From: Mediterranea massiliensis
Lineage (GTDB): Bacteria > Bacteroidota > Bacteroidia > Bacteroidales > Bacteroidaceae
Direction of reading: 5' to 3'
Assembly: GCF_900128475.1 (NCBI RefSeq)
Contig: NZ_LT635838.1
Span: 207,803 to 271,802, forward strand
Length of the DNA: 64,000 nucleotides
Every line of letters begins with the position of its first letter. Positions within the stretch are counted from its first letter, which is position 1. Below the pieces are notes generated by a model. That model had not been told where the DNA came from and ran no database searches. It saw only the letters and a list, made by a program, of their open reading frames with translations. Below are positions 1 through 64,000 of the stretch, in pieces. Made by a program: the position numbers and the translations under genes.

Positions 1-440
1 GCATCACTTCGGCCAACTTCTGCACCCCCTACAACGACAAGGTATATACATTAAAGGACCTCAACGGCCGCCTGCTGTCCTATGGAAAAGCCTCGGGTGA
101 AGGCAGCTATTACCTCCCCGTGACTTTTGAATTCGACAACCGCGGCGACATCGTACCCGGTTCCTTCGTCGAAATCTACCTGCTGTCCCAGCCCATGGAG
201 GGCGTCATCAGCGTACCCCGCTCGGCACTGACCGAGGAACAGGGCAGCTTCTACGTCTACCTGCAGCTGGACGAGGAGTGCTACCGCAGGCAGCTCGTTA
301 CGCTGGGCGTCGACAACGGTGAACGTGTACAGATACTCAGCGGCCTGAAGCCCGGCGACCGCCTCGTCGTCCGTGGAGCCTACCAGGTGAAACTGGCCGG
401 AGCGACAAACGCGATACCGGCACACAGCCATGAACACTAA
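1..440 (+). CDS. RND efflux periplasmic adaptor (membrane fusion protein), C-terminal part
   Basis: The 5' end lies outside the window; the open frame runs from base 3 to the TAA at 438-440, about 145 residues. The visible part looks like the last beta-barrel and membrane-proximal domains of an HlyD/CusB-type adaptor: a stretch ending GDIVPGSFVEIYL is the usual barrel strand and SVPRSALTEEQGSFYVYL the following strand. Such adaptors join an inner-membrane RND pump to an outer-membrane channel in the periplasm. The pump and channel genes follow directly on the same strand, so this is the first gene of a tripartite efflux operon. Substrate cannot be read from this fragment. Confidence 0.85.
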   Translation, partial: ITSANFCTPYNDKVYTLKDLNGRLLSYGKASGEGSYYLPVTFEFDNRGDIVPGSFVEIYLLSQPMEGVISVPRSALTEEQGSFYVYLQLDEECYRRQLVTLGVDNGERVQILSGLKPGDRLVVRGAYQVKLAGATNAIPAHSHEH

Positions 441-444
441 AATT

Positions 445-537
445 AAACGAAGAATGAAGAATGGAAGCTATGCTTCCCAATGAAGAATTTTCCATATACA
501 AGATTCTTCGTTCTTCATTCTTAATTCTTCATTCAAC
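445..537. repeat. low-complexity palindromic intergenic element
   Basis: The gap between the adaptor and pump genes is filled with variants of gaagaatgaagaatg on the left and their complement (cttcattcttaattcttcattc) on the right, so the transcript can fold into a long imperfect hairpin. The same style of A/G-rich repeat occurs at 54301-54378 and, in frame, inside coding sequences in this window. It does not look like a terminator because there is no T-run and the pump gene follows at once. Confidence 0.6.
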
Positions 538-542
538 AAGTT

Positions 543-3500
543 ATGCTCAACAAAATCATACATTTCTCCCTGCAGAACCGCATCCTGGTGCTGGTCGCCT
601 CGGTGCTGTTGCTCATCGGCGGTACCTATACCGCCCTGCATACGGAAGTGGACGTGTTCCCCGACCTGACGGCTCCTACCGTGGTCGTCATGACCGAAGC
701 CAACGGCATGGCTGCCGAAGAGGTGGAACAGCTTGTCACCTTCCCCATCGAAACTGCCGTCAACGGTGCCACACACGTGCGCCGCGTACGTTCCTCGTCC
801 ACTCACAGTTTTTCCGTAGTCTGGGTCGAATTCGACTGGGACACGGACATCTACCTGGCCCGTCAGATTGTCAGTGAGAAGCTCTCGCTCGTGGCCGAAG
901 AATTGCCGCCCAGTGTGGGCAAGCCGACGCTGGGCCCCCAGTCGTCCATCCTCGGCGAGATGCTGATTGTAGGTCTTACGGCCGATTCCACCTCCATGCT
1001 CGACCTGCGCACGCTGGCCGACTGGACCATCCGTCCGCGCCTCTTGTCGACCGGAGGCGTCGCACAAGTAGCCGTATTGGGCGGTGACATCAAGGAATAC
1101 CAAATACAGCTCGATCCCGAACGGATGCGTCACTACGGCGTAACGCTCGGCCAGGTGCTCGACGCTACCCGCGGCATGAACCTGAACGCCAACGGAGGCG
1201 TCATCTACGAATATGGCAACGAATACATCGTGCGCGGACTGACCGCCACAACGAATACGGAGTTGCTGGGCAAGACCGTAGTCAAATCAGCGACGAGTGA
1301 TGAGCTACAAGCTACAAGCGGTAGCGATAACAACTCGTCATTCGTAGCCCGTAGCTCGTCACTTCCAGTCCTACTGGAAGACGTGGCCGACGTACGCATC
1401 GGTGCGCAGACACCCAAGCTGGGCCTGGCCTCGGAGCGCGGCAAACCGGCCGTACTGCTCACCGTGACCAAGCAACCCGCCACCAGCACCCTGGACCTGA
1501 CGGCCAAGCTGGAAGCCTCGCTGAAAGACTTGCAGAAGAACCTGCCGCCCGACGTACATGTCTCCACCGACATCTTCCGCCAGAGCCGCTTCATCGAAAG
1601 CTCCATCGGCAACGTGAAAAAGTCGCTCGTCGAAGGAGGTATCTTCGTGGTCATCGTGCTGATCCTCTTCCTGGCCAACGTCCGCACCACCGTCATTTCG
1701 CTCGTCACCCTGCCCCTGTCACTGGTTGTCTCGCTGCTCGTGCTCCACTACATGGGCCTCACCATCAACACCATGAGCTTGGGCGGTATGGCCATCGCCA
1801 TCGGTTCGCTGGTCGATGATGCCATCGTCGACGTGGAGAACGTCTACCGCCGTCTGCACGAGAACCGCCTTCTGCCACCCGGACAGCAGCAATCCGTGCT
1901 GCAGGTTGTGTTCAACGCCTCGCGCGAGGTGCGCATGCCCATCCTCAACTCCACGCTCATCATCGTCGTCAGCTTCGTGCCCCTGTTCTTCCTGAGCGGC
2001 ATGGAGGGACGCATGCTTGTTCCGCTGGGTGTCGCCTTCATCACCGCCCTGGCCGCCTCTACGGTGGTGGCGCTGACGCTGACACCCGTGCTCTGCTCGT
2101 ACCTGCTGGGCCACAACCTTTCTTCCGATAAGAAAAACGGCAATGGAGACTCCGCCGTGGCCCGTACGCTAAAGAACGCCTACGGCGCAGTGCTCGAAAA
2201 AGCCTTGCAGCACAAGCGTGCCGTATTGGGTTGTACCATCGCCCTCTTCGCCGTCGCACTGGGTCTGTTCTTCACCCTGGGCCGCTCGTTCCTGCCCCCG
2301 TTCAACGAAGGGTCGTTCACCATCAACGTCTCCTCGCTGCCGGGCATCTCGCTGGAAGAGAGCGACGCCATCGGCCGCCGTGCCGAGGAGCTGCTGCTCA
2401 CCGTGCCCGAAATCCAGACTGTAGCGCGCAAGACCGGCCGCGCCGAACTGGACGAACACGCGCTGGGCGTCAACACTTCGGAAATCGAGGCTCCCTTTGA
2501 ACTGAAAGACCGGCCGCGCAGTGAAGTTGTGGCCGAAGTCCGCCAGAAACTCAGTACCCTTGTGGGAGCCAATGTCGAGATAGGCCAGCCCATCAGCCAC
2601 CGCATCGACGCCATGCTCAGCGGCACGAAGGCCAACATTGCCATCAAGCTCTTCGGTGACGACCTGAACCGCATGTTTGCCCTGGGCAACGAGATAAAGT
2701 CCAACATACAGGACGTACCGGGCATCGCAGACCTCACCGTGGAGCAGCAGATCGAACGGCCGCAGCTCACCATCACGCCCCGCCGCGAGATGCTGGCCCG
2801 CTACGGCATCACCCTGCCCCAGTTTGCCGAGTATGTCAACGCTTGCCTGGCAGGCGAAGCCGTATCGCAAGTCTACGAGCAGGGCAAGTCGTTCAACCTC
2901 ACGGTCCGCATGCGCGACGACCTGCGCGACCAGGCCTCCAAAATAGGCGACCTGATGATTGACACGGGCGACGGCCGTCAGATACCGCTCAACTACGTAG
3001 CCGACATCCGCTCCACCCAGGGCCCCAACAGCATCAGCCGCGAGAACGTGAAGCGCAAGATTGTCATCTCGGCCAATGTGGCCGACCGCGACCTGCGTTC
3101 CGTAGTCAACGACATCCAGGCCCGCATCGATACGCAGATCAAGCTGCCCGAAGGCTACCACGTGGAGTACGGCGGTCAGTTCGAAAGCGAGCAGGCAGCC
3201 AGCCGCACGCTGCTGCTGACGTCACTGATGTCCATCGTCGTCATCTTCCTGCTGCTCTTCCACGAGTTCCGCAGCGTCAAGGAAAGTGCCGTCATCCTCA
3301 TCAACCTGCCGCTGGCCCTCATCGGAGGCGTCTTTGCCCTGCTGCTGACCACCGGCGAAGTGAGCATCCCGGCCATCATCGGCTTCATTTCGCTGTTCGG
3401 CATCGCCACCCGCAACGGCATGCTGCTCATCAGCCACTACAACCACCTGCAAAGCGAAGAAGGATATACGGTTCACGACAGCGTTATCCGAGGTTCGCTG

Positions 3501-3701
3501 GACCGCCTCAACCCCATTCTGATGACGGCCCTCAGCAGTGCCCTGGCCCTCATTCCGCTGGCACTGGGCGGTGACCTGCCCGGCAACGAGATACAGAGCC
3601 CCATGGCAAAAGTGATTCTCGGCGGCCTGCTGACTTCGACTTTCCTCAACGGATTCATCATCCCCATTGTTTATCTGCTCATACACACCAAGAAAAAATG
3701 A
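543..3701 (+). CDS. CzcA/CusA-type RND efflux permease
   Basis: Inner-membrane proton-driven pump of 1052 residues, the usual length for the heavy-metal-efflux RND class. It starts with a cytoplasmic stretch and TM1 (ILVLVASVLLLIGG), has two large periplasmic loops, central helices around residues 360-540 containing SLVDDAIVDVENVYRR (about 420-435; the acidic TM4 proton-relay region), and a final helix bundle near 880-1050. Residues about 251-274 are an extra Ser/Thr/Asn-rich segment encoded by a palindromic insertion. It overlaps the next gene by 4 bp (ATGA), indicating translational coupling with the outer-membrane channel. Metal (Cu, Zn, Co, Ni) export is the family expectation, but the exact substrate is not visible. 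Confidence 0.9.
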   Translation: MLNKIIHFSLQNRILVLVASVLLLIGGTYTALHTEVDVFPDLTAPTVVVMTEANGMAAEEVEQLVTFPIETAVNGATHVRRVRSSSTHSFSVVWVEFDWDTDIYLARQIVSEKLSLVAEELPPSVGKPTLGPQSSILGEMLIVGLTADSTSMLDLRTLADWTIRPRLLSTGGVAQVAVLGGDIKEYQIQLDPERMRHYGVTLGQVLDATRGMNLNANGGVIYEYGNEYIVRGLTATTNTELLGKTVVKSATSDELQATSGSDNNSSFVARSSSLPVLLEDVADVRIGAQTPKLGLASERGKPAVLLTVTKQPATSTLDLTAKLEASLKDLQKNLPPDVHVSTDIFRQSRFIESSIGNVKKSLVEGGIFVVIVLILFLANVRTTVISLVTLPLSLVVSLLVLHYMGLTINTMSLGGMAIAIGSLVDDAIVDVENVYRRLHENRLLPPGQQQSVLQVVFNASREVRMPILNSTLIIVVSFVPLFFLSGMEGRMLVPLGVAFITALAASTVVALTLTPVLCSYLLGHNLSSDKKNGNGDSAVARTLKNAYGAVLEKALQHKRAVLGCTIALFAVALGLFFTLGRSFLPPFNEGSFTINVSSLPGISLEESDAIGRRAEELLLTVPEIQTVARKTGRAELDEHALGVNTSEIEAPFELKDRPRSEVVAEVRQKLSTLVGANVEIGQPISHRIDAMLSGTKANIAIKLFGDDLNRMFALGNEIKSNIQDVPGIADLTVEQQIERPQLTITPRREMLARYGITLPQFAEYVNACLAGEAVSQVYEQGKSFNLTVRMRDDLRDQASKIGDLMIDTGDGRQIPLNYVADIRSTQGPNSISRENVKRKIVISANVADRDLRSVVNDIQARIDTQIKLPEGYHVEYGGQFESEQAASRTLLLTSLMSIVVIFLLLFHEFRSVKESAVILINLPLALIGGVFALLLTTGEVSIPAIIGFISLFGIATRNGMLLISHYNHLQSEEGYTVHDSVIRGSLDRLNPILMTALSSALALIPLALGGDLPGNEIQSPMAKVILGGLLTSTFLNGFIIPIVYLLIHTKKK
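1296..1363. repeat. in-frame palindromic insertion inside the RND pump gene
   Basis: Arms at 1296-1315 (agtgatgagctacaagctac) and 1344-1363 (gtagcccgtagctcgtcact) are complementary at 17 of 20 positions around a 28-nt loop. The segment is translated as a hydrophilic SDELQATSGSDNN...ARSSS stretch placed just before the conserved LPVLLEDVADVRIG strand, where relatives have a short turn. This looks like an intergenic repeat that entered a coding sequence without breaking the frame. Confidence 0.6.
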
Positions 3702-4924
3702 AAAGAATAGGTATACTCTGTGCATGCCTTGCCCTGGCGGCAGGGATGCACGCCCAGAACAGCATCGACGCCATCCTCCGGCAGGTTGAAGCCAACAACA
3801 GGCAGTTGCAGGCCAACGCCCAGACCGTCCGGGCCCAGAAGCTGGAGAACCGCGCCTCGAACAACCTGGCCGACCCCACCCTGTCCTATGCCCACCTGTG
3901 GGACTCGGACGACAAGAACATCACCGTGGGCGAACTGGTCATTGCCCAGAGCTTCGACTTTCCCTCCCTCTACGTCAGCCGCGCCCGCCTGAACCGCCTG
4001 AAGGGACAATCACTCGATGCCCAATCCGATGCCCTGCGCCAACAGATTCTGCTGCAGGCACAGGAAGCCTGCCTCGACATCATCCACCTCAGCCGCCGGC
4101 AGCAGCTGCTGGACGAGCGGCTGAAGAATGCCGAAGAGCTGGCCGCCTTCTATCAGCGCCGCCTGGAGACAGGCGACGCCAGTTCGCTGGAAACCAACAA
4201 AATCAACCTGGAACTGCTGAACGTCCGCACCGAAGCCCGCCTGAACCGCACGGCTCTGGACAGCAAGCTGAAGGAGCTGACCGCCCTGAACGGCAACCAG
4301 TCACTCGTCCCCGGCCGCCCCATGCCCGACGGCCCTGCTGCCGCCACGGCCCAGAACCTAGGATTGACGGACTATCCGTCCGTACCGCTGCCTGCCGACT
4401 TCGGTCCCTTGTGCGAAGAGCTGCTGGCCTCCGACCCTACCCTGCTTTCGCTCCAGAGCGAAAGTCTGGCCGCGCAAAAGCAACTCTCCGTCAGCCGTCA
4501 GGGCTGGTTGCCCGGACTGGAAGTGGGCTACCGCCGCAACACCGAAAGCCGCCATCCGCTGAACGGCATCGTGGTAGGTTTCTCGTTCCCCATCTTCCAG
4601 AACCAGGGCAAGGTGAAGGCCGCCCGTTCGCAGGCCCTCAGCATCGACTATCAGAAGGAGAACGCCCGCCTCAGTGCCAGCACGGCCCTGTGGCAGCTCT
4701 ACGACGAGGCCTGCAACCTCCATGCTTCCATGCAGGAGTATGCCGAGACCTTCGGCCGCCAACAGGACCTCAAACTACTGCGTCAGGCACTCGAAGGCGG
4801 TCAGATCAGCATGATTGAGTATTTCGTGGAAGTCTCCGCCCTCTACCAGAGCCAGGCCAACCTGCTCCAGCTGGAGAACCAGTACCAGAAGGTGATGGCA
4901 AGAATATATAAGAACAAACTATAA
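3698..4924 (+). CDS. TolC-family outer membrane efflux channel
   Basis: 408 residues with a signal peptide (MKRIGILCACLALAAGMHA) and no lipoprotein cysteine at the cleavage region. The body has the Gln/Ala/Leu-rich heptads of the two OEP repeats: a first helical hairpin around residues 20-170 with ARLNRLKGQSL, and a second from about 235 to 400 with QKQLSVSRQGWLPGLEVGYR and a strand region GIVVGFSFPIFQNQGKVKAA. It should form the trimeric channel for the upstream RND pump. The start overlaps the pump stop (ATGA), and its 3' end overlaps the convergent methyltransferase gene by 6 bp. Confidence 0.9.
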   Translation: MKRIGILCACLALAAGMHAQNSIDAILRQVEANNRQLQANAQTVRAQKLENRASNNLADPTLSYAHLWDSDDKNITVGELVIAQSFDFPSLYVSRARLNRLKGQSLDAQSDALRQQILLQAQEACLDIIHLSRRQQLLDERLKNAEELAAFYQRRLETGDASSLETNKINLELLNVRTEARLNRTALDSKLKELTALNGNQSLVPGRPMPDGPAAATAQNLGLTDYPSVPLPADFGPLCEELLASDPTLLSLQSESLAAQKQLSVSRQGWLPGLEVGYRRNTESRHPLNGIVVGFSFPIFQNQGKVKAARSQALSIDYQKENARLSASTALWQLYDEACNLHASMQEYAETFGRQQDLKLLRQALEGGQISMIEYFVEVSALYQSQANLLQLENQYQKVMARIYKNKL

Positions 4925-6385
4925 AATTCTTATTTCTTCCGGCAGGTACCCGCTACGGATGCGCCACTCCTGCGGATAGAGGTTGTTGGCCCGGTTGCCC
5001 ACGTTCTTCACAAAGCCCAGTGAAAAGTCCCGATAAGTAAGCAATACAAAACCGCGAGAGGCCGCTCCTGAAAGGGTGACGGCCTCTTTACGTAGATAAG
5101 CAATGGCCGTAGGATAATCCACTTCCTCGCAGGCGAAAGCCTCCCGCCGGAGCAGACTGCTCATGGCCAGCGCATGGGCGGGGATACAGTCTTTCCCCTT
5201 GGCCTCGGCCAGCGTCACACCCGCCTGCACGACACGGACATGCTGCTTCAGCGACGACAGCACAGGGAGCCATGCCGTGGGGAAAGCCGCCAGCGTTTGC
5301 CCGTCAGGCACCATGGTATATCGCTCGGCCCCGCGCAGCCAGCCCTGCACCGTGGCCTGCTGTTCCTTGCCAAAAGACGAGGGAGAGGCAGCTTTACCGC
5401 CATTCCCTTTCTTCCCTTTCAACTTGTCCGCGTTCATCCGCCCCATCTGCGTCATCCGCGTGCCATCGTTCTCGTCTTCTTCCCCCGCCTTCCGTAGCAC
5501 GGCCAGGAAGAAACCCTCGCCCTGCGTCTTGTGGGGCAGGAAGCGATAGACGGGAAAGTCCTCGCCTGCCAGCAGATTGCCGGTAATGCCCCATTCGGCC
5601 GGCACGTCGAGCGGCAGCACTTCCGCCCCCAGCCCGTCGCGAATCCAGCGCACGTTCTCCTCGTTCTCCTTCGTATTGTATGTACAGGTGCTGTACACCA
5701 GCAGCCCGCCCGGCTTCAGGCAGGGCCAGATGTCCTGCAGGATGCGGCGCTGGCGCTGCCAGCAGAGGTCCACATTCTCCGGACTCCACTCCCCGATGGC
5801 CGTCTCGTCCTTGCGGAACATGCCTTCGCCCGAACAGGGCACGTCGGTCAGGATGCAGTCGAACAGATGTTCCAGCGGGGTAAACTCCGCAGGGTCGCTG
5901 TTGGTCACCACCACGTCGGGATGTCCCCACTTGGTGAGGTTCTCCGCCAATATCTGCACCCGGTTGCGCATCACCTCGTTGGCCACCAGCAGGCTGCCCT
6001 CGGGCAACAGGCTGCGCAGGTGGGTGGACTTGCCTCCCGGAGCGGCGCAGAGGTCGAGCACCGCCAGCGGCCTGTCGGGGAAACAGGCCTTCACCGCCTG
6101 CTCCACAAACATGGACGAAGCCTCCTGCACGTAGTAGCACCCGGCATGGAACAGCGGGTCGAAGGTGAACGTCAGCCGCCGGTCCAGGTAGCAGGCATCC
6201 GTTGCCCAGGGAACTTCCTTCAATGGAGAACGGACAATGGACAGGGGAGAACGACCGCACTTTTGCGGGTTCAGGCGGATGCTGACGGGCTGCCCGCCTT
6301 CCAGCAGGGCAGCAGACAGGCGTTTGTATTCTTCTTCGCCCAGCAGGGCGCGGGTATAGTCGACAAATGAATCGGGTAGCTGCAT
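4919..6385 (-). CDS. 16S rRNA m5C methyltransferase, RsmF/NOL1-NOP2-Sun family
   Basis: 488-residue SAM-dependent RNA cytosine-5 methyltransferase. Visible motifs are DLCAAPGGKSTHL (SAM pocket), TDVPCSGEGMFRKD (motif IV, PC with helper cysteine) and VYSTCTYNTKENEENV (motif VI, TC with catalytic cysteine); the C-terminal third, after about residue 330, matches the RNA-binding extension of RsmF-like proteins. I chose ATG 6385 (MQLPDSFVDYTRALLG) because an upstream in-frame ATG at 6472 adds a hydrophobic run that includes a palindromic hairpin and is not typical of the family. Two short low-complexity segments (5423-5465 and 6221-6252) interrupt the conserved sequence in frame. Confidence 0.88.
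   Translation of the reverse strand: MQLPDSFVDYTRALLGEEEYKRLSAALLEGGQPVSIRLNPQKCGRSPLSIVRSPLKEVPWATDACYLDRRLTFTFDPLFHAGCYYVQEASSMFVEQAVKACFPDRPLAVLDLCAAPGGKSTHLRSLLPEGSLLVANEVMRNRVQILAENLTKWGHPDVVVTNSDPAEFTPLEHLFDCILTDVPCSGEGMFRKDETAIGEWSPENVDLCWQRQRRILQDIWPCLKPGGLLVYSTCTYNTKENEENVRWIRDGLGAEVLPLDVPAEWGITGNLLAGEDFPVYRFLPHKTQGEGFFLAVLRKAGEEDENDGTRMTQMGRMNADKLKGKKGNGGKAASPSSFGKEQQATVQGWLRGAERYTMVPDGQTLAAFPTAWLPVLSSLKQHVRVVQAGVTLAEAKGKDCIPAHALAMSSLLRREAFACEEVDYPTAIAYLRKEAVTLSGAASRGFVLLTYRDFSLGFVKNVGNRANNLYPQEWRIRSGYLPEEIRIL
5423..5465. repeat. in-frame low-complexity repeat inside the methyltransferase gene
   Basis: On the coding strand this reads as iterations of cggatgacgcagatg and cggatgaacgcgg, a pattern typical of Bacteroides intergenic low-complexity repeats. 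It encodes a charged linker (GTRMTQMGRMNADKLKGKKG) between the catalytic domain and the C-terminal extension. Confidence 0.5.
6221..6252. repeat. in-frame low-complexity repeat near the methyltransferase N-terminus
   Basis: The plus strand reads caatggagaacggacaatgg followed by acaggggagaac, a two-fold repeat of a GGA(G/C)AA unit. It encodes RSPLSIVRSPLKE, itself a repeat of RSPL, located where relatives go straight from NPxK to the E(V)PW segment. The same unit style fills the ilvD-ilvB gap at 54301. Confidence 0.5.
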
Positions 6386-6449
6386 GATGTCTTTTTCTTG
6401 TTCGCCACAAAAGTAAAGATTTTGCAGGAAAGAAGCAAACAGAAAACAA

Positions 6450-6608
6450 GCCATGCAGCCCGAAGGCTGCATGGCTTTACAAACAAAACAAACAATCGCT
6501 TATTGCTATAATAAGCGGTCACCTTTTACGGGCTTCGCCAAGCCCAGTCAGGCATGTATTCGCCTCCCGGCGAATTTCCTTCAGGCTCCGTCCGTGGTCG
6601 TCGGAGCC
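6450..6608. repeat. cluster of five short hairpins, first one a likely terminator
   Basis: Five back-to-back inverted repeats lie between two same-strand genes: 6450-6475 (gccatgcagcc, CGAA loop, perfect 11-bp stem), 6497-6517 (cgcttatt / aataagcg), 6530-6545 (gggctt / aagccc), 6558-6575 (attcgcc / ggcgaat) and 6584-6608 (ggctcc / ggagcc). Read on the minus strand, the 6450-6475 stem is followed by a T-rich run, so it can serve as the terminator of the thioredoxin-like gene. The role of the other four is unknown. Confidence 0.6.
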
Positions 6609-6617
6609 CCGGCAGCC

Positions 6618-7568
6618 TCAGATGCCCAAGGCCGCACGTATTTTTTCGTAGGCCGCGTCTTTCAGCAGCACCGTTTTCTTTCCGTCCAGCAGGTAGAGCG
6701 ACGGCATCGCTTTCAGGTCGTATAGTGCTCCGGTCTTCACCGCCTCGCGGTCGGTACCCACCGTCCAACCTTCGGGCATGTCGGGCAAGGCTTTTCGCCA
6801 TGCGGCATCATTGCCTTCGGTATAGACGGCCAGGACACTCAACTTGCCGGCCCGTACGGCTTCGGCCAGTGCCGTATCGGCAGCCATTTGTAGCAATACC
6901 TCATGACACGACTCGCACTCCGGGTCGTAGAACATCAGCAGCAGACGATCGTTCTTCACCGGTGTGGTGGCCAGTGTGCGGCGTGTACCGTCGGGCTGGT
7001 AATAGGTAAAGTCCGTAGCCTTATCCCCTACGTTATTGCGCCTTACCAGCTCCAGCTTGAAGCGGTAAGCGGAACGCATCGCATCCGTCTGTGGCAACTT
7101 GCCGAGTAACGCCTCCAGATACATTCCGTAGAGCCCTTCGTTGTAGAAAGGCGAGTTGGGATTAAAGAGATAATCGTCCGCCGTTTGGGTCAAAACCTGC
7201 CGTGCATGTTCTTTCCCGACAAACCCTGCGCACCAGTTTTTCAGACTCTCGCGTGCCAGTTCCTCCGAAGTCGTTCCGTCCTGCAGCAGGGCGATGAAGT
7301 TCACAAAACCCTGCTCCGTTACGTCGCGGTTGTCCACCAAAGTGGTGTCGGCAAAGTCGAAACGCTCCCAATAGTGGGTGAGGAGGTAGGACTTGCGGGC
7401 TTCGGGTTCCGTCAGGGCAGTGGGGATGGTGGGGAAGGGGAACTGTGCCTGTTGCTGTACGACGGTAGAGTCCGTATGGGTACGTTCTTTTGCTTCTGCC
7501 GTATCCGGCTTGGTATGACAAGAAGTAAGGAGTAATATGAGTCCAATATATATATAATATCTAATCAT
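6618..7568 (-). CDS. DUF5106-type thioredoxin-like lipoprotein
   Basis: 316 residues. ATG 7568 gives a short lipoprotein signal (IYIGLILLLTSC), so the protein should be anchored in an envelope membrane facing the periplasm. The N-terminal two thirds resemble the DUF5106 region that precedes TlpA-like domains in Bacteroides. The C-terminal third has a thioredoxin fold with the redox pair CESC in LMFYDPECESCHEVLL and a cis-Pro-type strand LKAMPSLYLLDG. A thiol-disulfide reductase or resistance role is expected. The start is only 11 bp after the stop of the large fimbrial adhesin gene on the same strand, so read-through from the fimbrial operon is possible. Confidence 0.75.
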   Translation of the reverse strand: MIRYYIYIGLILLLTSCHTKPDTAEAKERTHTDSTVVQQQAQFPFPTIPTALTEPEARKSYLLTHYWERFDFADTTLVDNRDVTEQGFVNFIALLQDGTTSEELARESLKNWCAGFVGKEHARQVLTQTADDYLFNPNSPFYNEGLYGMYLEALLGKLPQTDAMRSAYRFKLELVRRNNVGDKATDFTYYQPDGTRRTLATTPVKNDRLLLMFYDPECESCHEVLLQMAADTALAEAVRAGKLSVLAVYTEGNDAAWRKALPDMPEGWTVGTDREAVKTGALYDLKAMPSLYLLDGKKTVLLKDAAYEKIRAALGI

Positions 7569-7579
7569 AATCGTAAAAA

Positions 7580-10500
7580 CTAATTTTTCGGGAATGCATA
7601 TCCGTCGGGTACGTCGCGAACACAACGAATACGGAAGGTTTTTGATGTCAAATTACTATAATTAGGATTTTCAGAACCATATTCGCCACCCCCAGGACAA
7701 TAAATCAATGAAGAACGGGCAAAACCAAATCGCACATTCAAATTACTGAATTGCGTACAACATGCCGCAATAAAAGATCCCGAATCATTAGAATAACATT
7801 CATCCAATAATCCGGCTGCGTTCATTGCAGAAAGTTCCACCAGGTTAGGAACACGCCAATCGCTATATCCACCCTCTGAATACTTCTCATCCTTACATGG
7901 ATTTAGCATTGTTCCATCAAAAGTATATACTTTTTGTTGTCCATTTTCATTTACTGTAACTGTACCCTCATAACCTATTATATCACCTAATCGATAAGTT
8001 CCTCCTAAATATTTATTTGCAACAAAAATACCTTGAGAAAATGAATTTGCAGGATTATCTTCATTATGTACGCCTAAAGATCCATCTACACGTTGACGAT
8101 ATAGATTAGCTACTAGGCGATCCTTAAATTCAATAGATTGTAGAGAGGTATTTTCATGATAAATAAATGATGGATCCGACTCTACAAATGGAGTACTGAT
8201 ATCGTAATCATTACTTGTAGAAGGAAGAGAACGGATACATCGTATGGGTTTGGCAGCCCAATTTCCTGTATAATTATATCCATCAACACCATATGAACCT
8301 CTTTCTACAGCCCAATATACCCGCTTGTCAACTTGATTACTACTTGTGAAATAAAGTGAACCATCCCAAATATAACTTGTTGCATATCCTTTATGTACCA
8401 TTGTAGATTTATCGCCCATATATAATTGGGCAGCATTAGAAAGGGCATTAGAACCAATGCCAATGCGAATATACTCATTTATTGATGGCAAATACCAACG
8501 AACTTCGTTTTCGTCAATAACTCCATTACCATTTAAATCTCTGTTACGTGATAAACAGGCAAAGTAAGCACCACCTATACCAGTATCTCCATCTGATTCC
8601 TCACGAGTACCATTATAAACACTAACCGGAAGTTTATGATTTATGCGATCAGAACCTATTGATCCAAGCCATCCATTATACTTTGGAACAATAAATGTTT
8701 CCCAGTTTTGTGGCAGACCACCTAGTAATTGTATTTGATTACTTCGACCATTTGTGTCACTTAGTCCTGTCGTTACTGAACCGCCAAAACGAATATGAGG
8801 TGTTTCATTATACGTTTCTATACCAAAACCATTCATTTGCAATGTTCTAGAATTATAAAATGTCTGCATAGAAAGTTGCGAGATATACGAATAAATTGTA
8901 CTGAAAGAACTATTACCATCTTTAGACACATTCGAACTCATAGCGATAATCATCTCCCTAGGCATTTTATTGGTAAATACTGACCAATTAGTAACACGTT
9001 CCCCTGTAAGTGGATGACGTAAATAATAATACTCATTTACAAATGCAGTAAAACGTGCTACATATTCATTTTCAGTGTTTGTAGTGACAGTTATACCTTG
9101 ACCCGAATTAAATATATCATTTGGCTGACTGTCACTGGGATAACCTTCACCTCTGTCTGCTGTGGATACAGATTCCTTTTTATAAATCTTCTTAACAACA
9201 TTTCCCATAGCCACAATCACATCATACACATCCATAAGATATCTTGCTTTATCTGCGACTACTTCTCCACCATAAAAATACTTATTAGTCAAATTATCCA
9301 AATTCTCTCTACTCCATTTAGAAACTCCTGGATATTTTGCTATTTCAGTATTCGATTGCGGCCAAAATTCAATCCACTTGTAGTCAAAGCCCTTTAAGTT
9401 ATCAGTTGTATTGCCAGGACCATTCAAAACCGCATTCTTTTTACTTAGTACATCAACACTAGCCTTCATCGCATCAGCGTAAATCTGATACGGTTTCAGA
9501 GTTCCACGTTTATTCTGAACTGTATACGGTTTATCTGACGTTTCAGTTGTATTAGTATAATCCATTGCCTCAGATTGGATAACCAAAATCAAATTATTTG
9601 CAATAGCTTTATTGATATCATCATCTAATTGAGTATTATTATATTCACCAAGACTATTTCCATTAACCTGAAATGACTGTATAGCCTTAGCAATTTGTGA
9701 AAGATTATACTCTAAATATATTTGTTCGTAATGAGCATCCAACTCATACGAATAAGTTGATGCATCATAAGTAAATATCTGTCCTTCTGCTCCTTGCTGA
9801 TATTCGTCTGTTTCTTTTTTTGCTTCTGCAATAATTTTATCCACACCTTTTACTGTAATAGTATAAGTATAGCTACTATTACGCTCAACAGAGAAGTTTC
9901 CCATGGATCCATCAGGTCCATTGCTAAAATCACCTAGATGTATGGTATAACTTACATTCCCCGTATAAGTATTTCCGTCACTGCCAATTCCACTATAAGT
10001 ACCACTGATTACCACGAAAGTACTGTTCTGTGGTGCATTAATCCAAGTTTTTTCCTCTGCTGTAGAACCTGGAGAACCCGTCCATTTATCACGATCAGCA
10101 TATTTCATATTACTCTTATCGGTATTCAAAACTTTCGTTTCCTGAATGTTTTCCGGCATATAAAACGAAAATGAATAAAAACCTTCACTCACAGACGGTA
10201 CATTGGATGAAGCATAATGAATATACTTAATACCTGATTCATCTTCAGAAAAAATATTTTCAGTAAGTTGTTTCTCCTTATGTGTCAGATAACTTTTTAT
10301 TGGAATGTTATATACACGATAGGAAGACGGTATAAAAGTAGCATCAATATCATTACCATACTCATCCTTAGGTTTTTCAACTATTTTAAACCTAATCTTT
10401 GCCATAGCACGATCCATCTTAACAATCACATTATTCTCAGTGCCATTAGAAGTTACAGAACCATCAGCTCTAAATTCTATATTCTCATTATACCCTGACA

Positions 10501-11071
10501 TTAACATTAATGAAGACGAAACAATCTGAATGGGCTGCATATCGCTATTTTCATAAAGAGCACTCCGCAGATTAATGATTTGATCTTTGATCTCTTCAAA
10601 CGATAAACTACCTCCTACTACATCTTCCTGTTTAGCTGTCAGTTCCCAAAAGCCGCCATCCCCGGCCGCTGCACTGGTATTGGCAACAGCTATCAGTTTC
10701 TTTTTACCAGTCGTGGTTTTAAAACTAACATTGTATAAAACCCCGCCATCAACAGTTTTATCTTTTACAAAAGTAACTTTATAACTTTCATCCGTTGCAC
10801 GTGAAGAAACGTAGTGTTCATACGTTCCGTCCTCATGGAAAACAAAGATTGCCAAATTGGTTATATCAGACAAAGAATTATCAGCCCTTGTGTCTATCGT
10901 CACATCCGCAGCCGGCGTTCCCGACAAAGTTAGGGTTACAGTGACCGGCAGCCCTTCCACCACTTCACCGTTGTTCTTCACCAGTTCATCGTCTTTACAT
11001 CCGGACAAGGCAAAACCGACAAAGCCCATCCACAACAGACAAGTATATATCGTATGTAATATTTTCTTCAT
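7580..11071 (-). CDS. large fimbrial tip-like adhesin lipoprotein (DUF4906-like)
   Basis: 1163 residues from ATG 11071 (MKKILHTIYTCLLWMGFVGF), with a lipobox-like LSGC near residue 25. The first ~350 residues show fimbrillin-type features (TRADNSLSDITNLAIFVFHEDG; then a run of short beta strands). Around 838-856 is a Ca-loop-like RDLNGNGVIDENEVRWYL, and near 1073 a WRVPNLVELSAMNAAGLL segment as in lectin-like C-terminal domains of Bacteroides surface proteins. As last and largest subunit of the fimbrial operon it is the probable tip adhesin. The gene is markedly AT-richer than the anchor and barrel genes of the same operon. I assign DUF4906 by resemblance only. Confidence 0.7.
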   Translation of the reverse strand: MKKILHTIYTCLLWMGFVGFALSGCKDDELVKNNGEVVEGLPVTVTLTLSGTPAADVTIDTRADNSLSDITNLAIFVFHEDGTYEHYVSSRATDESYKVTFVKDKTVDGGVLYNVSFKTTTGKKKLIAVANTSAAAGDGGFWELTAKQEDVVGGSLSFEEIKDQIINLRSALYENSDMQPIQIVSSSLMLMSGYNENIEFRADGSVTSNGTENNVIVKMDRAMAKIRFKIVEKPKDEYGNDIDATFIPSSYRVYNIPIKSYLTHKEKQLTENIFSEDESGIKYIHYASSNVPSVSEGFYSFSFYMPENIQETKVLNTDKSNMKYADRDKWTGSPGSTAEEKTWINAPQNSTFVVISGTYSGIGSDGNTYTGNVSYTIHLGDFSNGPDGSMGNFSVERNSSYTYTITVKGVDKIIAEAKKETDEYQQGAEGQIFTYDASTYSYELDAHYEQIYLEYNLSQIAKAIQSFQVNGNSLGEYNNTQLDDDINKAIANNLILVIQSEAMDYTNTTETSDKPYTVQNKRGTLKPYQIYADAMKASVDVLSKKNAVLNGPGNTTDNLKGFDYKWIEFWPQSNTEIAKYPGVSKWSRENLDNLTNKYFYGGEVVADKARYLMDVYDVIVAMGNVVKKIYKKESVSTADRGEGYPSDSQPNDIFNSGQGITVTTNTENEYVARFTAFVNEYYYLRHPLTGERVTNWSVFTNKMPREMIIAMSSNVSKDGNSSFSTIYSYISQLSMQTFYNSRTLQMNGFGIETYNETPHIRFGGSVTTGLSDTNGRSNQIQLLGGLPQNWETFIVPKYNGWLGSIGSDRINHKLPVSVYNGTREESDGDTGIGGAYFACLSRNRDLNGNGVIDENEVRWYLPSINEYIRIGIGSNALSNAAQLYMGDKSTMVHKGYATSYIWDGSLYFTSSNQVDKRVYWAVERGSYGVDGYNYTGNWAAKPIRCIRSLPSTSNDYDISTPFVESDPSFIYHENTSLQSIEFKDRLVANLYRQRVDGSLGVHNEDNPANSFSQGIFVANKYLGGTYRLGDIIGYEGTVTVNENGQQKVYTFDGTMLNPCKDEKYSEGGYSDWRVPNLVELSAMNAAGLLDECYSNDSGSFIAACCTQFSNLNVRFGFARSSLIYCPGGGEYGSENPNYSNLTSKTFRIRCVRDVPDGYAFPKN

Positions 11072-11084
11072 ATTCGTTATAGTT

Positions 11085-12158
11085 TTATTCAAAAGCGGGA
11101 ACTTCCATCTCATGTTCAGTCCATGAGTTAATTTGGCAATATGTATCCAACTCTATTTCTTTCATTCGCATATAAAGTTTATACCATGTATTCCTCTCTA
11201 TCTTAGGCAAGTAAATGGTCTGTTCGTAATCAGAACCATTAAAATTATATTTCACTGTAAGATTATATCTCATTCCTGGATTCACTATTTCGGTCACAAA
11301 CTGTTCATCTCCATACGTGTTTTCCAACAAATAAGGATTATCAAAATCTATTTTTGTAAACGAAGACTTTACACTTTCTATGTCCGTTGGCAATTCTGTC
11401 GTATAAGAAGTTGCAATCGTAACGCCCCCACTATTACCACTCAACAAATCACGATTTTTTGTATAGTCAATAATATCATTATCTACAGGAGTAAACAAGT
11501 ACCCTTTATCAGGAACATTATTCAAAGTAAAACTCTTGATAATCAGTTTACTGGAAGAGGTTCGCTTAGTACAGTAGAGTTCCAACTTTGCTACACACCT
11601 TGTAGCATTAATCGAAGCGTCAAATATAATTTTGTTGCCTTCAACAGACGGAAATGTAGTTGTACCCTCACCTGTCATCGGCACTTTGTTATCACCCTTA
11701 TATTCAGTCAGGACGAACATTTTTCCTTTAAGCTCATCTAACGTTTTTACATCAGAAAAATCTACTGGAGTAGTACTACCTTTACCATCATCCGTATAAG
11801 GCTGGTTTAAGAGTAGATAAATCTTAAACGATTGATTAACATCTATATTCTCTGCTTCTATTTCAGTCTGCAAAGTAGTCTTAATATCTATTCCATCAGT
11901 TCCTACAGGAGTCCATACATTCTGACTGCTTACAACGTATGTGATTAAATTCTCATTATTATCAAAAATCCATAGCTGTATGATATCAGGCTCAGAGTTA
12001 TCAGGTAGCAATTCATCCGCTCTCGTCGTAATATCCAGATTCAGCGTGATGGTCCGCTCCTGTGCAGAAGGTTCTTCCGCATAGGGAGACGCATCGCTGC
12101 ATCCTGCCAGGATGAGCAGCAGAAGCCAGCAGCCGAAGGATATTACTTGTTTCAACAT
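11085..12158 (-). CDS. minor fimbrial subunit (fimbrillin/FimB-Mfa2-like lipoprotein)
   Basis: 357 residues with signal peptide and lipobox (LLLLILAGCSDASPYAEE). The body has the type V pilin pattern: RTITLNLDITTRADELLPD, then IIQLWIFDNNENLITYV, a central variable part, and a last strand INSWTEHEMEVPAFE equivalent to the donor-strand end of the neighbouring subunits. It lies 13 bp upstream of the adhesin start and 15 bp after the Mfa2-like gene, so it is in the same transcript. AT-rich like the adhesin. It may be an adaptor between shaft and tip; which Mfa3/Mfa4 role it takes cannot be decided from sequence. Confidence 0.7.
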   Translation of the reverse strand: MLKQVISFGCWLLLLILAGCSDASPYAEEPSAQERTITLNLDITTRADELLPDNSEPDIIQLWIFDNNENLITYVVSSQNVWTPVGTDGIDIKTTLQTEIEAENIDVNQSFKIYLLLNQPYTDDGKGSTTPVDFSDVKTLDELKGKMFVLTEYKGDNKVPMTGEGTTTFPSVEGNKIIFDASINATRCVAKLELYCTKRTSSSKLIIKSFTLNNVPDKGYLFTPVDNDIIDYTKNRDLLSGNSGGVTIATSYTTELPTDIESVKSSFTKIDFDNPYLLENTYGDEQFVTEIVNPGMRYNLTVKYNFNGSDYEQTIYLPKIERNTWYKLYMRMKEIELDTYCQINSWTEHEMEVPAFE

Positions 12159-12173
12159 ATTCAGTCTGTCAGT

Positions 12174-13253
12174 TTACAAATCCACATTCTGTACCCGTTT
12201 GCTCCATCCCAACACACCGATGGACACGTTGGCATAAGCCCAGGTGCCACCGGAGAGAAAGAAGGAGAGGTCGTAATCGTAGCCGCGGTCCAGAAACTCC
12301 TGACGGGAGTAGCGGTGCAGCTCGTCGTAATTGCTGAGCCGGCCGAGCAGGTCGGGAAGGTTGACCTCGATGACGCGCTTGCCGGTTTCCTTGTGTTCCA
12401 CAACCAGCACTTCGTCGTCGGCCAGATTGTCGTGCGCGAAGATGCGCGAGGTCATGAAGTCGGCATGTCCCATGTTTCCTATGGCCGAAGCACGGCTGCT
12501 GACATCAGGGTCTTGGGTATTCCACGTAACATAGGGTGTACACAGGGCCTTGATGCCGGGGTCTTCGGAGTTGTCATGGTTCAGCCGGATGCTGCCGCCG
12601 GTAATATACAGGTTGTAGTCTTCGATGTCCATCGCTTCGGGACGGTCGATGTCGCGCAGGGTGACACTGATGTTTTTGGTGTTTCTCACCAGCGAGAGGA
12701 TGTGGTAAACGTACTGCCCCTGCTTCACCTCGACCGCTTGGTCGGAAATGGAGTGCCAGAGGGTGTCCAGCGGCTGGCCTTGATGGTTGACAAGCCCCAC
12801 ACCGTCGTACAGCCGGGTATGGTCCAGCGTAATCTTGAGGTCCTCCATGCGGCTGTCCGCATCCAGCTCGGTACGCTGGAAGCTGCCCCGCAGCTGTTCG
12901 TCGCTTTTACGCTGATGTGCCAGTGCCACGAAGCGGTACTTGCCGTCGGGTAGGTCCAGATACATGTTGTAGCCATGCTCCTTCAGGGGCTGTATTTCGT
13001 TGTCGTTGGCCTCGGTGCGGCTGTCGATGTAGTTGCCCTCTTCGTCGAAGATGTAGAGGGTGACTTCGCCCACATGGTCGGCAAACATGTCGGAACGGTG
13101 GAGGTTGTAGTCGTAGACGAAGTTGACATACACGCCCCGTTCGCATCCGTCACGGTCGTCGAAAATGAAGTCGGTACACGACGTGGCGAACAAGCCCAGC
13201 AGACAGCTTGCCAGCCAGCCTGCCTTCAGCATATATTTGGCACAATGGTTCAT
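12174..13253 (-). CDS. FimB/Mfa2-family fimbrial anchor lipoprotein
   Basis: 359 residues, lipobox LLGLFATSC, followed by the family hallmark region DFIFDDRDGCERGVYVNF and VTLYIFDEEGNYID. The C-terminus ends IGVLGWSKRVQNVDL, the conserved last strand of Mfa2 proteins. Mfa2/FimB homologues cap and anchor type V fimbriae in the outer membrane and limit their length. The gene is GC-rich, unlike the pilin and minor subunits around it, and sits directly downstream of the Mfa1-like pilin across a 179-bp gap that carries an inverted repeat. Confidence 0.88.
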   Translation of the reverse strand: MNHCAKYMLKAGWLASCLLGLFATSCTDFIFDDRDGCERGVYVNFVYDYNLHRSDMFADHVGEVTLYIFDEEGNYIDSRTEANDNEIQPLKEHGYNMYLDLPDGKYRFVALAHQRKSDEQLRGSFQRTELDADSRMEDLKITLDHTRLYDGVGLVNHQGQPLDTLWHSISDQAVEVKQGQYVYHILSLVRNTKNISVTLRDIDRPEAMDIEDYNLYITGGSIRLNHDNSEDPGIKALCTPYVTWNTQDPDVSSRASAIGNMGHADFMTSRIFAHDNLADDEVLVVEHKETGKRVIEVNLPDLLGRLSNYDELHRYSRQEFLDRGYDYDLSFFLSGGTWAYANVSIGVLGWSKRVQNVDL

Positions 13254-13305
13254 AAATGGTTCTTTTAATTATATCGATTGATTGAGAGACGGCGGGGTGT
13301 GTCCA

Positions 13306-13400
13306 TTCACCACAGATTTCCCGGATTGACACAGATTTCTCGTGAACTTCGGATGGTCCGATAGCATCCGTCCGCGACAATCCGCGCAATCTGTGGTGAA
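13306..13400. repeat. intergenic inverted repeat of the ttcaccacagatt type
   Basis: Perfect 13-bp arms at 13306-13318 (ttcaccacagatt) and 13388-13400 (aatctgtggtgaa) enclose a GC-rich inner segment with its own inverted repeat (cggatg / catccg). It sits between the pilin and anchor genes of the fimbrial operon. A related copy is at 22916-22999. It could stop or attenuate transcription between pilin and downstream genes, which would favour excess shaft protein, but no T-run is present. Confidence 0.6.
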
Positions 13401-13432
13401 CGTTTGGCTTTACACAGCCCCACACACTCTGA

Positions 13433-15295
13433 TTACAGATCTACGCCCTGTGAACGCTTGGCCCAGGAGAGGACGTTGATTTCGGCACGAATATAGCCCT
13501 CGGCCTTATCATCGGGACCACCAGGTTTTACGATTTCGGGTTCACCCGGACCGCTGATGCTGTTAATGTTCACTTCATACCAGTTGTTACGCACTACGCC
13601 ATAACGGCCCAAATGCTGTATTCCGTAGGCTTCGCCAGAAGTCCAAGGAGTTTCATCATCGTTGAAATGACGGATAGCGGTAGCGTAATAATAGCTTGTA
13701 CCTTCTTTGTAGTAACGGATAGTACCTACCTGACTCTTAATCGCATTCCATATGTCAACCAAATGACTGGTATAATCAGAACCCCTGTATTCAAGCAATT
13801 CAGAATAGTGCTTATTAGTCTCATCATAAATACCGGCCGAAGCATCCGATTTTATAACCAAATCTGTAGGAACAAGATCTGTTTCAAGAACCAAATTTGC
13901 CTTTTCTATAACAAACGAAATGAAATCCTTAACTGTTCCCATCCCATCAGCACTCGGGATATTAGACTCCTCAGGATATTTTACCGGACTTGCGCCACAT
14001 ATAAAGAAATTCCGTTTTTTAAGCTCTGTTTGGTTACCAAATTTAGTCAGATAATCAGTCTTCAAAAGTACAGAAGTCGTCTGGTCTTGTTCCTGATCGC
14101 TTGCCTCCATTGTATTCTCCAAGCAATAAAGAGCATAATCAGTAGTTGTAGTCTTGTTATCTGCCGTCTGTTCATTCCAACCTGCAGGAGGGATAGATGC
14201 AGAATAAGTGGTAAAATCATTAGAAGTGGCTTCAGTATAGTTATCATCTTCCGCCCAATAAATACGATAATAATTCGTAGAACCATTTCCCGGAATCACA
14301 GTATTTCCGGCAAAACGGCTGACTTTGGCTTTATTTTCTTCGGAAAGTCCCTCCAGATTCAACCAGCCTTCCTTATTAAAACCTGATACATTACGAACCA
14401 ATGCTGTCGATTTATTGGTAACATTCAGTAACCACCCCTTCAATTGTACAACATCACCATAATAAACACTGCCAGAAGTTCCTTTTACATTCTTCTTATA
14501 TTCAGTATATTTTCCATCAGAACCTTTGCTGCCATTCGTAAATCCACTAAGAGTAACTTTAGCCACTACACGTTCTACATAGATACGTGCAGCTTCATTA
14601 TTGAGAGCGTCATTCTGTGTGGGATAAACTTCTACCGGAACCAAAGTCTTGGCCACAACCTCAGTAACCTTATCCTTCAAATTAGAGCCGGGTTTATTGG
14701 ACAACGGAGCATTGCACATTGTAAAATCATTATTATCGCCCGTATAAGTGGTGAGATTCTGATCTGTTAAAGCCGTGGTAAAAGCAGACAACGTGGATTC
14801 CGCAGTAAGTGGTGTATCATTTAATTTCAAACTATGATCAGTTTCATTCACCTCTACCACAGAAGGTGTATTCAGTATGACCAAAGCATACAGCTGCTCT
14901 TCTTTATCCACTTTCGGTGCCTTAGAAACCGTAACGACCTTTTCGGTAACCTGCTGTCCGTTGCCGCCCTGGACTGTCAATCCATTCAAAGAATAAGCAC
15001 TGACGAATGTGGCGTTCACATCCGGACTTGTGTTCACTTTGTCAGCCTTGAAAAAGGCAATCACACCGTCATTAATTATATATTCATTGGCGGTACCATC
15101 TTCGAGGTCTGCACTGCCGTCTTCAGCCCTCGTCATACTTCCGGTAGTAGTAGGCGTATGAATCGCTACCCTTACATACCCCTCCGTTGCATCCGGAGCG
15201 TTTCCTCCCATGTCACCTGCGTCTCCCAGGTCGTCGCTACACGCGGCAAACATGCCTGCCGCCAATAGCATTGCAAAAAACTTCACTTTCTTCAT
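13433..15295 (-). CDS. Mfa1-family major fimbrial subunit (type V pilin)
   Basis: 620 residues from ATG 15295 (MKKVKFFAMLLAAGMFAACSDD), lipoprotein signal with AAC lipobox. After the linker it has the fimbrillin start GYVRVAIHTPTTTGSMTRAEDG and IINDGVIAFFKADK, a long beta-rich body and the C-terminal strand INVLSWAKRSQGVDL shared with the Mfa2 neighbour. In the family, pilin precursors go to the surface as lipoproteins, are trimmed by an Arg-specific protease and polymerise by donor-strand exchange. An alternative ATG at 15346 adds residues ahead of the signal and is unlikely. AT-rich relative to flanking operon genes. Confidence 0.87.
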   Translation of the reverse strand: MKKVKFFAMLLAAGMFAACSDDLGDAGDMGGNAPDATEGYVRVAIHTPTTTGSMTRAEDGSADLEDGTANEYIINDGVIAFFKADKVNTSPDVNATFVSAYSLNGLTVQGGNGQQVTEKVVTVSKAPKVDKEEQLYALVILNTPSVVEVNETDHSLKLNDTPLTAESTLSAFTTALTDQNLTTYTGDNNDFTMCNAPLSNKPGSNLKDKVTEVVAKTLVPVEVYPTQNDALNNEAARIYVERVVAKVTLSGFTNGSKGSDGKYTEYKKNVKGTSGSVYYGDVVQLKGWLLNVTNKSTALVRNVSGFNKEGWLNLEGLSEENKAKVSRFAGNTVIPGNGSTNYYRIYWAEDDNYTEATSNDFTTYSASIPPAGWNEQTADNKTTTTDYALYCLENTMEASDQEQDQTTSVLLKTDYLTKFGNQTELKKRNFFICGASPVKYPEESNIPSADGMGTVKDFISFVIEKANLVLETDLVPTDLVIKSDASAGIYDETNKHYSELLEYRGSDYTSHLVDIWNAIKSQVGTIRYYKEGTSYYYATAIRHFNDDETPWTSGEAYGIQHLGRYGVVRNNWYEVNINSISGPGEPEIVKPGGPDDKAEGYIRAEINVLSWAKRSQGVDL

Positions 15296-15342
15296 AACTG
15301 TAATATATAAAAAATTAATAATAATGTCCTGATTGTACGACG

Positions 15343-16764
15343 TCACAGCCGGTCTAACTCAATGCCGGACAAGTTGCTCACGGCTTCCTCCAGCCCGGCA
15401 TCGGCGGCCCGGCGCAGGCATTCCACCGCTTCGTCGTAACGTCCCTGCATACGCAAGCACACTCCCCGGGCATTGTCGGCCTGCGGACTGCTGCCTGCCT
15501 TGTCCAGATAGGGGCGGGCCTGCTCCGTCAGTCCCTGTTCCAGCAGGGCACAGGCAGCGTTGAGGTTGGCCACCTCGCTGTCGGGGTACATGCGCACCGC
15601 CACATCGAACACCTGCTTGAAGTCATCGCTACCCGGCTCGTAGGTCTGCGCCACGGCAAACATCTCGTCGAGGCTGAGGTTTTGCGGACGGGTGCGAATC
15701 ACCTTTTTCGCTTCGTCCACACTGAAGCTGCGCACGGTGTAGTCGATGCGGTAATCGGTGCGGCGCAGGCCGGGATAGCATTCGGCCAGCAGGGTGGCAT
15801 AGTCCTCCGGATAGCGGCTGCGGATGACGCGCTCCTTGGCATCGGGCTCGCGGTCGCTGTCTATCAGGGCCAGGATGCTGTCGCGGCCGGAGAGCGTGCT
15901 GCCTGCCACGTAGCGGCGAAGACCTTCCCAGTTTTCGGGAACAAAGCGGGTGACGAACATCGTGTCCACAAAGCCGTAGCGCGTCTGTACGTATGCCTTC
16001 AACGCCTCGGTGCGGCCTTCGGCCAGGCGGGTGTTGTTGCGGTAGGTACCTTCGGGCGAAGCATACCCACGGAGGGCGATGCGCGTGATGTGGAAATCGC
16101 GGTCGTGCAGGACGGTATCGATGGAGGCATGTATGCGTGCCAGTTCGTCGGGGTTGCGTCGGTAGGCGGGGTTGATGTCCGTGCGGTTCACCACGAAGTC
16201 CAGATAGGCTTCGCCGCTCAGCGCGCGCCGCTTCTCCACTTCCACCTCCGGGGCTATATAGGCCAGCTGCGGACGGAAAGCCACGTCGGCCCGGTGCACG
16301 GCTACCTGGCTGCCCGGCTGCACTTCGCCACACCCGCAGAGGTCTTCGGTGATGCCCAGCAGGGCGTGGTCCATCCAGTCCTCGTAGAGCAGGGCGGTGC
16401 GATAGTCCACCGTCTGTGTACGTTCGCGGTCGCGACGGACGACGTGCCACGGGGTAACGGCGTAGGTCTGCCGCCCGTTGCGTTCATAGTAGAGCTGACG
16501 CCTGCGGCCCATCACTTCCACAGCAGGCAGTTCCAGTCGCCTGTCGCCGGACTCGAGCTGCGGAATCAGCACGACGGAACGGTTGGAAGCCACCTCCATG
16601 TCCGTGAGGTCGAGCTGCATCCGGACAATGACGCTGTCGCGCTGGCGGTTCACATCCGCCGAACGTACAGCCGCCCCGCTCTGAAGCGTCTGCTGGGCAC
16701 CGAGCGGCAGTGCGGCGAAAAGGCTTCCCATACAAAAGCTATATGTCAAGACAATCCGTTTCAT
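15343..16764 (-). CDS. DUF3868-type protein with OmpA-like domain, fimbrial operon
   Basis: 473 residues from ATG 16764 with a signal peptide (MKRIVLTYSFCMGSLFAALPLGAQ). Residues up to about 180 correspond to the DUF3868 region found in fimbrial operons; residues about 225-330 contain an OmpA-like motif RGYASPEGTYRNNTRLAEGR, expected to contact peptidoglycan; the last ~90 residues look like short helical TPR-like repeats (ANLNAACALLEQGLTEQA). It probably supports the fimbrial base in the outer membrane. It starts 16 bp after the DUF3575 gene and is followed by the pilin gene. Confidence 0.8.
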   Translation of the reverse strand: MKRIVLTYSFCMGSLFAALPLGAQQTLQSGAAVRSADVNRQRDSVIVRMQLDLTDMEVASNRSVVLIPQLESGDRRLELPAVEVMGRRRQLYYERNGRQTYAVTPWHVVRRDRERTQTVDYRTALLYEDWMDHALLGITEDLCGCGEVQPGSQVAVHRADVAFRPQLAYIAPEVEVEKRRALSGEAYLDFVVNRTDINPAYRRNPDELARIHASIDTVLHDRDFHITRIALRGYASPEGTYRNNTRLAEGRTEALKAYVQTRYGFVDTMFVTRFVPENWEGLRRYVAGSTLSGRDSILALIDSDREPDAKERVIRSRYPEDYATLLAECYPGLRRTDYRIDYTVRSFSVDEAKKVIRTRPQNLSLDEMFAVAQTYEPGSDDFKQVFDVAVRMYPDSEVANLNAACALLEQGLTEQARPYLDKAGSSPQADNARGVCLRMQGRYDEAVECLRRAADAGLEEAVSNLSGIELDRL

Positions 16765-16780
16765 AGTTGTGATACCTATT

Positions 16781-17356
16781 TTAGAATACATAAATCAGGT
16801 TGAGGGCAGCCTTGGTAGGGCCCAGGTAATGGTGCGGCTCGTCGTCCTCCAGTTGCTCGCCGCAACGCGGACAGAGGTATTTGTCGGCACGGGAGTAAAC
16901 GTATCCCAGGCCGATGACACCTTCGAGGCTCCAGCGGCGCGACAGCATCCAGTGGTAACCGTAAGCCAGACCCGCACCTACCATCCAGCCTTCGAAGCGG
17001 TGGCCGTCCAGCTGTCCGAAGTCGGTACCGAAGAGTTTGAAGTCCATGTCGATATTGCTCAGATTGTATACGCCACCCAGCAGATGTGCGCCGAAGAAGT
17101 GGCCGTTGAAGCGTTCGCACAGCCAGTAGCGGAGTTCGGGCTGCACCAGCCAGTGCTTCCACTTCTTGTTGTCGTGGAAGGTCCATCCGTTGAAACTTCC
17201 GGACACATCGACAGTCCACCGGGGCGACAAGCCCGCTTCCACCCCGAGGCTGACAGAAGCTGTGGCATCGGAAAGCAGGTTGGTCTTGACCGCCCAATTC
17301 TGCGCGGACAAGGAAAGGCTGGCAAACAGCATCAGCAGGATTAAACATCGTTTCAT
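16781..17356 (-). CDS. DUF3575 outer-membrane protein, first gene of the fimbrial operon
   Basis: 191 residues from ATG 17356 (MKRCLILLMLFASLSLSAQ, a clear signal peptide); an in-frame ATG at 17365 adds three residues. Alternating hydrophobic strands such as WAVKTNLLSDATASVSLGVE, WTVDVSGSFNGWTF and a final ALNLIYVF suggest a small beta-barrel. Proteins of this type head fimbrial operons in Bacteroides. Its start is 56 bp from an inverted repeat bounding a candidate invertible promoter segment, so expression of the whole operon should depend on that segment's orientation. Confidence 0.8.
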   Translation of the reverse strand: MKRCLILLMLFASLSLSAQNWAVKTNLLSDATASVSLGVEAGLSPRWTVDVSGSFNGWTFHDNKKWKHWLVQPELRYWLCERFNGHFFGAHLLGGVYNLSNIDMDFKLFGTDFGQLDGHRFEGWMVGAGLAYGYHWMLSRRWSLEGVIGLGYVYSRADKYLCPRCGEQLEDDEPHHYLGPTKAALNLIYVF

Positions 17357-17411
17357 AGTTTCCATATATGAGAGTGCCTATTTTTCGTTACAAATCAAAG
17401 GTTTGGTATTC

Positions 17412-17432
17412 CCGTTACTTTGCAGGTAACGG
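17412..17432. repeat. inverted repeat left (IR-L) of the candidate invertible segment
   Basis: A 21-bp site of the form ccgttac-N7-gtaacgg with spacer tttgcag. It is the exact reverse complement of 17782-17802, and each copy is itself a palindrome around a 7-bp spacer, the usual layout of a tyrosine recombinase core site (two 7-bp arms around a 7-bp crossover). Confidence 0.85.
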
Positions 17433-17453
17433 AAGATGCAAATTTTTGTCAGG

Positions 17454-17485
17454 CAAAGGACGGGATTTTTTCTATAAAAAACAAA
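17454..17485 (-). promoter_or_regulatory. candidate promoter inside the invertible segment
   Basis: On the minus strand a -33 TTTG (17482-17485) is followed after 20 bp by GTCCTTTG (17454-17461), which matches the TTTG half of the Bacteroides -7 box TAnnTTTG but not the TA. The start point would be about 10-15 bp inside IR-L and ~90 bp from the DUF3575 start codon. If correct, the sequenced orientation is ON. Confidence 0.4.
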
Positions 17486-17644
17486 TAGATGTAATAAATT
17501 AACACTGATTTTGTAAGATATATTATACTTCCTTTTCAACCTGTGGAAAGAGGGAGGGATGACATAAGGAATGTAGACGGATTTGTGTTTCCCAAAGCAG
17601 GCCGCAAATAGGGCTGGAGAGCCCTTCGGACGCTACGATTTTAC

Positions 17645-17732
17645 GTAAAGCTTTGCATTGCCGCACGCAAAGCTTTGCATCGGCCATCGTAAAGCTTTGC
17701 ATCGGCCATCGCAAAGCTTTGCATCTTCGTGT
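17645..17732. repeat. four tandem 22-bp repeats with aaagcttt core
   Basis: Units start at 17645, 17667, 17689 and 17711. Each begins g(t/c)aaagctttgcat, containing the palindrome gcaaagctttgc or a one-base variant, followed by an 8-bp spacer that is cggccatc in two units. A partial fifth unit (gcaaaacg) follows. The array is inside the candidate invertible segment and belongs to the set of 22-23-bp arrays found in several gaps of this window. Confidence 0.85.
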
Positions 17733-17781
17733 GCAAAACGATACGGTGAAAAAGCCTGCCGGGCAAGAGGACAACCTCTTC

Positions 17782-17802
17782 CCGTTACCTGCAAAGTAAC
17801 GG
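17782..17802. repeat. inverted repeat right (IR-R) of the candidate invertible segment
   Basis: 21-bp ccgttac-N7-gtaacgg site with spacer ctgcaaa, exact reverse complement of IR-L at 17412-17432. It ends 12 bp from the recombinase stop codon. As a hairpin in the recombinase transcript it could also act at that gene's 3' end. Confidence 0.85.
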
Positions 17803-17814
17803 AAAATTCACCGC

Positions 17815-18732
17815 TTACCTTAAAAAAACGTGTGACAGGATTTCACGGTTCATACGCCCGATGCGTTCGTCGGTATGGGGCTTGAAATAGGTTTCGGTAA
17901 CTTTGACAGACGAATGTCCCATTGCATTACAGATAAGCTCCGGCTGATAGTTACAATAATTGGCAATGGTGGCCCAACTGTGGCGGGCACAATAGCTGCT
18001 GAGCGAAACCCCTACCCCGGCCCAGGCGCCCAACCGCTTCAGGCTGGCATTGAAACCGCGCAGCGCATTCTGATACTGCCGGTAGGCGGCAACACCCACC
18101 TTATTTATATAGGGGAACAGGTAAGGGGAACGGTCGTCGGTATTCTTCAGGCAATCGATGAGATGCATGGCACGAGGCTCGACCGTAACCGTGAGCCACG
18201 CACCCGTCTTGCGACGACGGTACACCAGGACATTCCCCTGAAGGTCGCACTTCCGCAAATAGGCAATGTCCACAAAGGGGATGCCGCGCAGCATGAACAA
18301 CAGCAGGAACAGCTGGCGGGCCTTCTCCACACCCGATGCTGCCGGCCGGGGGGAGACATCCAACCGACGCCATACCTGCTCGTCGACCGCACGCTTCACC
18401 GTGACCCGGGTACCTGTATATACCCCCTTGAACAAACGGGGACGATAAGGGACATAACCCTGATCGACCGCCCGCCAATACACCGCACGCAACATGCGCA
18501 TGTAGGTGGAGATGCTGTTCCACTGTAACTGGCGCCCCAGCAGATAGTTCTGGAACTCCTTCAACCAACGGGCGTCCATACCGGAAAAGGACAACGGACG
18601 GCCTTCCGTAAAATGGAGAACCCGGTTCAAGGTGCTGCGATAGACATGCGCCGTGCCCATACGCCCTTCGTTCTCCATCTGGAGGACAAGCGAAGCCATA
18701 TAGGCTGTCAAACTTTCTCTTTCATTTTTCAT
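17815..18732 (-). CDS. tyrosine recombinase, probable fimbrial DNA invertase
   Basis: 305 residues, with an N-terminal SAM-like core-binding domain (about 1-100; TAHVYRSTLNRVL) and a C-terminal catalytic domain. Visible catalytic residues: R149 (MLRGIPFVDIAYL), K175 (RRRKTG), R250 in YCARHSWAT (the usual HxxR histidine is a tyrosine here), H273 in MGHSSV and the nucleophile Y282 in TETYFK. Size and sequence fit the Bacteroidales invertase-type integrases next to fimbrial and capsule switches rather than a mobile-element integrase; no other transfer genes are nearby. It lies 12 bp from IR-R, so it most likely flips segment 17433-17781. ATG 18732 is the natural start. Confidence 0.85.
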   Translation of the reverse strand: MKNERESLTAYMASLVLQMENEGRMGTAHVYRSTLNRVLHFTEGRPLSFSGMDARWLKEFQNYLLGRQLQWNSISTYMRMLRAVYWRAVDQGYVPYRPRLFKGVYTGTRVTVKRAVDEQVWRRLDVSPRPAASGVEKARQLFLLLFMLRGIPFVDIAYLRKCDLQGNVLVYRRRKTGAWLTVTVEPRAMHLIDCLKNTDDRSPYLFPYINKVGVAAYRQYQNALRGFNASLKRLGAWAGVGVSLSSYCARHSWATIANYCNYQPELICNAMGHSSVKVTETYFKPHTDERIGRMNREILSHVFLR

Positions 18733-18815
18733 AAATCATCGTTTTTTGGAAAATCAACGGACAAAATAAGAAAAAGAACCAAGAAAATCTTCTATTTTTG
18801 CAAATAAGTATCAAA

Positions 18816-20390
18816 ATGACACCGCTTATGAAATACCCCATCGGAATCCAGAGCTTCGACCGTATCATCGAGGACGGATATGTCTATGTCGACAAGACGG
18901 AACTGATTTACAACCTGACGCACGAGAGCAGCATCTATTTCCTGAGCCGCCCCCGCCGCTTCGGCAAGAGTCTGCTCGTGTCCACGCTGAAGAACTATTA
19001 CCTGGGCCGCAGGGAGCTGTTCCGCGGGCTGGCCATGGAACGGCTGGAGACGGAATGGGCCGTGCATCCCGTGTTTCATGTGGATTTCAATGGGGCTGTG
19101 TTCAGCAATGCCGGGCAGCTGGAAGCAATGCTGCGCGACTATGTGGAAGGGTGGGAAAGGATGTACGGCCTGGTACCTGACAAAGAGTTGGGATTGGGGC
19201 TCCGTTTCCGCCATGTGCTCCGTGCCGCCCACGAACAGACGGGACGCCGGGCCGTGGTGCTCATCGACGAATACGACAAGCCGATACTGGACGTGCTCGA
19301 CGTGGACGCCTCGCTCGAAGACCGGCACCGCAACGTGCTCAAGGCCTTCTACTCCGTGTTCAAGGCGGCGGACGAACACCTGCAGTTCGTGCTGCTGACG
19401 GGCGTGACGAAGTTCTCGCAGGTGAGCGTGTTCAGCGGCTTCAACCAGCCGAAGGATATCAGCATGGACGGACGCTACGAGGCGCTGTGCGGCATCACGC
19501 AGGACGAGATAGACCGCTACTTCCCGCAACCCATTGCCGACATGGCCGCGGACTACCGCTGCACGCCCGGGGAGATGAAGCAGCGGCTGAAGCAGCAGTA
19601 TGACGGCTACCACTTCAGCAAACGGCTGACGGATGTGTACAACCCCTTCAGCCTGCTCAACGCGCTGGACAGTCGCAGTGTGGACGACTACTGGTTCCGC
19701 TCGGGCACACCCACATACCTCATCCGCCTGCTCGCCCACTTCAACGAGAACATCAACGAGCTGACGGGCAAGTATTACCGCCCCGAGGAGTTCGTGGACT
19801 ACAAGGCCGACGTGGAACGTCCGCTGCCTATGATTTTCCAGAGCGGATACCTGACCATCAAGAACTATGATTTTCAATTCAACACCTTCCTGCTGGACTT
19901 CCCCAACAACGAAGTGAAGAACGGCTTCCTGACGATGCTGGCCACGTCGTATCTGAAACCTCAGGAGGAAATGGGCACGTGGATACGCAGCGTGGTCATG
20001 ACCCTCCAGGAGGGCAACACCGACCGACTCCGCACCCTGTTCACCTCGTTCCTGGCCAGTATCCCCTACACCATGCGACGCAAGGAGGGCGAGGCCGAGC
20101 GCGAACGCTACTTCCAGTACACGTTCTACCTCATCATGCGCCTGGTGAGCGTCTACACCGTCTACGTGGAGAAGGCGCAGAGCCAGGGCCGCGTGGACTG
20201 CGTGGTGGAAACGCCGCAGTACGTCTACATCTTCGAGTTCAAGCTGGACGGTACGGCTGCCGAGGCCCTGCAACAGATCGAAGACCGCGGCTATGCCCGC
20301 GAGTATGCCGCCGACACCCGGCAGCTCTACCGCGTGGGCGTGGGCTTCTCGTCGGAGACCGGCACCGTCAGCGACTGGGAATGCCGGTAA
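18816..20390 (+). CDS. AAA ATPase-like protein with PD-(D/E)XK nuclease domain (DUF1703 type)
   Basis: 524 residues from ATG 18816 (MTPLMKYPIGIQSFDRI); ATG 18828 is an alternative. The N-terminal part has the conserved DGYVYVDKTELIYNL and a P-loop-like SRPRRFGKSLLVSTL, then VVLIDEYDKPILDVL as Walker B region. The C-terminal ~110 residues hold the nuclease-like YVYIFEFKLDGTAAEALQQI, a degenerate PD-(D/E)XK core. This is a large paralogous family in Bacteroides of unknown function. A perfect -7 box TATTTTTG sits at 18793-18800, so any start upstream of ~18807 is excluded and the leader is very short. Confidence 0.85.
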   Translation: MTPLMKYPIGIQSFDRIIEDGYVYVDKTELIYNLTHESSIYFLSRPRRFGKSLLVSTLKNYYLGRRELFRGLAMERLETEWAVHPVFHVDFNGAVFSNAGQLEAMLRDYVEGWERMYGLVPDKELGLGLRFRHVLRAAHEQTGRRAVVLIDEYDKPILDVLDVDASLEDRHRNVLKAFYSVFKAADEHLQFVLLTGVTKFSQVSVFSGFNQPKDISMDGRYEALCGITQDEIDRYFPQPIADMAADYRCTPGEMKQRLKQQYDGYHFSKRLTDVYNPFSLLNALDSRSVDDYWFRSGTPTYLIRLLAHFNENINELTGKYYRPEEFVDYKADVERPLPMIFQSGYLTIKNYDFQFNTFLLDFPNNEVKNGFLTMLATSYLKPQEEMGTWIRSVVMTLQEGNTDRLRTLFTSFLASIPYTMRRKEGEAERERYFQYTFYLIMRLVSVYTVYVEKAQSQGRVDCVVETPQYVYIFEFKLDGTAAEALQQIEDRGYAREYAADTRQLYRVGVGFSSETGTVSDWECR

Positions 20391-20414
20391 CATTCATTTT
20401 TCCCCCAAATACAT

Positions 20415-20485
20415 GTCATCCCGGACCAAGCGGAGATTCCGAAAATGCGCCATGCACACAGACTCCGCTTATTGTCCAGGATGAC
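20415..20485. repeat. intergenic imperfect palindrome
   Basis: Arms 20415-20435 (gtcatcccggaccaagcgg...) and 20463-20485 (ctccgcttattgtccagg...) are complementary over about 20 bp with small internal mismatches. It sits between the convergent AAA/nuclease and TonB receptor genes, where it may act as a bidirectional terminator or be a dispersed palindromic repeat. Confidence 0.55.
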
Positions 20486-20555
20486 CGACCACTCATTCCA
20501 TATCATCAGGATGTCGCAGCCTCTACCCGCATGAAACGACAGGCTGCCAACCGGA

Positions 20556-22856
20556 TCAATAGCTGATCTTCACCCCCGCAAAGTAGGAACGGGGCAGACC
20601 GGGACCGTAAATGTAGCCCGAATCGCGCAGCATGCCCTGGTCGAAGTCTTTCTGGTAGGCATTGAAGAGGTTCTGCACACCGGCGTTCACCTGGAGAGTG
20701 ATGTTTCTGTAAAGGGCGAAGTCGTAGGCGGCCTTGAGGTTCATCTCCCAGAAGCGGGGCGTGGTCTCGGCACGGTCCTTCTCAATATACCCCTTGCGGT
20801 GTTCCACCAGCATGCTGCCCGTATAGGTGCCCGAGAGGGCGATGCTCAGAGGCTTCACGGGGCTGTAGGTGAGCGTCATGTAGCCGTAGGTGTCGGGCGT
20901 GCGGAAGACGCGCTTCTCCAGAGGTACCGACTCGTCGTCGCTCCACTGACGGGCCTCCTTGTACTCGGCCTTCTGCAGGGTGACGCCTGCCTGAAGCTGG
21001 AGGCTGCTGAGCCAGGCCAGCTTGCCTTCGAGCGTCACGCCATAGACGCGGGCACCCTTCTCGTTGTAGCGTTCGTTCTTCAGGATGCCGTTCTCGGTAC
21101 CAATCTGGCGCAGGGCAAAGGCATCGGACAGGTTGGTGTAGAAGCCTTCGACCAGCAGATTGCCCTGCAGGGCTCCCCAGCGGTGGTACAGGTCGGCCGA
21201 GAGGCTGAAGCTGCGCGACTTCTCCTCACGCAGGTCCTTGGCCAGCTGGATCATGGACACATTGCCGCCCACGTTCTCCACATGCAGGTCTTCGTCGAAA
21301 GCCTGGGGCGCACGGAAGCCCACGGAGTAGGCGGCACGCAGGTTGATGTCCTTCGTGGGATTGTAGCGCAGGTTGACGCGCGGACTGAAGATGACGTGAT
21401 TGATCAGGTTGTGCTTGTCCAGACGGCCGCCCACGAGGAAGCTCCAATGCTCGTTCTTCCACTCGTTCTGCAAGAAGGCGCCGGCGATTCGCACCGTCTG
21501 GTCGAGGTAGCGGTTGTAGCCCCACATTTGGTCGTGCATGGCGTCCTGGTTGTACTCCACGCCGCCCGTCAGGTCGGCAGGCAGGAAGAGGCAACGGTCG
21601 AAGTGGTAGACATACTGCGTGCCCACCACCCACGTCAGGTCCTTGGTGGAGCCATAGGCGTCGAGCGAGTGGTCGCCGCCGTAATAGCTGTCGCGGTCGA
21701 TGTTCTGCACGGAGGCGTAGACATTGACCTTATGCTTCTCGTTGGGCGAGAAATAGTCGAACTTCACGCTTCCGCTGTTGATGCTGTGCTGGGTCTGCTC
21801 GGTGATGTCGGTCTCGTGGGGCGGACGGTCGAGCAGGTTGCCCCCGCGGCGGAACTCCTGCAGGTGGTGGTATTCAAAGGTCAACTTCGAGTAGGTGCTT
21901 GTCTTGAGGAAGGAGCGGAAGCCCACAGTCTGGTTGCGTAGCTTGGGCAGCTCGGTGAAGCCGTCGCCGTCGTAGTCGAAGCCGCTGCGCTCGCGGTTCT
22001 GCCCGAAGACGTAGATGCCCGCCTTGTGGTTGTCGGTCACGAGGGAGGCGTTCATCGTGGTATTGTTGTCGAAGGTCGAGAGGCCGCCCACGCCCATGAG
22101 GGTGTGTCCCAGCTGGGCGGAGTTGCGCAAGGGTTCCTTGGTGATGATGTTGATGGTACCCGCAATGGCCGACGCGCCGAAGAGGGCCGAGCCGCCTCCG
22201 CGCATCACCTCCACGCGTTCGATCATGTTGGCCGGAATCTGCTCCAGCCCGTACACACCCGCCAGGGCGCTGAACACGGGGCGCGAGTCAATCAGGATCT
22301 GGGTATAGGGACCGTCGAGGCCGTTGATGCGCACCTGCTGGAAGCCGCAGTTCTGACAGTTGTTCTCCACCCGCACGCCCGGCTGGAAGTTCAGTCCCTG
22401 GGCCAGCGTGGTGGAGTTGGTCTGCTCGAAGAGTTTGAAATCCATGACGTTGACCAGCGTGGGAGCCATGCGGCGGGTGGTCTCACTGCGGTTGGCGGTA
22501 ACCACCACGCCGTCCAGCGCCACGAGGTCCTCCTCCAGTTCGAAGTTCTCTTCCAGCGTGACACCCTTCTTCAGGACCACTTCGCGCGTCACGGTCTTGT
22601 AGCCCACGGCGCTGACCTGCAGCGTGAAGCGGCCCTCGGGCAGGTTCTTCAGGAAATAATGGCCCGTGGCGTCGGTCAGGGTACCGATGGTGGTACCTTT
22701 CAGCGAAACGGTCATATAGGAAAGGTGTTCCTGGGAATGTTTCTCCAGAACATGTCCCACAATGTTGGCATCCGATTTTTTCAGCTCTTCGGCAAAGAGG
22801 GTGGCGGGCAGCAGTGCGTACAGCACGGCCACCACAAGAAACAGATATTTTTTCAT
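20556..22856 (-). CDS. TonB-dependent outer membrane receptor
   Basis: 766 residues. Order: signal peptide (1-22, ALLPATLFA), a carboxypeptidase-like regulatory domain (about 30-110; GHVLEKHSQEHLSYMTVSLKG), plug domain (about 120-240; QVRINGLDGPYTQILIDSRP and RVEVMRGGGSALFGASAIAG) and a 22-strand barrel ending YFAGVKISY. It binds and imports a ligand across the outer membrane using ExbBD-TonB energy. There is no SusD next to it, which argues against a glycan; an upstream gene encodes a small His-rich membrane protein, so a metal or metal complex is a reasonable guess. A CxxC pair (NCQNCGFQ) precedes the plug core. Confidence 0.9.
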   Translation of the reverse strand: MKKYLFLVVAVLYALLPATLFAEELKKSDANIVGHVLEKHSQEHLSYMTVSLKGTTIGTLTDATGHYFLKNLPEGRFTLQVSAVGYKTVTREVVLKKGVTLEENFELEEDLVALDGVVVTANRSETTRRMAPTLVNVMDFKLFEQTNSTTLAQGLNFQPGVRVENNCQNCGFQQVRINGLDGPYTQILIDSRPVFSALAGVYGLEQIPANMIERVEVMRGGGSALFGASAIAGTINIITKEPLRNSAQLGHTLMGVGGLSTFDNNTTMNASLVTDNHKAGIYVFGQNRERSGFDYDGDGFTELPKLRNQTVGFRSFLKTSTYSKLTFEYHHLQEFRRGGNLLDRPPHETDITEQTQHSINSGSVKFDYFSPNEKHKVNVYASVQNIDRDSYYGGDHSLDAYGSTKDLTWVVGTQYVYHFDRCLFLPADLTGGVEYNQDAMHDQMWGYNRYLDQTVRIAGAFLQNEWKNEHWSFLVGGRLDKHNLINHVIFSPRVNLRYNPTKDINLRAAYSVGFRAPQAFDEDLHVENVGGNVSMIQLAKDLREEKSRSFSLSADLYHRWGALQGNLLVEGFYTNLSDAFALRQIGTENGILKNERYNEKGARVYGVTLEGKLAWLSSLQLQAGVTLQKAEYKEARQWSDDESVPLEKRVFRTPDTYGYMTLTYSPVKPLSIALSGTYTGSMLVEHRKGYIEKDRAETTPRFWEMNLKAAYDFALYRNITLQVNAGVQNLFNAYQKDFDQGMLRDSGYIYGPGLPRSYFAGVKISY

Positions 22857-22915
22857 GCGTCTTCTTTTTAAATTATTGAATAAAGGAAAGGGAAGAGGTG
22901 CCTGAACGGGGACTC

Positions 22916-22999
22916 ACCACAGATTACACAAATTGGCACAAATCTTTCATCGGACAATCTGTATGATAGAAATCAGTGCCTATCTGTGTAATCTGTGGT
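22916..22999. repeat. intergenic inverted repeat of the accacagattacaca type
   Basis: Perfect 15-bp arms at 22916-22930 and 22985-22999, with further partial pairing inside (ggcacaaat / atcagtgcc). It lies between the His-rich protein gene and the TonB receptor gene. It is related to the repeat at 13306-13400, so this is a dispersed family. Confidence 0.65.
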
Positions 23000-23019
23000 A
23001 AACGATGATACACCTTACG

Positions 23020-23364
23020 TCAGGCGAAGAAGACACAGGCGGGAGGAGCGCGCAGACGGATGCCGTCCTCCAGCCGCGGCAGGCAGAGGCGCGTGCAGCG
23101 CACCACCGCCAGCAAGCCCAGCAGGGCACAGAAACAGGGGACGGCAGCAAGCAGCACAGGCACGGAAGAGGCCTCGTAATGGTCAAGGAAAAGAATGGTC
23201 TCGGCCTGGCCCGACGTGTGCTGGTGACCGGCTTTGAAAGGATGCGAGTGCACCATGATGACACCGTTCACCACATGCGAGTGGGTGAACAGCGTCACTC
23301 CTCCCCAATACGACAGAAACAGCAGGGGAAGGAAATACTTCAGGATGTGGCGCAACTTCTCCAA
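23020..23364 (-). CDS. small His-rich membrane protein, probably metal-related
   Basis: About 114 residues if started at TTG 23364. The only in-frame ATG upstream (23424) lies within the -33 element of a strong promoter (23396-23427), so it cannot be translated from that transcript; TTG 23364 is about 25 nt after the expected start point and leads straight into a hydrophobic signal or TM segment (HILKYFLPLLFLSYWGG). It is followed by a His cluster (FTHSHVVNGVIMVHSHPFK, then GHQH), a second hydrophobic segment (VPVLLAAVPCFCALLGLLAV) and a basic tail. Located upstream of the TonB receptor on the same strand. The function is unknown; His-His spacing suggests Zn, Cu or Ni binding. Confidence 0.6.
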   Translation of the reverse strand: MEKLRHILKYFLPLLFLSYWGGVTLFTHSHVVNGVIMVHSHPFKAGHQHTSGQAETILFLDHYEASSVPVLLAAVPCFCALLGLLAVVRCTRLCLPRLEDGIRLRAPPACVFFA

Positions 23365-23395
23365 AGAACGTCTGTTTATGGTTGGTTTGAGGGCG

Positions 23396-23427
23396 CAAAG
23401 ATAAGGGTATTCAGACGAATACACAAA
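23396..23427 (-). promoter_or_regulatory. strong Bacteroides-type promoter
   Basis: Minus-strand -33 TTTG at 23424-23427, 20-bp spacer, and a perfect -7 box TATCTTTG at 23396-23403. The expected start point is about 23389. It drives the small His-rich gene and probably the TonB receptor behind it. Confidence 0.8.
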
Positions 23428-23461
23428 CTTTCAAAGTACCTATTTATAGGCATAAGAGGCA

Positions 23462-24127
23462 TTACAGATAATTTAATGCCCTATATGTTCTTCGAACTTC
23501 ATCAACAAATTTTTTGTATGAATCCAAACGCATCAAGGATTCAATACTGATTTTATCCCCCATTATTTCATATAAGTCAGCTATCGAAAGCTTATGTCTA
23601 CGATTAGGCAAATCTGAAGTTGCAATTCTAATAGCCTCTTCAATGCATGCCTTCGGATCTGCAATTATTTCTGGATTTCTATCAATTTTTAATTCATGAT
23701 CCGATTTCCTTGTCCCAATCTCATTTTTTAACAATTCCTTATCGGCTAGCATCCAAGCCTCAATCATCCTGACCGGTATAACGGGGGTCAGCAACTTACA
23801 ATAATCTTCATCTGCCTGTTGATTCAAAAGCTGTCTGGCAGGTTCTATTTTATCTTGAATTCGTTCTTCATACGTTTCTCTATCAGCATCCGTATGTATA
23901 GCCAACGTCATTATTCCACGTTTCAGTCCCTCTCCAGAACATTTAACTACATATTCAGGGAATGATAAACCACTCTTACCAACACTTATTGACTGAACAA
24001 ATATATCAATATCCACAACACATTCTGTCAATGCTATTTCTTCAAAGGTCCTAACTATCAGACTTTTTAAAAAACGCTCATCAGTAGTTCCTTCAGTTGC
24101 CAAACCAATAAATATTTGTTTAGTCAT
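23462..24127 (-). CDS. DUF4276-like TOPRIM-type protein, partner of an AAA ATPase
   Basis: 221 residues. The N-terminus GLATEGTTDERFLKSLI carries the TOPRIM-style glutamate (E12) and TD pair; HTDAD around residues 78-82 supplies the DxD acidic pair. This is the pattern of DUF4276 and related TOPRIM nucleases that accompany ATPases in OLD-, PARIS- and AbiL-like modules. The start ATG overlaps the stop of the ATPase gene (ATGA), so the two are translationally coupled. Both are clearly AT-richer than their neighbours, which suggests acquisition by transfer. Assignment to a named defence family is inference. Confidence 0.65.
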   Translation of the reverse strand: MTKQIFIGLATEGTTDERFLKSLIVRTFEEIALTECVVDIDIFVQSISVGKSGLSFPEYVVKCSGEGLKRGIMTLAIHTDADRETYEERIQDKIEPARQLLNQQADEDYCKLLTPVIPVRMIEAWMLADKELLKNEIGTRKSDHELKIDRNPEIIADPKACIEEAIRIATSDLPNRRHKLSIADLYEIMGDKISIESLMRLDSYKKFVDEVRRTYRALNYL

Positions 24128-25530
24128 GCCTTTTCTCCCACCATAATAGATTCATTATCATTCATTCGCATATATTCCATCAAAGAATGTAAAGTCAATT
24201 TCCTCTCCTGTCCCGAAAACTGGATTGACGTCTGAAGCGCATCTTCTTGTTCCAACGGTGTAATCTTAGTGACCAAAATTTTCTTACGAACCCCTTCTAT
24301 CGTTATAACTCTATTCACCATTTCAGCATATGCAATTGTAATACATTTATCAGGCATCATATTATAAATTTCTTTTACAAAAACTGTAGAATGTGTATTT
24401 ACTATAACCTGTCTTAAAGGTGAATCCGGAAAAGCAAAATCAACGGCCAAGTCACGCAACAAAAGGGTTGTTGCCTTTATCCGAAAAGGGTTGATTCCAT
24501 TCTCAGGCTCCTCAAAACAAAGCAAACCTTTATGATGATTATCATATAACAATACACATAATGCCAAAATGCGTAACGTTCCCTCAGACAAAACTCTAGA
24601 TGTATATTTTTTCCCATCAACATCCTGAAGTATAATAATGAACTGTTTATTCTCCACATCATCCAATACATCAACTTCCACAAAGTTAGGCAAAAACATA
24701 TGCAATTTTCTTGAAATTTCTTTCAAGCTATAAGAGTTTTGCTGTTTAATACGAAATAAAGCTGCAGCCATATTTCTTCCTTCGCTATCAATAATATCTT
24801 CACCTGTAATTTTACTAGTAGGCAAACGTAACACTTCAGGATTCAGTTGCAGAAAACGCCAACTCCGCATTTCTTCCTTTGCGGCCAATATATGCTTAAA
24901 ATCAACCGAATCAAAACCACTTATAATAGTTCTTGTCACATTATTCAACGGATAAAATCGCTTTTTTCCCTGAGATCCATCTTGTGGCACAATAACGGTA
25001 GGGATTCCATTGTGTTCTTCTGTAGACATATAGGGAACTTGACGTCTACCGGCCTTCACTTGAGGACGCCAAACAGCCGCAGTATCAGGCGGTAATATTT
25101 TAACCCATTTATCCGTATCATGCTTAATCGTATCAAGCTTCTCATAAACGACCTTGATATCTTCCATATCCGCATTATTTTTAAAACGCTGAAGTTTTAA
25201 TTCATAATGCAAACGTGTATATTTCAATTTTTCCGTAGCACCCCATGTATCCGTTATACTAGGATTGACCAGCATTTCTACAACAAAAGACATCTCAGAA
25301 GCTATTGAATGGTCGTCATACCTTGTAAATAATTCCAAGAGATCTCCCCGTTGTTCTCTAAAGCTTTTTTGTATCTTATCTGAATCAGCCAACGACGACA
25401 GCAATCTTAAAGCATCAAAAAGATTACTTTTACCTGCCGCATTAGAACCCGCTATCACTGTCAAAGGAGTAAAATCCATTTCAAAATTCTGAAAAGACTT
25501 GAAGCCATCAATCTTTATATACGTAATCAT
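24124..25530 (-). CDS. SMC/OLD-like AAA ATPase (possible anti-phage module)
   Basis: 468 residues. Walker A GSNAAGKSNL at 28-37, ABC signature-like LSEGTLRILALC near 315-325, Walker B LLCFEEPENG about 340-350, and an H-switch strand VNTHSTVFVKEI near 385-395, the full set of an AAA15/21 ABC-type ATPase without a nuclease domain of its own. The TOPRIM-like partner is encoded separately, overlapping by 4 bp. A weak -7-like TATCTTCG lies at 25594-25601 on the minus strand. AT-rich with no mobile-element genes next to it. Likely a two-gene OLD/PARIS/AbiL-like defence unit, unproven. Confidence 0.8.
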   Translation of the reverse strand: MITYIKIDGFKSFQNFEMDFTPLTVIAGSNAAGKSNLFDALRLLSSLADSDKIQKSFREQRGDLLELFTRYDDHSIASEMSFVVEMLVNPSITDTWGATEKLKYTRLHYELKLQRFKNNADMEDIKVVYEKLDTIKHDTDKWVKILPPDTAAVWRPQVKAGRRQVPYMSTEEHNGIPTVIVPQDGSQGKKRFYPLNNVTRTIISGFDSVDFKHILAAKEEMRSWRFLQLNPEVLRLPTSKITGEDIIDSEGRNMAAALFRIKQQNSYSLKEISRKLHMFLPNFVEVDVLDDVENKQFIIILQDVDGKKYTSRVLSEGTLRILALCVLLYDNHHKGLLCFEEPENGINPFRIKATTLLLRDLAVDFAFPDSPLRQVIVNTHSTVFVKEIYNMMPDKCITIAYAEMVNRVITIEGVRKKILVTKITPLEQEDALQTSIQFSGQERKLTLHSLMEYMRMNDNESIMVGEKA

Positions 25531-25655
25531 ATCTTATGTTTTTTATTTTTTCAATCCCAACCCACTATCTATATGACAAATCAAGTTTTTCAGCGAAGAT
25601 AAGGATAAATCTCATATAAAAGAAATATTACTAACCTTTTTGCAAGTACAATAAA

Positions 25656-25685
25656 GGCCGCAAACGTTAAAAGATACTTGCAGCC
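25656..25685 (-). terminator. probable terminator of the GH95 gene
   Basis: On the minus strand, ggctgcaa pairs with ttgcggcc around a loop, followed by tttattg. It lies 24 bp after the GH95 stop. One G-U pair and a short T-run make it of moderate strength. Confidence 0.45.
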
Positions 25686-25708
25686 TCCAAATATATTGGA
25701 TAGCCAGA

Positions 25709-28243
25709 CTATTGCAAAGCTATCGCATATTCACCGCCGACCTCGGTGGGAAAGTCCACTTCGTAGTAGCTGAATATGGCATTGGACTGCTTCCCGGCGC
25801 TGCGGGCCACCTCGCGACCGTCCTTGCTGACCACAATCGGCCAAGCGGTACGCAGCTTGCAATCCTTTCCGGAAAGCGAACGAATGACGGCACCGGTCAG
25901 AATACCGGCCTTCCACTGCATGCCCACTTCAAAGTTGCCGCGTGCCTTCAGTCCCGACACGCTGCCTTCGGGCCAGGCATCGGGTAAGGCAGGCAGCAGG
26001 TGGAGAAAGCCTGCATGACTCTGGAGCAGCATCTCGGCCACACCGGCCGTAAAGCCGAAATTGCCGTCGATCTGGAAAGGCGGATGCGCATCGAGCATGC
26101 TCTTGAAAAGTCCGCCTCCCTTGCGCCCGCTGCCGAAGCCGATGGGATTGAACAGGTTGGAGATGATCTTATAGGCATGGTTACCGTCGAGTATACGGGC
26201 CCACATGTTGATTTTCCAACCCATGGACCAGCCGGTAGCCTCGTCGCCGCGGTTCAGCAGGGTCTGCCGCACGGCATTGAACAGTTCGGGCGTGTCGGTC
26301 GTAATCTGGTTGCCAGGGTGGAAGCCGTACAGATGGGACAGGTGGCGATGATGGGGATCGTCCTCCTTGAAGTCGTACATCCACTCCTGCAGCTTGCCCC
26401 CCTCGCCTATCTGATAGGGAAGGAGCTTGTCCAGCTTCGTCTGCAATTCCTTTTGCAGGTCGGGGTCGACACCCAGCAGACGGGCAGCTGCCAGCGTGCG
26501 GGTGAAGTTCTCGCGGATGATGGCCATGTCCATCGTGGGCCCCATGCTGAGGGCTACCCGTTCACCCTTGGGCGAGATGAACCAGTTCTCGGGTGAGAGT
26601 CCGGCGGGAGTCACCAGATGACCCTGACCGTCGTCCGTCAGCCAGTCGGCAAAGAACTCGGCGGCACCCTTCATCAGCGGATAGGCTTTGTCCCTCAGGA
26701 AGGCTTCGTCCTGCGTGAACTGGTAGTGCTCCCACAGGTGGCTCGTGAGCCAGCCCTGCACCATCGGCCAGAAGGAGGCACTGGGCACGTTGTCGTTGGG
26801 TACGGATTCGCGCCACAGGGACGTGTTATGGTGGGCCACCCATCCGCGGGCGCCATACATGTGCTCTGCCGTCTCGCGGCCCGAAACAGCCAGTTCCTCA
26901 ATCATACGGAACAGCGGTTCGTGACACTCGGACAGGTTGGTCGGCTCGGCCGGCCAATAGTTCATTTCGGTATTGATGTTGACGGTATAGCCGCTGTTCC
27001 AGGCCGGGATGGTGTCCTGGTTCCAGATGCCCTGCAGGTTGAGGGGCTGGCCGCCGGGACGCGAACCGGAAATCATGAGGTAGCGCCCGTACTGGAAAAG
27101 GGTGGCTGCCAGGTCGGGGTCGCTCCGGTCGGCAAAGCGGTCGATGCGCTGGTCCGTCGGCAAAGCCAGCTGTTCGGGCGAGGACGGCAGCTTCAGACTG
27201 ACGCGGCTGAAAAGGGCGTTGAAGTCGGCTGTATGCCGTTCCTTCAGCTGGTCGTAAGTGTAGGCTGAAGCCTTCGCCAAAATGGAAGCGGCCTTTGCCG
27301 AAGGGTCTATACCCTCGCGGCTGGGGCTCTTGTCGGATCCGTTGTAGCTGGTGGCCATGCTCAGGAGGAAGCAGGCTTCGTCCGTACCGCTCACACGGAT
27401 ACCCTTGTCGGTGACTTCGACCTTGCCACCCGGACATACGGGCAGCAGCTGGGCCTCGAAGAACATGCCCTTGCCCTCTATCTCATCACCGTAGAGCACG
27501 CGCTTGTTGAACTTGCGGCGGCCCTGCCCGTCATACAGCTCGGGGTGTTTGTACTGGTCTCCCCAGCTCTCCAGCTGCTCGAAGGTGCGCCGCTCCACAT
27601 AGCCCGGCGCCTGACCCTTCATCACCAGCTTACCGTCGTGCACCGAACACCGTGCTGTGGGATGAACGGACGAGAGGCCGAGCGTGACGTCGAGTCCGTC
27701 CTTGCCATCGGTCTTCAGGTGGATGACAAGGACGTCGTCGGGATGAGAAGCAAAGACTTCGCGCTCCACGGTCGTGCCGTCCGAAGTATAGTGCGTGCGG
27801 TTCACGGCTTCCGCGAGGTTCAGCTCACGGGAGTAGGCCGATACCTGCCCGGCACGGTTGTCCGTAATATAAAGGTCGCCGAAAGGCTGGTAACACTGGT
27901 GCAGACGTCCCAGCCAGTGCTTGCAGATGAGGTCTGAAGCCTGACCGTACTCACCGGCCTTCATCAAGGCCATGACACGTTCCTTCATTTCGGGTGTCAC
28001 CCGTATATCCTTGAAGGTCGTAGAGGGTTCGCCGCTGTAAAGTGTGTTCTCATTGAGCTGCAGATGCTCCCCGGCTGTCCCGCCGAAGACCATGGCCCCC
28101 AACCTGCCGTTGCCGACGGGCAGGGCCTCGTTCCAGTTGTCTGCCGGTGCATCGTACCACAACTTGACGGTTTCCCTCTCCTTCTCTACGCTGCCCGCGC
28201 AGGCCGCCAGGCAGAGCAGGAACAGTAAATACCAGTGTTTCAT
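25709..28243 (-). CDS. GH95 glycoside hydrolase, alpha-L-fucosidase type
   Basis: 844 residues; lipoprotein signal [10 protein letters not shown]. The N-terminal beta domain opens with the family hallmark [27 protein letters not shown] style sequence and [13 protein letters not shown], then an (alpha/alpha)6 barrel with [16 protein letters not shown] and a C-terminal beta domain. GH95 enzymes cut alpha-1,2-linked fucose, or alpha-L-galactose in some Bacteroides, from host or plant glycans. It is a single-gene unit here: no SusCD or regulator is adjacent. A -7 box TAACTTTG is at 28283-28290 (minus), so the leader is ~35 nt. Confidence 0.88.
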
Positions 28244-29037
28244 AAGTTTTTGGACTTTAAGAATTTATACATGTAGGTATGGCAAAGTTATAAAAACAGT
28301 CCGACAATCCAACACCTCTCCCGGACGGGAACATGATTTTGAAACAAAAACGCAAGAAAATGGTACGGCTTTATAATCCGACACTCGCAGGGAAGCGACC
28401 CGAAGCATCATTCAGCGCGATATACCAAGAGCTGAAAGCCAAACAAAATGAAAGCAAAAGCGCCGTCCGGCTGACAACGCCGTTCCATCGGGAAGCCACA
28501 ACCAACGGAAAAGCACGAACCATTATCGATAATTATGCAGAAAAAAGGCAGAAATAGAACTACATATACACTTTTCCACACCAATCCGGGCGTTTGCCGA
28601 CAGAAAACAAACGACTTGCCGACAGAAAACAATGCTTCCAACCACACAAAACATACGATTTGCCGAGGGAAAACATACGACTTGCCGGGGGAAAAGCGAC
28701 GCTTTCCCCTCGATAAAGCACGGAAAGGGCCCCGTAAGGGAATGCCTACGTTCTCTTTCTACTGTAAACATTTCGATACGCCACTGGCTGTCAGCCGAAT
28801 ACAGAAAATCGTTCGCACGGATGGAAACGGACCGCCCTCCGGCCGGAAAGAAGCGATTCTCAGCCAACAGAAAATACAAAGTGTCAAAACGTCAAACCGG
28901 GGAAAAGGGCGGACCGTAGGCAAGAAAACGGAAGCAAAGCAGAAATATCTGAAAAAAAAGTCGTCTCTTTGCAACTTTGTAGGACGGATGTCCCGTCTAA
29001 CACACAAAGAAACCAAGAAACTAAAAACCGGAACCAT
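28244..29037. other. 794-bp gene-free stretch between divergent genes
   Basis: It contains the GH95 promoter at its left end, a 22-bp-spaced repeat array (28593-28724) and Ts/CTTTG motifs just before the DUF6249 gene (tcgtctctttgcaactttg, about 28962-28980). Short open frames here, such as 28351-28557 on the plus strand, show no signal peptide, no recognised domain and no promoter, so I do not call them genes. Confidence 0.55.
28593..28724. repeat. 22-bp-spaced repeat array
   Basis: The motif ttgccga(c/g)(a/g)gaaaac recurs with its TTG at 28593, 28615, 28659 and 28681, and degenerate members fall near 28635 and 28703, giving a 22-bp step. GTTT or CTTG at the left and AAAC at the right of each unit give it partial dyad symmetry. 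It is located between divergent transcription units. Confidence 0.7.
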
Positions 29038-29802
29038 ATGAAACGTATCCTTATCCTACTCGGCCTGATGGCCGCCACCAGCCTGGGCATGCAGGCCGAA
29101 AACAGAACCGTGACCGACACCGTGGACGGCAAGAAGCGCGTCATCGAACTGCAAGACACCGTAATAAACGGACAACAGACCACCGACACCCTCAGCATCA
29201 CCACCTACGAAGGTACCGATGCCGACGAGGCCGGCCATGACGATACCTACGGCCACCGCCACAACGGCGGCGGCCTGCAATGGGTGGGCTTCAACTTCGG
29301 CGACGACGCGCCGGAAACCGTCATCGCTCTGACAGCCATCATCTTCACACTGGGCCTGCCCGCACTGCTCATCTTCATCATCTTCTACTTCCGCTACAAG
29401 AACCGCAAGGCCAAGTATCGCCTGGCCGAACAGGCACTGGCTGCCGGACAGCAGCTGCCGCCCGAGTTCTTCAAGGAAGGCGAAGGAAAAGACCTGCGCA
29501 GCCGGGGCATCAAGAACATTTTCCTGGGCATCGGACTCTTCATCTTCCTGTGGGCCATCACGGGCGTGTTCGGCCTGGGCTGCATCGGCCTGCTTATCAT
29601 GTTCACAGGCTTCGGGCAGGTAGCCATCTACTACACCCAGCCGGGACAGGGCGACGGCAAGCCCTTCATCCGCATGGAGCGTGACGAAAAGAAGGGCTAC
29701 CGCTACATGAAGGTGGGCGGCATCGAGCTCCGCGACCAGACCGAGAAGACCGAGAAAAAAGACACCCCCGCCGCCGAAGACACAAACGAACCGAAAGAAT
29801 GA
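29038..29802 (+). CDS. DUF6249-type membrane protein
   Basis: 254 residues from ATG 29038, with a cleavable signal (MKRILILLGLMAATSLGMQA). An acidic, His-containing periplasmic part (EGTDADEAGHDDTYGHRHNG) is followed by three hydrophobic segments: ALTAIIFTLGLPALLIFIIF (about 98-120), FLGIGLFIFLWAITGVFG and GCIGLLIMFTGFGQVAIYY. The tail is charged and ends in a Lys/Glu-rich stretch. No enzymatic motif is visible. Its stop overlaps the sigma-factor start (ATGA), so it is the first gene of a three-gene operon and may be sensed or controlled together with that sigma factor. Confidence 0.75.
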   Translation: MKRILILLGLMAATSLGMQAENRTVTDTVDGKKRVIELQDTVINGQQTTDTLSITTYEGTDADEAGHDDTYGHRHNGGGLQWVGFNFGDDAPETVIALTAIIFTLGLPALLIFIIFYFRYKNRKAKYRLAEQALAAGQQLPPEFFKEGEGKDLRSRGIKNIFLGIGLFIFLWAITGVFGLGCIGLLIMFTGFGQVAIYYTQPGQGDGKPFIRMERDEKKGYRYMKVGGIELRDQTEKTEKKDTPAAEDTNEPKE

Positions 29803-30344
29803 GCCAACTCAACGACATATCGCTGATTGCGCAGGTCGTGGTGTTTCACAACACCCGCGCCTTCGACCAGCTGGTCAGGAAATACCAGTCGCCCGTGAGG
29901 CGCTTCTTCCTGAACCTGACCTGCGGCGACAGCGAGCTGAGCGACGATCTGGCGCAGGACACCTTCATCCGTGCCTACACCAGCCTGGCCTCCTTCAAGA
30001 ACCTGTCCAGCTTCTCCACCTGGCTCTACCGCATTGCGTATAATCAATATTATGACTATCTTCGCAGCCGCAAGGAGACGGACGACCTGGACACGGCACG
30101 GGTGGACGCCCAATGCAGCGTGCGCCAGCCGGACACGGGCCTGCAGTCGGACCTGCACCGCGCACTGGCCACGCTGAGAGACATCGAGCGCACCTGCATC
30201 ACCCTCTTCTACCTGGAGGACCAGAGCATCGACAAGATAGCAAGCATTACCGGATGCCCCACGGGAACCGTAAAAAGCCACCTTTCGAGGGCCAAGGAAA
30301 AGATGGCAACATACTTAAAACAGAATGGTTATGACGGAAAATGA
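29799..30344 (+). CDS. ECF-type RNA polymerase sigma factor
   Basis: 181 residues. Region 2 covers about residues 20-95 (FDQLVRKYQSPVRRFFLNL, DDLAQDTFIRAY, FSTWLYRIAYNQYYDYLRS) and region 4 about 125-175 (LEDQSIDKIASITGCPTGTV, SHLSRAKEKMATYL, the -35-binding helix-turn-helix). It overlaps the upstream DUF6249 gene by 4 bp and the downstream DUF5056 gene by 14 bp. The downstream product is a good candidate for its membrane-bound regulator. Confidence 0.92.
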   Translation: MSQLNDISLIAQVVVFHNTRAFDQLVRKYQSPVRRFFLNLTCGDSELSDDLAQDTFIRAYTSLASFKNLSSFSTWLYRIAYNQYYDYLRSRKETDDLDTARVDAQCSVRQPDTGLQSDLHRALATLRDIERTCITLFYLEDQSIDKIASITGCPTGTVKSHLSRAKEKMATYLKQNGYDGK

Positions 30345-30657
30345 TGACAAGTTACTGGAGAGCTTCTTCGCCGGAAAGCGGCAGGAAGTGGCCGACAACG
30401 GCTTCACACACAGCGTAATGCGCAGCCTGCCCCGCCGGAGCAACCGCCTGGCGCGCCTGTGGACGGCCGGAGGATTTGCGCTGGCCGCCGTGCTGTTTGT
30501 GGCGCTGGACGGACTGGAGCTGTTGTGGAACAGCCTGCGCGAGGCCTTCACCTCGACCCTGGCCGACGGCATGACGCAAGTGGACCCGCGCTCGATGGCC
30601 ATAGCCGTAGTGGTGCTGCTCTACCTGATGTACCGGAAAATAGCCTCTTTGGCCTGA
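30331..30657 (+). CDS. DUF5056-type small membrane protein, likely partner of the sigma factor
   Basis: 108 residues from ATG 30331 (MTENDDKLLESFFAGKRQEV); ATG 30325 adds two residues. A soluble N-terminal part with ADNGFTHSVMRSLPRR is followed by two hydrophobic helices (AGGFALAAVLFVAL and SMAIAVVVLLYLMYR). Position after an ECF sigma gene with a 14-bp overlap suggests an anti-sigma or accessory role, but it lacks the zinc-binding anti-sigma motif. Confidence 0.7.
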   Translation: MTENDDKLLESFFAGKRQEVADNGFTHSVMRSLPRRSNRLARLWTAGGFALAAVLFVALDGLELLWNSLREAFTSTLADGMTQVDPRSMAIAVVVLLYLMYRKIASLA

Positions 30658-30731
30658 AAAGATTATTTTTCACGGCCGGAGAACCATTTTGTCGACGATA
30701 TGTTATATCTTTGCCGTTTGTAAAAACTGAA

Positions 30732-31985
30732 ATGGTGAAGAGAGTTTTGAAACATATCGTCCCCGTCCTGACCGTGCTCCTCCTGCTCCTTGCCGGCCGG
30801 GCCTCTGCCCAGACCACCCGCAGCGACAGCACCGTCATGCAGCGCCTGAAGGGCATGGGAATCCCCGTGACCTACAACAACCGGGTGGAACTGCTGATGA
30901 ACGGACACGACAAGTTCGTCGACCTGTTCGAAGCCATCCGCGGCGCACGCCACCACATCCACCTGGAATACTTCAACTTCCGCAACGACTCCATCGCCAA
31001 CGCCCTGTTCGACCTGCTGGCCCAAAAGGCTGCCGAAGGGGTGAAGGTGCGGGCCCTGTTCGATGCGTTCGGCAACTGGTCGAACAACCGGCCGCTCAAG
31101 AAGAAACACCTGGAGGACATCCGCCGGCGCGGCATCGAAATCGTGAAGTTCGACCCCATCACCTTCCCCTGGTTCAACCACGCCGCCCACCGCGACCACC
31201 GCAAGATCGTGGTCATCGACGGGAAAATAGGCTACACGGGCGGCATGAACATCGCCGACTACTACATCAAGGGCCTGCCCAAGATAGGCGAATGGCACGA
31301 CATACACGTACGCATCGACGGCGACGCCGTCCGCTACCTGCAAGGCATCTTCCTGACCATGTGGAACCGCGAGACAGGACAGCACGTCGGCGGGCCGGAA
31401 TACTTCCCCGACACACCCCAGCTGCCGGACAGCATCGCCGAAGAAATCATGATTGTGGACCGCACGCCGCGCGAGACGCCGCGCTCCATCAGCCGTGCCT
31501 ATGCCGCTTCCATCCGCTCGGCCGACAGCCTGATACGCATCGTAAACCCCTACTTCGTACCGACCAAGTCCATCCAGGAAGCCCTCAAACACGCGCTGAA
31601 GAAGGGTACGGAGGTGGAAATCATGGTGCCGTCGGTGTCCGACGTGCCCTTCACGCCCGAAGCGGCCTTCTACATCCTGCACAAGCTGATGAAACGGGGG
31701 GCCAAGGTGTACCTGTTCAACGGCGGCTTCCACCACTCCAAGGTGATGATGGTAGACGGCAGCTTCTGCACCGTGGGCACGGCCAACCTGAACAGCCGCA
31801 GCCTGCGCTACGACTACGAGACCAACGCCTTTATCTTCGACCCCGAAACGACGGCCGAACTGACCGGCATGTTCGAGCACGACAAGGGGCGCAGCACGCT
31901 GCTGACACCCGAAGTATGGAAGGAACGCTCGGCGTGGAAGAAGTTCGTCGGCTGGTTTGCCCACCTGCTCACGCCGTTCCTCTGA
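30732..31985 (+). CDS. cardiolipin synthase-like phospholipase D family protein
   Basis: 417 residues from ATG 30732, with a signal or anchor helix ([15 protein letters not shown]). Two HKD motifs are intact: [19 protein letters not shown] near residue 153 and [20 protein letters not shown] near 333. This fits bacterial cardiolipin synthases that condense two phosphatidylglycerol molecules, although a cleavable signal and lack of two N-terminal TM helices differ from ClsA. A -7 box TATCTTTG is at 30706-30713, giving a leader of about 12 nt. Confidence 0.85.
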
Positions 31986-32058
31986 AAATTACTTCCGGCC
32001 GTTTCGCCATTCTTTGCCTAAAAAGGTTACCTTTGCATTCAAAATACGAATCTCTGCA

Positions 32059-32853
32059 ATGAAACAATACTTAGACCTGCTCAACCGCATCCTGACCGAA
32101 GGCGTCGAGAAAAGCGACCGCACCGGTACGGGCACCATCAGCGTGTTCGGCCACCAGATGCGCTTCAACCTGGACGACGGCTTCCCCTGCCTCACCACCA
32201 AGAAGCTGCACCTGAAGTCCATCATCTACGAACTGCTCTGGTTCCTCAAGGGCGACACCAACGTGAAGTACCTGCAGGAACACGGTGTACGCATCTGGAA
32301 CGAATGGGCCGACCCTGACGGCAACCTGGGACACATCTACGGCTACCAGTGGCGCTCGTGGCCCGACTACCAGGGAGGCTTCATCGACCAAATCAGCGAG
32401 GCGGTGGAGACCATCAGGCACAATCCCGACTCGCGCCGCATCATCGTGAGCGCCTGGAACGTGGGCGACCTGAACAACATGAACCTGCCGCCCTGCCACG
32501 CCTTCTTCCAGTTCTACGTGGCCAACGGACGGCTGAGCCTGCAACTGTACCAGCGCAGTGCGGACACCTTCCTGGGCGTGCCGTTCAACATCGCCTCGTA
32601 TGCCCTGCTGCTGCAGATGATGGCGCAGGTGACGGGCCTGAAGGCAGGCGACTTCATCCACACGCTGGGCGACGCCCACATCTACCTGAACCACCTGGAG
32701 CAGGTGAAACTGCAACTGACGCGCGAACCGCGCCAACTGCCGCAGATGAAAATCAACCCGGACGTGAAGAGTATCTTCGACTTCCGGTACGAGGACTTCG
32801 AGCTGGTGAACTACAATCCGCATCCGCACATCGCAGGAAAAGTATCCGTCTAA
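32059..32853 (+). CDS. thyA: thymidylate synthase
   Basis: 264 residues, the same length as classical ThyA. It has the dUMP-contact segment SDRTGTGT at 19-26, the catalytic cysteine in [10 protein letters not shown] near residue 145, [20 protein letters not shown] and the C-terminal [10 protein letters not shown]. It converts dUMP to dTMP using methylene-tetrahydrofolate. ATG 32059 follows a -7 box TACCTTTG (32028-32035) by 24 nt; upstream ATGs lie before that promoter. folA follows after 22 bp, so the dTMP and folate-recycling steps are co-expressed. Confidence 0.97.
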
Positions 32854-32875
32854 CCCCGAAAACAAGAAAAAAGAC

Positions 32876-33364
32876 ATGATCAGCATCATCGCCGCCGTAG
32901 ACCGCCGCATGGCCATCGGCTACCGGGACAAACTGCTCTTCTGGCTGCCCAACGACCTGAAACGCTTCAAGGCACTGACCACAGGCCACACCATCGTCAT
33001 GGGCCGGAAGACCTTCGAGTCGCTGCCCAAAGGTGCGCTGCCCAACCGCCGGAACATCGTGCTCTCGTCCAACGCCAACGCTGCCTGCCCCGGCGCGGAG
33101 GTGTTCACCAGCCTGGAGGAGGCCCTCCGGCATTGCAGCAGAGACGAAGAGGTCTACATCATCGGCGGCGAGAGTGTCTACCGCCAGGCCCTGCCGCTGG
33201 CCGACCGCCTCTGCCTGACGGAGATAGACGCCGAGGCTCCGCAGGCCGACGCCTACTTCCCGCAGGTGCTGCCCGAAGTATGGCACGAAAAAAACAGGGA
33301 CGTTCATCCTGCCGATGAAAAACATCCCTGTTCCTATGCCTTTGTAGACTACGTCCGCCGCTAA
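32876..33364 (+). CDS. folA: dihydrofolate reductase
   Basis: 162 residues. Motifs: AAVDRRMAIGYRDKLLFWLP (substrate and Met20 loop region), IVMGRKTFESL (NADPH), VYIIGGESVYRQAL and LTEIDAEAPQADAYFP. It regenerates tetrahydrofolate consumed by ThyA. The position usually held by the Asp that contacts folate is in the PNDLKRFK segment. It forms an operon with thyA and ends 22 bp from the convergent Lrp-type gene. Confidence 0.96.
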   Translation: MISIIAAVDRRMAIGYRDKLLFWLPNDLKRFKALTTGHTIVMGRKTFESLPKGALPNRRNIVLSSNANAACPGAEVFTSLEEALRHCSRDEEVYIIGGESVYRQALPLADRLCLTEIDAEAPQADAYFPQVLPEVWHEKNRDVHPADEKHPCSYAFVDYVRR

Positions 33365-33385
33365 AGGCGGACGGAAGCATTGTCC

Positions 33386-33877
33386 TTACTCCTTATCCTC
33401 TTCCGGTTCCTCTTCTTCAATCAGGATAGGCATCTGGCGATTGATAACCTCGTGGAAGGAAATCAACGTCTCCGTCCGGGCCATGCCCAGCGGCTGGAGC
33501 TTCTCCTGGATGATGGTCTGCAGATGCCGGTTGTTGCGTGCATACAGCTTGATGAACATGTCGTACTTGCCGGTCGTGATGTGGCATTCCACGATCTCCG
33601 GTATGTTCTCCAGCGCCTTGATGACGGTGTCCGACGACGAAGGATCCTTCAAGTAGATACCGATGTACGCACACGTCTCATAGCCTATCTTTTCAGGGTC
33701 GATGATGTATTCCGACCCCTTCAGTATGCCCAGATTGGTCAGTTTCTGAATGCGTTGGTGGATGGCCGCTCCCGACACGTTGCAGGCACGGGCCACTTCC
33801 AGGAAAGGTATGCGAGCATTGTCGGCTATCAGCTTCAATATCTGCTCGTCTAAAGTATCCAATTGATGATGTCCCAT
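33386..33877 (-). CDS. Lrp/AsnC family transcriptional regulator
   Basis: 163 residues. N-terminal winged helix-turn-helix (LDEQILKLIADNARIPFLEV, VSGAAIHQRIQKLTNLGIL) and a C-terminal RAM ligand-binding domain (AYIGIYLKDP, ECHITTGKYDMFIKLYA). The acidic tail ends IEEEEPEEDKE. Members sense amino acids and control metabolism genes; the ligand is not predictable here. A -7 box TAACTTTG is at 33919-33926 on the minus strand. Confidence 0.92.
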   Translation of the reverse strand: MGHHQLDTLDEQILKLIADNARIPFLEVARACNVSGAAIHQRIQKLTNLGILKGSEYIIDPEKIGYETCAYIGIYLKDPSSSDTVIKALENIPEIVECHITTGKYDMFIKLYARNNRHLQTIIQEKLQPLGMARTETLISFHEVINRQMPILIEEEEPEEDKE

Positions 33878-34021
33878 TTTTAACTTCTCAAATAATATTG
33901 ACTATAATTCTCAGGCTGCAAAGTTAGCATTTTTTTCAGCATAAAAAATACAGATTGTTACTTTTCTTGTATATATATGATAAAAGACGTACCTTTGTGT
34001 GACACATAAAAAAAGAAAACG

Positions 34022-35299
34022 ATGAAAAAATATGCATGCATTCTCCTCCAGCTGCTGATGACGGTCACACTGGCAGCCCAAGACTTTTCCCAGTATTTCA
34101 CGGACCGGACGCTCCGTGTGGACTACTTTTTCACCGGTAATGCCGACCGCCAGGAGATCTGGGTGGACGAGTTGTCGGTATTGCCCGGCTGGAGCGGACG
34201 CAAGCACAACCTGGACCGGCTTCCCCTCGGCGGTTACGGACAAATCACGATGCGCGATGCCGAAAGCGGAACGGTCATATACCGTACGTCCTTCTCCACG
34301 CTCTTTCAGGAGTGGCTGGAAACCGACGAAGCCCGAAACGTGCAGAAAGGTTTCGAAAACACCTTCCTGCTGCCCTATCCCAAGCGGCCCGTCGAAGTGG
34401 AAGTGACCCTCCTCGACAAACGCCTGCAGCCGGAAGCCAGCCTGAAGCATACCGTCGACCCCGCTGACATCCTGATTCATCCGAAAGGATTCGAGGGCGT
34501 GACGCCCCACAAATACCTGCTGCAAAGCGGAAGCACCGAACGCTGCATCGACGTAGCCATCCTGGCGGAAGGATATACGGAGGCCGAAATGGATACGTTC
34601 TACCGCGACGCGGCCATTGCCTGTGAGAGTCTGTTTGCCCACGAACCGTTCCGGTCGCTGAAGGACCGCTTCAACATCGTGGCCGTTGCCAGCCCCTCAA
34701 AGGACAGCGGCGTCAGCATTCCCCGCCTGCACCGATGGAAACGGACGGCCTTCAGTTCGCACTTCAGCACTTTCTACTCCGACCGCTACCTCACCACCTC
34801 GCGCGTGAAATCCATCCACGACGCGCTGGCCGGCATCCCATACGAGCACATCATCATCCTGGCCAACACCGACGAATATGGAGGCGGAGGCATCTACAAC
34901 GCCTATACGCTGACCACGGCCCACCATCCGATGTTCCGCCCCGTAGTGGTACATGAGTTCGGGCACAGCTTTGCCGGACTGGCCGACGAATATTTCTACG
35001 ACAACGACGTGATGACCGACACCTATCCGCTGGACGTGGAACCGTGGGAGCCCAACATCACGACTCGCGTGGACTTCGCCTCGAAATGGGAAGACATGCT
35101 GCCGCAAGGCGCCCCCGTCCCCACCCCAACGACCGAAAGTGAACGCTATCCGGTCGGTGTCTACGAGGGAGGCGGATATTCATCCAAAGGCATCTACCGC
35201 CCTGCCGACAACTGCCGCATGCGAACCAACGAATACCCGACGTTCTGCCCCGTGTGCCAACGGGCCATCCGGCAGCTGATCGAATTCTACACGGAATAA
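34022..35299 (+). CDS. M64-family secreted metallopeptidase
   Basis: 425 residues with a signal peptide (LLQLLMTVTLAAQDF). An N-terminal beta-rich domain (about 20-150) is followed by the peptidase domain containing HEFGHSFAGLADEYFY near residues 311-326; the HExxHxxxGxxD zinc site is intact. The start of the domain shows VAILAEGYTEAEMDTF, a hallmark of peptidase M64 (IgA peptidase-like) proteins common in Bacteroides. The real substrate is unknown. A -7 box TACCTTTG is at 33990-33997. Confidence 0.9.
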   Translation: MKKYACILLQLLMTVTLAAQDFSQYFTDRTLRVDYFFTGNADRQEIWVDELSVLPGWSGRKHNLDRLPLGGYGQITMRDAESGTVIYRTSFSTLFQEWLETDEARNVQKGFENTFLLPYPKRPVEVEVTLLDKRLQPEASLKHTVDPADILIHPKGFEGVTPHKYLLQSGSTERCIDVAILAEGYTEAEMDTFYRDAAIACESLFAHEPFRSLKDRFNIVAVASPSKDSGVSIPRLHRWKRTAFSSHFSTFYSDRYLTTSRVKSIHDALAGIPYEHIIILANTDEYGGGGIYNAYTLTTAHHPMFRPVVVHEFGHSFAGLADEYFYDNDVMTDTYPLDVEPWEPNITTRVDFASKWEDMLPQGAPVPTPTTESERYPVGVYEGGGYSSKGIYRPADNCRMRTNEYPTFCPVCQRAIRQLIEFYTE

Positions 35300-35334
35300 A
35301 TCCTCCATGTAAAACCCATAAACAAACGGATATC

Positions 35335-35868
35335 ATGATTACCCTGCAACGCATCACCACGGCCGACGGGGAGCTTTATGCTTTTCTGGAAGGGCTGATG
35401 ACCCGTTCATTCCCGTCCGACGAGTACAGAGACCTTGATGAACTGAGGGACTTCACGGACCACCGTCCGCATTTCTACAACAATGTCGTGCTGAACGACG
35501 GCACGCCCATCGGACTGCTCAGCTACTGGGATTTCGACGATTTCTACTACGCCGAGCACTTTGCCATAGATCCGACCCAAAGAAACGGGGGATACGGCAA
35601 GGCCGTCTTGCAACACCTCTGCCAGCTATTGGACAAGCCCATCGTGCTGGAGGTGGAAGAACCGGACGAAGAAATGGCCCGACGACGCATCGGATTCTAC
35701 CAGCGGAACGGCTTCGTGCTTTGGGACAACGAATACCGCCAACCGCCCTACAAACCCGGAGATCCCTGCCTGCCCATGCGGCTGATGGTCTACGGACCGC
35801 TGGACAGCCGGAAGGACTACAACCGCGTAGTGCGGAGAATCTACCGCGACGTCTACAAGACCGAATGA
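35335..35868 (+). CDS. GNAT family N-acetyltransferase
   Basis: 177 residues from ATG 35335 (MITLQRITTADGELYAFLEG). The acetyl-CoA loop is AIDPTQRNGGYGKAVLQHL (Q/RxxGxG/A type), followed by LVLEVEEPDEEMARRRIGFY and QRNGFVLWDNEYRQP, as in small Bacteroides GNAT proteins. The acceptor is unknown. It begins 35 bp after the M64 gene and may share its transcript. Confidence 0.85.
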   Translation: MITLQRITTADGELYAFLEGLMTRSFPSDEYRDLDELRDFTDHRPHFYNNVVLNDGTPIGLLSYWDFDDFYYAEHFAIDPTQRNGGYGKAVLQHLCQLLDKPIVLEVEEPDEEMARRRIGFYQRNGFVLWDNEYRQPPYKPGDPCLPMRLMVYGPLDSRKDYNRVVRRIYRDVYKTE

Positions 35869-35911
35869 TAACGCTGGAATTCCAATGCCGGCCTTCTTGT
35901 CTCCTGACACG

Positions 35912-36026
35912 GTGCTTCATGAGGGTCTGACACAGTGCTTCATGAAGGTGTAAGAAAGCACTTCGTGAGCCCCTCAGAAAGCACTTCGTCAGAGGGTCAG
36001 GAAGCGCTTCGTCAGAACCCCATCAT
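35912..36026. repeat. five 23-bp tandem repeats
   Basis: The core g(t/c)(g/a)cttc(a/g)t(g/c)ag recurs at 35912, 35935, 35958, 35981 and 36004, exactly 23 bp apart, with ggtctgaca/agggtcagga-type spacers. One unit contains the perfect palindrome gaagcgcttc (36001-36010). The array fills the gap between the convergent acetyltransferase and ExbD genes. Confidence 0.85.
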
Positions 36027-36050
36027 CCAATCGTGAAAGCGACACAAAAA

Positions 36051-36080
36051 AAAGGCGCATCCCGCAAAGGATGCGCCTTT
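36051..36080 (-). terminator. strong intrinsic terminator of the ExbB-ExbD operon
   Basis: 12-bp perfect stem aaaggcgcatcc / ggatgcgccttt with a 6-nt loop; on the minus strand it is followed by an unbroken T-run (complement of aaaaaaaa at about 36046-36053). It lies 22 bp after the last ExbD stop. Confidence 0.85.
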
Positions 36081-36101
36081 CTCATTTGTATGTCTCAACC
36101 A

Positions 36102-36566
36102 TTACTGACGCGGCTGCGCAGAATAGTTAATTTTCAATGCATAAGCTTGACGGAGAGCTTCCTTGAGTTCAGTAACGATACCCATCTTGGTGTCTTGGTC
36201 AATCTTCAAAGAAACAGTCATATTCGGCTGATCCTCTTCTTTCATACTGGCACGTTCACCGTTGATGTAGTCATATACCTCAGAAACTTCAGCAAAGTTG
36301 TCATTCAATTGGATACGGCTTTCTTCACCCAGCTTCGCACGAAACTCTTTCGTCGGTTTTCCTACATAAATAAACGTTACCAACGATTTCTTCTCAAGTT
36401 TCTCCAATTCAGTAGCTTGCGGAGCTCTAAACTCAACCTTCAAAGTAACCTCACGCATGGTTGTTACAATCATGAAGAAGAACAACAATGTGAAAATAAG
36501 GTCAGGCAGTGAAGAAGTGTTCAAGGCGGGCATGCCGCGCTTACCTGTTTTATTAAATTTTCCCAT
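36102..36566 (-). CDS. ExbD/TolR-family biopolymer transport protein (second copy)
   Basis: 154 residues. Short cytoplasmic N-terminus, one TM helix with the proton-channel aspartate (LPDLIFTLLFFFMIVTTM, D about 22), and a periplasmic domain. Works with ExbB and TonB to energise outer-membrane receptors. It overlaps the preceding ExbD gene by one base and ends the operon. Confidence 0.9.
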   Translation of the reverse strand: MGKFNKTGKRGMPALNTSSLPDLIFTLLFFFMIVTTMREVTLKVEFRAPQATELEKLEKKSLVTFIYVGKPTKEFRAKLGEESRIQLNDNFAEVSEVYDYINGERASMKEEDQPNMTVSLKIDQDTKMGIVTELKEALRQAYALKINYSAQPRQ

Positions 36567-37156
36567 TACTTCTTTTCTCCATACTTTTTAGGTTCCGCCT
36601 CAGAAATCACCTGAGGATAAATCTCACGTATCGCTTCCTGCTGCTCCTCGTTCAAGTCAGCGAAATTCTTCTGCCACTTGGATTGTGCCAGTTCGTTACG
36701 CAGCTCATTGTAAGCAGCAACCAACTCATTTTGCACAGCAATGTATGCCTTGTAGGACGTACCACGGTCGCAACGCAAAGAAATAACATGGAACTTCGTT
36801 ACCATCTGAGTTCCAAAGAACGGAACATCGACAGCCACTTTTTCCGGCAACTTTTCGTCGTTGTACGGATTGGCAATGAATTCCTTTGCCTTGTCGCGCA
36901 GCTGTTCTACGCTGACATAGTCGCTTCCACACATCAACTGGTCGTTGAAGTTCACGGAGACCTGCAGGATGTTGCGCTCCTTGATATCCTTGTCTTCCTT
37001 TTTCTGGTCTGGCCGTGGAGGTTCCGGCAAACGTCTTGCCAAACCTTGGTCGGTATCCATAGAAGTGGTAAGCAAGAAGAACAGCAACAAGATGAAAGCC
37101 ATATCCGCCGTAGAACTTGAGTTGACTTCGGGAACGGTTCTTTTCTTTCTAGCCAT
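36566..37156 (-). CDS. ExbD/TolR-family biopolymer transport protein (first copy)
   Basis: 196 residues. TM helix ADMAFILLLFFLLTTSMD carries the channel aspartate; the periplasmic part is longer than in the second copy, with a Lys/Asp-rich linker and a QISEAEPKKYGEKK-type tail. Two unequal ExbD paralogues in tandem are usual in Bacteroidota, where the motor probably uses a heterodimer. It starts 20 bp after the four-helix membrane protein gene. Confidence 0.9.
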   Translation of the reverse strand: MARKKRTVPEVNSSSTADMAFILLLFFLLTTSMDTDQGLARRLPEPPRPDQKKEDKDIKERNILQVSVNFNDQLMCGSDYVSVEQLRDKAKEFIANPYNDEKLPEKVAVDVPFFGTQMVTKFHVISLRCDRGTSYKAYIAVQNELVAAYNELRNELAQSKWQKNFADLNEEQQEAIREIYPQVISEAEPKKYGEKK

Positions 37157-37176
37157 ATTAATTCCTCTTACTTGAT

Positions 37177-37662
37177 TTATTTAAACTTTTTGGCAGCGCC
37201 AAATCCTATCATTAATAGAATCATCACACCTACTTCTATGTAAAGTGTATATATAAACATATCGGTCAATTTCAACCAGAAAGGAACGTTCTCTGTACCT
37301 TCATATCCCGGTATGGCCAAAGGTGTTGCATCACCCGCAGCCCATGTTACAACCAATACAACAACGAGCAAGGCAATACCAACCAATGATTTAAGAGCAG
37401 TCTTAGGAGAATCTGCGAACATGGAGCCAAATTGATAAACGACACCAACAACAATAGCTATAACTCCCAACACAAACAAAATATAATTCCAATACAGGAT
37501 AGCGTCCGTGTAAAGCGGCTCTGACAGCGAAGGGTCAGCCACCACACGCTGATCCATTGGGGTTTCTCCACCGAAGAAGAACAAGCCCAGGATGATCAGT
37601 GTAATGAGGAGCATTACAGACAGGATAAATCCTGAAACCCTTTGTATTTTAAATTTCTTCAT
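37177..37662 (-). CDS. four-helix membrane protein of the ExbB-ExbD operon
   Basis: 161 residues with hydrophobic segments at about 11-30 (FILSVMLLITLIILGLFFF), 58-78, 88-108 (SLVGIALLVVVLVVTWAAG) and 133-153 (FIYTLYIEVGVMILLMIGFG). No known domain. It sits between ExbB and the first ExbD in this operon, a conserved arrangement in Bacteroidota, so it is probably an accessory part of the TonB motor. Function not established. Confidence 0.75.
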   Translation of the reverse strand: MKKFKIQRVSGFILSVMLLITLIILGLFFFGGETPMDQRVVADPSLSEPLYTDAILYWNYILFVLGVIAIVVGVVYQFGSMFADSPKTALKSLVGIALLVVVLVVTWAAGDATPLAIPGYEGTENVPFWLKLTDMFIYTLYIEVGVMILLMIGFGAAKKFK

Positions 37663-37677
37663 CTTGCAATAAGATTA

Positions 37678-38484
37678 TTATTTTTTGTACTTCAGTTCAT
37701 ATTTCACAACCATATCCAACAGCGTTACAGAAGAATCTTCCATATCACTGGTCAGAGCTTCAATCTTAGACAGGATGTAGTTGTAGAATACCTGCAGAAT
37801 CAAGGCTGCGATCAAACCGAAGATAGTCGTAATCAAGGCCACTTTCATACCACCTGCAACGACCGTCGGAGAGATATCACCTACCTGCTGGATCTTATCG
37901 AATGCCTGCACCATACCGATCACAGTACCCAAGAATCCCAAAGACGGGCTCATTGCGATGAACAGCGTAATCCAAGAGCAACCTTTTTCCAAGTAGCCAG
38001 CCTGTACACCACCGTAAGAAACTACTGATTTCTCAACAACGTCCAAGCCTTGATCCAATCTCATCAGACCCTGGTAGTAGATAGAAGCGATAGGACCGCG
38101 GGTGTTACGTGCAATATCCTTAGCACCTTCTACATCACCTTTTTCCATAGCTGCTTCAATAGCGGCCATGAACTTCTTCGTGTTGATTTCGGCCAAGCTC
38201 AGATAAATGATACGCTCGATGCAGAAAGCCAAACCGATAACCAATGCAATAGAAATAAAACTCATGAAGAATGCAGAACCTTCGATATATTTGATCTTCA
38301 GTTCCTTGTGAATACCACCTTCTTCTACTACTACAGGAGCAGCAGCCTCGTCAGCAGCAGCTTCTACTGCGGGAGCAGCCTGTTCTGTTTGTTCCGCTGC
38401 AGGAGCATCCTGAGCTTTAGCAAGTTGAGTTGAGCCAAATGTTAAGACTCCCATCACAGCAACAATTGCAAATAACTTTTTCAT
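37678..38484 (-). CDS. exbB: MotA/TolQ/ExbB proton-channel protein
   Basis: 268 residues. Unlike enterobacterial ExbB it has a cleavable signal (MKKLFAIVAVMGVLTFGSTQLAKA) and a low-complexity Ala/Glu periplasmic stretch before TM1 (GSAFFMSFISIALVIGLAF). The cytoplasmic loop and the two conserved C-terminal helices (SWITLFIAMSPSLGFLGTVIGM and PTVVAGGMKVALITTIFGLIA) form the channel. First gene of the operon followed by two ExbD genes; tonB lies 3 kb away on the same strand. Confidence 0.92.
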   Translation of the reverse strand: MKKLFAIVAVMGVLTFGSTQLAKAQDAPAAEQTEQAAPAVEAAADEAAAPVVVEEGGIHKELKIKYIEGSAFFMSFISIALVIGLAFCIERIIYLSLAEINTKKFMAAIEAAMEKGDVEGAKDIARNTRGPIASIYYQGLMRLDQGLDVVEKSVVSYGGVQAGYLEKGCSWITLFIAMSPSLGFLGTVIGMVQAFDKIQQVGDISPTVVAGGMKVALITTIFGLIAALILQVFYNYILSKIEALTSDMEDSSVTLLDMVVKYELKYKK

Positions 38485-38564
38485 TGTGTGTCTAATTTTT
38501 AAGATTAATTAATTAAATTACTTGTTATTATGTTTATTTATTATTCGCTTTTTATCGTCTGTTG

Positions 38565-38652
38565 CGGAGAGAGGGGGATTCGAACCCCCGATACCCTTTA
38601 GGGGTATACACGCTTTCCAGGCGTGCCTCTTCAACCACTCGAGCATCTCTCC
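38565..38652 (-). tRNA. tRNA-Ser (anticodon GGA)
   Basis: 88 nt on the minus strand. The acceptor stem is ggagaga / tctctcc with discriminator G; the anticodon loop ctGGAaa sits between gcacgc and gcgtgt arms; a long variable arm (tacccctaaagggta) marks a class II Ser tRNA; the T arm reads gggggttcgaatccccc. The 3' CCA is not encoded. Confidence 0.97.
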
Positions 38653-38816
38653 TTTTCCTATGCTTTTCTTAAAAACGGCTGCAAATTACAAAAAAATTGC
38701 GAACCTCCAGCGTTTTCAGCTACAAATGTATTCTTTTTTTTGTTCTCGCATCGCATTCTGTCCCTATAATCTTTAAGAAAAACCCAAAATTAATAAACTT
38801 TAAAGTCTTTACGACC

Positions 38817-39596
38817 TTATTTGAGCATTCCAAACACTTTTAAAGCGTTCTCGGACGTCCGTTTGGCAACGTCTTCGGGAGTGCGTCCGCACACCTCTGC
38901 CAGCTTGGCCAGGACATATTGGACATAGGCACTCTCGTTGCGCCGCCCCCGATAAGGGACAGGGGTCAGATAAGGGGAGTCGGTTTCCAGCAGAATCCTG
39001 TCCAGCGGCACGGCCGAAAAGACTTCGGGCAGACGGGACTTCTTGAAGGTCAACACTCCATTCACCCCCAAATAAAAGCCGGGGAATTCCAGTACCTTCG
39101 CCGCCTCGTCCGCACTGCCGGTAAAGCTATGGAACACCCCTCTCAGAGTGGTGGAACGATAATCTTCCATAATCCGATAAATAGGTTCGAAAGCCTCCCG
39201 GCAATGAATGACAACCGGCAAATCATACTCCAGCGCCCAGTCGAACTGACGGCGAAGCACCGTTTCCTGTTCGGCACGGAAGGTGGTGTCCCAATACAAG
39301 TCCATACCGATTTCACCGATGGCCAAATAGCGGCGGCCAGAAGCCAGTTCGGCTGCCACGACATCCAGTTCCCTTTCATAATCCTCGTGCACGGAGGTGG
39401 GATGCAATCCGATCATCGGGAAACAATAGCCTTCATAGCGTTCGCACACGTCGAGCATCGGACGGATGGTCATACTGTCGATGTTCGGCATCAGGATATG
39501 GGTTACCCCCGCCTCGCGGGCACGTTCGATAACCTGGGGCAAATCATCAGCAAACTCTTCCAGAAAGAGATGGGAATGTGTATCGATCATATTCAT
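38817..39596 (-). CDS. tatD: TatD-family metal-dependent hydrolase
   Basis: 259 residues. Metal ligands: HSH in IDTHSHLFLEEF, E in GEIGMDLYWDT, H in VIHCREAFEP, H in FHSFTGS and D in LLETDSPYLTP. TatD proteins are 3'-5' exonucleases or deoxyribonucleases with a TIM barrel. The start overlaps the previous gene's stop (ATGA), supporting ATG 39596 over 39590. Confidence 0.93.
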   Translation of the reverse strand: MNMIDTHSHLFLEEFADDLPQVIERAREAGVTHILMPNIDSMTIRPMLDVCERYEGYCFPMIGLHPTSVHEDYERELDVVAAELASGRRYLAIGEIGMDLYWDTTFRAEQETVLRRQFDWALEYDLPVVIHCREAFEPIYRIMEDYRSTTLRGVFHSFTGSADEAAKVLEFPGFYLGVNGVLTFKKSRLPEVFSAVPLDRILLETDSPYLTPVPYRGRRNESAYVQYVLAKLAEVCGRTPEDVAKRTSENALKVFGMLK

Positions 39597-40306
39597 GGTT
39601 CAACTCCTGACTTTATCTTTTCACTGGTACGATAGTAATAGACCAGTCCATAGGCCCGACAAAGCTCCAGCCGCTTGTCAACGGGTTCCACCTGACTGAA
39701 CTTCTCTTCCACCTGGTTCCACAGGTCCAGAATCAACGCATCGGCTTCGCGACGCATGGAGGCAACTGCCGCCTGGCTACGGGCTGTGGCCGTTTGAAGG
39801 CTGCGCTGCTTCTCATAGCTTTCGGCGAAGATATCATAATGCACCTTCACCTTGGCAATGGTCGGATTATAAATGGGAATGCCGCCCTGCGAGGTACGCC
39901 GGTTCTCACCGGCAATAACTTTCCGCCCCCACTCCAGCAAAGCCTGCTCGCTCGAAAGGTCGGGCAAAGACGGACAGGCATCCAAACCATAGTAAGCCTT
40001 GTGAGCCGCCCGGATTTCCGAACGGATGACGGCCAGATTGAACACCTGGATGAAATGGGACAGGTACAGACGGGCCATCTTGACATTCGCCTGATGTATA
40101 CGGCCGGCCTTGGCCTGACGATTGTAACATTCCATATAAAAGATGTGTGCTGCTTCGAAACGCGGCAGAAAGTTACGAGCCATCCCCACCGTCCGAAAGC
40201 TGAACGGAAGGCCATAGGGATTGTCGTAACCATCGGCCTTCTCGATCGCTGTTTTCAGCGCCCGGATGCGTGCCTGATCGGTATTGGGTAATCTTCTATA
40301 TGGCAT
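39593..40306 (-). CDS. conserved Bacteroidota protein of unknown function
   Basis: 237 residues, soluble, predominantly alpha-helical and rich in Arg, Ala and Glu. Recognisable stretches include NPYGLPFSFRTVGMARNFLP, VFNLAVIRSEI and an ending with DLWNQVEEKFSQVEPVDKRLEL. No signal peptide or TM helix and no catalytic motif that I recognise. It lies between the polyprenyl synthase gene (28 bp upstream) and tatD (overlap), apparently in one operon. Confidence 0.8.
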   Translation of the reverse strand: MPYRRLPNTDQARIRALKTAIEKADGYDNPYGLPFSFRTVGMARNFLPRFEAAHIFYMECYNRQAKAGRIHQANVKMARLYLSHFIQVFNLAVIRSEIRAAHKAYYGLDACPSLPDLSSEQALLEWGRKVIAGENRRTSQGGIPIYNPTIAKVKVHYDIFAESYEKQRSLQTATARSQAAVASMRREADALILDLWNQVEEKFSQVEPVDKRLELCRAYGLVYYYRTSEKIKSGVEP

Positions 40307-40334
40307 AATTCCAATCTACTATTATTATAGAGTT

Positions 40335-41312
40335 TTAGGATTCGCGATGCATCAAGGATTCCATCAGTGCCTGCAATTCTTGCTTGCGGTTTGTCGGGAC
40401 ACTGACCTGCGCCAGGCTCTCCTCAGCCCGACGGGTATACTCCTCAATCTTCCGTTCGCACAGGGCTTTCACCCCGATGGCATCGTACAGAGCCGTGACC
40501 GCAGCGATCTTTTCGGCAGGGTCAAACTGTCCGGCCTTCACCCACCGCTCCAACTCGGCGCGTTGGGCGTCCGAAGCCTGGCGGTAGGCCTGAATCAGCA
40601 GATAGGTTTTCTTGTTGCACAAGATGTCGCCTCCAATGTTTTTGCCGAAGACTTTCACGTCGCCATACACGTCCAGCAAGTCGTCCTTCAGCTGGAAAGC
40701 CACTCCCAGATTCATGCCGAAGTCGTACAGGCGGGCGGCGTCTTCTTCGGAAGCTCCGCCCAGCATAGCGCCCAGCTTCAATGCGGCGGCCAGCAGCACG
40801 GAGGTCTTCAGCCGGATCATTTCCAGATACTCTTCCTCGGTCACGTCGTCGCGCGTCTCGAACTCCATGTCGAACTGCTGCCCTTCGCAGATTTCCAAAG
40901 CCGTCAGGCTGAACAGATCCATGACCGGCTTCAACAAGCCGGCGGGACATCCTTCGGCCATGAACTGATAGGCCAGCACCAGCATGGCGTCGCCCGAGAG
41001 AATGGCCGTATTCTCATTCCACACCTTGTGGACGGTCGGCTTACCCCGGCGACGGTCAGCCTGGTCCATCAGGTCGTCATGCAACAACGTATAGTTGTGA
41101 TAGACTTCGATGCCGGTAGCCTGGTTGAAGATGCTCTCCACATCTTCCTTATAGAGGTTATAGGCCATCATCATCAGGACGGGGCGGATGCGCTTGCCTC
41201 CCAACGAAAGCACATAGGATACAGGTTCGTACAATCCGGCCGGACGGCGGGTGAACTGAAGTTCGGCAATATGCCTGTTGATCTTTTCAAGAAGTTCGGA
41301 AGACTTGAACAT
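40335..41312 (-). CDS. polyprenyl diphosphate synthase (trans-isoprenyl)
   Basis: 325 residues. First Asp-rich motif YTLLHDDLMDQADRRRGKPT, second FQLKDDLLDVYGDVKVFGKN; other helices GGKRIRPVLMMMAYNL and SALEICEGQQFDME-type match the all-alpha prenyl synthase fold. It elongates FPP or IPP units to a C30-C45 chain for menaquinone or related lipids; chain length cannot be read reliably. First gene of an operon with the unknown protein and tatD; ispH, a supplier of IPP, is 2 kb away on the opposite strand. Confidence 0.92.
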   Translation of the reverse strand: MFKSSELLEKINRHIAELQFTRRPAGLYEPVSYVLSLGGKRIRPVLMMMAYNLYKEDVESIFNQATGIEVYHNYTLLHDDLMDQADRRRGKPTVHKVWNENTAILSGDAMLVLAYQFMAEGCPAGLLKPVMDLFSLTALEICEGQQFDMEFETRDDVTEEEYLEMIRLKTSVLLAAALKLGAMLGGASEEDAARLYDFGMNLGVAFQLKDDLLDVYGDVKVFGKNIGGDILCNKKTYLLIQAYRQASDAQRAELERWVKAGQFDPAEKIAAVTALYDAIGVKALCERKIEEYTRRAEESLAQVSVPTNRKQELQALMESLMHRES

Positions 41313-41397
41313 AACGGACGAAAAAAGGAATGTGTAGGAACGAAAAGAGGCTGCACACAGGCAACCTCTTTCCTTTCTTTATCTATTTGACAATAAA

Positions 41398-42090
41398 TTA
41401 CTGCAAACGGAACATTACAGGCACGGTGTATTTTACACGTACGGCCTTACCACGCTGCATACCCGGTTTCCACTTCGGCATGGAGTTGATCACGCGAAGG
41501 GCTTCCTTGTCCAGGTAGGGGTCTACACCACGGATAACCTTGGCATCTACGATACTACCGTCGGCATTGACAACGAATTGTACAGTCACACGACCCTGCG
41601 TACCGTTCTCCTGTGCGATGGTAGGATACTTGATGTTCTTGCTCAGGTATTGCATCAGACCTGCCATACCACCGTTGGGGAATTCAGGCATCTGCTCTAC
41701 AACCTCGAAGATTTCCTGCTCTACCACTTCTTCCTCTTCTACCGTAGGAGGCACGTAGGCGATTTCTACAGCCTGACCGGTTTCCTCGGACGAAGCGATT
41801 TCGGTAGATTCAACCTCCATATCATCATCCACAATTGTCAAAGACTCAACAACCGCAGGTGCTTCGGGAGGAGGCGGAGGAGTAGCTTGCTCCGGTTGTT
41901 CCGTAATAGGAATTTCGATTTCCTCTTCAAATACAAGGTCGGCTACACCCTGGCTCGTATCAATCTTCACATCACGTTTCGTCCATTCGAAGGCGATGAA
42001 CATGAAAGCGAGCACAATTACATAACCGACGAGCAGCCAAGTAGATCTCTTGTTCTCCAAGTCTGCTTTAGGCGATTTTTTAACTTCCAT
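41398..42090 (-). CDS. tonB: TonB-family energy transducer
   Basis: 230 residues. Short cytoplasmic basic N-terminus, one TM helix (WLLVGYVIVLAFMFIAFEW, about 19-37), an acidic and Pro-rich periplasmic spacer (PEQATPPPPPEAPAVVE), and a C-terminal TonB domain from ~135 (YPTIAQENGTQGRVTVQFVV to VKYTVPVMFRLQ). It links the ExbBD motor to receptors such as that at 20556-22856. A -7 box TACATTTG is at 42239-42246 (minus), with a ~140-nt leader. Confidence 0.93.
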   Translation of the reverse strand: MEVKKSPKADLENKRSTWLLVGYVIVLAFMFIAFEWTKRDVKIDTSQGVADLVFEEEIEIPITEQPEQATPPPPPEAPAVVESLTIVDDDMEVESTEIASSEETGQAVEIAYVPPTVEEEEVVEQEIFEVVEQMPEFPNGGMAGLMQYLSKNIKYPTIAQENGTQGRVTVQFVVNADGSIVDAKVIRGVDPYLDKEALRVINSMPKWKPGMQRGKAVRVKYTVPVMFRLQ

Positions 42091-42238
42091 AATCTATAAT
42101 AAATTTTAGTGTTTCTCATTTGGGGCAAATATAGCACTTTTCCCACGATTGTGCGCGGGTGCGTGTCTTTTTTTACACAATCGCCCCTGCATTTTCGTTT
42201 TTTTAATTGTTCAAAAGGCTACTTTCGCTTTTGTGCTA

Positions 42239-42277
42239 CAAATGTAACGAGATATTTTAAAAATAGCCTTATCTTTG
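42239..42277. promoter_or_regulatory. divergent promoters between tonB and cmk
   Basis: Minus strand: TACATTTG at 42239-42246 (towards tonB). Plus strand: TATCTTTG at 42270-42277 (towards cmk). Neither has a clear -33 TTTG at the usual distance. The surrounding 282-bp gap contains nothing else I can identify. Confidence 0.55.
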
Positions 42278-42372
42278 GCATGTTTTTTTGAACAAAAAAT
42301 GAAATGTTCCGTTTCTCCAGCAGAGATGTTGCATTTCGATAAAGGAACCACCTTATTAATATATAGAAAACG

Positions 42373-43062
42373 ATGAGAAAGATAATCATTGCCATCGACG
42401 GATTCTCTTCGTGCGGCAAGAGCACTATGGCCAAAGACCTGGCACGCGAAATCGGGTACATCTACATCGACAGCGGAGCCATGTACCGGGCCGTCACCCT
42501 GTATTGCATCGAGAACGGACTGCTGCACGACGGCCGCATCGACGCGGACAAGCTCAGCCATGAGATAGACAACATCCATATCTCCTTCCGACCCAACGCC
42601 GCTACCGGCCGGCCGGACACCTACCTGAACGGCGTGAACGTGGAAGAACGGATACGCACCATGGAAGTATCCTCCCTGGTGAGCCCCGTAGCCGCCCTCG
42701 ACTTCGTGCGCGAAGCCATGGTGGAGCAGCAGCAGGAGATGGGGCAGGCCAAGGGCATCGTCATGGACGGACGCGACATCGGCACCACCGTCTTCCCCCA
42801 TGCCGAACTGAAGATATTCGTCACTGCCTCGCCCGAAATACGCGCCCAACGCCGCTACGACGAACTCAAGGCCAAGGGACAGGCCGTGGACTTCGACGAG
42901 ATTCTGGCGAACGTGAAGCAGCGCGACTACATCGACCAGCACCGCGACGTGAGCCCCCTGCGCAAGGCCGACGACGCCCTGCTGCTGGACAACAGCCACC
43001 TGACCATCGAGCAGCAGAAAGCCTGGCTGACCGAACAGTTCGAACGCGTGGCCGGCAAATGA
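42373..43062 (+). CDS. cmk: cytidylate kinase
   Basis: 229 residues. P-loop [16 protein letters not shown] near 10-24; [15 protein letters not shown] near 36-50; [20 protein letters not shown] in the middle, all typical of Cmk, which phosphorylates CMP and dCMP. The GFSSCGKS P-loop variant is common in Bacteroidota. ispH follows after an 84-bp gap that holds a repeat array. Confidence 0.95.
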
Positions 43063-43084
43063 ACCTCCCCCCTCCCCGACTGGC

Positions 43085-43142
43085 AAAGCATTGCTTTCCA
43101 GTCGGGAAAGCAATGTTTTCCAACCCATAAAACACCGTTTTA
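43085..43142. repeat. three palindromes spaced by 22 bp
   Basis: Near-palindromes aaagcattgcttt, aaagcaatgtttt and aaaacaccgtttta start at 43085, 43107 and 43129, exactly 22 bp apart. The last one ends 4 bp before the ispH start codon, so the array covers the ispH ribosome-binding region. Confidence 0.75.
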
Positions 43143-43146
43143 TCAC

Positions 43147-44025
43147 ATGGCTAAAGTAGAAATAGACGAAGGATCGGGCTTCTGCTTCGGAGTGGTCAAC
43201 GCCATCAGCAAAGCCGAAGAGGAACTGGCCAAAGGCGGCACACTGTACTGCCTGGGCGACATTGTGCACAACAGCCGCGAAGTGGAGCGTCTGAAGGCCA
43301 TGGGGCTCGTCACCATCAACCACGACGAGTTCAACCGCCTGCACGACGCCAAGGTACTGCTGCGCGCCCACGGCGAACCGCCCGAGACCTACGAGACAGC
43401 CCGCCGCAACCACATCGAAATCATCGACGCCACCTGCCCTGTCGTCCTCCGCCTGCAGAAGCGAATCAAGCAGGAATACACCCGGCAGGACGACGAAGAC
43501 ACACAGATTGTCATCTACGGCAAAAACGGACACGCCGAAGTGCTGGGCCTCGTCGGCCAGACCGAAGGCAAAGCCATCGTCATCGAGAAGCTGGACGAAG
43601 CCCGCTCGCTCGACCTGACCCGTAGCATCCGCCTCTACTCGCAGACCACCAAGTCGCTGGACGAATTCCGCCGCATCGTGGAGTACATCCAGGAGCACAT
43701 CTCGCCCCAGGCCACCTTCGAATACTACGACACCATCTGCCGGCAGGTGGCCAACCGCATCCCCAACATCCGCAAGTTTGCCGCCTCGCACGATCTGATA
43801 TTCTTCGTCAGCGGCAAGAAGAGCTCCAACGGCAAGATGCTGTTCAGTGAATGTCAGAAGGTGAACCCCAACTCGCACCTGATAGACAGCCCCGAGGAAA
43901 TAGACAGCTCGCTGCTGGCCAAAGCCTCCTCCATCGGCATCTGCGGTGCCACCTCCACCCCCAAGTGGCTGATGGAACAAATTTCGTCGGCCATCCAAGA
44001 GAAGCTCCAAAGTCCAGCAAATTAA
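43147..44025 (+). CDS. ispH: 4-hydroxy-3-methylbut-2-enyl diphosphate reductase
   Basis: 292 residues. The three cysteines that hold the [4Fe-4S] cluster are in GSGFCFGVVNAI (C14), DATCPVVLRL (~C98) and GICGATSTPKWLMEQI (~C265); the substrate-binding His/Glu segments RAHGEPPE and GKNGHAEVLG are present. Last step of the MEP isoprenoid pathway, giving IPP and DMAPP. Confidence 0.96.
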   Translation: MAKVEIDEGSGFCFGVVNAISKAEEELAKGGTLYCLGDIVHNSREVERLKAMGLVTINHDEFNRLHDAKVLLRAHGEPPETYETARRNHIEIIDATCPVVLRLQKRIKQEYTRQDDEDTQIVIYGKNGHAEVLGLVGQTEGKAIVIEKLDEARSLDLTRSIRLYSQTTKSLDEFRRIVEYIQEHISPQATFEYYDTICRQVANRIPNIRKFAASHDLIFFVSGKKSSNGKMLFSECQKVNPNSHLIDSPEEIDSSLLAKASSIGICGATSTPKWLMEQISSAIQEKLQSPAN

Positions 44026-44057
44026 CGAAAATTATTATAGTCGCCCTCAGCTTTTTC

Positions 44058-44065
44058 GTATCTTT
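44058..44065 (+). promoter_or_regulatory. -7 box of the pfkA promoter
   Basis: Perfect TATCTTTG followed by C, 32 bp before the pfkA start codon. The -33 region lacks a clear TTTG. Confidence 0.6.
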
Positions 44066-44097
44066 GCGGGCAAATTACTAACTAAAAGAAGATTGTC

Positions 44098-45078
44098 ATG
44101 GGAACAATTAAGTGCATCGGTATTCTGACCTCCGGAGGAGACGCTCCGGGAATGAACGCTGCCATCCGTGCGGTGACACGTGCAGCCATTTACAACGGCC
44201 TTCAAGTAAAAGGTATCTACAGAGGATACAAAGGCCTGGTAACCGGTGAAATCAAAGAGTTCAAAAGCCAGAACGTAAGCAACATCATTCAAATGGGAGG
44301 TACCATCCTGAAGACAGCACGCTGCAAGGAATTCATGACTCCCGAAGGCCGCCAGCTGGCCTACGACAACATGAAGAAGGAAGGTATCGACGCCCTGGTC
44401 ATCATTGGCGGCGACGGTTCGCTGACGGGTGCCCGCATCTTTGCGCAGGAGTTCGACGTGCCCTGCATCGGCCTGCCCGGCACCATCGACAACGACCTTT
44501 TCGGCACCGACACAACCATCGGATATGACACGGCCCTGAACACCATTCTCGACGCCGTCGACAAAATCCGCGATACGGCTACGTCGCACGAACGCCTCTT
44601 CTTTGTCGAGGTTATGGGACGTGACGCCGGCTTCCTGGCCCTGAACGGTGCCATCGCATCGGGTGCCGAAGCAGCCATCATCCCCGAATTCAGTACGGAA
44701 GTAGACCAGCTGGAAGAATTCATCAAGAACGGCTTCCGCAAGTCGAAGAACAGTAGTATCGTCATCGTAGCCGAAAGCGAACTGACGGGCGGTGCCATGC
44801 ACTATGCCGAACGTGTGAAGAATGAATATCCGCAATACGACGTACGCGTCACCATCCTCGGCCACCTACAACGCGGCGGAAGCCCCACGGCCCACGACCG
44901 TATCCTGGCCAGCCGACTGGGTGCCGCTGCCATCGACGCCATCATGGAAGGACAACGCAACGTCATGATCGGCATCGAGCACGATGAAGTGGTTTACGTT
45001 CCCTTCACCAAGGCCATCAAGAACGACAAACCCATCAAGAAAGAACTGGTCAACGTATTGCGCGAACTGTCCATCTAA
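44098..45078 (+). CDS. pfkA: ATP-dependent 6-phosphofructokinase
   Basis: 326 residues. [19 protein letters not shown] at the N-terminus, the nucleotide loop [15 protein letters not shown], the catalytic [20 protein letters not shown] (Asp general base) and [17 protein letters not shown] with Gly after GGD is the ATP-using rather than PPi-using form. Commits fructose-6-phosphate to glycolysis. Followed by a terminator. Confidence 0.96.
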
Positions 45079-45103
45079 GGGAAAAACGAAACTCAATATG
45101 CAG

Positions 45104-45142
45104 AAAGGGGGGTGCATTGCTGATGCACCCCCTTTCGTTTTT
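45104..45142 (+). terminator. intrinsic terminator after pfkA
   Basis: Stem aaaggggggtgcat / atgcaccccccttt-like (13-14 bp, one bulged G) with a 5-nt loop, then a T-run at about 45138-45142. It sits between convergent genes and may also stop the SDR operon from the other side. Confidence 0.85.
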
Positions 45143-45148
45143 ATAACT

Positions 45149-46000
45149 TTACAACCATTGCTTCACCCGTTCCTCGGTCAGCCTCCACAACTCATCGGCC
45201 TGCTTGTGGTGCAGGTATTTATCGGACAACCGCTTCGGATGGCAGCTGACGTTCAGCGTTCCTGTCCGCTTGCCCGCCTCCTTGTCCAGCAACAGACTGA
45301 CAGCCGTAGCAGCTCCCTGCCGTGGCGTGCGGATGAAGGGACGGAACAAGATGTCTGTCAACGGGTCGAACCACATGTGCATCGTGATGATGTTGGTCGA
45401 AACGATGCCCGGATCGGCTGCATTGACCACAATCCCCCGCTCCTTCACCCGACGGGCAAGTTCTATCGTGAACAGCGTCAAGGCGAGCTTGGTATTGCTA
45501 TAAATGGGAATACGCCAGAAGGCTCCTTTCTTACCTTGAAGGAAGAAATCGGGAAAATCGAGCCGCCCGATGGCATAGGTGCACGACACCATGTTCACCA
45601 CACGGCTTCCCTCACCCATCAGCGGAAGCAACTTACGTGTCAGCAGATAAGGACCTACATAGTTGACGCTGACCGTGCGCTCCAGACCGTCTTCGGTGAT
45701 ATGCCGCCCCGTTTCCATCGTCCCGGCATTGTTCATCAGCAACGCCAAAGGGGTACCCTCCTGCAACAGACGGTCGGCAAAAGCAGCTACCGAAGCCAGC
45801 GAAGCCAGGTCAATGCCCCGCACCTCAATTTCTGCATTCCCAGTGTCCTCAGCCAGCATCCGGCGCTTGGCTTCCGCCTTTGCCGAATCGTAGCAGGCCA
45901 TGATGACACGATAGCCCGCCCGGGCCACCGCACGGGTGATTTCCGTTCCCATGCCTCCGTCGGCCCCCGTAATGACTGCCAGTTTCTTTTCCATATTCAT
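45149..46000 (-). CDS. short-chain dehydrogenase/reductase, probable hydroxysteroid dehydrogenase
   Basis: 283 residues from ATG 46000, which overlaps the previous stop as TGATG. Cofactor loop VITGADGGMGTEI (TGxxxGxG), NNAG strand (LLMNNAGTME) and catalytic YSNTK with upstream Ser (VNMVSCTYAI). The C-terminal part resembles retinol-dehydrogenase-like SDRs. Its operon partners are a steroid 5-alpha-reductase homologue and an Old Yellow Enzyme-type reductase, so a 3-hydroxysteroid dehydrogenase acting on the same A-ring is the best guess. The family alone does not establish the substrate. Confidence 0.8.
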   Translation of the reverse strand: MNMEKKLAVITGADGGMGTEITRAVARAGYRVIMACYDSAKAEAKRRMLAEDTGNAEIEVRGIDLASLASVAAFADRLLQEGTPLALLMNNAGTMETGRHITEDGLERTVSVNYVGPYLLTRKLLPLMGEGSRVVNMVSCTYAIGRLDFPDFFLQGKKGAFWRIPIYSNTKLALTLFTIELARRVKERGIVVNAADPGIVSTNIITMHMWFDPLTDILFRPFIRTPRQGAATAVSLLLDKEAGKRTGTLNVSCHPKRLSDKYLHHKQADELWRLTEERVKQWL

Positions 46001-47223
46001 CACCCCCTGCTTTCTATCCGTTCAATTTCCTTCTTCAGACAAGGTGGCAATTCCTCCTTCAGCCGCTGATGGCAGGCCATGTCGATGGAATACATGCGGG
46101 CAATACAATAGTTGCTGTGCTTGCACGAGCAGCGGGCATTTTCTTCGGCACGCATACGGTTGACAAAGCCCGGCTCGTTGAGCAGGGCACGCCCCATCTG
46201 AACGGCTTCAAAACCATGGTCGAGCACCTCGTCAATCTTCTGCCGCGCTACCAGGCCGCCCACATAGACCAGCGGCATGTCCAGAGCTTCGCGGAACTTC
46301 AAGGCATCCTCCAGGAAATAGGCTTCCTTGAACGGCACGGTGGGTATCATCCACTTGCCGACCATACGCACCCCGTACTTCAGCCACCAGCAGGTCATGT
46401 AGTAGGTCATGGTGCGGATAGGCATCTCTCCACGCATCACGTACATGGGCGCCTTGCTGACAAAACCGCCGCTCAGCACCAGCGCATGGGCACCAGACTG
46501 CTGCAGGCGGCGAGCCACCTGCAACGATTCGTCCAGCTCCATGCCGCCGCGGAAACCGTCGCGCATGTTCATCTTCACCAAGACGGCCATGTCGCTGCCG
46601 GCCGCCTTCATCACCTCGTCCATCACCCTATCCATGAAGCGCATGCGGTTTTCCAGCGAACCGCCGAACTCGTCCCGGCGGTGGTTGGTCGAAGGCGAAA
46701 GGAACTGGCTGATGAGGTAACCATGCCCGGCATGTATCTCGACGGCATCGAAGCCCGATTCACGGGCCAGGTTCACCGCACGTCCATAGGCACGGGCCAT
46801 CTCCGGCAGCTCGTCGGCACGCAGGCCGCGCACGAAGGTCGGCGAATAGAGATTGAAACCGCTGCTGGCCCCTACGGGCGTACAGCCGCAGATGCTCTTG
46901 TGCGACATGTTGCCACAATGCCCCAACTGGATGCTGGCGGCCGCCCCTTCGGCATGCACGGCATCAGTCAGCCGGCGAAGGCCGGGTACAATCTCGGGCC
47001 GCATCCACAACTGGCGGTCAAAGGAAAGGCCGCTGCGGGTGACGGCCGCATAGGCCACCGTCGTCATACCCACACCGCCTGCGGCCACGGAGCGGTGATA
47101 GTCGAGCAGCTGTTCCGAAGGCTTGTTGCCCGGACACATGCTCTCGAAGGCCGCCGAACGGATAGTACGGTTGCGCAGCGTCAGCGGTCCTATGGTTACT
47201 GGAGTAAACAGTTTCGAATTCAT
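46000..47223 (-). CDS. Old Yellow Enzyme-type NADH:flavin oxidoreductase (candidate 5-beta-reductase)
   Basis: 407 residues, a single FMN-binding TIM barrel. N-terminus PVTIGPLTLRNRTIRSAAFE; mid-barrel FDAVEIHAGHGYLISQFLSP and RRDEFGGSLENRMRF, both typical of the OYE/BaiCD group. It lacks the C-terminal flavin/NADH domain of BaiCD but keeps a cysteine-rich tail (ARCSCKHSNYC) that could hold an iron-sulfur cluster or metal. OYE-type enzymes reduce C=C bonds next to a ketone. It starts 22 bp after the 5-alpha-reductase homologue and overlaps the SDR. Confidence 0.85.
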   Translation of the reverse strand: MNSKLFTPVTIGPLTLRNRTIRSAAFESMCPGNKPSEQLLDYHRSVAAGGVGMTTVAYAAVTRSGLSFDRQLWMRPEIVPGLRRLTDAVHAEGAAASIQLGHCGNMSHKSICGCTPVGASSGFNLYSPTFVRGLRADELPEMARAYGRAVNLARESGFDAVEIHAGHGYLISQFLSPSTNHRRDEFGGSLENRMRFMDRVMDEVMKAAGSDMAVLVKMNMRDGFRGGMELDESLQVARRLQQSGAHALVLSGGFVSKAPMYVMRGEMPIRTMTYYMTCWWLKYGVRMVGKWMIPTVPFKEAYFLEDALKFREALDMPLVYVGGLVARQKIDEVLDHGFEAVQMGRALLNEPGFVNRMRAEENARCSCKHSNYCIARMYSIDMACHQRLKEELPPCLKKEIERIESRG

Positions 47224-47245
47224 TTATCTCAATTTATTAAAACGC

Positions 47246-48016
47246 TCAATAGATAAAGGGGATGATTCTCTTTCTGCGGCCCACCGCCTCGTCGCCAAAC
47301 TCCTGCCGGTAGCGTTTGTGGATGGCATCGGCACGAGGCACCAGATTGGCCGCCGTCCACCAGACAAAGACCCATGCGGCAGGCGAAGCGGTCAGTACGG
47401 CAAATCCCGTCCATTCCACCAGCTCGCCGAAGTAATTGCCCGAGGTGACATAACGGTACATGCCACGTGCCGGCAGATAGTGTTTCGTGTCGCCCGGCTT
47501 GCGCAGATGGCGGATCACATGGTCGGAATGCAGGTTGATGCCCATCCCTACGAAGAACAGCAGGATGCCCAAGACCGACTGCGGGCGAAGCAGGAAACTC
47601 CATCCCCCGTCATACAGTCCCTCGGGCGGATACACGAACAGGCCGGTAGCAATCAGCCAGGCATTCAGCACATTGAACACAATGCCCATCCCCATGATGC
47701 TCACCGGCATGCGACTCTTTCCCTTCATCAGCAGGGGGAAGACGAACGAGCGCTGGAAGTAGTGCAACAGAAACAACAGGGCCATCGCCGACTGGGGAGC
47801 TACCATGCCCGCTCCGCTATGCAGCCAGCAGACCAGCATCCCGACAAAGGCCGGTGCCTCCATCAGCACCCACGCCAGCTTGTTGTTGAGCGACAGTCCC
47901 CACGACGCCGTGCGGAACATGCCATAACCCGCCTTGACAAAATAGAGCGACACAAAGACTATGACAGCCACTCCGCTCATCGCCCACAGAAAACTATGAA
48001 ATTGGTACAGAGACAT
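47246..48016 (-). CDS. steroid 5-alpha-reductase family membrane protein
   Basis: 256 residues from ATG 48016 (MSLYQFHSFLWAMSG); the frame extends upstream but crosses a promoter. Six to seven hydrophobic segments, and the family signature at the C-terminus: GINLHSDHVIRHLR, then MYRYVTSGNYFGELVEWTGF (S-x-NY-x-GE-x-x-EW-x-G), ending RRKRIIPFIY. Relatives reduce the delta-4 double bond of 3-ketosteroids with NAD(P)H in the inner membrane. It is the first gene of the three-gene operon with the OYE and SDR. Confidence 0.85.
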   Translation of the reverse strand: MSLYQFHSFLWAMSGVAVIVFVSLYFVKAGYGMFRTASWGLSLNNKLAWVLMEAPAFVGMLVCWLHSGAGMVAPQSAMALLFLLHYFQRSFVFPLLMKGKSRMPVSIMGMGIVFNVLNAWLIATGLFVYPPEGLYDGGWSFLLRPQSVLGILLFFVGMGINLHSDHVIRHLRKPGDTKHYLPARGMYRYVTSGNYFGELVEWTGFAVLTASPAAWVFVWWTAANLVPRADAIHKRYRQEFGDEAVGRRKRIIPFIY

Positions 48017-48038
48017 AAACCTTTCGTTTTTAACGAGG

Positions 48039-48046
48039 CAAAGATA
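48039..48046 (-). promoter_or_regulatory. -7 box for the steroid-reductase operon
   Basis: Perfect TATCTTTG on the minus strand; expected start point near 48032, giving a ~16-nt leader to ATG 48016. No clear -33 TTTG at the usual distance. It excludes the longer upstream open frame as translated sequence. Confidence 0.6.
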
Positions 48047-48125
48047 GAGAAAAACTCTGAAAGGCCACAGCGTTTTCTGCAACAAAACACACACAAGTTC
48101 CGTCAGAATGCCTACCTTTGCCCTC

Positions 48126-50030
48126 ATGAAACAGGAAAAAGAGACAAACAGCCCCAGCCTGCACCTCCAGCAACAGCAGTTGCTGCTACGCATGGAGTAC
48201 GAATACGAGAAGGAAGAGTTCCGCCGGCAGACGGAAACCATGGGTGTGGCACGCAAGGTGAAGCGCGGCATGTGCTGGTTTCCCGTCACCACCGGGCGCA
48301 GTTACTACAACTCGCTGAACCAGCTGGTGCTGGAGGTGACCCGTACCGAAGATACCGACATCGAACACAACTTCGAGTACGGACGGCCCGTCTGCTTTTT
48401 CCGACAGACGGCAGACGGCAGCCTCAGCTACTACAACTTCCAGGGTACCGTCAGCTATGCCGACGAGACCCGTATGGTGGTAGTGATGCCCGGCGCCGGT
48501 GCCATCCTCGACGTACAGGCAGCCGACCGGCTGGGCGTGCAGCTCTACTTCGACGAAACCAGCTACCGCACGATGTTCGAAGCGCTGGCCGACGTGCTCC
48601 GCGCCAAGGGCAACCGGCTGGCCGAACTGCGCGACACGCTGCTGGGCACCCTGAAGCCCGGCTTCCGCGAACTCTACCCCGTCCGCTTCCCCTGGCTGAA
48701 CTCCACGCAGGAGTCGGCCGTCAACAAGGTGCTCTGTACCCGTGACGTAGCCATTGTCCACGGCCCTCCCGGCACGGGCAAAACCACCACACTGGTCGAA
48801 GCCATCTACGAAACGCTACACCGCGAGCCGCAGGTGCTGGTATGCGCGCAGAGCAACACGGCCGTCGACTGGATTTCGGAGAAGCTCGTGGACCGCGGCG
48901 TCAGCGTGCTGCGCATCGGCAACCCAACGCGTGTCAACGACAAAATGCTGTCCTTCACCTACGAACGCCGCTTCGAGTCACATCCCGCCTACCCCGAACT
49001 GTGGAGCATCCGCAAGGAACTGCGCCAACTGCACGGCAAGGCCCGTCGCGGCACTTACGAGGAACGCGAAGGCGTGCGCAGCCGCATGTCCCGCCTGCGC
49101 GACCGTGCCACAGCCCTGGAAGTACAGATCAACGCCGACCTCTTCGACTCGGCCCACGTCATCGCCTCCACCCTCGTCAGCAGCAACCACCGTGTGCTGG
49201 CCGGCCGACGCTTCGGCACCCTCTTTATAGACGAGGCGGCACAGGCCCTCGAAGCTGCCTGCTGGATAGCCATCCGCAAGGCCGACCGCGTGGTGCTGGC
49301 AGGCGACCACCAGCAACTGCCGCCCACCATCAAGTGCTACGATGCGGCACGTAGCGGACTGGAGCGTACACTGATGGAGACCGTCGTGACCCGCAAGCCC
49401 GAGACCGTCTCGCTGCTCACCACCCAATACCGCATGAACGAAGCCATCATGCGCTTCTCGTCCGACTGGTTCTACGGCGGGCAGCTGCAGGCCGCCCCCG
49501 AAGTGCGCCATCGCGGCATCCTCGACTGGGACACTCCCATCTCGTGGATTGACACGTCGGAAATGGATTTCAAGGAAGAGTTCGTGGGCGAGAGTTTCGG
49601 CCGCATCAACCGCCAGGAGGCCGACCTGCTGCTCAGCGAGCTGGAGAAATACATTGCCCGCATCGGCGGACAGCGCATTCTGGACGAGCGCATCGACTTC
49701 GGCCTCATCTCGCCCTACAAGGCACAGGTGCAATACCTGCGCGGCAAGCTCCGCGGCAGTGCCGCCCTGCGTCCCTACCGCCACCTAATGACGGTCAACA
49801 CGGTCGACGGTTTCCAAGGTCAGGAGCGCGATGTCATCTTCATCAGCCTCGTCCGCGCCAACGACGAAGGCCAGATAGGTTTCCTCGGCGACCTGCGCCG
49901 CATGAACGTAGCCATGACCCGTGCCCGCATGAAGCTCGTCATTCTGGGCGATGCTGCCACGCTGGGACGGCATGCCTTCTATCGGAAGCTGCTGGAGCAC
50001 ATCCGCGAACTGGCCTCCCCCTCTGCATGA
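48126..50030 (+). CDS. SF1B DNA/RNA helicase (IGHMBP2/DNA2-like)
   Basis: 634 residues. An N-terminal beta-barrel-containing region (about 1-190), then motif I GPPGTGKTTTLVEA near 213, motif Ia VLVCAQSNTAVDWISEKL, motif II DEAAQALEAA near 368, motif III GDHQQLPPTI, motif IV TQYRMNEAIM, motif V NTVDGFQGQERDVI and motif VI RRMNVAMTRARMKLV. A complete, probably active helicase. The start codon at 48126 is only 5 nt after a TACCTTTG box (48113-48120), so the mRNA may be nearly leaderless. Confidence 0.9.
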   Translation: MKQEKETNSPSLHLQQQQLLLRMEYEYEKEEFRRQTETMGVARKVKRGMCWFPVTTGRSYYNSLNQLVLEVTRTEDTDIEHNFEYGRPVCFFRQTADGSLSYYNFQGTVSYADETRMVVVMPGAGAILDVQAADRLGVQLYFDETSYRTMFEALADVLRAKGNRLAELRDTLLGTLKPGFRELYPVRFPWLNSTQESAVNKVLCTRDVAIVHGPPGTGKTTTLVEAIYETLHREPQVLVCAQSNTAVDWISEKLVDRGVSVLRIGNPTRVNDKMLSFTYERRFESHPAYPELWSIRKELRQLHGKARRGTYEEREGVRSRMSRLRDRATALEVQINADLFDSAHVIASTLVSSNHRVLAGRRFGTLFIDEAAQALEAACWIAIRKADRVVLAGDHQQLPPTIKCYDAARSGLERTLMETVVTRKPETVSLLTTQYRMNEAIMRFSSDWFYGGQLQAAPEVRHRGILDWDTPISWIDTSEMDFKEEFVGESFGRINRQEADLLLSELEKYIARIGGQRILDERIDFGLISPYKAQVQYLRGKLRGSAALRPYRHLMTVNTVDGFQGQERDVIFISLVRANDEGQIGFLGDLRRMNVAMTRARMKLVILGDAATLGRHAFYRKLLEHIRELASPSA

Positions 50031-50047
50031 TGTTGGATTGTCGCCCC

Positions 50048-50101
50048 GCAAAAGGTAGGATGTTTTGCCCCAAAACAAGTCCAAATATCCAGCAAAACAA
50101 T
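50048..50101. repeat. 22-bp-spaced repeat, weak
   Basis: The motif (g/c)caaaa recurs at 50048, 50070 and 50092, 22 bp apart; the first unit is framed by gcaaaa and ttttgc, giving dyad symmetry. A related degenerate unit (ggattgtcgcccc) may precede it at 50032. Located between convergent helicase and ilvC genes. Confidence 0.5.
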
Positions 50102-50106
50102 TAAAA

Positions 50107-50149
50107 AAGGGAGCGCACCGCCGTGCCAAGCACGTCGATACGCTCCCTT
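50107..50149 (-). terminator. intrinsic terminator of the ilv operon
   Basis: On the minus strand aagggagcg pairs with cgctccctt, with an inner hairpin cgtgc-ttg-gcacg, followed by a run of T (complement of aaaaaa at 50103-50108). It lies 27 bp after the ilvC stop. Confidence 0.85.
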
Positions 50150-50175
50150 ATAACTTCTTCAATCAGACAGATTGA

Positions 50176-51219
50176 TTAGTTGTTCTCGGGACGGAGCTTG
50201 CGGACAGTAACGGCTGTCTGCCACATTTCGCTGTCGCGCAAAGCCCTCAATTCGGCATTCAGTTTCTCACGATAATCGGGCTGAGAGTTGCTGTCGATAG
50301 AAATCTGTGCTTCGTTACCGCTCTTCACACTCTCATACAGCTTCTGCATAACGGGCTTGATGGCGTCGTGAAACGGGCCCATCCAGTCGAGGGCACCACG
50401 CTGGGCGGTAGTAGAGCAGTTGGCATACATCCAGTCCATACCGTTCTTGGCAAAGAGAGGCATCAGCGACTGAGTCAACTCCTCAACGGTTTCATTGAAA
50501 GCCTCGGAAGGCGTGTGGCCGTTCTCACGGAGCACTTCGTACTGAGCCAGCAACAGACCCTGGATAGCACCCATCAGCGAACCGCGCTCGCCGGTCAGGT
50601 CGGAATAAACCTCGCGCTTGAAAGTCGTTTCGAACAGGTAACCGGAACCGATACCGATACCGATGGCCAGCGTGCGGTCTTTGGCACGACCCGTTGCATC
50701 CTGGTAAACGGCATACGAGCTGTTCAGTCCGCGGCCCTCGAGAAACATCGTACGCAGCGACGTACCCGAACCCTTGGGAGCTACCATGATGACATCTATA
50801 TCAGCAGGAGGGATGATGTGAGTGCGTTCCTTATACGTAATAGCGAAACCATGAGAGAAGTACAGAGCCTTGCCCGGAGTCAGGTACTGCTTGATCTTGG
50901 GCCATACGGCAATCTGGGCAGCATCGGACAGCAACATGCAGACGATGGTACCCTTCTGTGCAGCCTCTTCGAGCGAGAAGAGTGTTTCGCCCGGCTTCCA
51001 ACCGTCGGCCACAGCCTTTTCGTAAGTTTTGCCCTGACGCTGGCCAACGATAACGTTGAAGCCGTTGTCGCGCAGGTTGCAAGCCTGGCCGGGACCCTGT
51101 ACGCCGTAACCCAGAACGGCAATTACTTCATCTTTCAAGATTTCACGTGCTTTTTCAAGAGGAAACTCTTCGCGGGTCATCACATTCTCGATGACACCGC
51201 CAAAATTCATTTGTGCCAT
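50176..51219 (-). CDS. ilvC: ketol-acid reductoisomerase
   Basis: 347 residues, class I length. Rossmann loop LGYGVQGPGQACNLRDNG and VGQRQGKTYEKA (cofactor-choice loop), VMVAPKGSGTSLRTMF and the knotted C-terminal domain with the metal ligands in GERGSLMGAIQGLLLAQYE and SEAFNETVEELTQSLMPL. Converts 2-acetolactate to the dihydroxy acid in valine, leucine and isoleucine synthesis. Last gene of the operon. Confidence 0.96.
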   Translation of the reverse strand: MAQMNFGGVIENVMTREEFPLEKAREILKDEVIAVLGYGVQGPGQACNLRDNGFNVIVGQRQGKTYEKAVADGWKPGETLFSLEEAAQKGTIVCMLLSDAAQIAVWPKIKQYLTPGKALYFSHGFAITYKERTHIIPPADIDVIMVAPKGSGTSLRTMFLEGRGLNSSYAVYQDATGRAKDRTLAIGIGIGSGYLFETTFKREVYSDLTGERGSLMGAIQGLLLAQYEVLRENGHTPSEAFNETVEELTQSLMPLFAKNGMDWMYANCSTTAQRGALDWMGPFHDAIKPVMQKLYESVKSGNEAQISIDSNSQPDYREKLNAELRALRDSEMWQTAVTVRKLRPENN

Positions 51220-51270
51220 TTTGTTTTAGTTTTTTTATTTGTGGCTTTCGCCTGGTTAATATATTGTTCG

Positions 51271-52014
51271 TTATTCAAAAATCACTTTGGCCCGGCAGAC
51301 CGTCTCGCTGCCGTTCTTTTTCACCTCTACGCCGTAGACGCCATTCCCGTCGTCATCGAGGAAGAAGGAAAGCTCGTCACCGAAATAGCTCTCGGCCACG
51401 TAGGCCATCTCGAAACGGCGGATGCGCTGCGTCCGATACTTCTCCAGCGGGAAGAGGTCGAGGATGTGTTCAATGTAGCGGATGCTGTTCACATGGCCGT
51501 TGATGTCGATGTCGCTGTACTTGGCCGTAAGCGAAGCGACCGGCTCGGTAGCCTGCACCTTGATGCGCGAAGGCTTCTCGATGGGACAAGGCTCGTCGCA
51601 CACGTAGTTTACGATATCGCCATCGTTGATGGCCAGCAGGTCGATGGGCTTGCGTGTCTGCATGCTGATCATCGCCCACACGGAACGTGCATAACCTATC
51701 TTGCGCCCGTCCTTGTCGAGGATGGCAAAGTTACGGTCGGTAAAGAGACGGTAGACGTTCTCCACCCATGTCTGTACAGAGAAGGTCTCGTACTGCAAGG
51801 GCATCTCGTCCATGTCGATAGCCAGACGGGACAATACCCACGTATAGTTTTCCTCGTTCAGCTCGGCCATGCCGAAACCACGTTCGGTGGCGTGAAAGCC
51901 CGCGCAGTTGAGCAGGTGGTTGCCCAGCACCCCCAGCGTCAGCCGTCCGGTAAAGTCTACATGGAAAGGCTCGGCCACGAAGTTATAGGTCCCGATTTTA
52001 TTGTTTTCAGTCAT
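51271..52014 (-). CDS. acyl-ACP thioesterase (FatA-like double hot-dog)
   Basis: 247 residues. The N-terminal hot dog starts YNFVAEPFHVDFTGRLTLG; the C-terminal hot dog carries DIDINGHVNSIRYIEHIL, the N-x-H active-site segment of acyl-ACP thioesterases. It releases fatty acids from ACP. It overlaps ilvN by 8 bp and precedes ilvC, so it is tied to branched-chain amino acid synthesis; a link to branched-chain fatty acid metabolism is inference. Confidence 0.85.
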   Translation of the reverse strand: MTENNKIGTYNFVAEPFHVDFTGRLTLGVLGNHLLNCAGFHATERGFGMAELNEENYTWVLSRLAIDMDEMPLQYETFSVQTWVENVYRLFTDRNFAILDKDGRKIGYARSVWAMISMQTRKPIDLLAINDGDIVNYVCDEPCPIEKPSRIKVQATEPVASLTAKYSDIDINGHVNSIRYIEHILDLFPLEKYRTQRIRRFEMAYVAESYFGDELSFFLDDDGNGVYGVEVKKNGSETVCRAKVIFE

Positions 52015-52576
52015 TGTCTTTTTCCTTTTTACTTTTCAGATATTTTGCCTTGCGTTCAGCCAGGTACTCGTTGACACGCTCGAAGCAGCTGGTAGTGATA
52101 GCCACCCGGCCCGAGCGGACAAACTGAAGCACACAGCCGAAGGCTTGAAGCTCCTGATAAAGGTGGGTGATGTCGTCGCTCACGCCGTTCATCTCGACAA
52201 TGGAAAAGACGGGATTCACCTCGACGATGCGGGCGTGGTTCTTGCGGATCACCTTCGACACCTCAGGCGTCTGCTCCAGCGCTGGAGTCGTTATCTTATA
52301 GAGGGCAATCTCATGTTGGTAAATCTCGTCGTCGGTGAAGTAGTGGGCCTGCAATACATCAATCTTCTTGGTAATCTGTTTCACCACTTTCTCGATGGTG
52401 TCCTTGTCCGTCCAGGCAGTGATGGTATACTTGTGTACGCCCTGGATGGAAGAGGCAGACACGTTCAGACTCTCGATGTTGATCTGCCGGCGGGTAAACA
52501 CGGCCGTCACCTGATTGAGCAGGCCGGCAATGTTCTCCGAGTGGACGATAATGGTATATAATGTCTTGTCAGTCAT
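52007..52576 (-). CDS. ilvN: acetolactate synthase small (regulatory) subunit
   Basis: 189 residues. ACT domain YTIIVHSENIAGLLNQVTAV with RRQINIESLNVSAS, the valine feedback region, then a C-terminal domain NHARIVEVNPVFSIVEMN. It activates IlvB and confers feedback control. It follows ilvB by 13 bp and overlaps the thioesterase gene. Confidence 0.93.
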   Translation of the reverse strand: MTDKTLYTIIVHSENIAGLLNQVTAVFTRRQINIESLNVSASSIQGVHKYTITAWTDKDTIEKVVKQITKKIDVLQAHYFTDDEIYQHEIALYKITTPALEQTPEVSKVIRKNHARIVEVNPVFSIVEMNGVSDDITHLYQELQAFGCVLQFVRSGRVAITTSCFERVNEYLAERKAKYLKSKKEKDND

Positions 52577-52589
52577 AATCCGATTTCAT

Positions 52590-54293
52590 TTAGCATTCCA
52601 AAAGCATCTGGTTCACCGAACCGCCCGGAGGCGTCATCGGCATCACATTTCCTTCTTCCTCCACACAGGCCTCGAGCAGGAAGGGACCGTCCGTGGCCAG
52701 CATCTCGCGAATGGCATCGGCCAGCTCCGCACGTTCCATGACGCGGCGCGAGGGAATACCGTAGGCGGAGGCTATCTGCATGTAGTCGGGGTTCAGCATG
52801 GGTGTGAACGAATAGCGGCGGTTGAAGAACATGGCCTGCCATTGTCGGACGTTGCCCAGGTAGTTGTTGTTGAGCAATATCATCTTGACGGGCGCCTTCT
52901 GCTCCATCACCGTGCCCAGTTCCTGCAGGTTCATCTGCAGGCCGCCGTCGCCCATGAAGACGCAGACGGTGCGGTCGGGACGGCCAAAGGTGGCTCCGAT
53001 GGCAGCAGGCAGGCCGAAGCCCATCGTACCCAGTCCGCCGGAAGTAACGATGCTGCGCTCGCGGGTGTACTTGAAGTAGCGGGCAGAGAGCATCTGGTTC
53101 TGTCCGACATCGGTCACCAGGATGGCATCGTTGCCGGTGGCTTCGCTCACAGCACGGGCCACCTCGCCCATGCTCAGTTCGCGGCCGCTGCGATACAGCT
53201 CGGGACGGATCACTTTCTCTTCCTCCACTTCCTCGTAGGTGCGGAAGCTGTCGAGCCATTCCTTATGGGCAGCAGGCTTCAGCAACTCGGTCACGGCAGG
53301 GAGCGTCTGCTTGCAGTCGCCCAGCACGGCAACGTCGGTCTTGATGTTCTTGTCTATCTCAGCGGGGTCGATGTCGAAATGAATAATCTTGGCCTGCGGG
53401 GCGTAAGTAGCTACATTGCCCGTCACACGGTCGTCAAAGCGCATACCCACGGCTATCAACACGTCGCACTTGTTGGTATTGATGTTCGGCCCCAGATTGC
53501 CGTGCATGCCCAGCATTCCCTTGTTCAGCGGATGGTCGGTGGGAAGTGCCGAAAGTCCCAGCAGGGTACGTCCGGCAGGCAGTTCGGCCTTCTCGATGAA
53601 GGCACGGAGCTCGGCCTGGGCATTGCCCAGTTCGACACCCTGCCCCACAAGTACCAGCGGGCGTTCGGCGGCATTGATAAGGTCGGCCGCTTCGCGGATG
53701 GCTTCCTCATCCATGTCGGGTACGGGCTGGTAGCTGCGGATGAAGTCGACCGTCACCGGCGCATACTCCATCTTGTCCACCTGCGCGTTCTTGGCGAAGT
53801 CGAGTACCACCGGTCCCGGACGTCCGCTGCGGGCGATGTAGAAGGCCCGTGCTACAGCCCAGGGAACATCCTCGGCCCTACGAATCTGATAACTCCACTT
53901 GGTGATGGGCTGTGTGATGCCCACGAGGTCCACTTCCTGAAAGGCATCCGTACCGAGGAATCCTGTGCCCACCTGTCCGGCAATGACAACGATGGGGGTA
54001 CTATCTATCATGGCATCGGCAATGCCGGTAATGGTATTGGTGGCACCCGGCCCGCTCGTCACGAGGCAGACACCCACCTGTCCCGACACACGGGCAAAGC
54101 CCTGTGCGGCATGGGCAGCTCCCTGTTCGTGGCGTACCAGGATGTGGTTCAACGTCTGCCGATGGTCGTATAAGGCATCGAACACCGGCATGATGCTGCC
54201 CCCCGGATAACCGAATATCGTCTTTACCCCTTCGTGTTCCAAAGAACGCATCAGGGCTTCTGCGCCTGTAATTGTATCTTTCATTTCTTTCAT
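52590..54293 (-). CDS. ilvB: acetolactate synthase large subunit
   Basis: 567 residues from ATG 54293 (MKEMKDTITGAEALMRSL); ATG 54284 is also possible, while the longer frame from 54368 reads through a palindromic repeat and is rejected. ThDP and FAD elements: IFGYPGGSIMPVFDALYD with the catalytic Glu region following, GPGATNTITGIADA, and the Mg-ThDP motif GDGGLQMNLQELGTV followed by NNNYLGNVRQWQ. Condenses pyruvate with pyruvate or 2-oxobutyrate. Confidence 0.95.
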   Translation of the reverse strand: MKEMKDTITGAEALMRSLEHEGVKTIFGYPGGSIMPVFDALYDHRQTLNHILVRHEQGAAHAAQGFARVSGQVGVCLVTSGPGATNTITGIADAMIDSTPIVVIAGQVGTGFLGTDAFQEVDLVGITQPITKWSYQIRRAEDVPWAVARAFYIARSGRPGPVVLDFAKNAQVDKMEYAPVTVDFIRSYQPVPDMDEEAIREAADLINAAERPLVLVGQGVELGNAQAELRAFIEKAELPAGRTLLGLSALPTDHPLNKGMLGMHGNLGPNINTNKCDVLIAVGMRFDDRVTGNVATYAPQAKIIHFDIDPAEIDKNIKTDVAVLGDCKQTLPAVTELLKPAAHKEWLDSFRTYEEVEEEKVIRPELYRSGRELSMGEVARAVSEATGNDAILVTDVGQNQMLSARYFKYTRERSIVTSGGLGTMGFGLPAAIGATFGRPDRTVCVFMGDGGLQMNLQELGTVMEQKAPVKMILLNNNYLGNVRQWQAMFFNRRYSFTPMLNPDYMQIASAYGIPSRRVMERAELADAIREMLATDGPFLLEACVEEEGNVMPMTPPGGSVNQMLLEC

Positions 54294-54300
54294 GGATAAT

Positions 54301-54378
54301 GGAGAATTGAAAATGGAAAATTGCCTGCGAAATCGCAAGGCTATTAATTCTCCATTTTCCATTCTCAATTTTCAATTA
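54301..54378. repeat. low-complexity palindromic element between ilvD and ilvB
   Basis: ggagaattgaaaatggaaaa on the left is complementary to attttccattctcaatt-type sequence on the right, around a loop with cgaaatcgcaag. It occupies most of the 82-bp ilvD-ilvB gap, so it is transcribed within the operon. Same style as 445-537. Confidence 0.65.
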
Positions 54379-56175
54379 TATAATTCTCACCGCTCCCTTG
54401 TCTGCCGAGCTCACCAGGCTGGCGTATGCCTTCAGCGCCTTGGACACCTCGCGGTTGCGGGTGACAGGCGTCATGGGGCGGGCTGCCAGTTCGGCATCGG
54501 TCAGCCGGACGTTGATGGTGCGGTTCGGGATATCTATCTCAATGATGTCGCCGTCCACCAGCTTGCCGATGTTACCACCTGCTGCCGCTTCGGGCGAGAT
54601 GTGGCCGATGCTCAGGCCCGACGTGCCGCCGCTGAAGCGTCCATCAGTGATGAGGGCACACTCCTTGCCCAGGTGGCGCGACTTGATATAAGAGGTGGGA
54701 TAGAGCATCTCCTGCATACCGGGACCACCCTTGGGGCCTTCGTGGGTGATGACCACCACATCGCCGCTCTGCACCTTGCCGCCCAGAATACCTTCGCAGG
54801 CAGCTTCCTGTGAGTCGAATACTTTGGCAGGGCCTGTGAACTTCCAGATGCTTTCGTCCACACCGGCGGTCTTCACTACGCAACCGTCCTGGGCAATGTT
54901 ACCCTTCAGCACGGCCAGTCCGCCGTCCTTGCTGTAGGCATGCTCCAGGTCGCGGATGCAACCTTCGGCACGGTCGGTGTCATATTCCTTATAATAGTTG
55001 TCCTGCGAACCCAGCGTCAGGTTGAACTTGCCGCCAGGGGCGCTGGCGTATTTCTTCAGCGCCTTCTTGCAGACATTGGGGCTGGTAATGCAATACTGGT
55101 CTATCTCTTCGGCGAGTGTCATGCCGTCCACGCGCTTCACGCTGGTATCCACCAGACCACCCTTGGCCAGCTCGGCCATGATGGACACGATGCCGCCCGC
55201 CCGGTTCACGTCCTGTACATGGTACTTCTGCGTGTTGGGCGCCACCTTGCAGAGGCAGGGCGTCTTGCGCGACAGCATGTCGATGTCTTCCATCTTGAAG
55301 TCGGCTCCCGCCTCGTGGGCCACGGCCAGCAGGTGGAGCACCGTGTTGGTCGAACCGCCCATGGCGATGTCCAGCGTCATGGCGTTGAGGAAAGCCTCGC
55401 GGGTGGCGATGCTGCGGGGCAACACGCTCTCGTCGCCGTCCTCATAGTATTTGTAGGCATTCTCCACAATCAGCTTGGCGGCATCCTTGAAGAGCTTCTT
55501 TCGGTTCTCGTGTGTAGCCACGATGGTGCCGTTGCCCGGCAGGGCCAAGCCGATGGCCTCGTTCAGACAGTTCATGGAGTTGGCGGTGAACATGCCCGAA
55601 CAGCATCCGCACGTGGGGCAGGCATGCTGCTCAATCTTGGCCACGTCGTCGTCGCTCACCGTCGTGTCGGCCGATTTGATCATGGCGTCTATCAGGTCGA
55701 GGTGCTGCCCCTTCCATTCGCCCGCCTCCATCGGTCCGCCCGAAACGAAGACGGTGGGGATGTTCAGGCGCATGGCGGCCATGAGCATGCCCGGCGTTAT
55801 CTTGTCGCAGTTGCTGATGCACACCATGGCGTCGGCCTTGTGGGCGTTGACCATATACTCCACGCTGTCGGCAATGATGTCGCGCGAAGGCAGGGAGTAG
55901 AGCATGCCGTCGTGTCCCATGGCGATGCCGTCGTCGATGGCGATGGTGTTGAACTCGGCGGCAAAGCAGCCCAGCTTTTCAATCTCTTCCTTGACATACT
56001 GGCCGATTTCGTGCAGGTGGACGTGTCCCGGCACAAACTGCGTGAACGAGTTGACGATAGCGATGATGGGCTTTCCCATCTGCTCGCGCTTCATGCCGTT
56101 GGCCACCCACAACGCACGTGCCCCGGCCATGCGGCGGCCCTGCGTACTGAACGAACTGCATAACTGGTGTTTCAT
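54376..56175 (-). CDS. ilvD: dihydroxy-acid dehydratase
   Basis: 599 residues from ATG 56175 ([18 protein letters not shown]). Iron-sulfur cysteines in [16 protein letters not shown] and [17 protein letters not shown], plus [20 protein letters not shown]. It turns the dihydroxy acid into the 2-keto acid. A longer in-frame start at 56262 lies inside the attenuator hairpin and is rejected. The true start has a clear aaaggag Shine-Dalgarno 11 bp upstream, unusual for this phylum. First structural gene of the ilv operon. Confidence 0.95.
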
Positions 56176-56199
56176 CTTTGTTGTTCTCCTTTCAATGAA

Positions 56200-56229
56200 A
56201 AAGCCCTTCTCGTTGGTGAGAAAGGCTTT
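56200..56229 (-). terminator. ilv attenuator terminator hairpin
   Basis: On the minus strand aaagcctttctc pairs with gagaagggcttt (12 bp, one G-U) around a 6-nt loop and runs into five T. It lies just before ilvD. The 5' arm (cctttctcac; plus-strand 56216-56225) is exactly complementary over 10 nt to gtgagaaagg at the leader stop codon (56266-56275), giving an alternative antiterminator. Confidence 0.85.
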
Positions 56230-56271
56230 ACTAATTATCTTCTGACGTATGGATACATACACGAACCTTTC

Positions 56272-56346
56272 TCACGCTCTTGATTTCAAGACCACGACGC
56301 GAATAATATGCAGGACTGCCAGGTTAATGGATGTATGTAGCATCAT
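56272..56346 (-). CDS. ilv leader peptide (attenuation)
   Basis: 24 codons plus TGA, starting ATG ATG CTA. Eleven residues are Leu, Ile or Val: L3, I7, L9, V11, L12, I14, I15, V17, V18, V19, L20, with the dense run IIRVVVL just before the end. It starts ~50 nt after the predicted transcription start. The stop codon overlaps the antiterminator strand, so a ribosome reaching the stop covers it and lets the terminator form, while one stalled in the Val/Leu run leaves it free. Classical BCAA-sensing layout. Confidence 0.85.
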   Translation of the reverse strand: MMLHTSINLAVLHIIRVVVLKSRA

Positions 56347-56403
56347 AAGTTTCTTCTTTTTATAATATTGACAAATAGATTATCTTTATCGTTTAACGTG
56401 ATG

Positions 56404-56434
56404 CAAAGGTAAGGGCTTTTTTATAATATCCAAA
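56404..56434 (-). promoter_or_regulatory. ilv operon promoter
   Basis: Minus-strand -33 TTTG at 56431-56434, 19-bp spacer, and -7 box TACCTTTG at 56404-56411. Both elements match the Bacteroides consensus exactly. Start point expected near 56397. Confidence 0.8.
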
Positions 56435-56629
56435 CAGTTTGAAGAAAAAAATCATATTTTTCTGTAGAATCGTAAGAAAAGCAAGAAAAAAAGTCTCCTT
56501 TTATCATCAGAAAATGCTTCAAGGCAACTCTATACCTATCTTTTTTTAGAGAGAGTGAACCATCTTTCTCCCTACCTGACGGCACAACATCCTCCACTCT
56601 CCCGCGAGTCATTATTTTTGTTTATCCGC

Positions 56630-56734
56630 AATAAACCGTCAGTTTAACAGCAATAAACTGATAGTTTAAACGGATTAAACTGACAGTTTAAAGCGACTAA
56701 ACTAAAAGTTTAAAACGACTAAACTGGAATAAAC
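56630..56734. repeat. five 22-bp tandem repeats with aaactgacagttt core
   Basis: Units start at 56630, 56652, 56674, 56696 and 56718 (last one partial). Each contains a near-palindrome aaact(g/a)(a/n)(c/t/a)agttt, most perfect in aaactgacagttt, followed by aa(a/c)(c/g)(g/a)-type spacer. It lies in the 380-bp gap between the ilv promoter and the GH2 terminator; between 56435 and 56629 I see nothing else. Confidence 0.85.
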
Positions 56735-56738
56735 AAAA

Positions 56739-56768
56739 AGAGGACCGGCTACCTGCGTCCGATCCTCT
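56739..56768 (-). terminator. intrinsic terminator of the GH operon
   Basis: On the minus strand agaggatcgg pairs with ccggtcctct (one G-U) around a 10-nt loop, followed by ttttgttt. It lies 26 bp after the GH2 stop and directly before the 22-bp repeat array. Confidence 0.8.
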
Positions 56769-56794
56769 TCTGCCTAACAAAAAACCTTTGAAAT

Positions 56795-58927
56795 TTACCA
56801 GCCGGCGTGTTCCTTCTTATGTTCGTAAGAGTCGGCCTGGCGTACACGGTCACCATTATAGTTCCATACGATTTCGTCGGTATATTCCTTGCCATCGGAG
56901 GTGATGACGGCCTTGAGCACGTTGCACCCTTCGGCCAGGGTCACCTTGTCGAAAACGTAGTGGACATCGGTATAGCCCTTGCGGATGCCTTCCAGCTCCT
57001 GGCCGTTCAGATAAACGCGGGGCGTGCCGAGGTTAGAGTAAACAGTCACGGAAGTCTCCTTGCGCTCGCGCTCCGTGTTGCGGCGCTGCGTCAGGTAGAG
57101 TACAGGTTCTTTGCTCCAGTTGGCCTTGTACCAGTAGAAAGAGTCCTTGCGCGTCTTGCGGTCGAAGGTAATAAGGCCCTTCATGTTGCGCGCATCCACA
57201 CCGCCACGCTTCCATAGGGGCACGGCGAAGTCGAACATGTTCCACAGGTAGGATGCCAGGATATAGGGATGCTGGGCAATGATACTCCACTGGTACTCGT
57301 GTGTCTTGGTCTGGAAAGTCTCGGGATAGAAGTCGCTGCCCCAGTTCAGGGCGTCACCCAGTATCTCCGTCTGATGCTCGATGTTGGCGTCCGCGCCATA
57401 TTCGGTCAGCATCAGCCGTTGCCAGGGATATTCCTTCTCCATCTTCTCGACCCAGGGCTTGATGTCCTGTATCTTCTTCTCGTACCAGCCGAAGTAGCGG
57501 TTCATGCCCTGTATATCAGTATTCTCGTTGACAGGATGCTCCACATGGCCGTAGCCATTGACGGCCACCGTATAGCGGTCGGGGTCCTCGAGCTTGCAGA
57601 GGTCGTGGACAGACTGCGTGAGCGCCGCCGTATAACCGTGCGGATGATAGACTTCGTTATGGATGCCCCACACGTAGATGGAGGGGTGGTTGAAGCTCTG
57701 GCGTATCAGCTCGCGCATCTGCTGGTGGACGTTGTCCCACTCCTGCCCCGTGACGCGGTTCACGAAAGGAATCTCGGCCCAGATGACGAGGCCCAGCGTG
57801 TCGCAACGCGAGTAGATGTAGTCCGACTGCTGGTAGTGGGCGAAGCGCACGGTCGTGGCTCCCACCTCCATAATCTGCGCCAGGTCGAAGTCGTGCTCCT
57901 TGTTGGTCAGCGCACTGCCCAGTCCCCACCAGTCCTGATGACGGGTAACGCCGTACATGGGGTACTTCTTGCCGTTCAGAAAAAAGCCCTTGCCGGCTAT
58001 GGCTTCGTACTTGCGCAAGCCCAGGGGCTGCACCACCTCGTCGATGACCTGCCCATCCTGCTTCAGGCGCGACACTACCTTATAGAGATAAGGGTCCTCG
58101 CGTCCCTGCCACAGGTGGGGATTGCTGATCTTGAAATGGGAGACATAGCTCTGCACACCCTGAGGTGTCAGGTCGAAAGACTGGCGATGCGTCTTGACCA
58201 GCTTACCTTCGCGGGTATAGATAGTATTCTCCAACTCCAAAGGAACCGGCGCCAACGTGGCATTGTCCAGCTTCACCTTGACAGACACCTCGGCCGACTT
58301 CTTCGACACATTCTTCTGCGTGATATATACACCCGGCGATGCGCAGTCGTTCACCACGATGTTGCAGGGCTCGGTCACCACCAGCCATACAGGGCGGTAG
58401 ATGCCGCCATAGACACCGAACAGGCCATGGTTGACCGGTATCACGTCGGGCCGCGCCGTATTGTCGGCCTTCACCACGATTTCATTCTCCTCACCATACT
58501 TGACCTGTGCGTCGATTTCGCAGACGAAAGCCGAATAGGCCCCCTTATGCGTCCCCACCAGATAGCCGTTAACATAGACCTCGGCACAAGAGCCCACGCC
58601 TTCGAAGCGCAGGAAGATGCGCTTGCCTTCCAGTGACTTGGGGAAGACATGCTGTTTCCGATAATAGGCCACGCCGGCATAGAAGCTGTTAGTCTTCTTC
58701 TGCATGTCGTCCGCATTCCAGGTGTGGGGCACGGTCACCTTCTCCCAGTCGGCATTCCACTTGGCCGCCACCTGCATGGCATCCGCCGCAAACGGCCCTT
58801 TCTTGAATTCCCATCCGTCGTTGAACGACGTCACATCGCGGGCTTCCGCCTTCGGTGCAAAGCCCAGCAAGCATATCAGCCATACGACTGACAGCAATAT
58901 AGTCTTCTTTATTATCTGTGTTTTCAT
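56795..58927 (-). CDS. GH2 beta-galactosidase-type glycoside hydrolase
   Basis: 710 residues, signal peptide (TILLSVVWLICLLGFAPKAEA). Order: sugar-binding jelly roll (about 30-200; SFYAGVAYYRKQHVFP, FEGVGSCAEVYVNG), immunoglobulin-like domain, TIM barrel with acid/base in YVWGIHNEVYHP (~E424) and nucleophile in LMLTEYGADANIEH (~E511), and a short C-terminal DUF4982-like strand domain. Activity may be beta-galactosidase or beta-glucuronidase. It is the last gene of an operon with GH105 and GH29. Confidence 0.88.
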   Translation of the reverse strand: MKTQIIKKTILLSVVWLICLLGFAPKAEARDVTSFNDGWEFKKGPFAADAMQVAAKWNADWEKVTVPHTWNADDMQKKTNSFYAGVAYYRKQHVFPKSLEGKRIFLRFEGVGSCAEVYVNGYLVGTHKGAYSAFVCEIDAQVKYGEENEIVVKADNTARPDVIPVNHGLFGVYGGIYRPVWLVVTEPCNIVVNDCASPGVYITQKNVSKKSAEVSVKVKLDNATLAPVPLELENTIYTREGKLVKTHRQSFDLTPQGVQSYVSHFKISNPHLWQGREDPYLYKVVSRLKQDGQVIDEVVQPLGLRKYEAIAGKGFFLNGKKYPMYGVTRHQDWWGLGSALTNKEHDFDLAQIMEVGATTVRFAHYQQSDYIYSRCDTLGLVIWAEIPFVNRVTGQEWDNVHQQMRELIRQSFNHPSIYVWGIHNEVYHPHGYTAALTQSVHDLCKLEDPDRYTVAVNGYGHVEHPVNENTDIQGMNRYFGWYEKKIQDIKPWVEKMEKEYPWQRLMLTEYGADANIEHQTEILGDALNWGSDFYPETFQTKTHEYQWSIIAQHPYILASYLWNMFDFAVPLWKRGGVDARNMKGLITFDRKTRKDSFYWYKANWSKEPVLYLTQRRNTERERKETSVTVYSNLGTPRVYLNGQELEGIRKGYTDVHYVFDKVTLAEGCNVLKAVITSDGKEYTDEIVWNYNGDRVRQADSYEHKKEHAGW

Positions 58928-58942
58928 GGTCTTCTATTTAAC

Positions 58943-60067
58943 TTAATCAGCACTTTCTGCTAAACGACAAATCTGACATCCTGCCATCAGGAAAGCACCT
59001 ACGCCATAGACTTCAGTCATATCGCGGGTCACCTTACGCGGGTCGGCACCGATAGGTTGAACATATCCCAACTTACCGTCGGCATCGACAGCATCAACCA
59101 ATGCCTTCCAGCCCTTTGCTACAACTGGCAGGAATGTAGCTTTATCGAGTAATCCCTCGTTAACTCCATAAGCCAAAGCATAGACGATGAAACCTGTAGC
59201 ACTTGTCTCGGGCGAAGGATAAGATTCAGGATCGAGCAGGCTGGCATGCCAATATCCGTCCGGACTTTGCAAGCCGGCTACACGAGTGGCCAGTGTGACA
59301 AACAGGTCTTGGTAGAATTTGCGCGAAGGTTCGTCACCAGGAAGCGCCTGAAGAATCTCGGCCAATCCTCCCAAGACCCAACCGTTACCCCGTCCCCAAA
59401 ACACCTTTTTACCATTGGCTTCCCGCTTGTCAAAATAACGGCGGTCACGGTAGAACATTTGTTCCTCTTTGTCATACAAGTAATCGTAGGTAGCCTTATA
59501 TTCCCTATTCAAAAAGTTCAGATACTTCTTGTCAAGCGTTTGTGCATAGAGCTTGGCATAGACGGGAGGTGCCATAAACAGTGCGTCGCACCAAGACCAG
59601 CGGCTCAACGTTTCCATACGACTATAATCCAACTCCAAACTTGTTTCAGGCAGATTGTCCACCACCCAATTGGCACGCGCCATCACAGGAGCTATCATCT
59701 TTATCTCACCATACTTCCGATACAAGTCAATAAACGATTGCCCTACAGCTATGAAATCTGCATGATACATCCACTTACCTACTTGAAAATGATTCTTCCG
59801 ACCAATACGGAGTAACCATTGATAGTAAGAACTGTCACCGCCTTCCTTTTCCGTCAGTTCGGCCCAGTCTATCATCCCCATATAAAGTGCTGCGTGGGTC
59901 CAGTCCAGATCATCGTGTTCGGCCTCTTTATTAGGATTGGCTATTTGCCAATCAGCTACCCGTTTCATCCAAGATTTCACTTCAGCTTTGTCAAATTTAG
60001 GCTGAGCTACCATCTGTGAAACTGTAACTAGCCACAAGATTACACATAAACTTATACTTTTCATCAT
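58943..60067 (-). CDS. GH105 (GH88-like) unsaturated uronyl hydrolase
   Basis: 374 residues with a signal peptide (SLCVILWLVTVSQMVAQ). (alpha/alpha)6 barrel; family landmarks are VLGGLAEILQALP after WGRGNGW (~226-232), LDWTHAALYMGMIDWAEL near 53-70 and ETSATGFIVYALAYGVNEG. Enzymes of this kind remove 4,5-unsaturated uronic acids left by polysaccharide lyases, or act as glucuronidases. It precedes GH2 by 15 bp. Confidence 0.88.
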   Translation of the reverse strand: MMKSISLCVILWLVTVSQMVAQPKFDKAEVKSWMKRVADWQIANPNKEAEHDDLDWTHAALYMGMIDWAELTEKEGGDSSYYQWLLRIGRKNHFQVGKWMYHADFIAVGQSFIDLYRKYGEIKMIAPVMARANWVVDNLPETSLELDYSRMETLSRWSWCDALFMAPPVYAKLYAQTLDKKYLNFLNREYKATYDYLYDKEEQMFYRDRRYFDKREANGKKVFWGRGNGWVLGGLAEILQALPGDEPSRKFYQDLFVTLATRVAGLQSPDGYWHASLLDPESYPSPETSATGFIVYALAYGVNEGLLDKATFLPVVAKGWKALVDAVDADGKLGYVQPIGADPRKVTRDMTEVYGVGAFLMAGCQICRLAESAD

Positions 60068-60158
60068 ACTAAATGTTTTTCTTTAGATATCAACTATATA
60101 TAAATCAGGTTAGAAGTTCTCTTTTTCTTAAAATAAAAACGGACTCAATATATTACAA

Positions 60159-61604
60159 TCAAGTCAAAGCATCCCGATATTTGTCCGTTTCTGACGTTTT
60201 TTCTTTTGTTTCAAGTTTAATGACAAACGGTTCACCCGGATCTTTATCCGGCATATCCACATTGTATTCGTTACGAGCAGTTTCGGTGATTTTCACATCC
60301 TTCCCTCCATTTACAGTCACTGCCTTAACAATTTCAGTACCAACAGGAGTCTTTACAACCAAATGCTTGGAATAAGGAGGATTGAACACAACCATATATA
60401 CATCCTTGCCCTTGCGGGTGTAGTATCCCCACGCCTGCTTCTCCCAGCCGGAATAGTCGCAACCATAGATACACTCGCCATACTTCTTCATCCAGCGGCC
60501 GATGCTTTCTGCCAGCTGCTTCTCTTCGGGACGGAAATCACCGTCAGGCTGGGGACCGAAGTTCACCACCATGTTACCTCCCATCGAAACGGCATGGACA
60601 ATGCGCTCCAACACCTCCAACGGAGTCTTTACATAACTTAACGACCAGTCTTTGTGATATCCCCACTGATTTTCGGGTACGGTCATACAAGCTTCCCAGT
60701 CCCAACGGGTCACCTTCAAGTCCTTCACAGGATCGGGCAAACGACGTTCATACCCCGACTCATAATCCCCCATCAGATGTCCGTTACTATCGAAATGACG
60801 TTTACCATAATCATCAGCACGTAAACGACTGTTGATAGTAACGCCCGGAACCAGTTCCTTCAACATCTTCTCGACATGAGCTGTCCACCAGCCGTTTTTC
60901 TTAATGCTGGCATCCCACGTTCCATCAAACCAAAAGTCTTTGACGGTGGGATAGCGGGTAGCCAGTTCCTTCAGCTGGTTGTCCGTGAACTCCAGGAAAC
61001 GGCTGAACGCCTCCTCATCCTCCTTCGACTTGATGTCATAGCGATAGTCAGGATGGCTCCAATCCATCACCGAGAAATAGAAATGCACGTCGATGCCTTC
61101 ATCGTTATAAGCCTTCACCAGTTCGCCCAAAATATCTTTCTTATAAGGCGTATTGGCAACCGTATATTTCGTATATTTACTGGGCCAAAGACAAAATCCT
61201 TCGTGATGCTTGGTAGTAATCTTTACATACTTCACTCCCATTTGTTTGGCCATCTTCGCCCAAGCCCTGGCATCAAAGTTTTGTGGATTCCATTGGTCCA
61301 TCAGCTTCATCCATTCCTCTGAAGGTACCTTTGCCCATGCCTTCAACCATTCAGCTGCACCATTATATACTTTTCCATTCCATTCTCCACCAGGAATAGC
61401 ATAAAGCCCCCAATGTATAAAAGCACCCAACCTATTGTCACGGAACTTCCGCATAGCAGCATCGCTACGCTTTCCTAAACGATCGGCTCCATACTTTAAC
61501 TGGATTTCCTGATCGGCAGGCAATAGTGTCGTCCGATCCTGTGCATGGACACTTCCGACGCAATAAAAGTAACTACAAAATAAAATTGCCCAAAGCTTAT
61601 TCAT
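60159..61604 (-). CDS. GH29 alpha-L-fucosidase
   Basis: 481 residues, signal peptide ending SVHAQ. Landmarks: FIHWGLYAIPGGEWNG, TKHHEGFCLWPSKYTKY (HHxGF, substrate binding) and WFDGTWDAS with the catalytic nucleophile Asp near residue 223. Removes fucose from glycans by retention. First gene of the GH operon after a 97-bp gap from the regulator; together with GH2 and GH105 it suggests a fucosylated, uronic-acid-containing plant or host glycan. Confidence 0.92.
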   Translation of the reverse strand: MNKLWAILFCSYFYCVGSVHAQDRTTLLPADQEIQLKYGADRLGKRSDAAMRKFRDNRLGAFIHWGLYAIPGGEWNGKVYNGAAEWLKAWAKVPSEEWMKLMDQWNPQNFDARAWAKMAKQMGVKYVKITTKHHEGFCLWPSKYTKYTVANTPYKKDILGELVKAYNDEGIDVHFYFSVMDWSHPDYRYDIKSKEDEEAFSRFLEFTDNQLKELATRYPTVKDFWFDGTWDASIKKNGWWTAHVEKMLKELVPGVTINSRLRADDYGKRHFDSNGHLMGDYESGYERRLPDPVKDLKVTRWDWEACMTVPENQWGYHKDWSLSYVKTPLEVLERIVHAVSMGGNMVVNFGPQPDGDFRPEEKQLAESIGRWMKKYGECIYGCDYSGWEKQAWGYYTRKGKDVYMVVFNPPYSKHLVVKTPVGTEIVKAVTVNGGKDVKITETARNEYNVDMPDKDPGEPFVIKLETKEKTSETDKYRDALT

Positions 61605-61701
61605 AATATGCGATAAAAGTTTCTGGATGCAAAAAAAGCCAATTTCAGCCGTGAAGGCTTACTCTATTCGCCATTTGTTTTATCCAAATCGCTTATTCGC
61701 T

Positions 61702-64000
61702 TTATTTTTTATGTTTTGTGGCAAACGAAGTAGGTGTCTCCCCAAACACCTTCTTAAATGAATTGGTAAAATAAGCCTGACTCTCAATGCCAACTTGCAT
61801 CATTACCTCACGCATCGTCAGATTTTCCTCTATTATCAAACGAGCAGCCTTACGCAAACGGCAATTCAGCACAAATTCAACAACCGATTTACCTGTCAAA
61901 CCTTTTACTTTGGAGTACAGCTTACTCCGGCTCATTCCCAACTCTTCAGCAATCTGATTGACATCCATCTGAGGTTGATCCATGTTGGTTTCTACAAAAT
62001 CAACAAACTGTTTTAAGAAACGATTATCCTGTTCGTTGGTAACCAATTCGCTGGTATCTGCATAATAATTCTTCGCATAATGTTCCTTCAATTGTTGCCT
62101 GTTACGAAATATGTTCAGCAATGATAGTTTCAGATAAGTCAGATCAATCGGTTTCTCAAAATAAAGATCAGCTCCAGAGTCCACTCCTTCGATTTTACTT
62201 TCAAGGCTCGTCTTAGCGGTTAGTAAAACGACAGGAATATGCGATGTATTCAAATCCTTCTTAATATCATTACACAATGAAACGCCATCTTTATTAGGCA
62301 TCATGATATCACTAATGACTAAGTCGAATTCCAATTCCTCCATCTGCCTCAAAGCTTCCAATCCATCTCCGGCCTGTACTACCAGAAAATCATCGGCCAA
62401 CGCTTCGGCAATCAATGCACGCAAATCCGCATTGTCTTCTACTAACAAGATTTTTTTCTTATTCTCGTTCTGCAATCGTTCCTCCACATTTTCTACAACA
62501 TCTGTATTTTCTTGAGAGGCAACAACTTTTGCGTCAGAAACTTCCACTTGTTGTTTCTTAAAGTCAGAATCGCGAAAAAGCGTTGTATCCAAAGGCAGGC
62601 GGACTACCATATCTGTCCCCTTATCCCTCTCACTATAAATTGTAATGGAACCTTTTTGCAGTAATACCAGACTCTTAACCAATGCCAGGCCTATACCCGT
62701 ACCTAGATGTGAATCCGCATTAACGGTATTCACTTTATAGAAACGCTCAAAAACGCTACTGATTGATTCAGCTGAAATACCAACACCCGTATCGCTTACC
62801 ACTAAGCTAAAAGCATTATCTCCACAACTTCCTACCGTAAAACTATTCTTGTGTTCTGAAACAAAGGGTTCACCGGGTCCTCTGATTTCCAAACAAATAG
62901 AGCCTTTCTCGCGTGTATATTTAAATGCATTATTCAACAAATTCATAACAATCTTTTCCACAACATTCTTATCCGCATAAACAGAAGCTGGCAAATCTTT
63001 GTCAAAAATCATCCGAAAATCGATATTCCGCTGTTTCGCATAGTCTGCAAAGTCATTGCCAATTTCCTGCACCATCCGATTGATATCCAACTGCTCCAGT
63101 TCTAATTTCATCATACCATTCTCAACAGTCCTGAAATCCATCAGTTCATTCACCAGATTCAACAGCCGCTGTACATTACCATTCAAAATACGATAATAAT
63201 ATTCCTTCAGTCCCTCACGTCTTAACTTATCCAACGCAGCCAGAATCAATGAAAGAGGAGTCCGGAAATCATGCGAGATGTTAGTAAAGAAACGCAGTTG
63301 TGCCTGATGTATCTGTTCCTTCTTATCACGTTCTACACTTTCCTGATAGAGTAACATTTTAAATTTCTTTTTCTCAGAAAAATGTCGGTAGACTGCATAA
63401 ACTACTCCTGCAATTATTAACAAATAGAGCAAATAAGCAGGCCAACTGAACCAAGGAGCCGTTTTTCTGACAACTTTAACAACAGTAGGATATTCACTCC
63501 AAACCCCATCATTGTTGGCTGCATAAACCTCAAAATAATATGTACCTGCCGGCACCTTCGAATACATGGCTGTTCGATTCTGGGCATTGACCGTTATCCA
63601 CGTATCATTATATCCTCGCAACCGATATTTAAAACGATTCTTTTCCGGAATATGATAACTGTCTGAAGCAAACTGAAAGCCAAAGTTTGTCTGATCATAA
63701 TCCAGTACAACTTCACGAACTGAATCATTGAGCCTATATTCCGGACGTACAGACTCATGATCTATGAAGAAATCAGAAATTACCGCTTTCGGTTTATAAG
63801 AATTATAAGAAATCTTTCTAGGATCTACGGATGTAAATCCATCTGTTCCACCAAAATACAATGTGCCGTCCGCCCCTTTCATGGAGGCCAACGGATAATA
63901 CACCTGTCCCTGTGTGTTTTCTCCTTTATCAAACCGTGCCAAATGATTTTGTGCTATATTATAACAATACAGACCGTTGCCTGTCCCCATCCATACATTT
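61702..64000 (-). CDS. hybrid two-component system regulator, C-terminal part
   Basis: At least 765 residues; the N-terminus, including most of the periplasmic beta-propeller sensor, lies beyond the window. Visible order (counting from 63990): end of propeller repeats, Y_Y_Y domain (about 75-175), TM helix (WPAYLLYLLIIAGVVYAVY, ~183-203), HisKA with phospho-His in FFTNISHDFRTPLSLI (~240), HATPase (NLLNNAFKYT, VVSDTGVGI), receiver with phospho-Asp in LVISDIMMPNKDG (~560), and AraC helix-turn-helix (VNQIAEELGMSRSKLYSKVK, YFTNSFKKVFGETPTSF). It senses a breakdown product of the PUL's glycan and activates the adjoining GH genes. Confidence 0.93.
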   Translation of the reverse strand, partial: NVWMGTGNGLYCYNIAQNHLARFDKGENTQGQVYYPLASMKGADGTLYFGGTDGFTSVDPRKISYNSYKPKAVISDFFIDHESVRPEYRLNDSVREVVLDYDQTNFGFQFASDSYHIPEKNRFKYRLRGYNDTWITVNAQNRTAMYSKVPAGTYYFEVYAANNDGVWSEYPTVVKVVRKTAPWFSWPAYLLYLLIIAGVVYAVYRHFSEKKKFKMLLYQESVERDKKEQIHQAQLRFFTNISHDFRTPLSLILAALDKLRREGLKEYYYRILNGNVQRLLNLVNELMDFRTVENGMMKLELEQLDINRMVQEIGNDFADYAKQRNIDFRMIFDKDLPASVYADKNVVEKIVMNLLNNAFKYTREKGSICLEIRGPGEPFVSEHKNSFTVGSCGDNAFSLVVSDTGVGISAESISSVFERFYKVNTVNADSHLGTGIGLALVKSLVLLQKGSITIYSERDKGTDMVVRLPLDTTLFRDSDFKKQQVEVSDAKVVASQENTDVVENVEERLQNENKKKILLVEDNADLRALIAEALADDFLVVQAGDGLEALRQMEELEFDLVISDIMMPNKDGVSLCNDIKKDLNTSHIPVVLLTAKTSLESKIEGVDSGADLYFEKPIDLTYLKLSLLNIFRNRQQLKEHYAKNYYADTSELVTNEQDNRFLKQFVDFVETNMDQPQMDVNQIAEELGMSRSKLYSKVKGLTGKSVVEFVLNCRLRKAARLIIEENLTMREVMMQVGIESQAYFTNSFKKVFGETPTSFATKHKK

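Follow-up and report, generated by a model that had tools for sequence, protein, structure and literature searches.

The question posed by this locus of Mediterranea massiliensis is whether the DNA between a recombinase gene and a fimbrial operon acts as a promoter switch that can be inverted by its own recombinase. A first-pass annotation of the window, the 64,000-nucleotide stretch of DNA analyzed here, had described two exact 21-bp inverted repeats of 7-7-7 construction around a gene-free segment of 349 bp, and both parts of that description were confirmed. The operon-proximal repeat (17412-17432, + strand; CCGTTACTTTGCAGGTAACGG) consists of the arm CCGTTAC, the core TTTGCAG and the arm GTAACGG, and the recombinase-proximal repeat (17782-17802, + strand), with the core CTGCAAA between the same arms, is its exact reverse complement. 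In each repeat the two 7-bp arms are complementary and the 7-bp core is non-palindromic. The presumed invertible segment (17433-17781, no strand assigned) has a 21-bp repeat at either end, and no ORF of at least 90 aa in the ORF list of the window overlaps it. We scanned the window for inverted repeats of at least 14 bp lying within 1.2 kb, using 20 dinucleotide shuffles as the control. The 21-bp pair was the longest inverted repeat in the 64-kb window, followed by one of 15 bp, and inverted repeats in the 20 shuffled windows did not exceed 14 bp; the exactness of the 21-bp repeats is far beyond chance. A hairpin is predicted for the 21-bp repeat (-10.6 kcal/mol, z -3.4). A weak terminator-like hairpin with a T run lies 3' of the recombinase gene (17755-17767, - strand), the regional number of such sites being at chance level. 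Scans of the region with sigma-70 and terminator consensus sequences gave counts at shuffle level, and no Rfam matches were found in 5000-30000.

The flanks were also as annotated, with a tyrosine recombinase on one side and an Mfa1/Mfa2 operon on the other. The recombinase gene (17815-18732, - strand) adjoins the segment, has an intact reading frame and encodes a presumed invertase of 305 aa (PF13102, 1e-18; PF00589, 1.5e-6). A PDB sequence search with the protein returned one weak match, the XerC-like 4a8e. Residues R149, K175, R250, H273 and Y282, which we take to be the catalytic residues of the tyrosine recombinase family, are all present; the last four are kept in each of 21 aligned recombinases (window plus 20 relatives) and R149 in 20 of them. 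The recombinase with Q at the R149 position (L053 in genome G132, the same as L026) is possibly an inactive enzyme or possibly an alignment effect, yet its locus retains a repeat pair and an OFF promoter. In genome G094 (one place, recorded as L006, L009 and L038) the recombinase match contains an in-frame TAG, and what is left is a frame of 289 aa that includes the conserved residues. Divergent from the recombinase gene of the window is an AAA-ATPase_like/PDDEXK_9 gene (18798-20390, + strand; PF09820, PF08011) with no PADLOC match. Both parts of a candidate HEC-01 defence system were found as adjacent genes at 23462-25530 (- strand; PADLOC HEC-01B, 1.1e-62, and HEC-01A, 1.4e-131), with Pfam matches to DUF4276 and AAA_21.

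All genes of the operon lie on the - strand. The first encodes a DUF3575 protein (16781-17365; PF12099, 7.8e-76), followed by a DUF3868/TPR protein (15343-16791; PF12984, 2.9e-12) and an Mfa1-family major pilin (13433-15346; NF038041, 2.7e-57, 195.1 bits against a cut-off of 130; also PF15495), the true start of which is probably the internal ATG before MKKVKFF, judging from the sequence. The Mfa2-family anchor (12174-13253; PF08842, 3.6e-52, 178.1 bits against a cut-off of 21.2) is followed by a 357-aa protein without a Pfam match (11085-12158), a probable minor subunit that has weak homologues (23-29% identity) in the corresponding operons of L039, L044 and L046. The last gene encodes a protein of 1177 aa (7580-11113), a probable tip subunit, with a PF06321 (FimA) match barely above the cut-off (23.8 bits against 21.4) and a DUF4906 match below it. 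The operon has both an Mfa1 major subunit and an Mfa2/FimB-type anchor, as in type V (FimA/Mfa1) pilus operons.

Within the segment, a candidate promoter of the Bacteroides type faces the fimbrial operon, as had been proposed (17454-17485, - strand; TTTG at 17485-17482, N20, and GTCCTTTG at 17461-17454). It lies 21 bp from the operon-side repeat, and the orientation as assembled is the putative ON state. Bacteroides promoters carry TTTG at -33 and TANNTTTGY at -7, according to the accessible part of PMC8748976, and the -7 box of the window, GTCCTTTG, departs from TAnnTTTG only by missing the TA. A promoter scan that required this TA did not detect the window promoter; a scan anchored on the repeats did.

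We explored the conservation of this arrangement among relatives. The recombinase was used as a query against 149 genomes of the genus, 136 of which had matches at E <=0.001; many of these matches were to other recombinases of the family, and the nearest was 73% identical. We fetched 20 regions around such relatives, and recombinase, repeat pair and homologues of the fimbrial genes co-occurred in 16 of them. An exact inverted pair of at least 14 bp was present within 3 kb beyond the recombinase in 19 of the 20, the exception (L041) lying at a contig end; counting the window, L006 and the 20 regions, a pair was found in 21 of 22 entries, L006 and L038 being one place. In L051, L053, L054 and L056 the fimbrial homology was limited to the third gene, which matches DUF3575 at about 25% identity. 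Fimbriae appear to be the usual but not the sole target, because in three of the 20 regions (L050, L052 and L055) the downstream gene encodes a large protein with no Pfam match above cut-off and fimbrial genes are absent. Segments in the relatives range from 199 to 985 bp. A taaattaacac-like motif, possibly a regulator site, was seen by eye in mid-segment in L039, L040, L043-L046 and L048, and the window has a similar string facing the other way.

The repeats follow a common pattern of near-constant arms and a variable 7-bp core, with ten different cores among 28 pairs; the search itself, which demands an exact inverted pair, accounts for part of the agreement of the two cores of a pair. Exact inverted pairs adjoin the recombinase in 30 of 31 loci, where L006 and L009 are one place. 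Of 157 genomes of the genus, 70 contain the pattern CCGTTAC-N7-GTAACGG and about 13 the reversed control pattern, the latter as counted from the listed matches. In an order-wide draw of 295 genomes the pattern occurred in nine, three of them members of the genus, and the control in 14; the motif is thus no commoner than chance outside the genus. The repeats had been annotated as specific to this locus, a claim refuted by the identical 21-mer in genomes G076 and G085. As many as 13 sites of the pattern occur in single genomes elsewhere in the genus. We considered whether each switch in a genome has a private core that prevents cross-reaction, and rejected this as a rule on finding two complete TTCTTAG-core pairs 1.3 Mb apart in G085; among the matches listed, cores are also reused within other genomes.

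The placement of the promoter was compared over 28 segments, namely those of loci L007-L036, the best 30 of many recombinase matches, that have a strict exact pair. L018, which ends at a contig end, and L021, whose 15-bp pair includes an imperfect arm, do not have the strict pattern and were excluded; L006, which is the same place as L009 and L038 with an identical segment, was left uncounted. The 28 segments are not independent and form 21 groups by shared 16-mers. The anchored rule called for TTTG (at least 3 of 4 bases), a spacer of 19-20 bp and a second box with TTTG at its end, the whole oriented outward and 15-25 bp from one repeat. Such a promoter was found in 25 of the 28 segments, a count that is descriptive because the rule was set after inspecting these very segments. 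With shuffled ends the count averaged 0.49 and peaked at 3 of 28, with inward reading it was 1 of 28, and with windows slid elsewhere it was 1, 1 and 3 of 28; these three controls offset the post-hoc choice of the rule only partly. The promoter points toward the downstream genes (ON) in three segments, those of the window (L007), L008 and L017, and toward the recombinase (OFF) in 22, while L019, L020 and L023 have no anchored promoter. L008, called ON, has a weaker second candidate at the opposite end (score 16, against 18).

We attempted to read the orientation of the segments by plain DNA alignment, which was mostly uninformative. The window segment aligned with that of L042 in the inverted orientation over a short length (score 41, best shuffle 33), more weakly with L037 in the direct orientation (31 against 28), and marginally with L040, inverted (27 against 26); the remaining segments stayed near shuffle level. 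The inverted alignment with L042 covers the promoter block, where 40 of 53 columns are identical and L042 reads TTTG-N20-GTTCTTTG. L037, the closest relative, has TTTG-N20-AATCTTTG in the same orientation as the window. When the segments of the relatives were aligned with each other, all pairs above the cut had the same orientation except L037 and L042, which were inverted. Homologous promoters that are oppositely oriented between similar flanks are a prediction of inversion.

The sequences themselves show the repeat pair, an uninterrupted recombinase frame, the operon and, among species, a conserved promoter placement in both orientations. From these comparisons it is very likely that the locus is a phase-variation switch in which the segment carrying the fimbrial promoter is inverted by its own recombinase. 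The reading of an invertible fimbrial promoter, already put forward in the first-pass annotation, is well supported because the layout and its varying cores are shared, outward promoters occur ON and OFF across loci, and the promoter block is inverted in L042. Under the proposed mechanism the recombinase would bind the 7-bp arms of both repeats, and strand exchange across the 7-bp core would invert the 349-bp segment in this strain. In the ON state, as assembled, the promoter at 17454-17485 would read over the operon-side repeat into DUF3575-DUF3868-Mfa1-Mfa2-tip; in the OFF state it would face the recombinase gene from its 3' side and could give an antisense transcript unless stopped. Flipping is very probable at the window locus, and this copy looks intact and set ON. 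The ON transcript would start inside the segment and pass through the hairpin-forming repeat. Such repeats are not always neutral, since transcription at the Tsr19 locus was inversely related to how many repeats separate the promoter from the genes, in work cited in the available portion of PMC4747536.

Other explanations of the locus were weighed against this switch. The switch could be ancestral and now locked ON, with a silent or inactive recombinase and the promoter serving as a constitutive fimbrial promoter. The assembled ON orientation is the minority state (3 of 25 callable segments) and the -7 box of the window is off consensus, both of which would fit a locked promoter. The recombinase frame and its conserved residues are intact, however, and the repeats are exact, whereas a pair long out of use would be expected to drift; we judge this explanation very unlikely. 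It is more improbable still, to the point of being negligible, that there is no inversion switch and that the recombinase is an integrase or a leftover from a mobile element, with repeats that serve as attachment sites or form a terminator-like pair of palindromes. Integrases are common among tyrosine recombinases of this fold, and the genome has 32 PF00589 matches. Against an integrase, the order of recombinase, repeat pair and surface genes recurs in many genomes, the promoter orientation varies between genomes, and the 19 window proteins scanned with Pfam include no phage or conjugation protein besides the recombinase.

The recombinase could instead be a global invertase that serves distant pairs, or a distant recombinase could serve this pair; global invertases are reported in B. 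fragilis (Tsr19 and Mpi). Tsr19 inverts both a local and a distant promoter, as described in the part of PMC4747536 available, and the genomes of the genus with up to 13 sites would suit such an enzyme. A scan of this 3.95-Mb genome that tolerated up to 3 mismatches, however, found no further copy of the 21-mer. The shorter pattern GTTAC-N7-GTAAC occurs at five genomic places, which are both window repeats and three on another contig, and those three carry different cores. A global invertase is therefore considered unlikely, and a local switch with its own recombinase remains the preferred reading.

The segment also contains the 22-bp array that had been annotated, a palindromic unit in 3.6 copies (17647-17725, no strand assigned) that, as RNA, folds strongly whichever strand is read (z -3.8 and -5.6). 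The array is not specific to the locus as had been claimed, since related units form arrays at 147.2 kb of contig C20 (81% over 73 bp) and at 444.3 kb of C21 (82% over 56 bp) of the same genome, G000. In the 455 kb of this genome that were covered, 43 of the 65 tandem-repeat rows have periods of 21-23; two regions (L080 and L081) were chosen for carrying such arrays, and the count is 37 of 59 without both and 30 of 48 without the window as well. Merged with the rows of period 44 and 46, they make up 29 places in the 455 kb. A crude ORF test puts 20 of these mostly in non-coding DNA, though it counts 91% of the sequence as coding. The longest palindrome in the units of period 21-23 averages 8.3, compared to 5.8 in shuffles (6.5 at most in 200 shuffles), and 5.7 in 18 units of other periods. 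The period was weaker in smaller samples (10 of 23 rows in G095, 5 of 12 in G146 and 13 of 48 in the fimbrial regions of relatives). Further arrays of period 21-23 lie in the window at 28594-28695, 35904-36016 and 56620-56726, in L080 at 8262-8420, in L081 at 7170-7285, and in others among L082-L099. The arrays form a dispersed class with a palindromic unit that differs in sequence by locus and a near-constant period of about 22 bp, equal to two helical turns.

With so many such arrays elsewhere in the genome, we rejected the idea that the array is a dedicated, locus-specific part of the switch. Arrays of period 22-23 with unrelated units occur in three of 20 segments (7129 bp in total), those of the window, L037 and L038, the last of which (also L009 and L006, G094) carries another palindrome in its period-23 array. 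The arrays might share one function, being bound by a protein or strongly folding, and inversion might shift the array across the promoter as a second layer of control, a suggestion we regard as doubtful. No papers on such palindromic arrays were found in the open-access literature searched, which is not proof that they are unreported. The palindromic arrays of period 21-23 are the commonest tandem repeats in the examined part of the genome and may merit a separate study.

Invertible fimbrial promoters are familiar from E. coli fimS, in which the tyrosine recombinases FimB and FimE invert about 300 bp of promoter-bearing DNA that lies upstream of the fimbrial genes. The window locus would work alike; the fimS pilus system is unrelated, its repeats and promoter type differ, it has two recombinases, and it is not of the same family. 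Invertons of gut Bacteroidota were reportedly surveyed with PhaseFinder by Jiang in 2019. Nearer to the present locus are the Tsr-type switches of B. fragilis, for which Weinacht 2004 is the source as cited in the accessible portions of PMC12632263 and PMC4747536. They are described there as a tyrosine recombinase with a short repeat-bounded promoter segment upstream of genes for surface structures and a -7 box of the TAnnTTTG type, of which the window box lacks the TA. The window locus has the intact adjoining recombinase, the paired repeats and the promoter within the segment. A phase-variable locus of B. fragilis encodes a protein matching a sequenced fimbrial subunit, according to the available text of the 2025 review PMC12632263. 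Tsr19 (BF2766) acts with IVp-I, and its local promoter was reported in the accessible part of PMC4747536 as shifted to OFF in culture; most relatives here are likewise OFF. Unlike at the Tsr19 locus as described in that source, the target here is a full Mfa1/Mfa2 operon, and the genome of the window has a single site pair, whereas Tsr19 also flips a distant promoter.

Invertons of gut Bacteroidota also consist of groups of inverted repeats with embedded Bacteroides promoters, and genes of the FimB/Mfa2 family near invertons were consistently upregulated in carrier-attached cultures (PMC11892184, a PhaseFinder survey, as far as its accessible text goes). Those invertons are supported by reads, whereas the window locus is known from sequence comparison. 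The invertible promoters of resistance genes in Bacteroidales lie directly 3' of an invertase gene and have the -33 TTTG and -7 TANNTTTGY boxes; in the available text of PMC8748976 their cargo is antibiotic resistance genes on integrative elements, and here it is a pilus operon. The repeat motif gave no match in a text search of the literature, and a search for earlier descriptions of invertible Mfa1 promoters in Bacteroides found only general papers, with most subscription papers lying outside that search. Given the phase-variable B. fragilis locus in PMC12632263 and the FimB/Mfa2 genes in the inverton analysis of PMC11892184, the locus is of an already documented kind, the recombinase-adjacent invertible promoters of Bacteroides.

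What is added here is the detailed anatomy of the locus, its predicted ON state and the promoter-placement rule over 28 loci. The locus adds an intact and apparently single-copy pilus switch. The rule, a promoter 15-25 bp inside one repeat and reading outward, would allow an assembly to reveal whether such a switch is ON or OFF, as called over 28 loci in 21 groups, and the ratio of 3 ON to 22 OFF suggests that assemblies usually capture this switch family in the OFF state.
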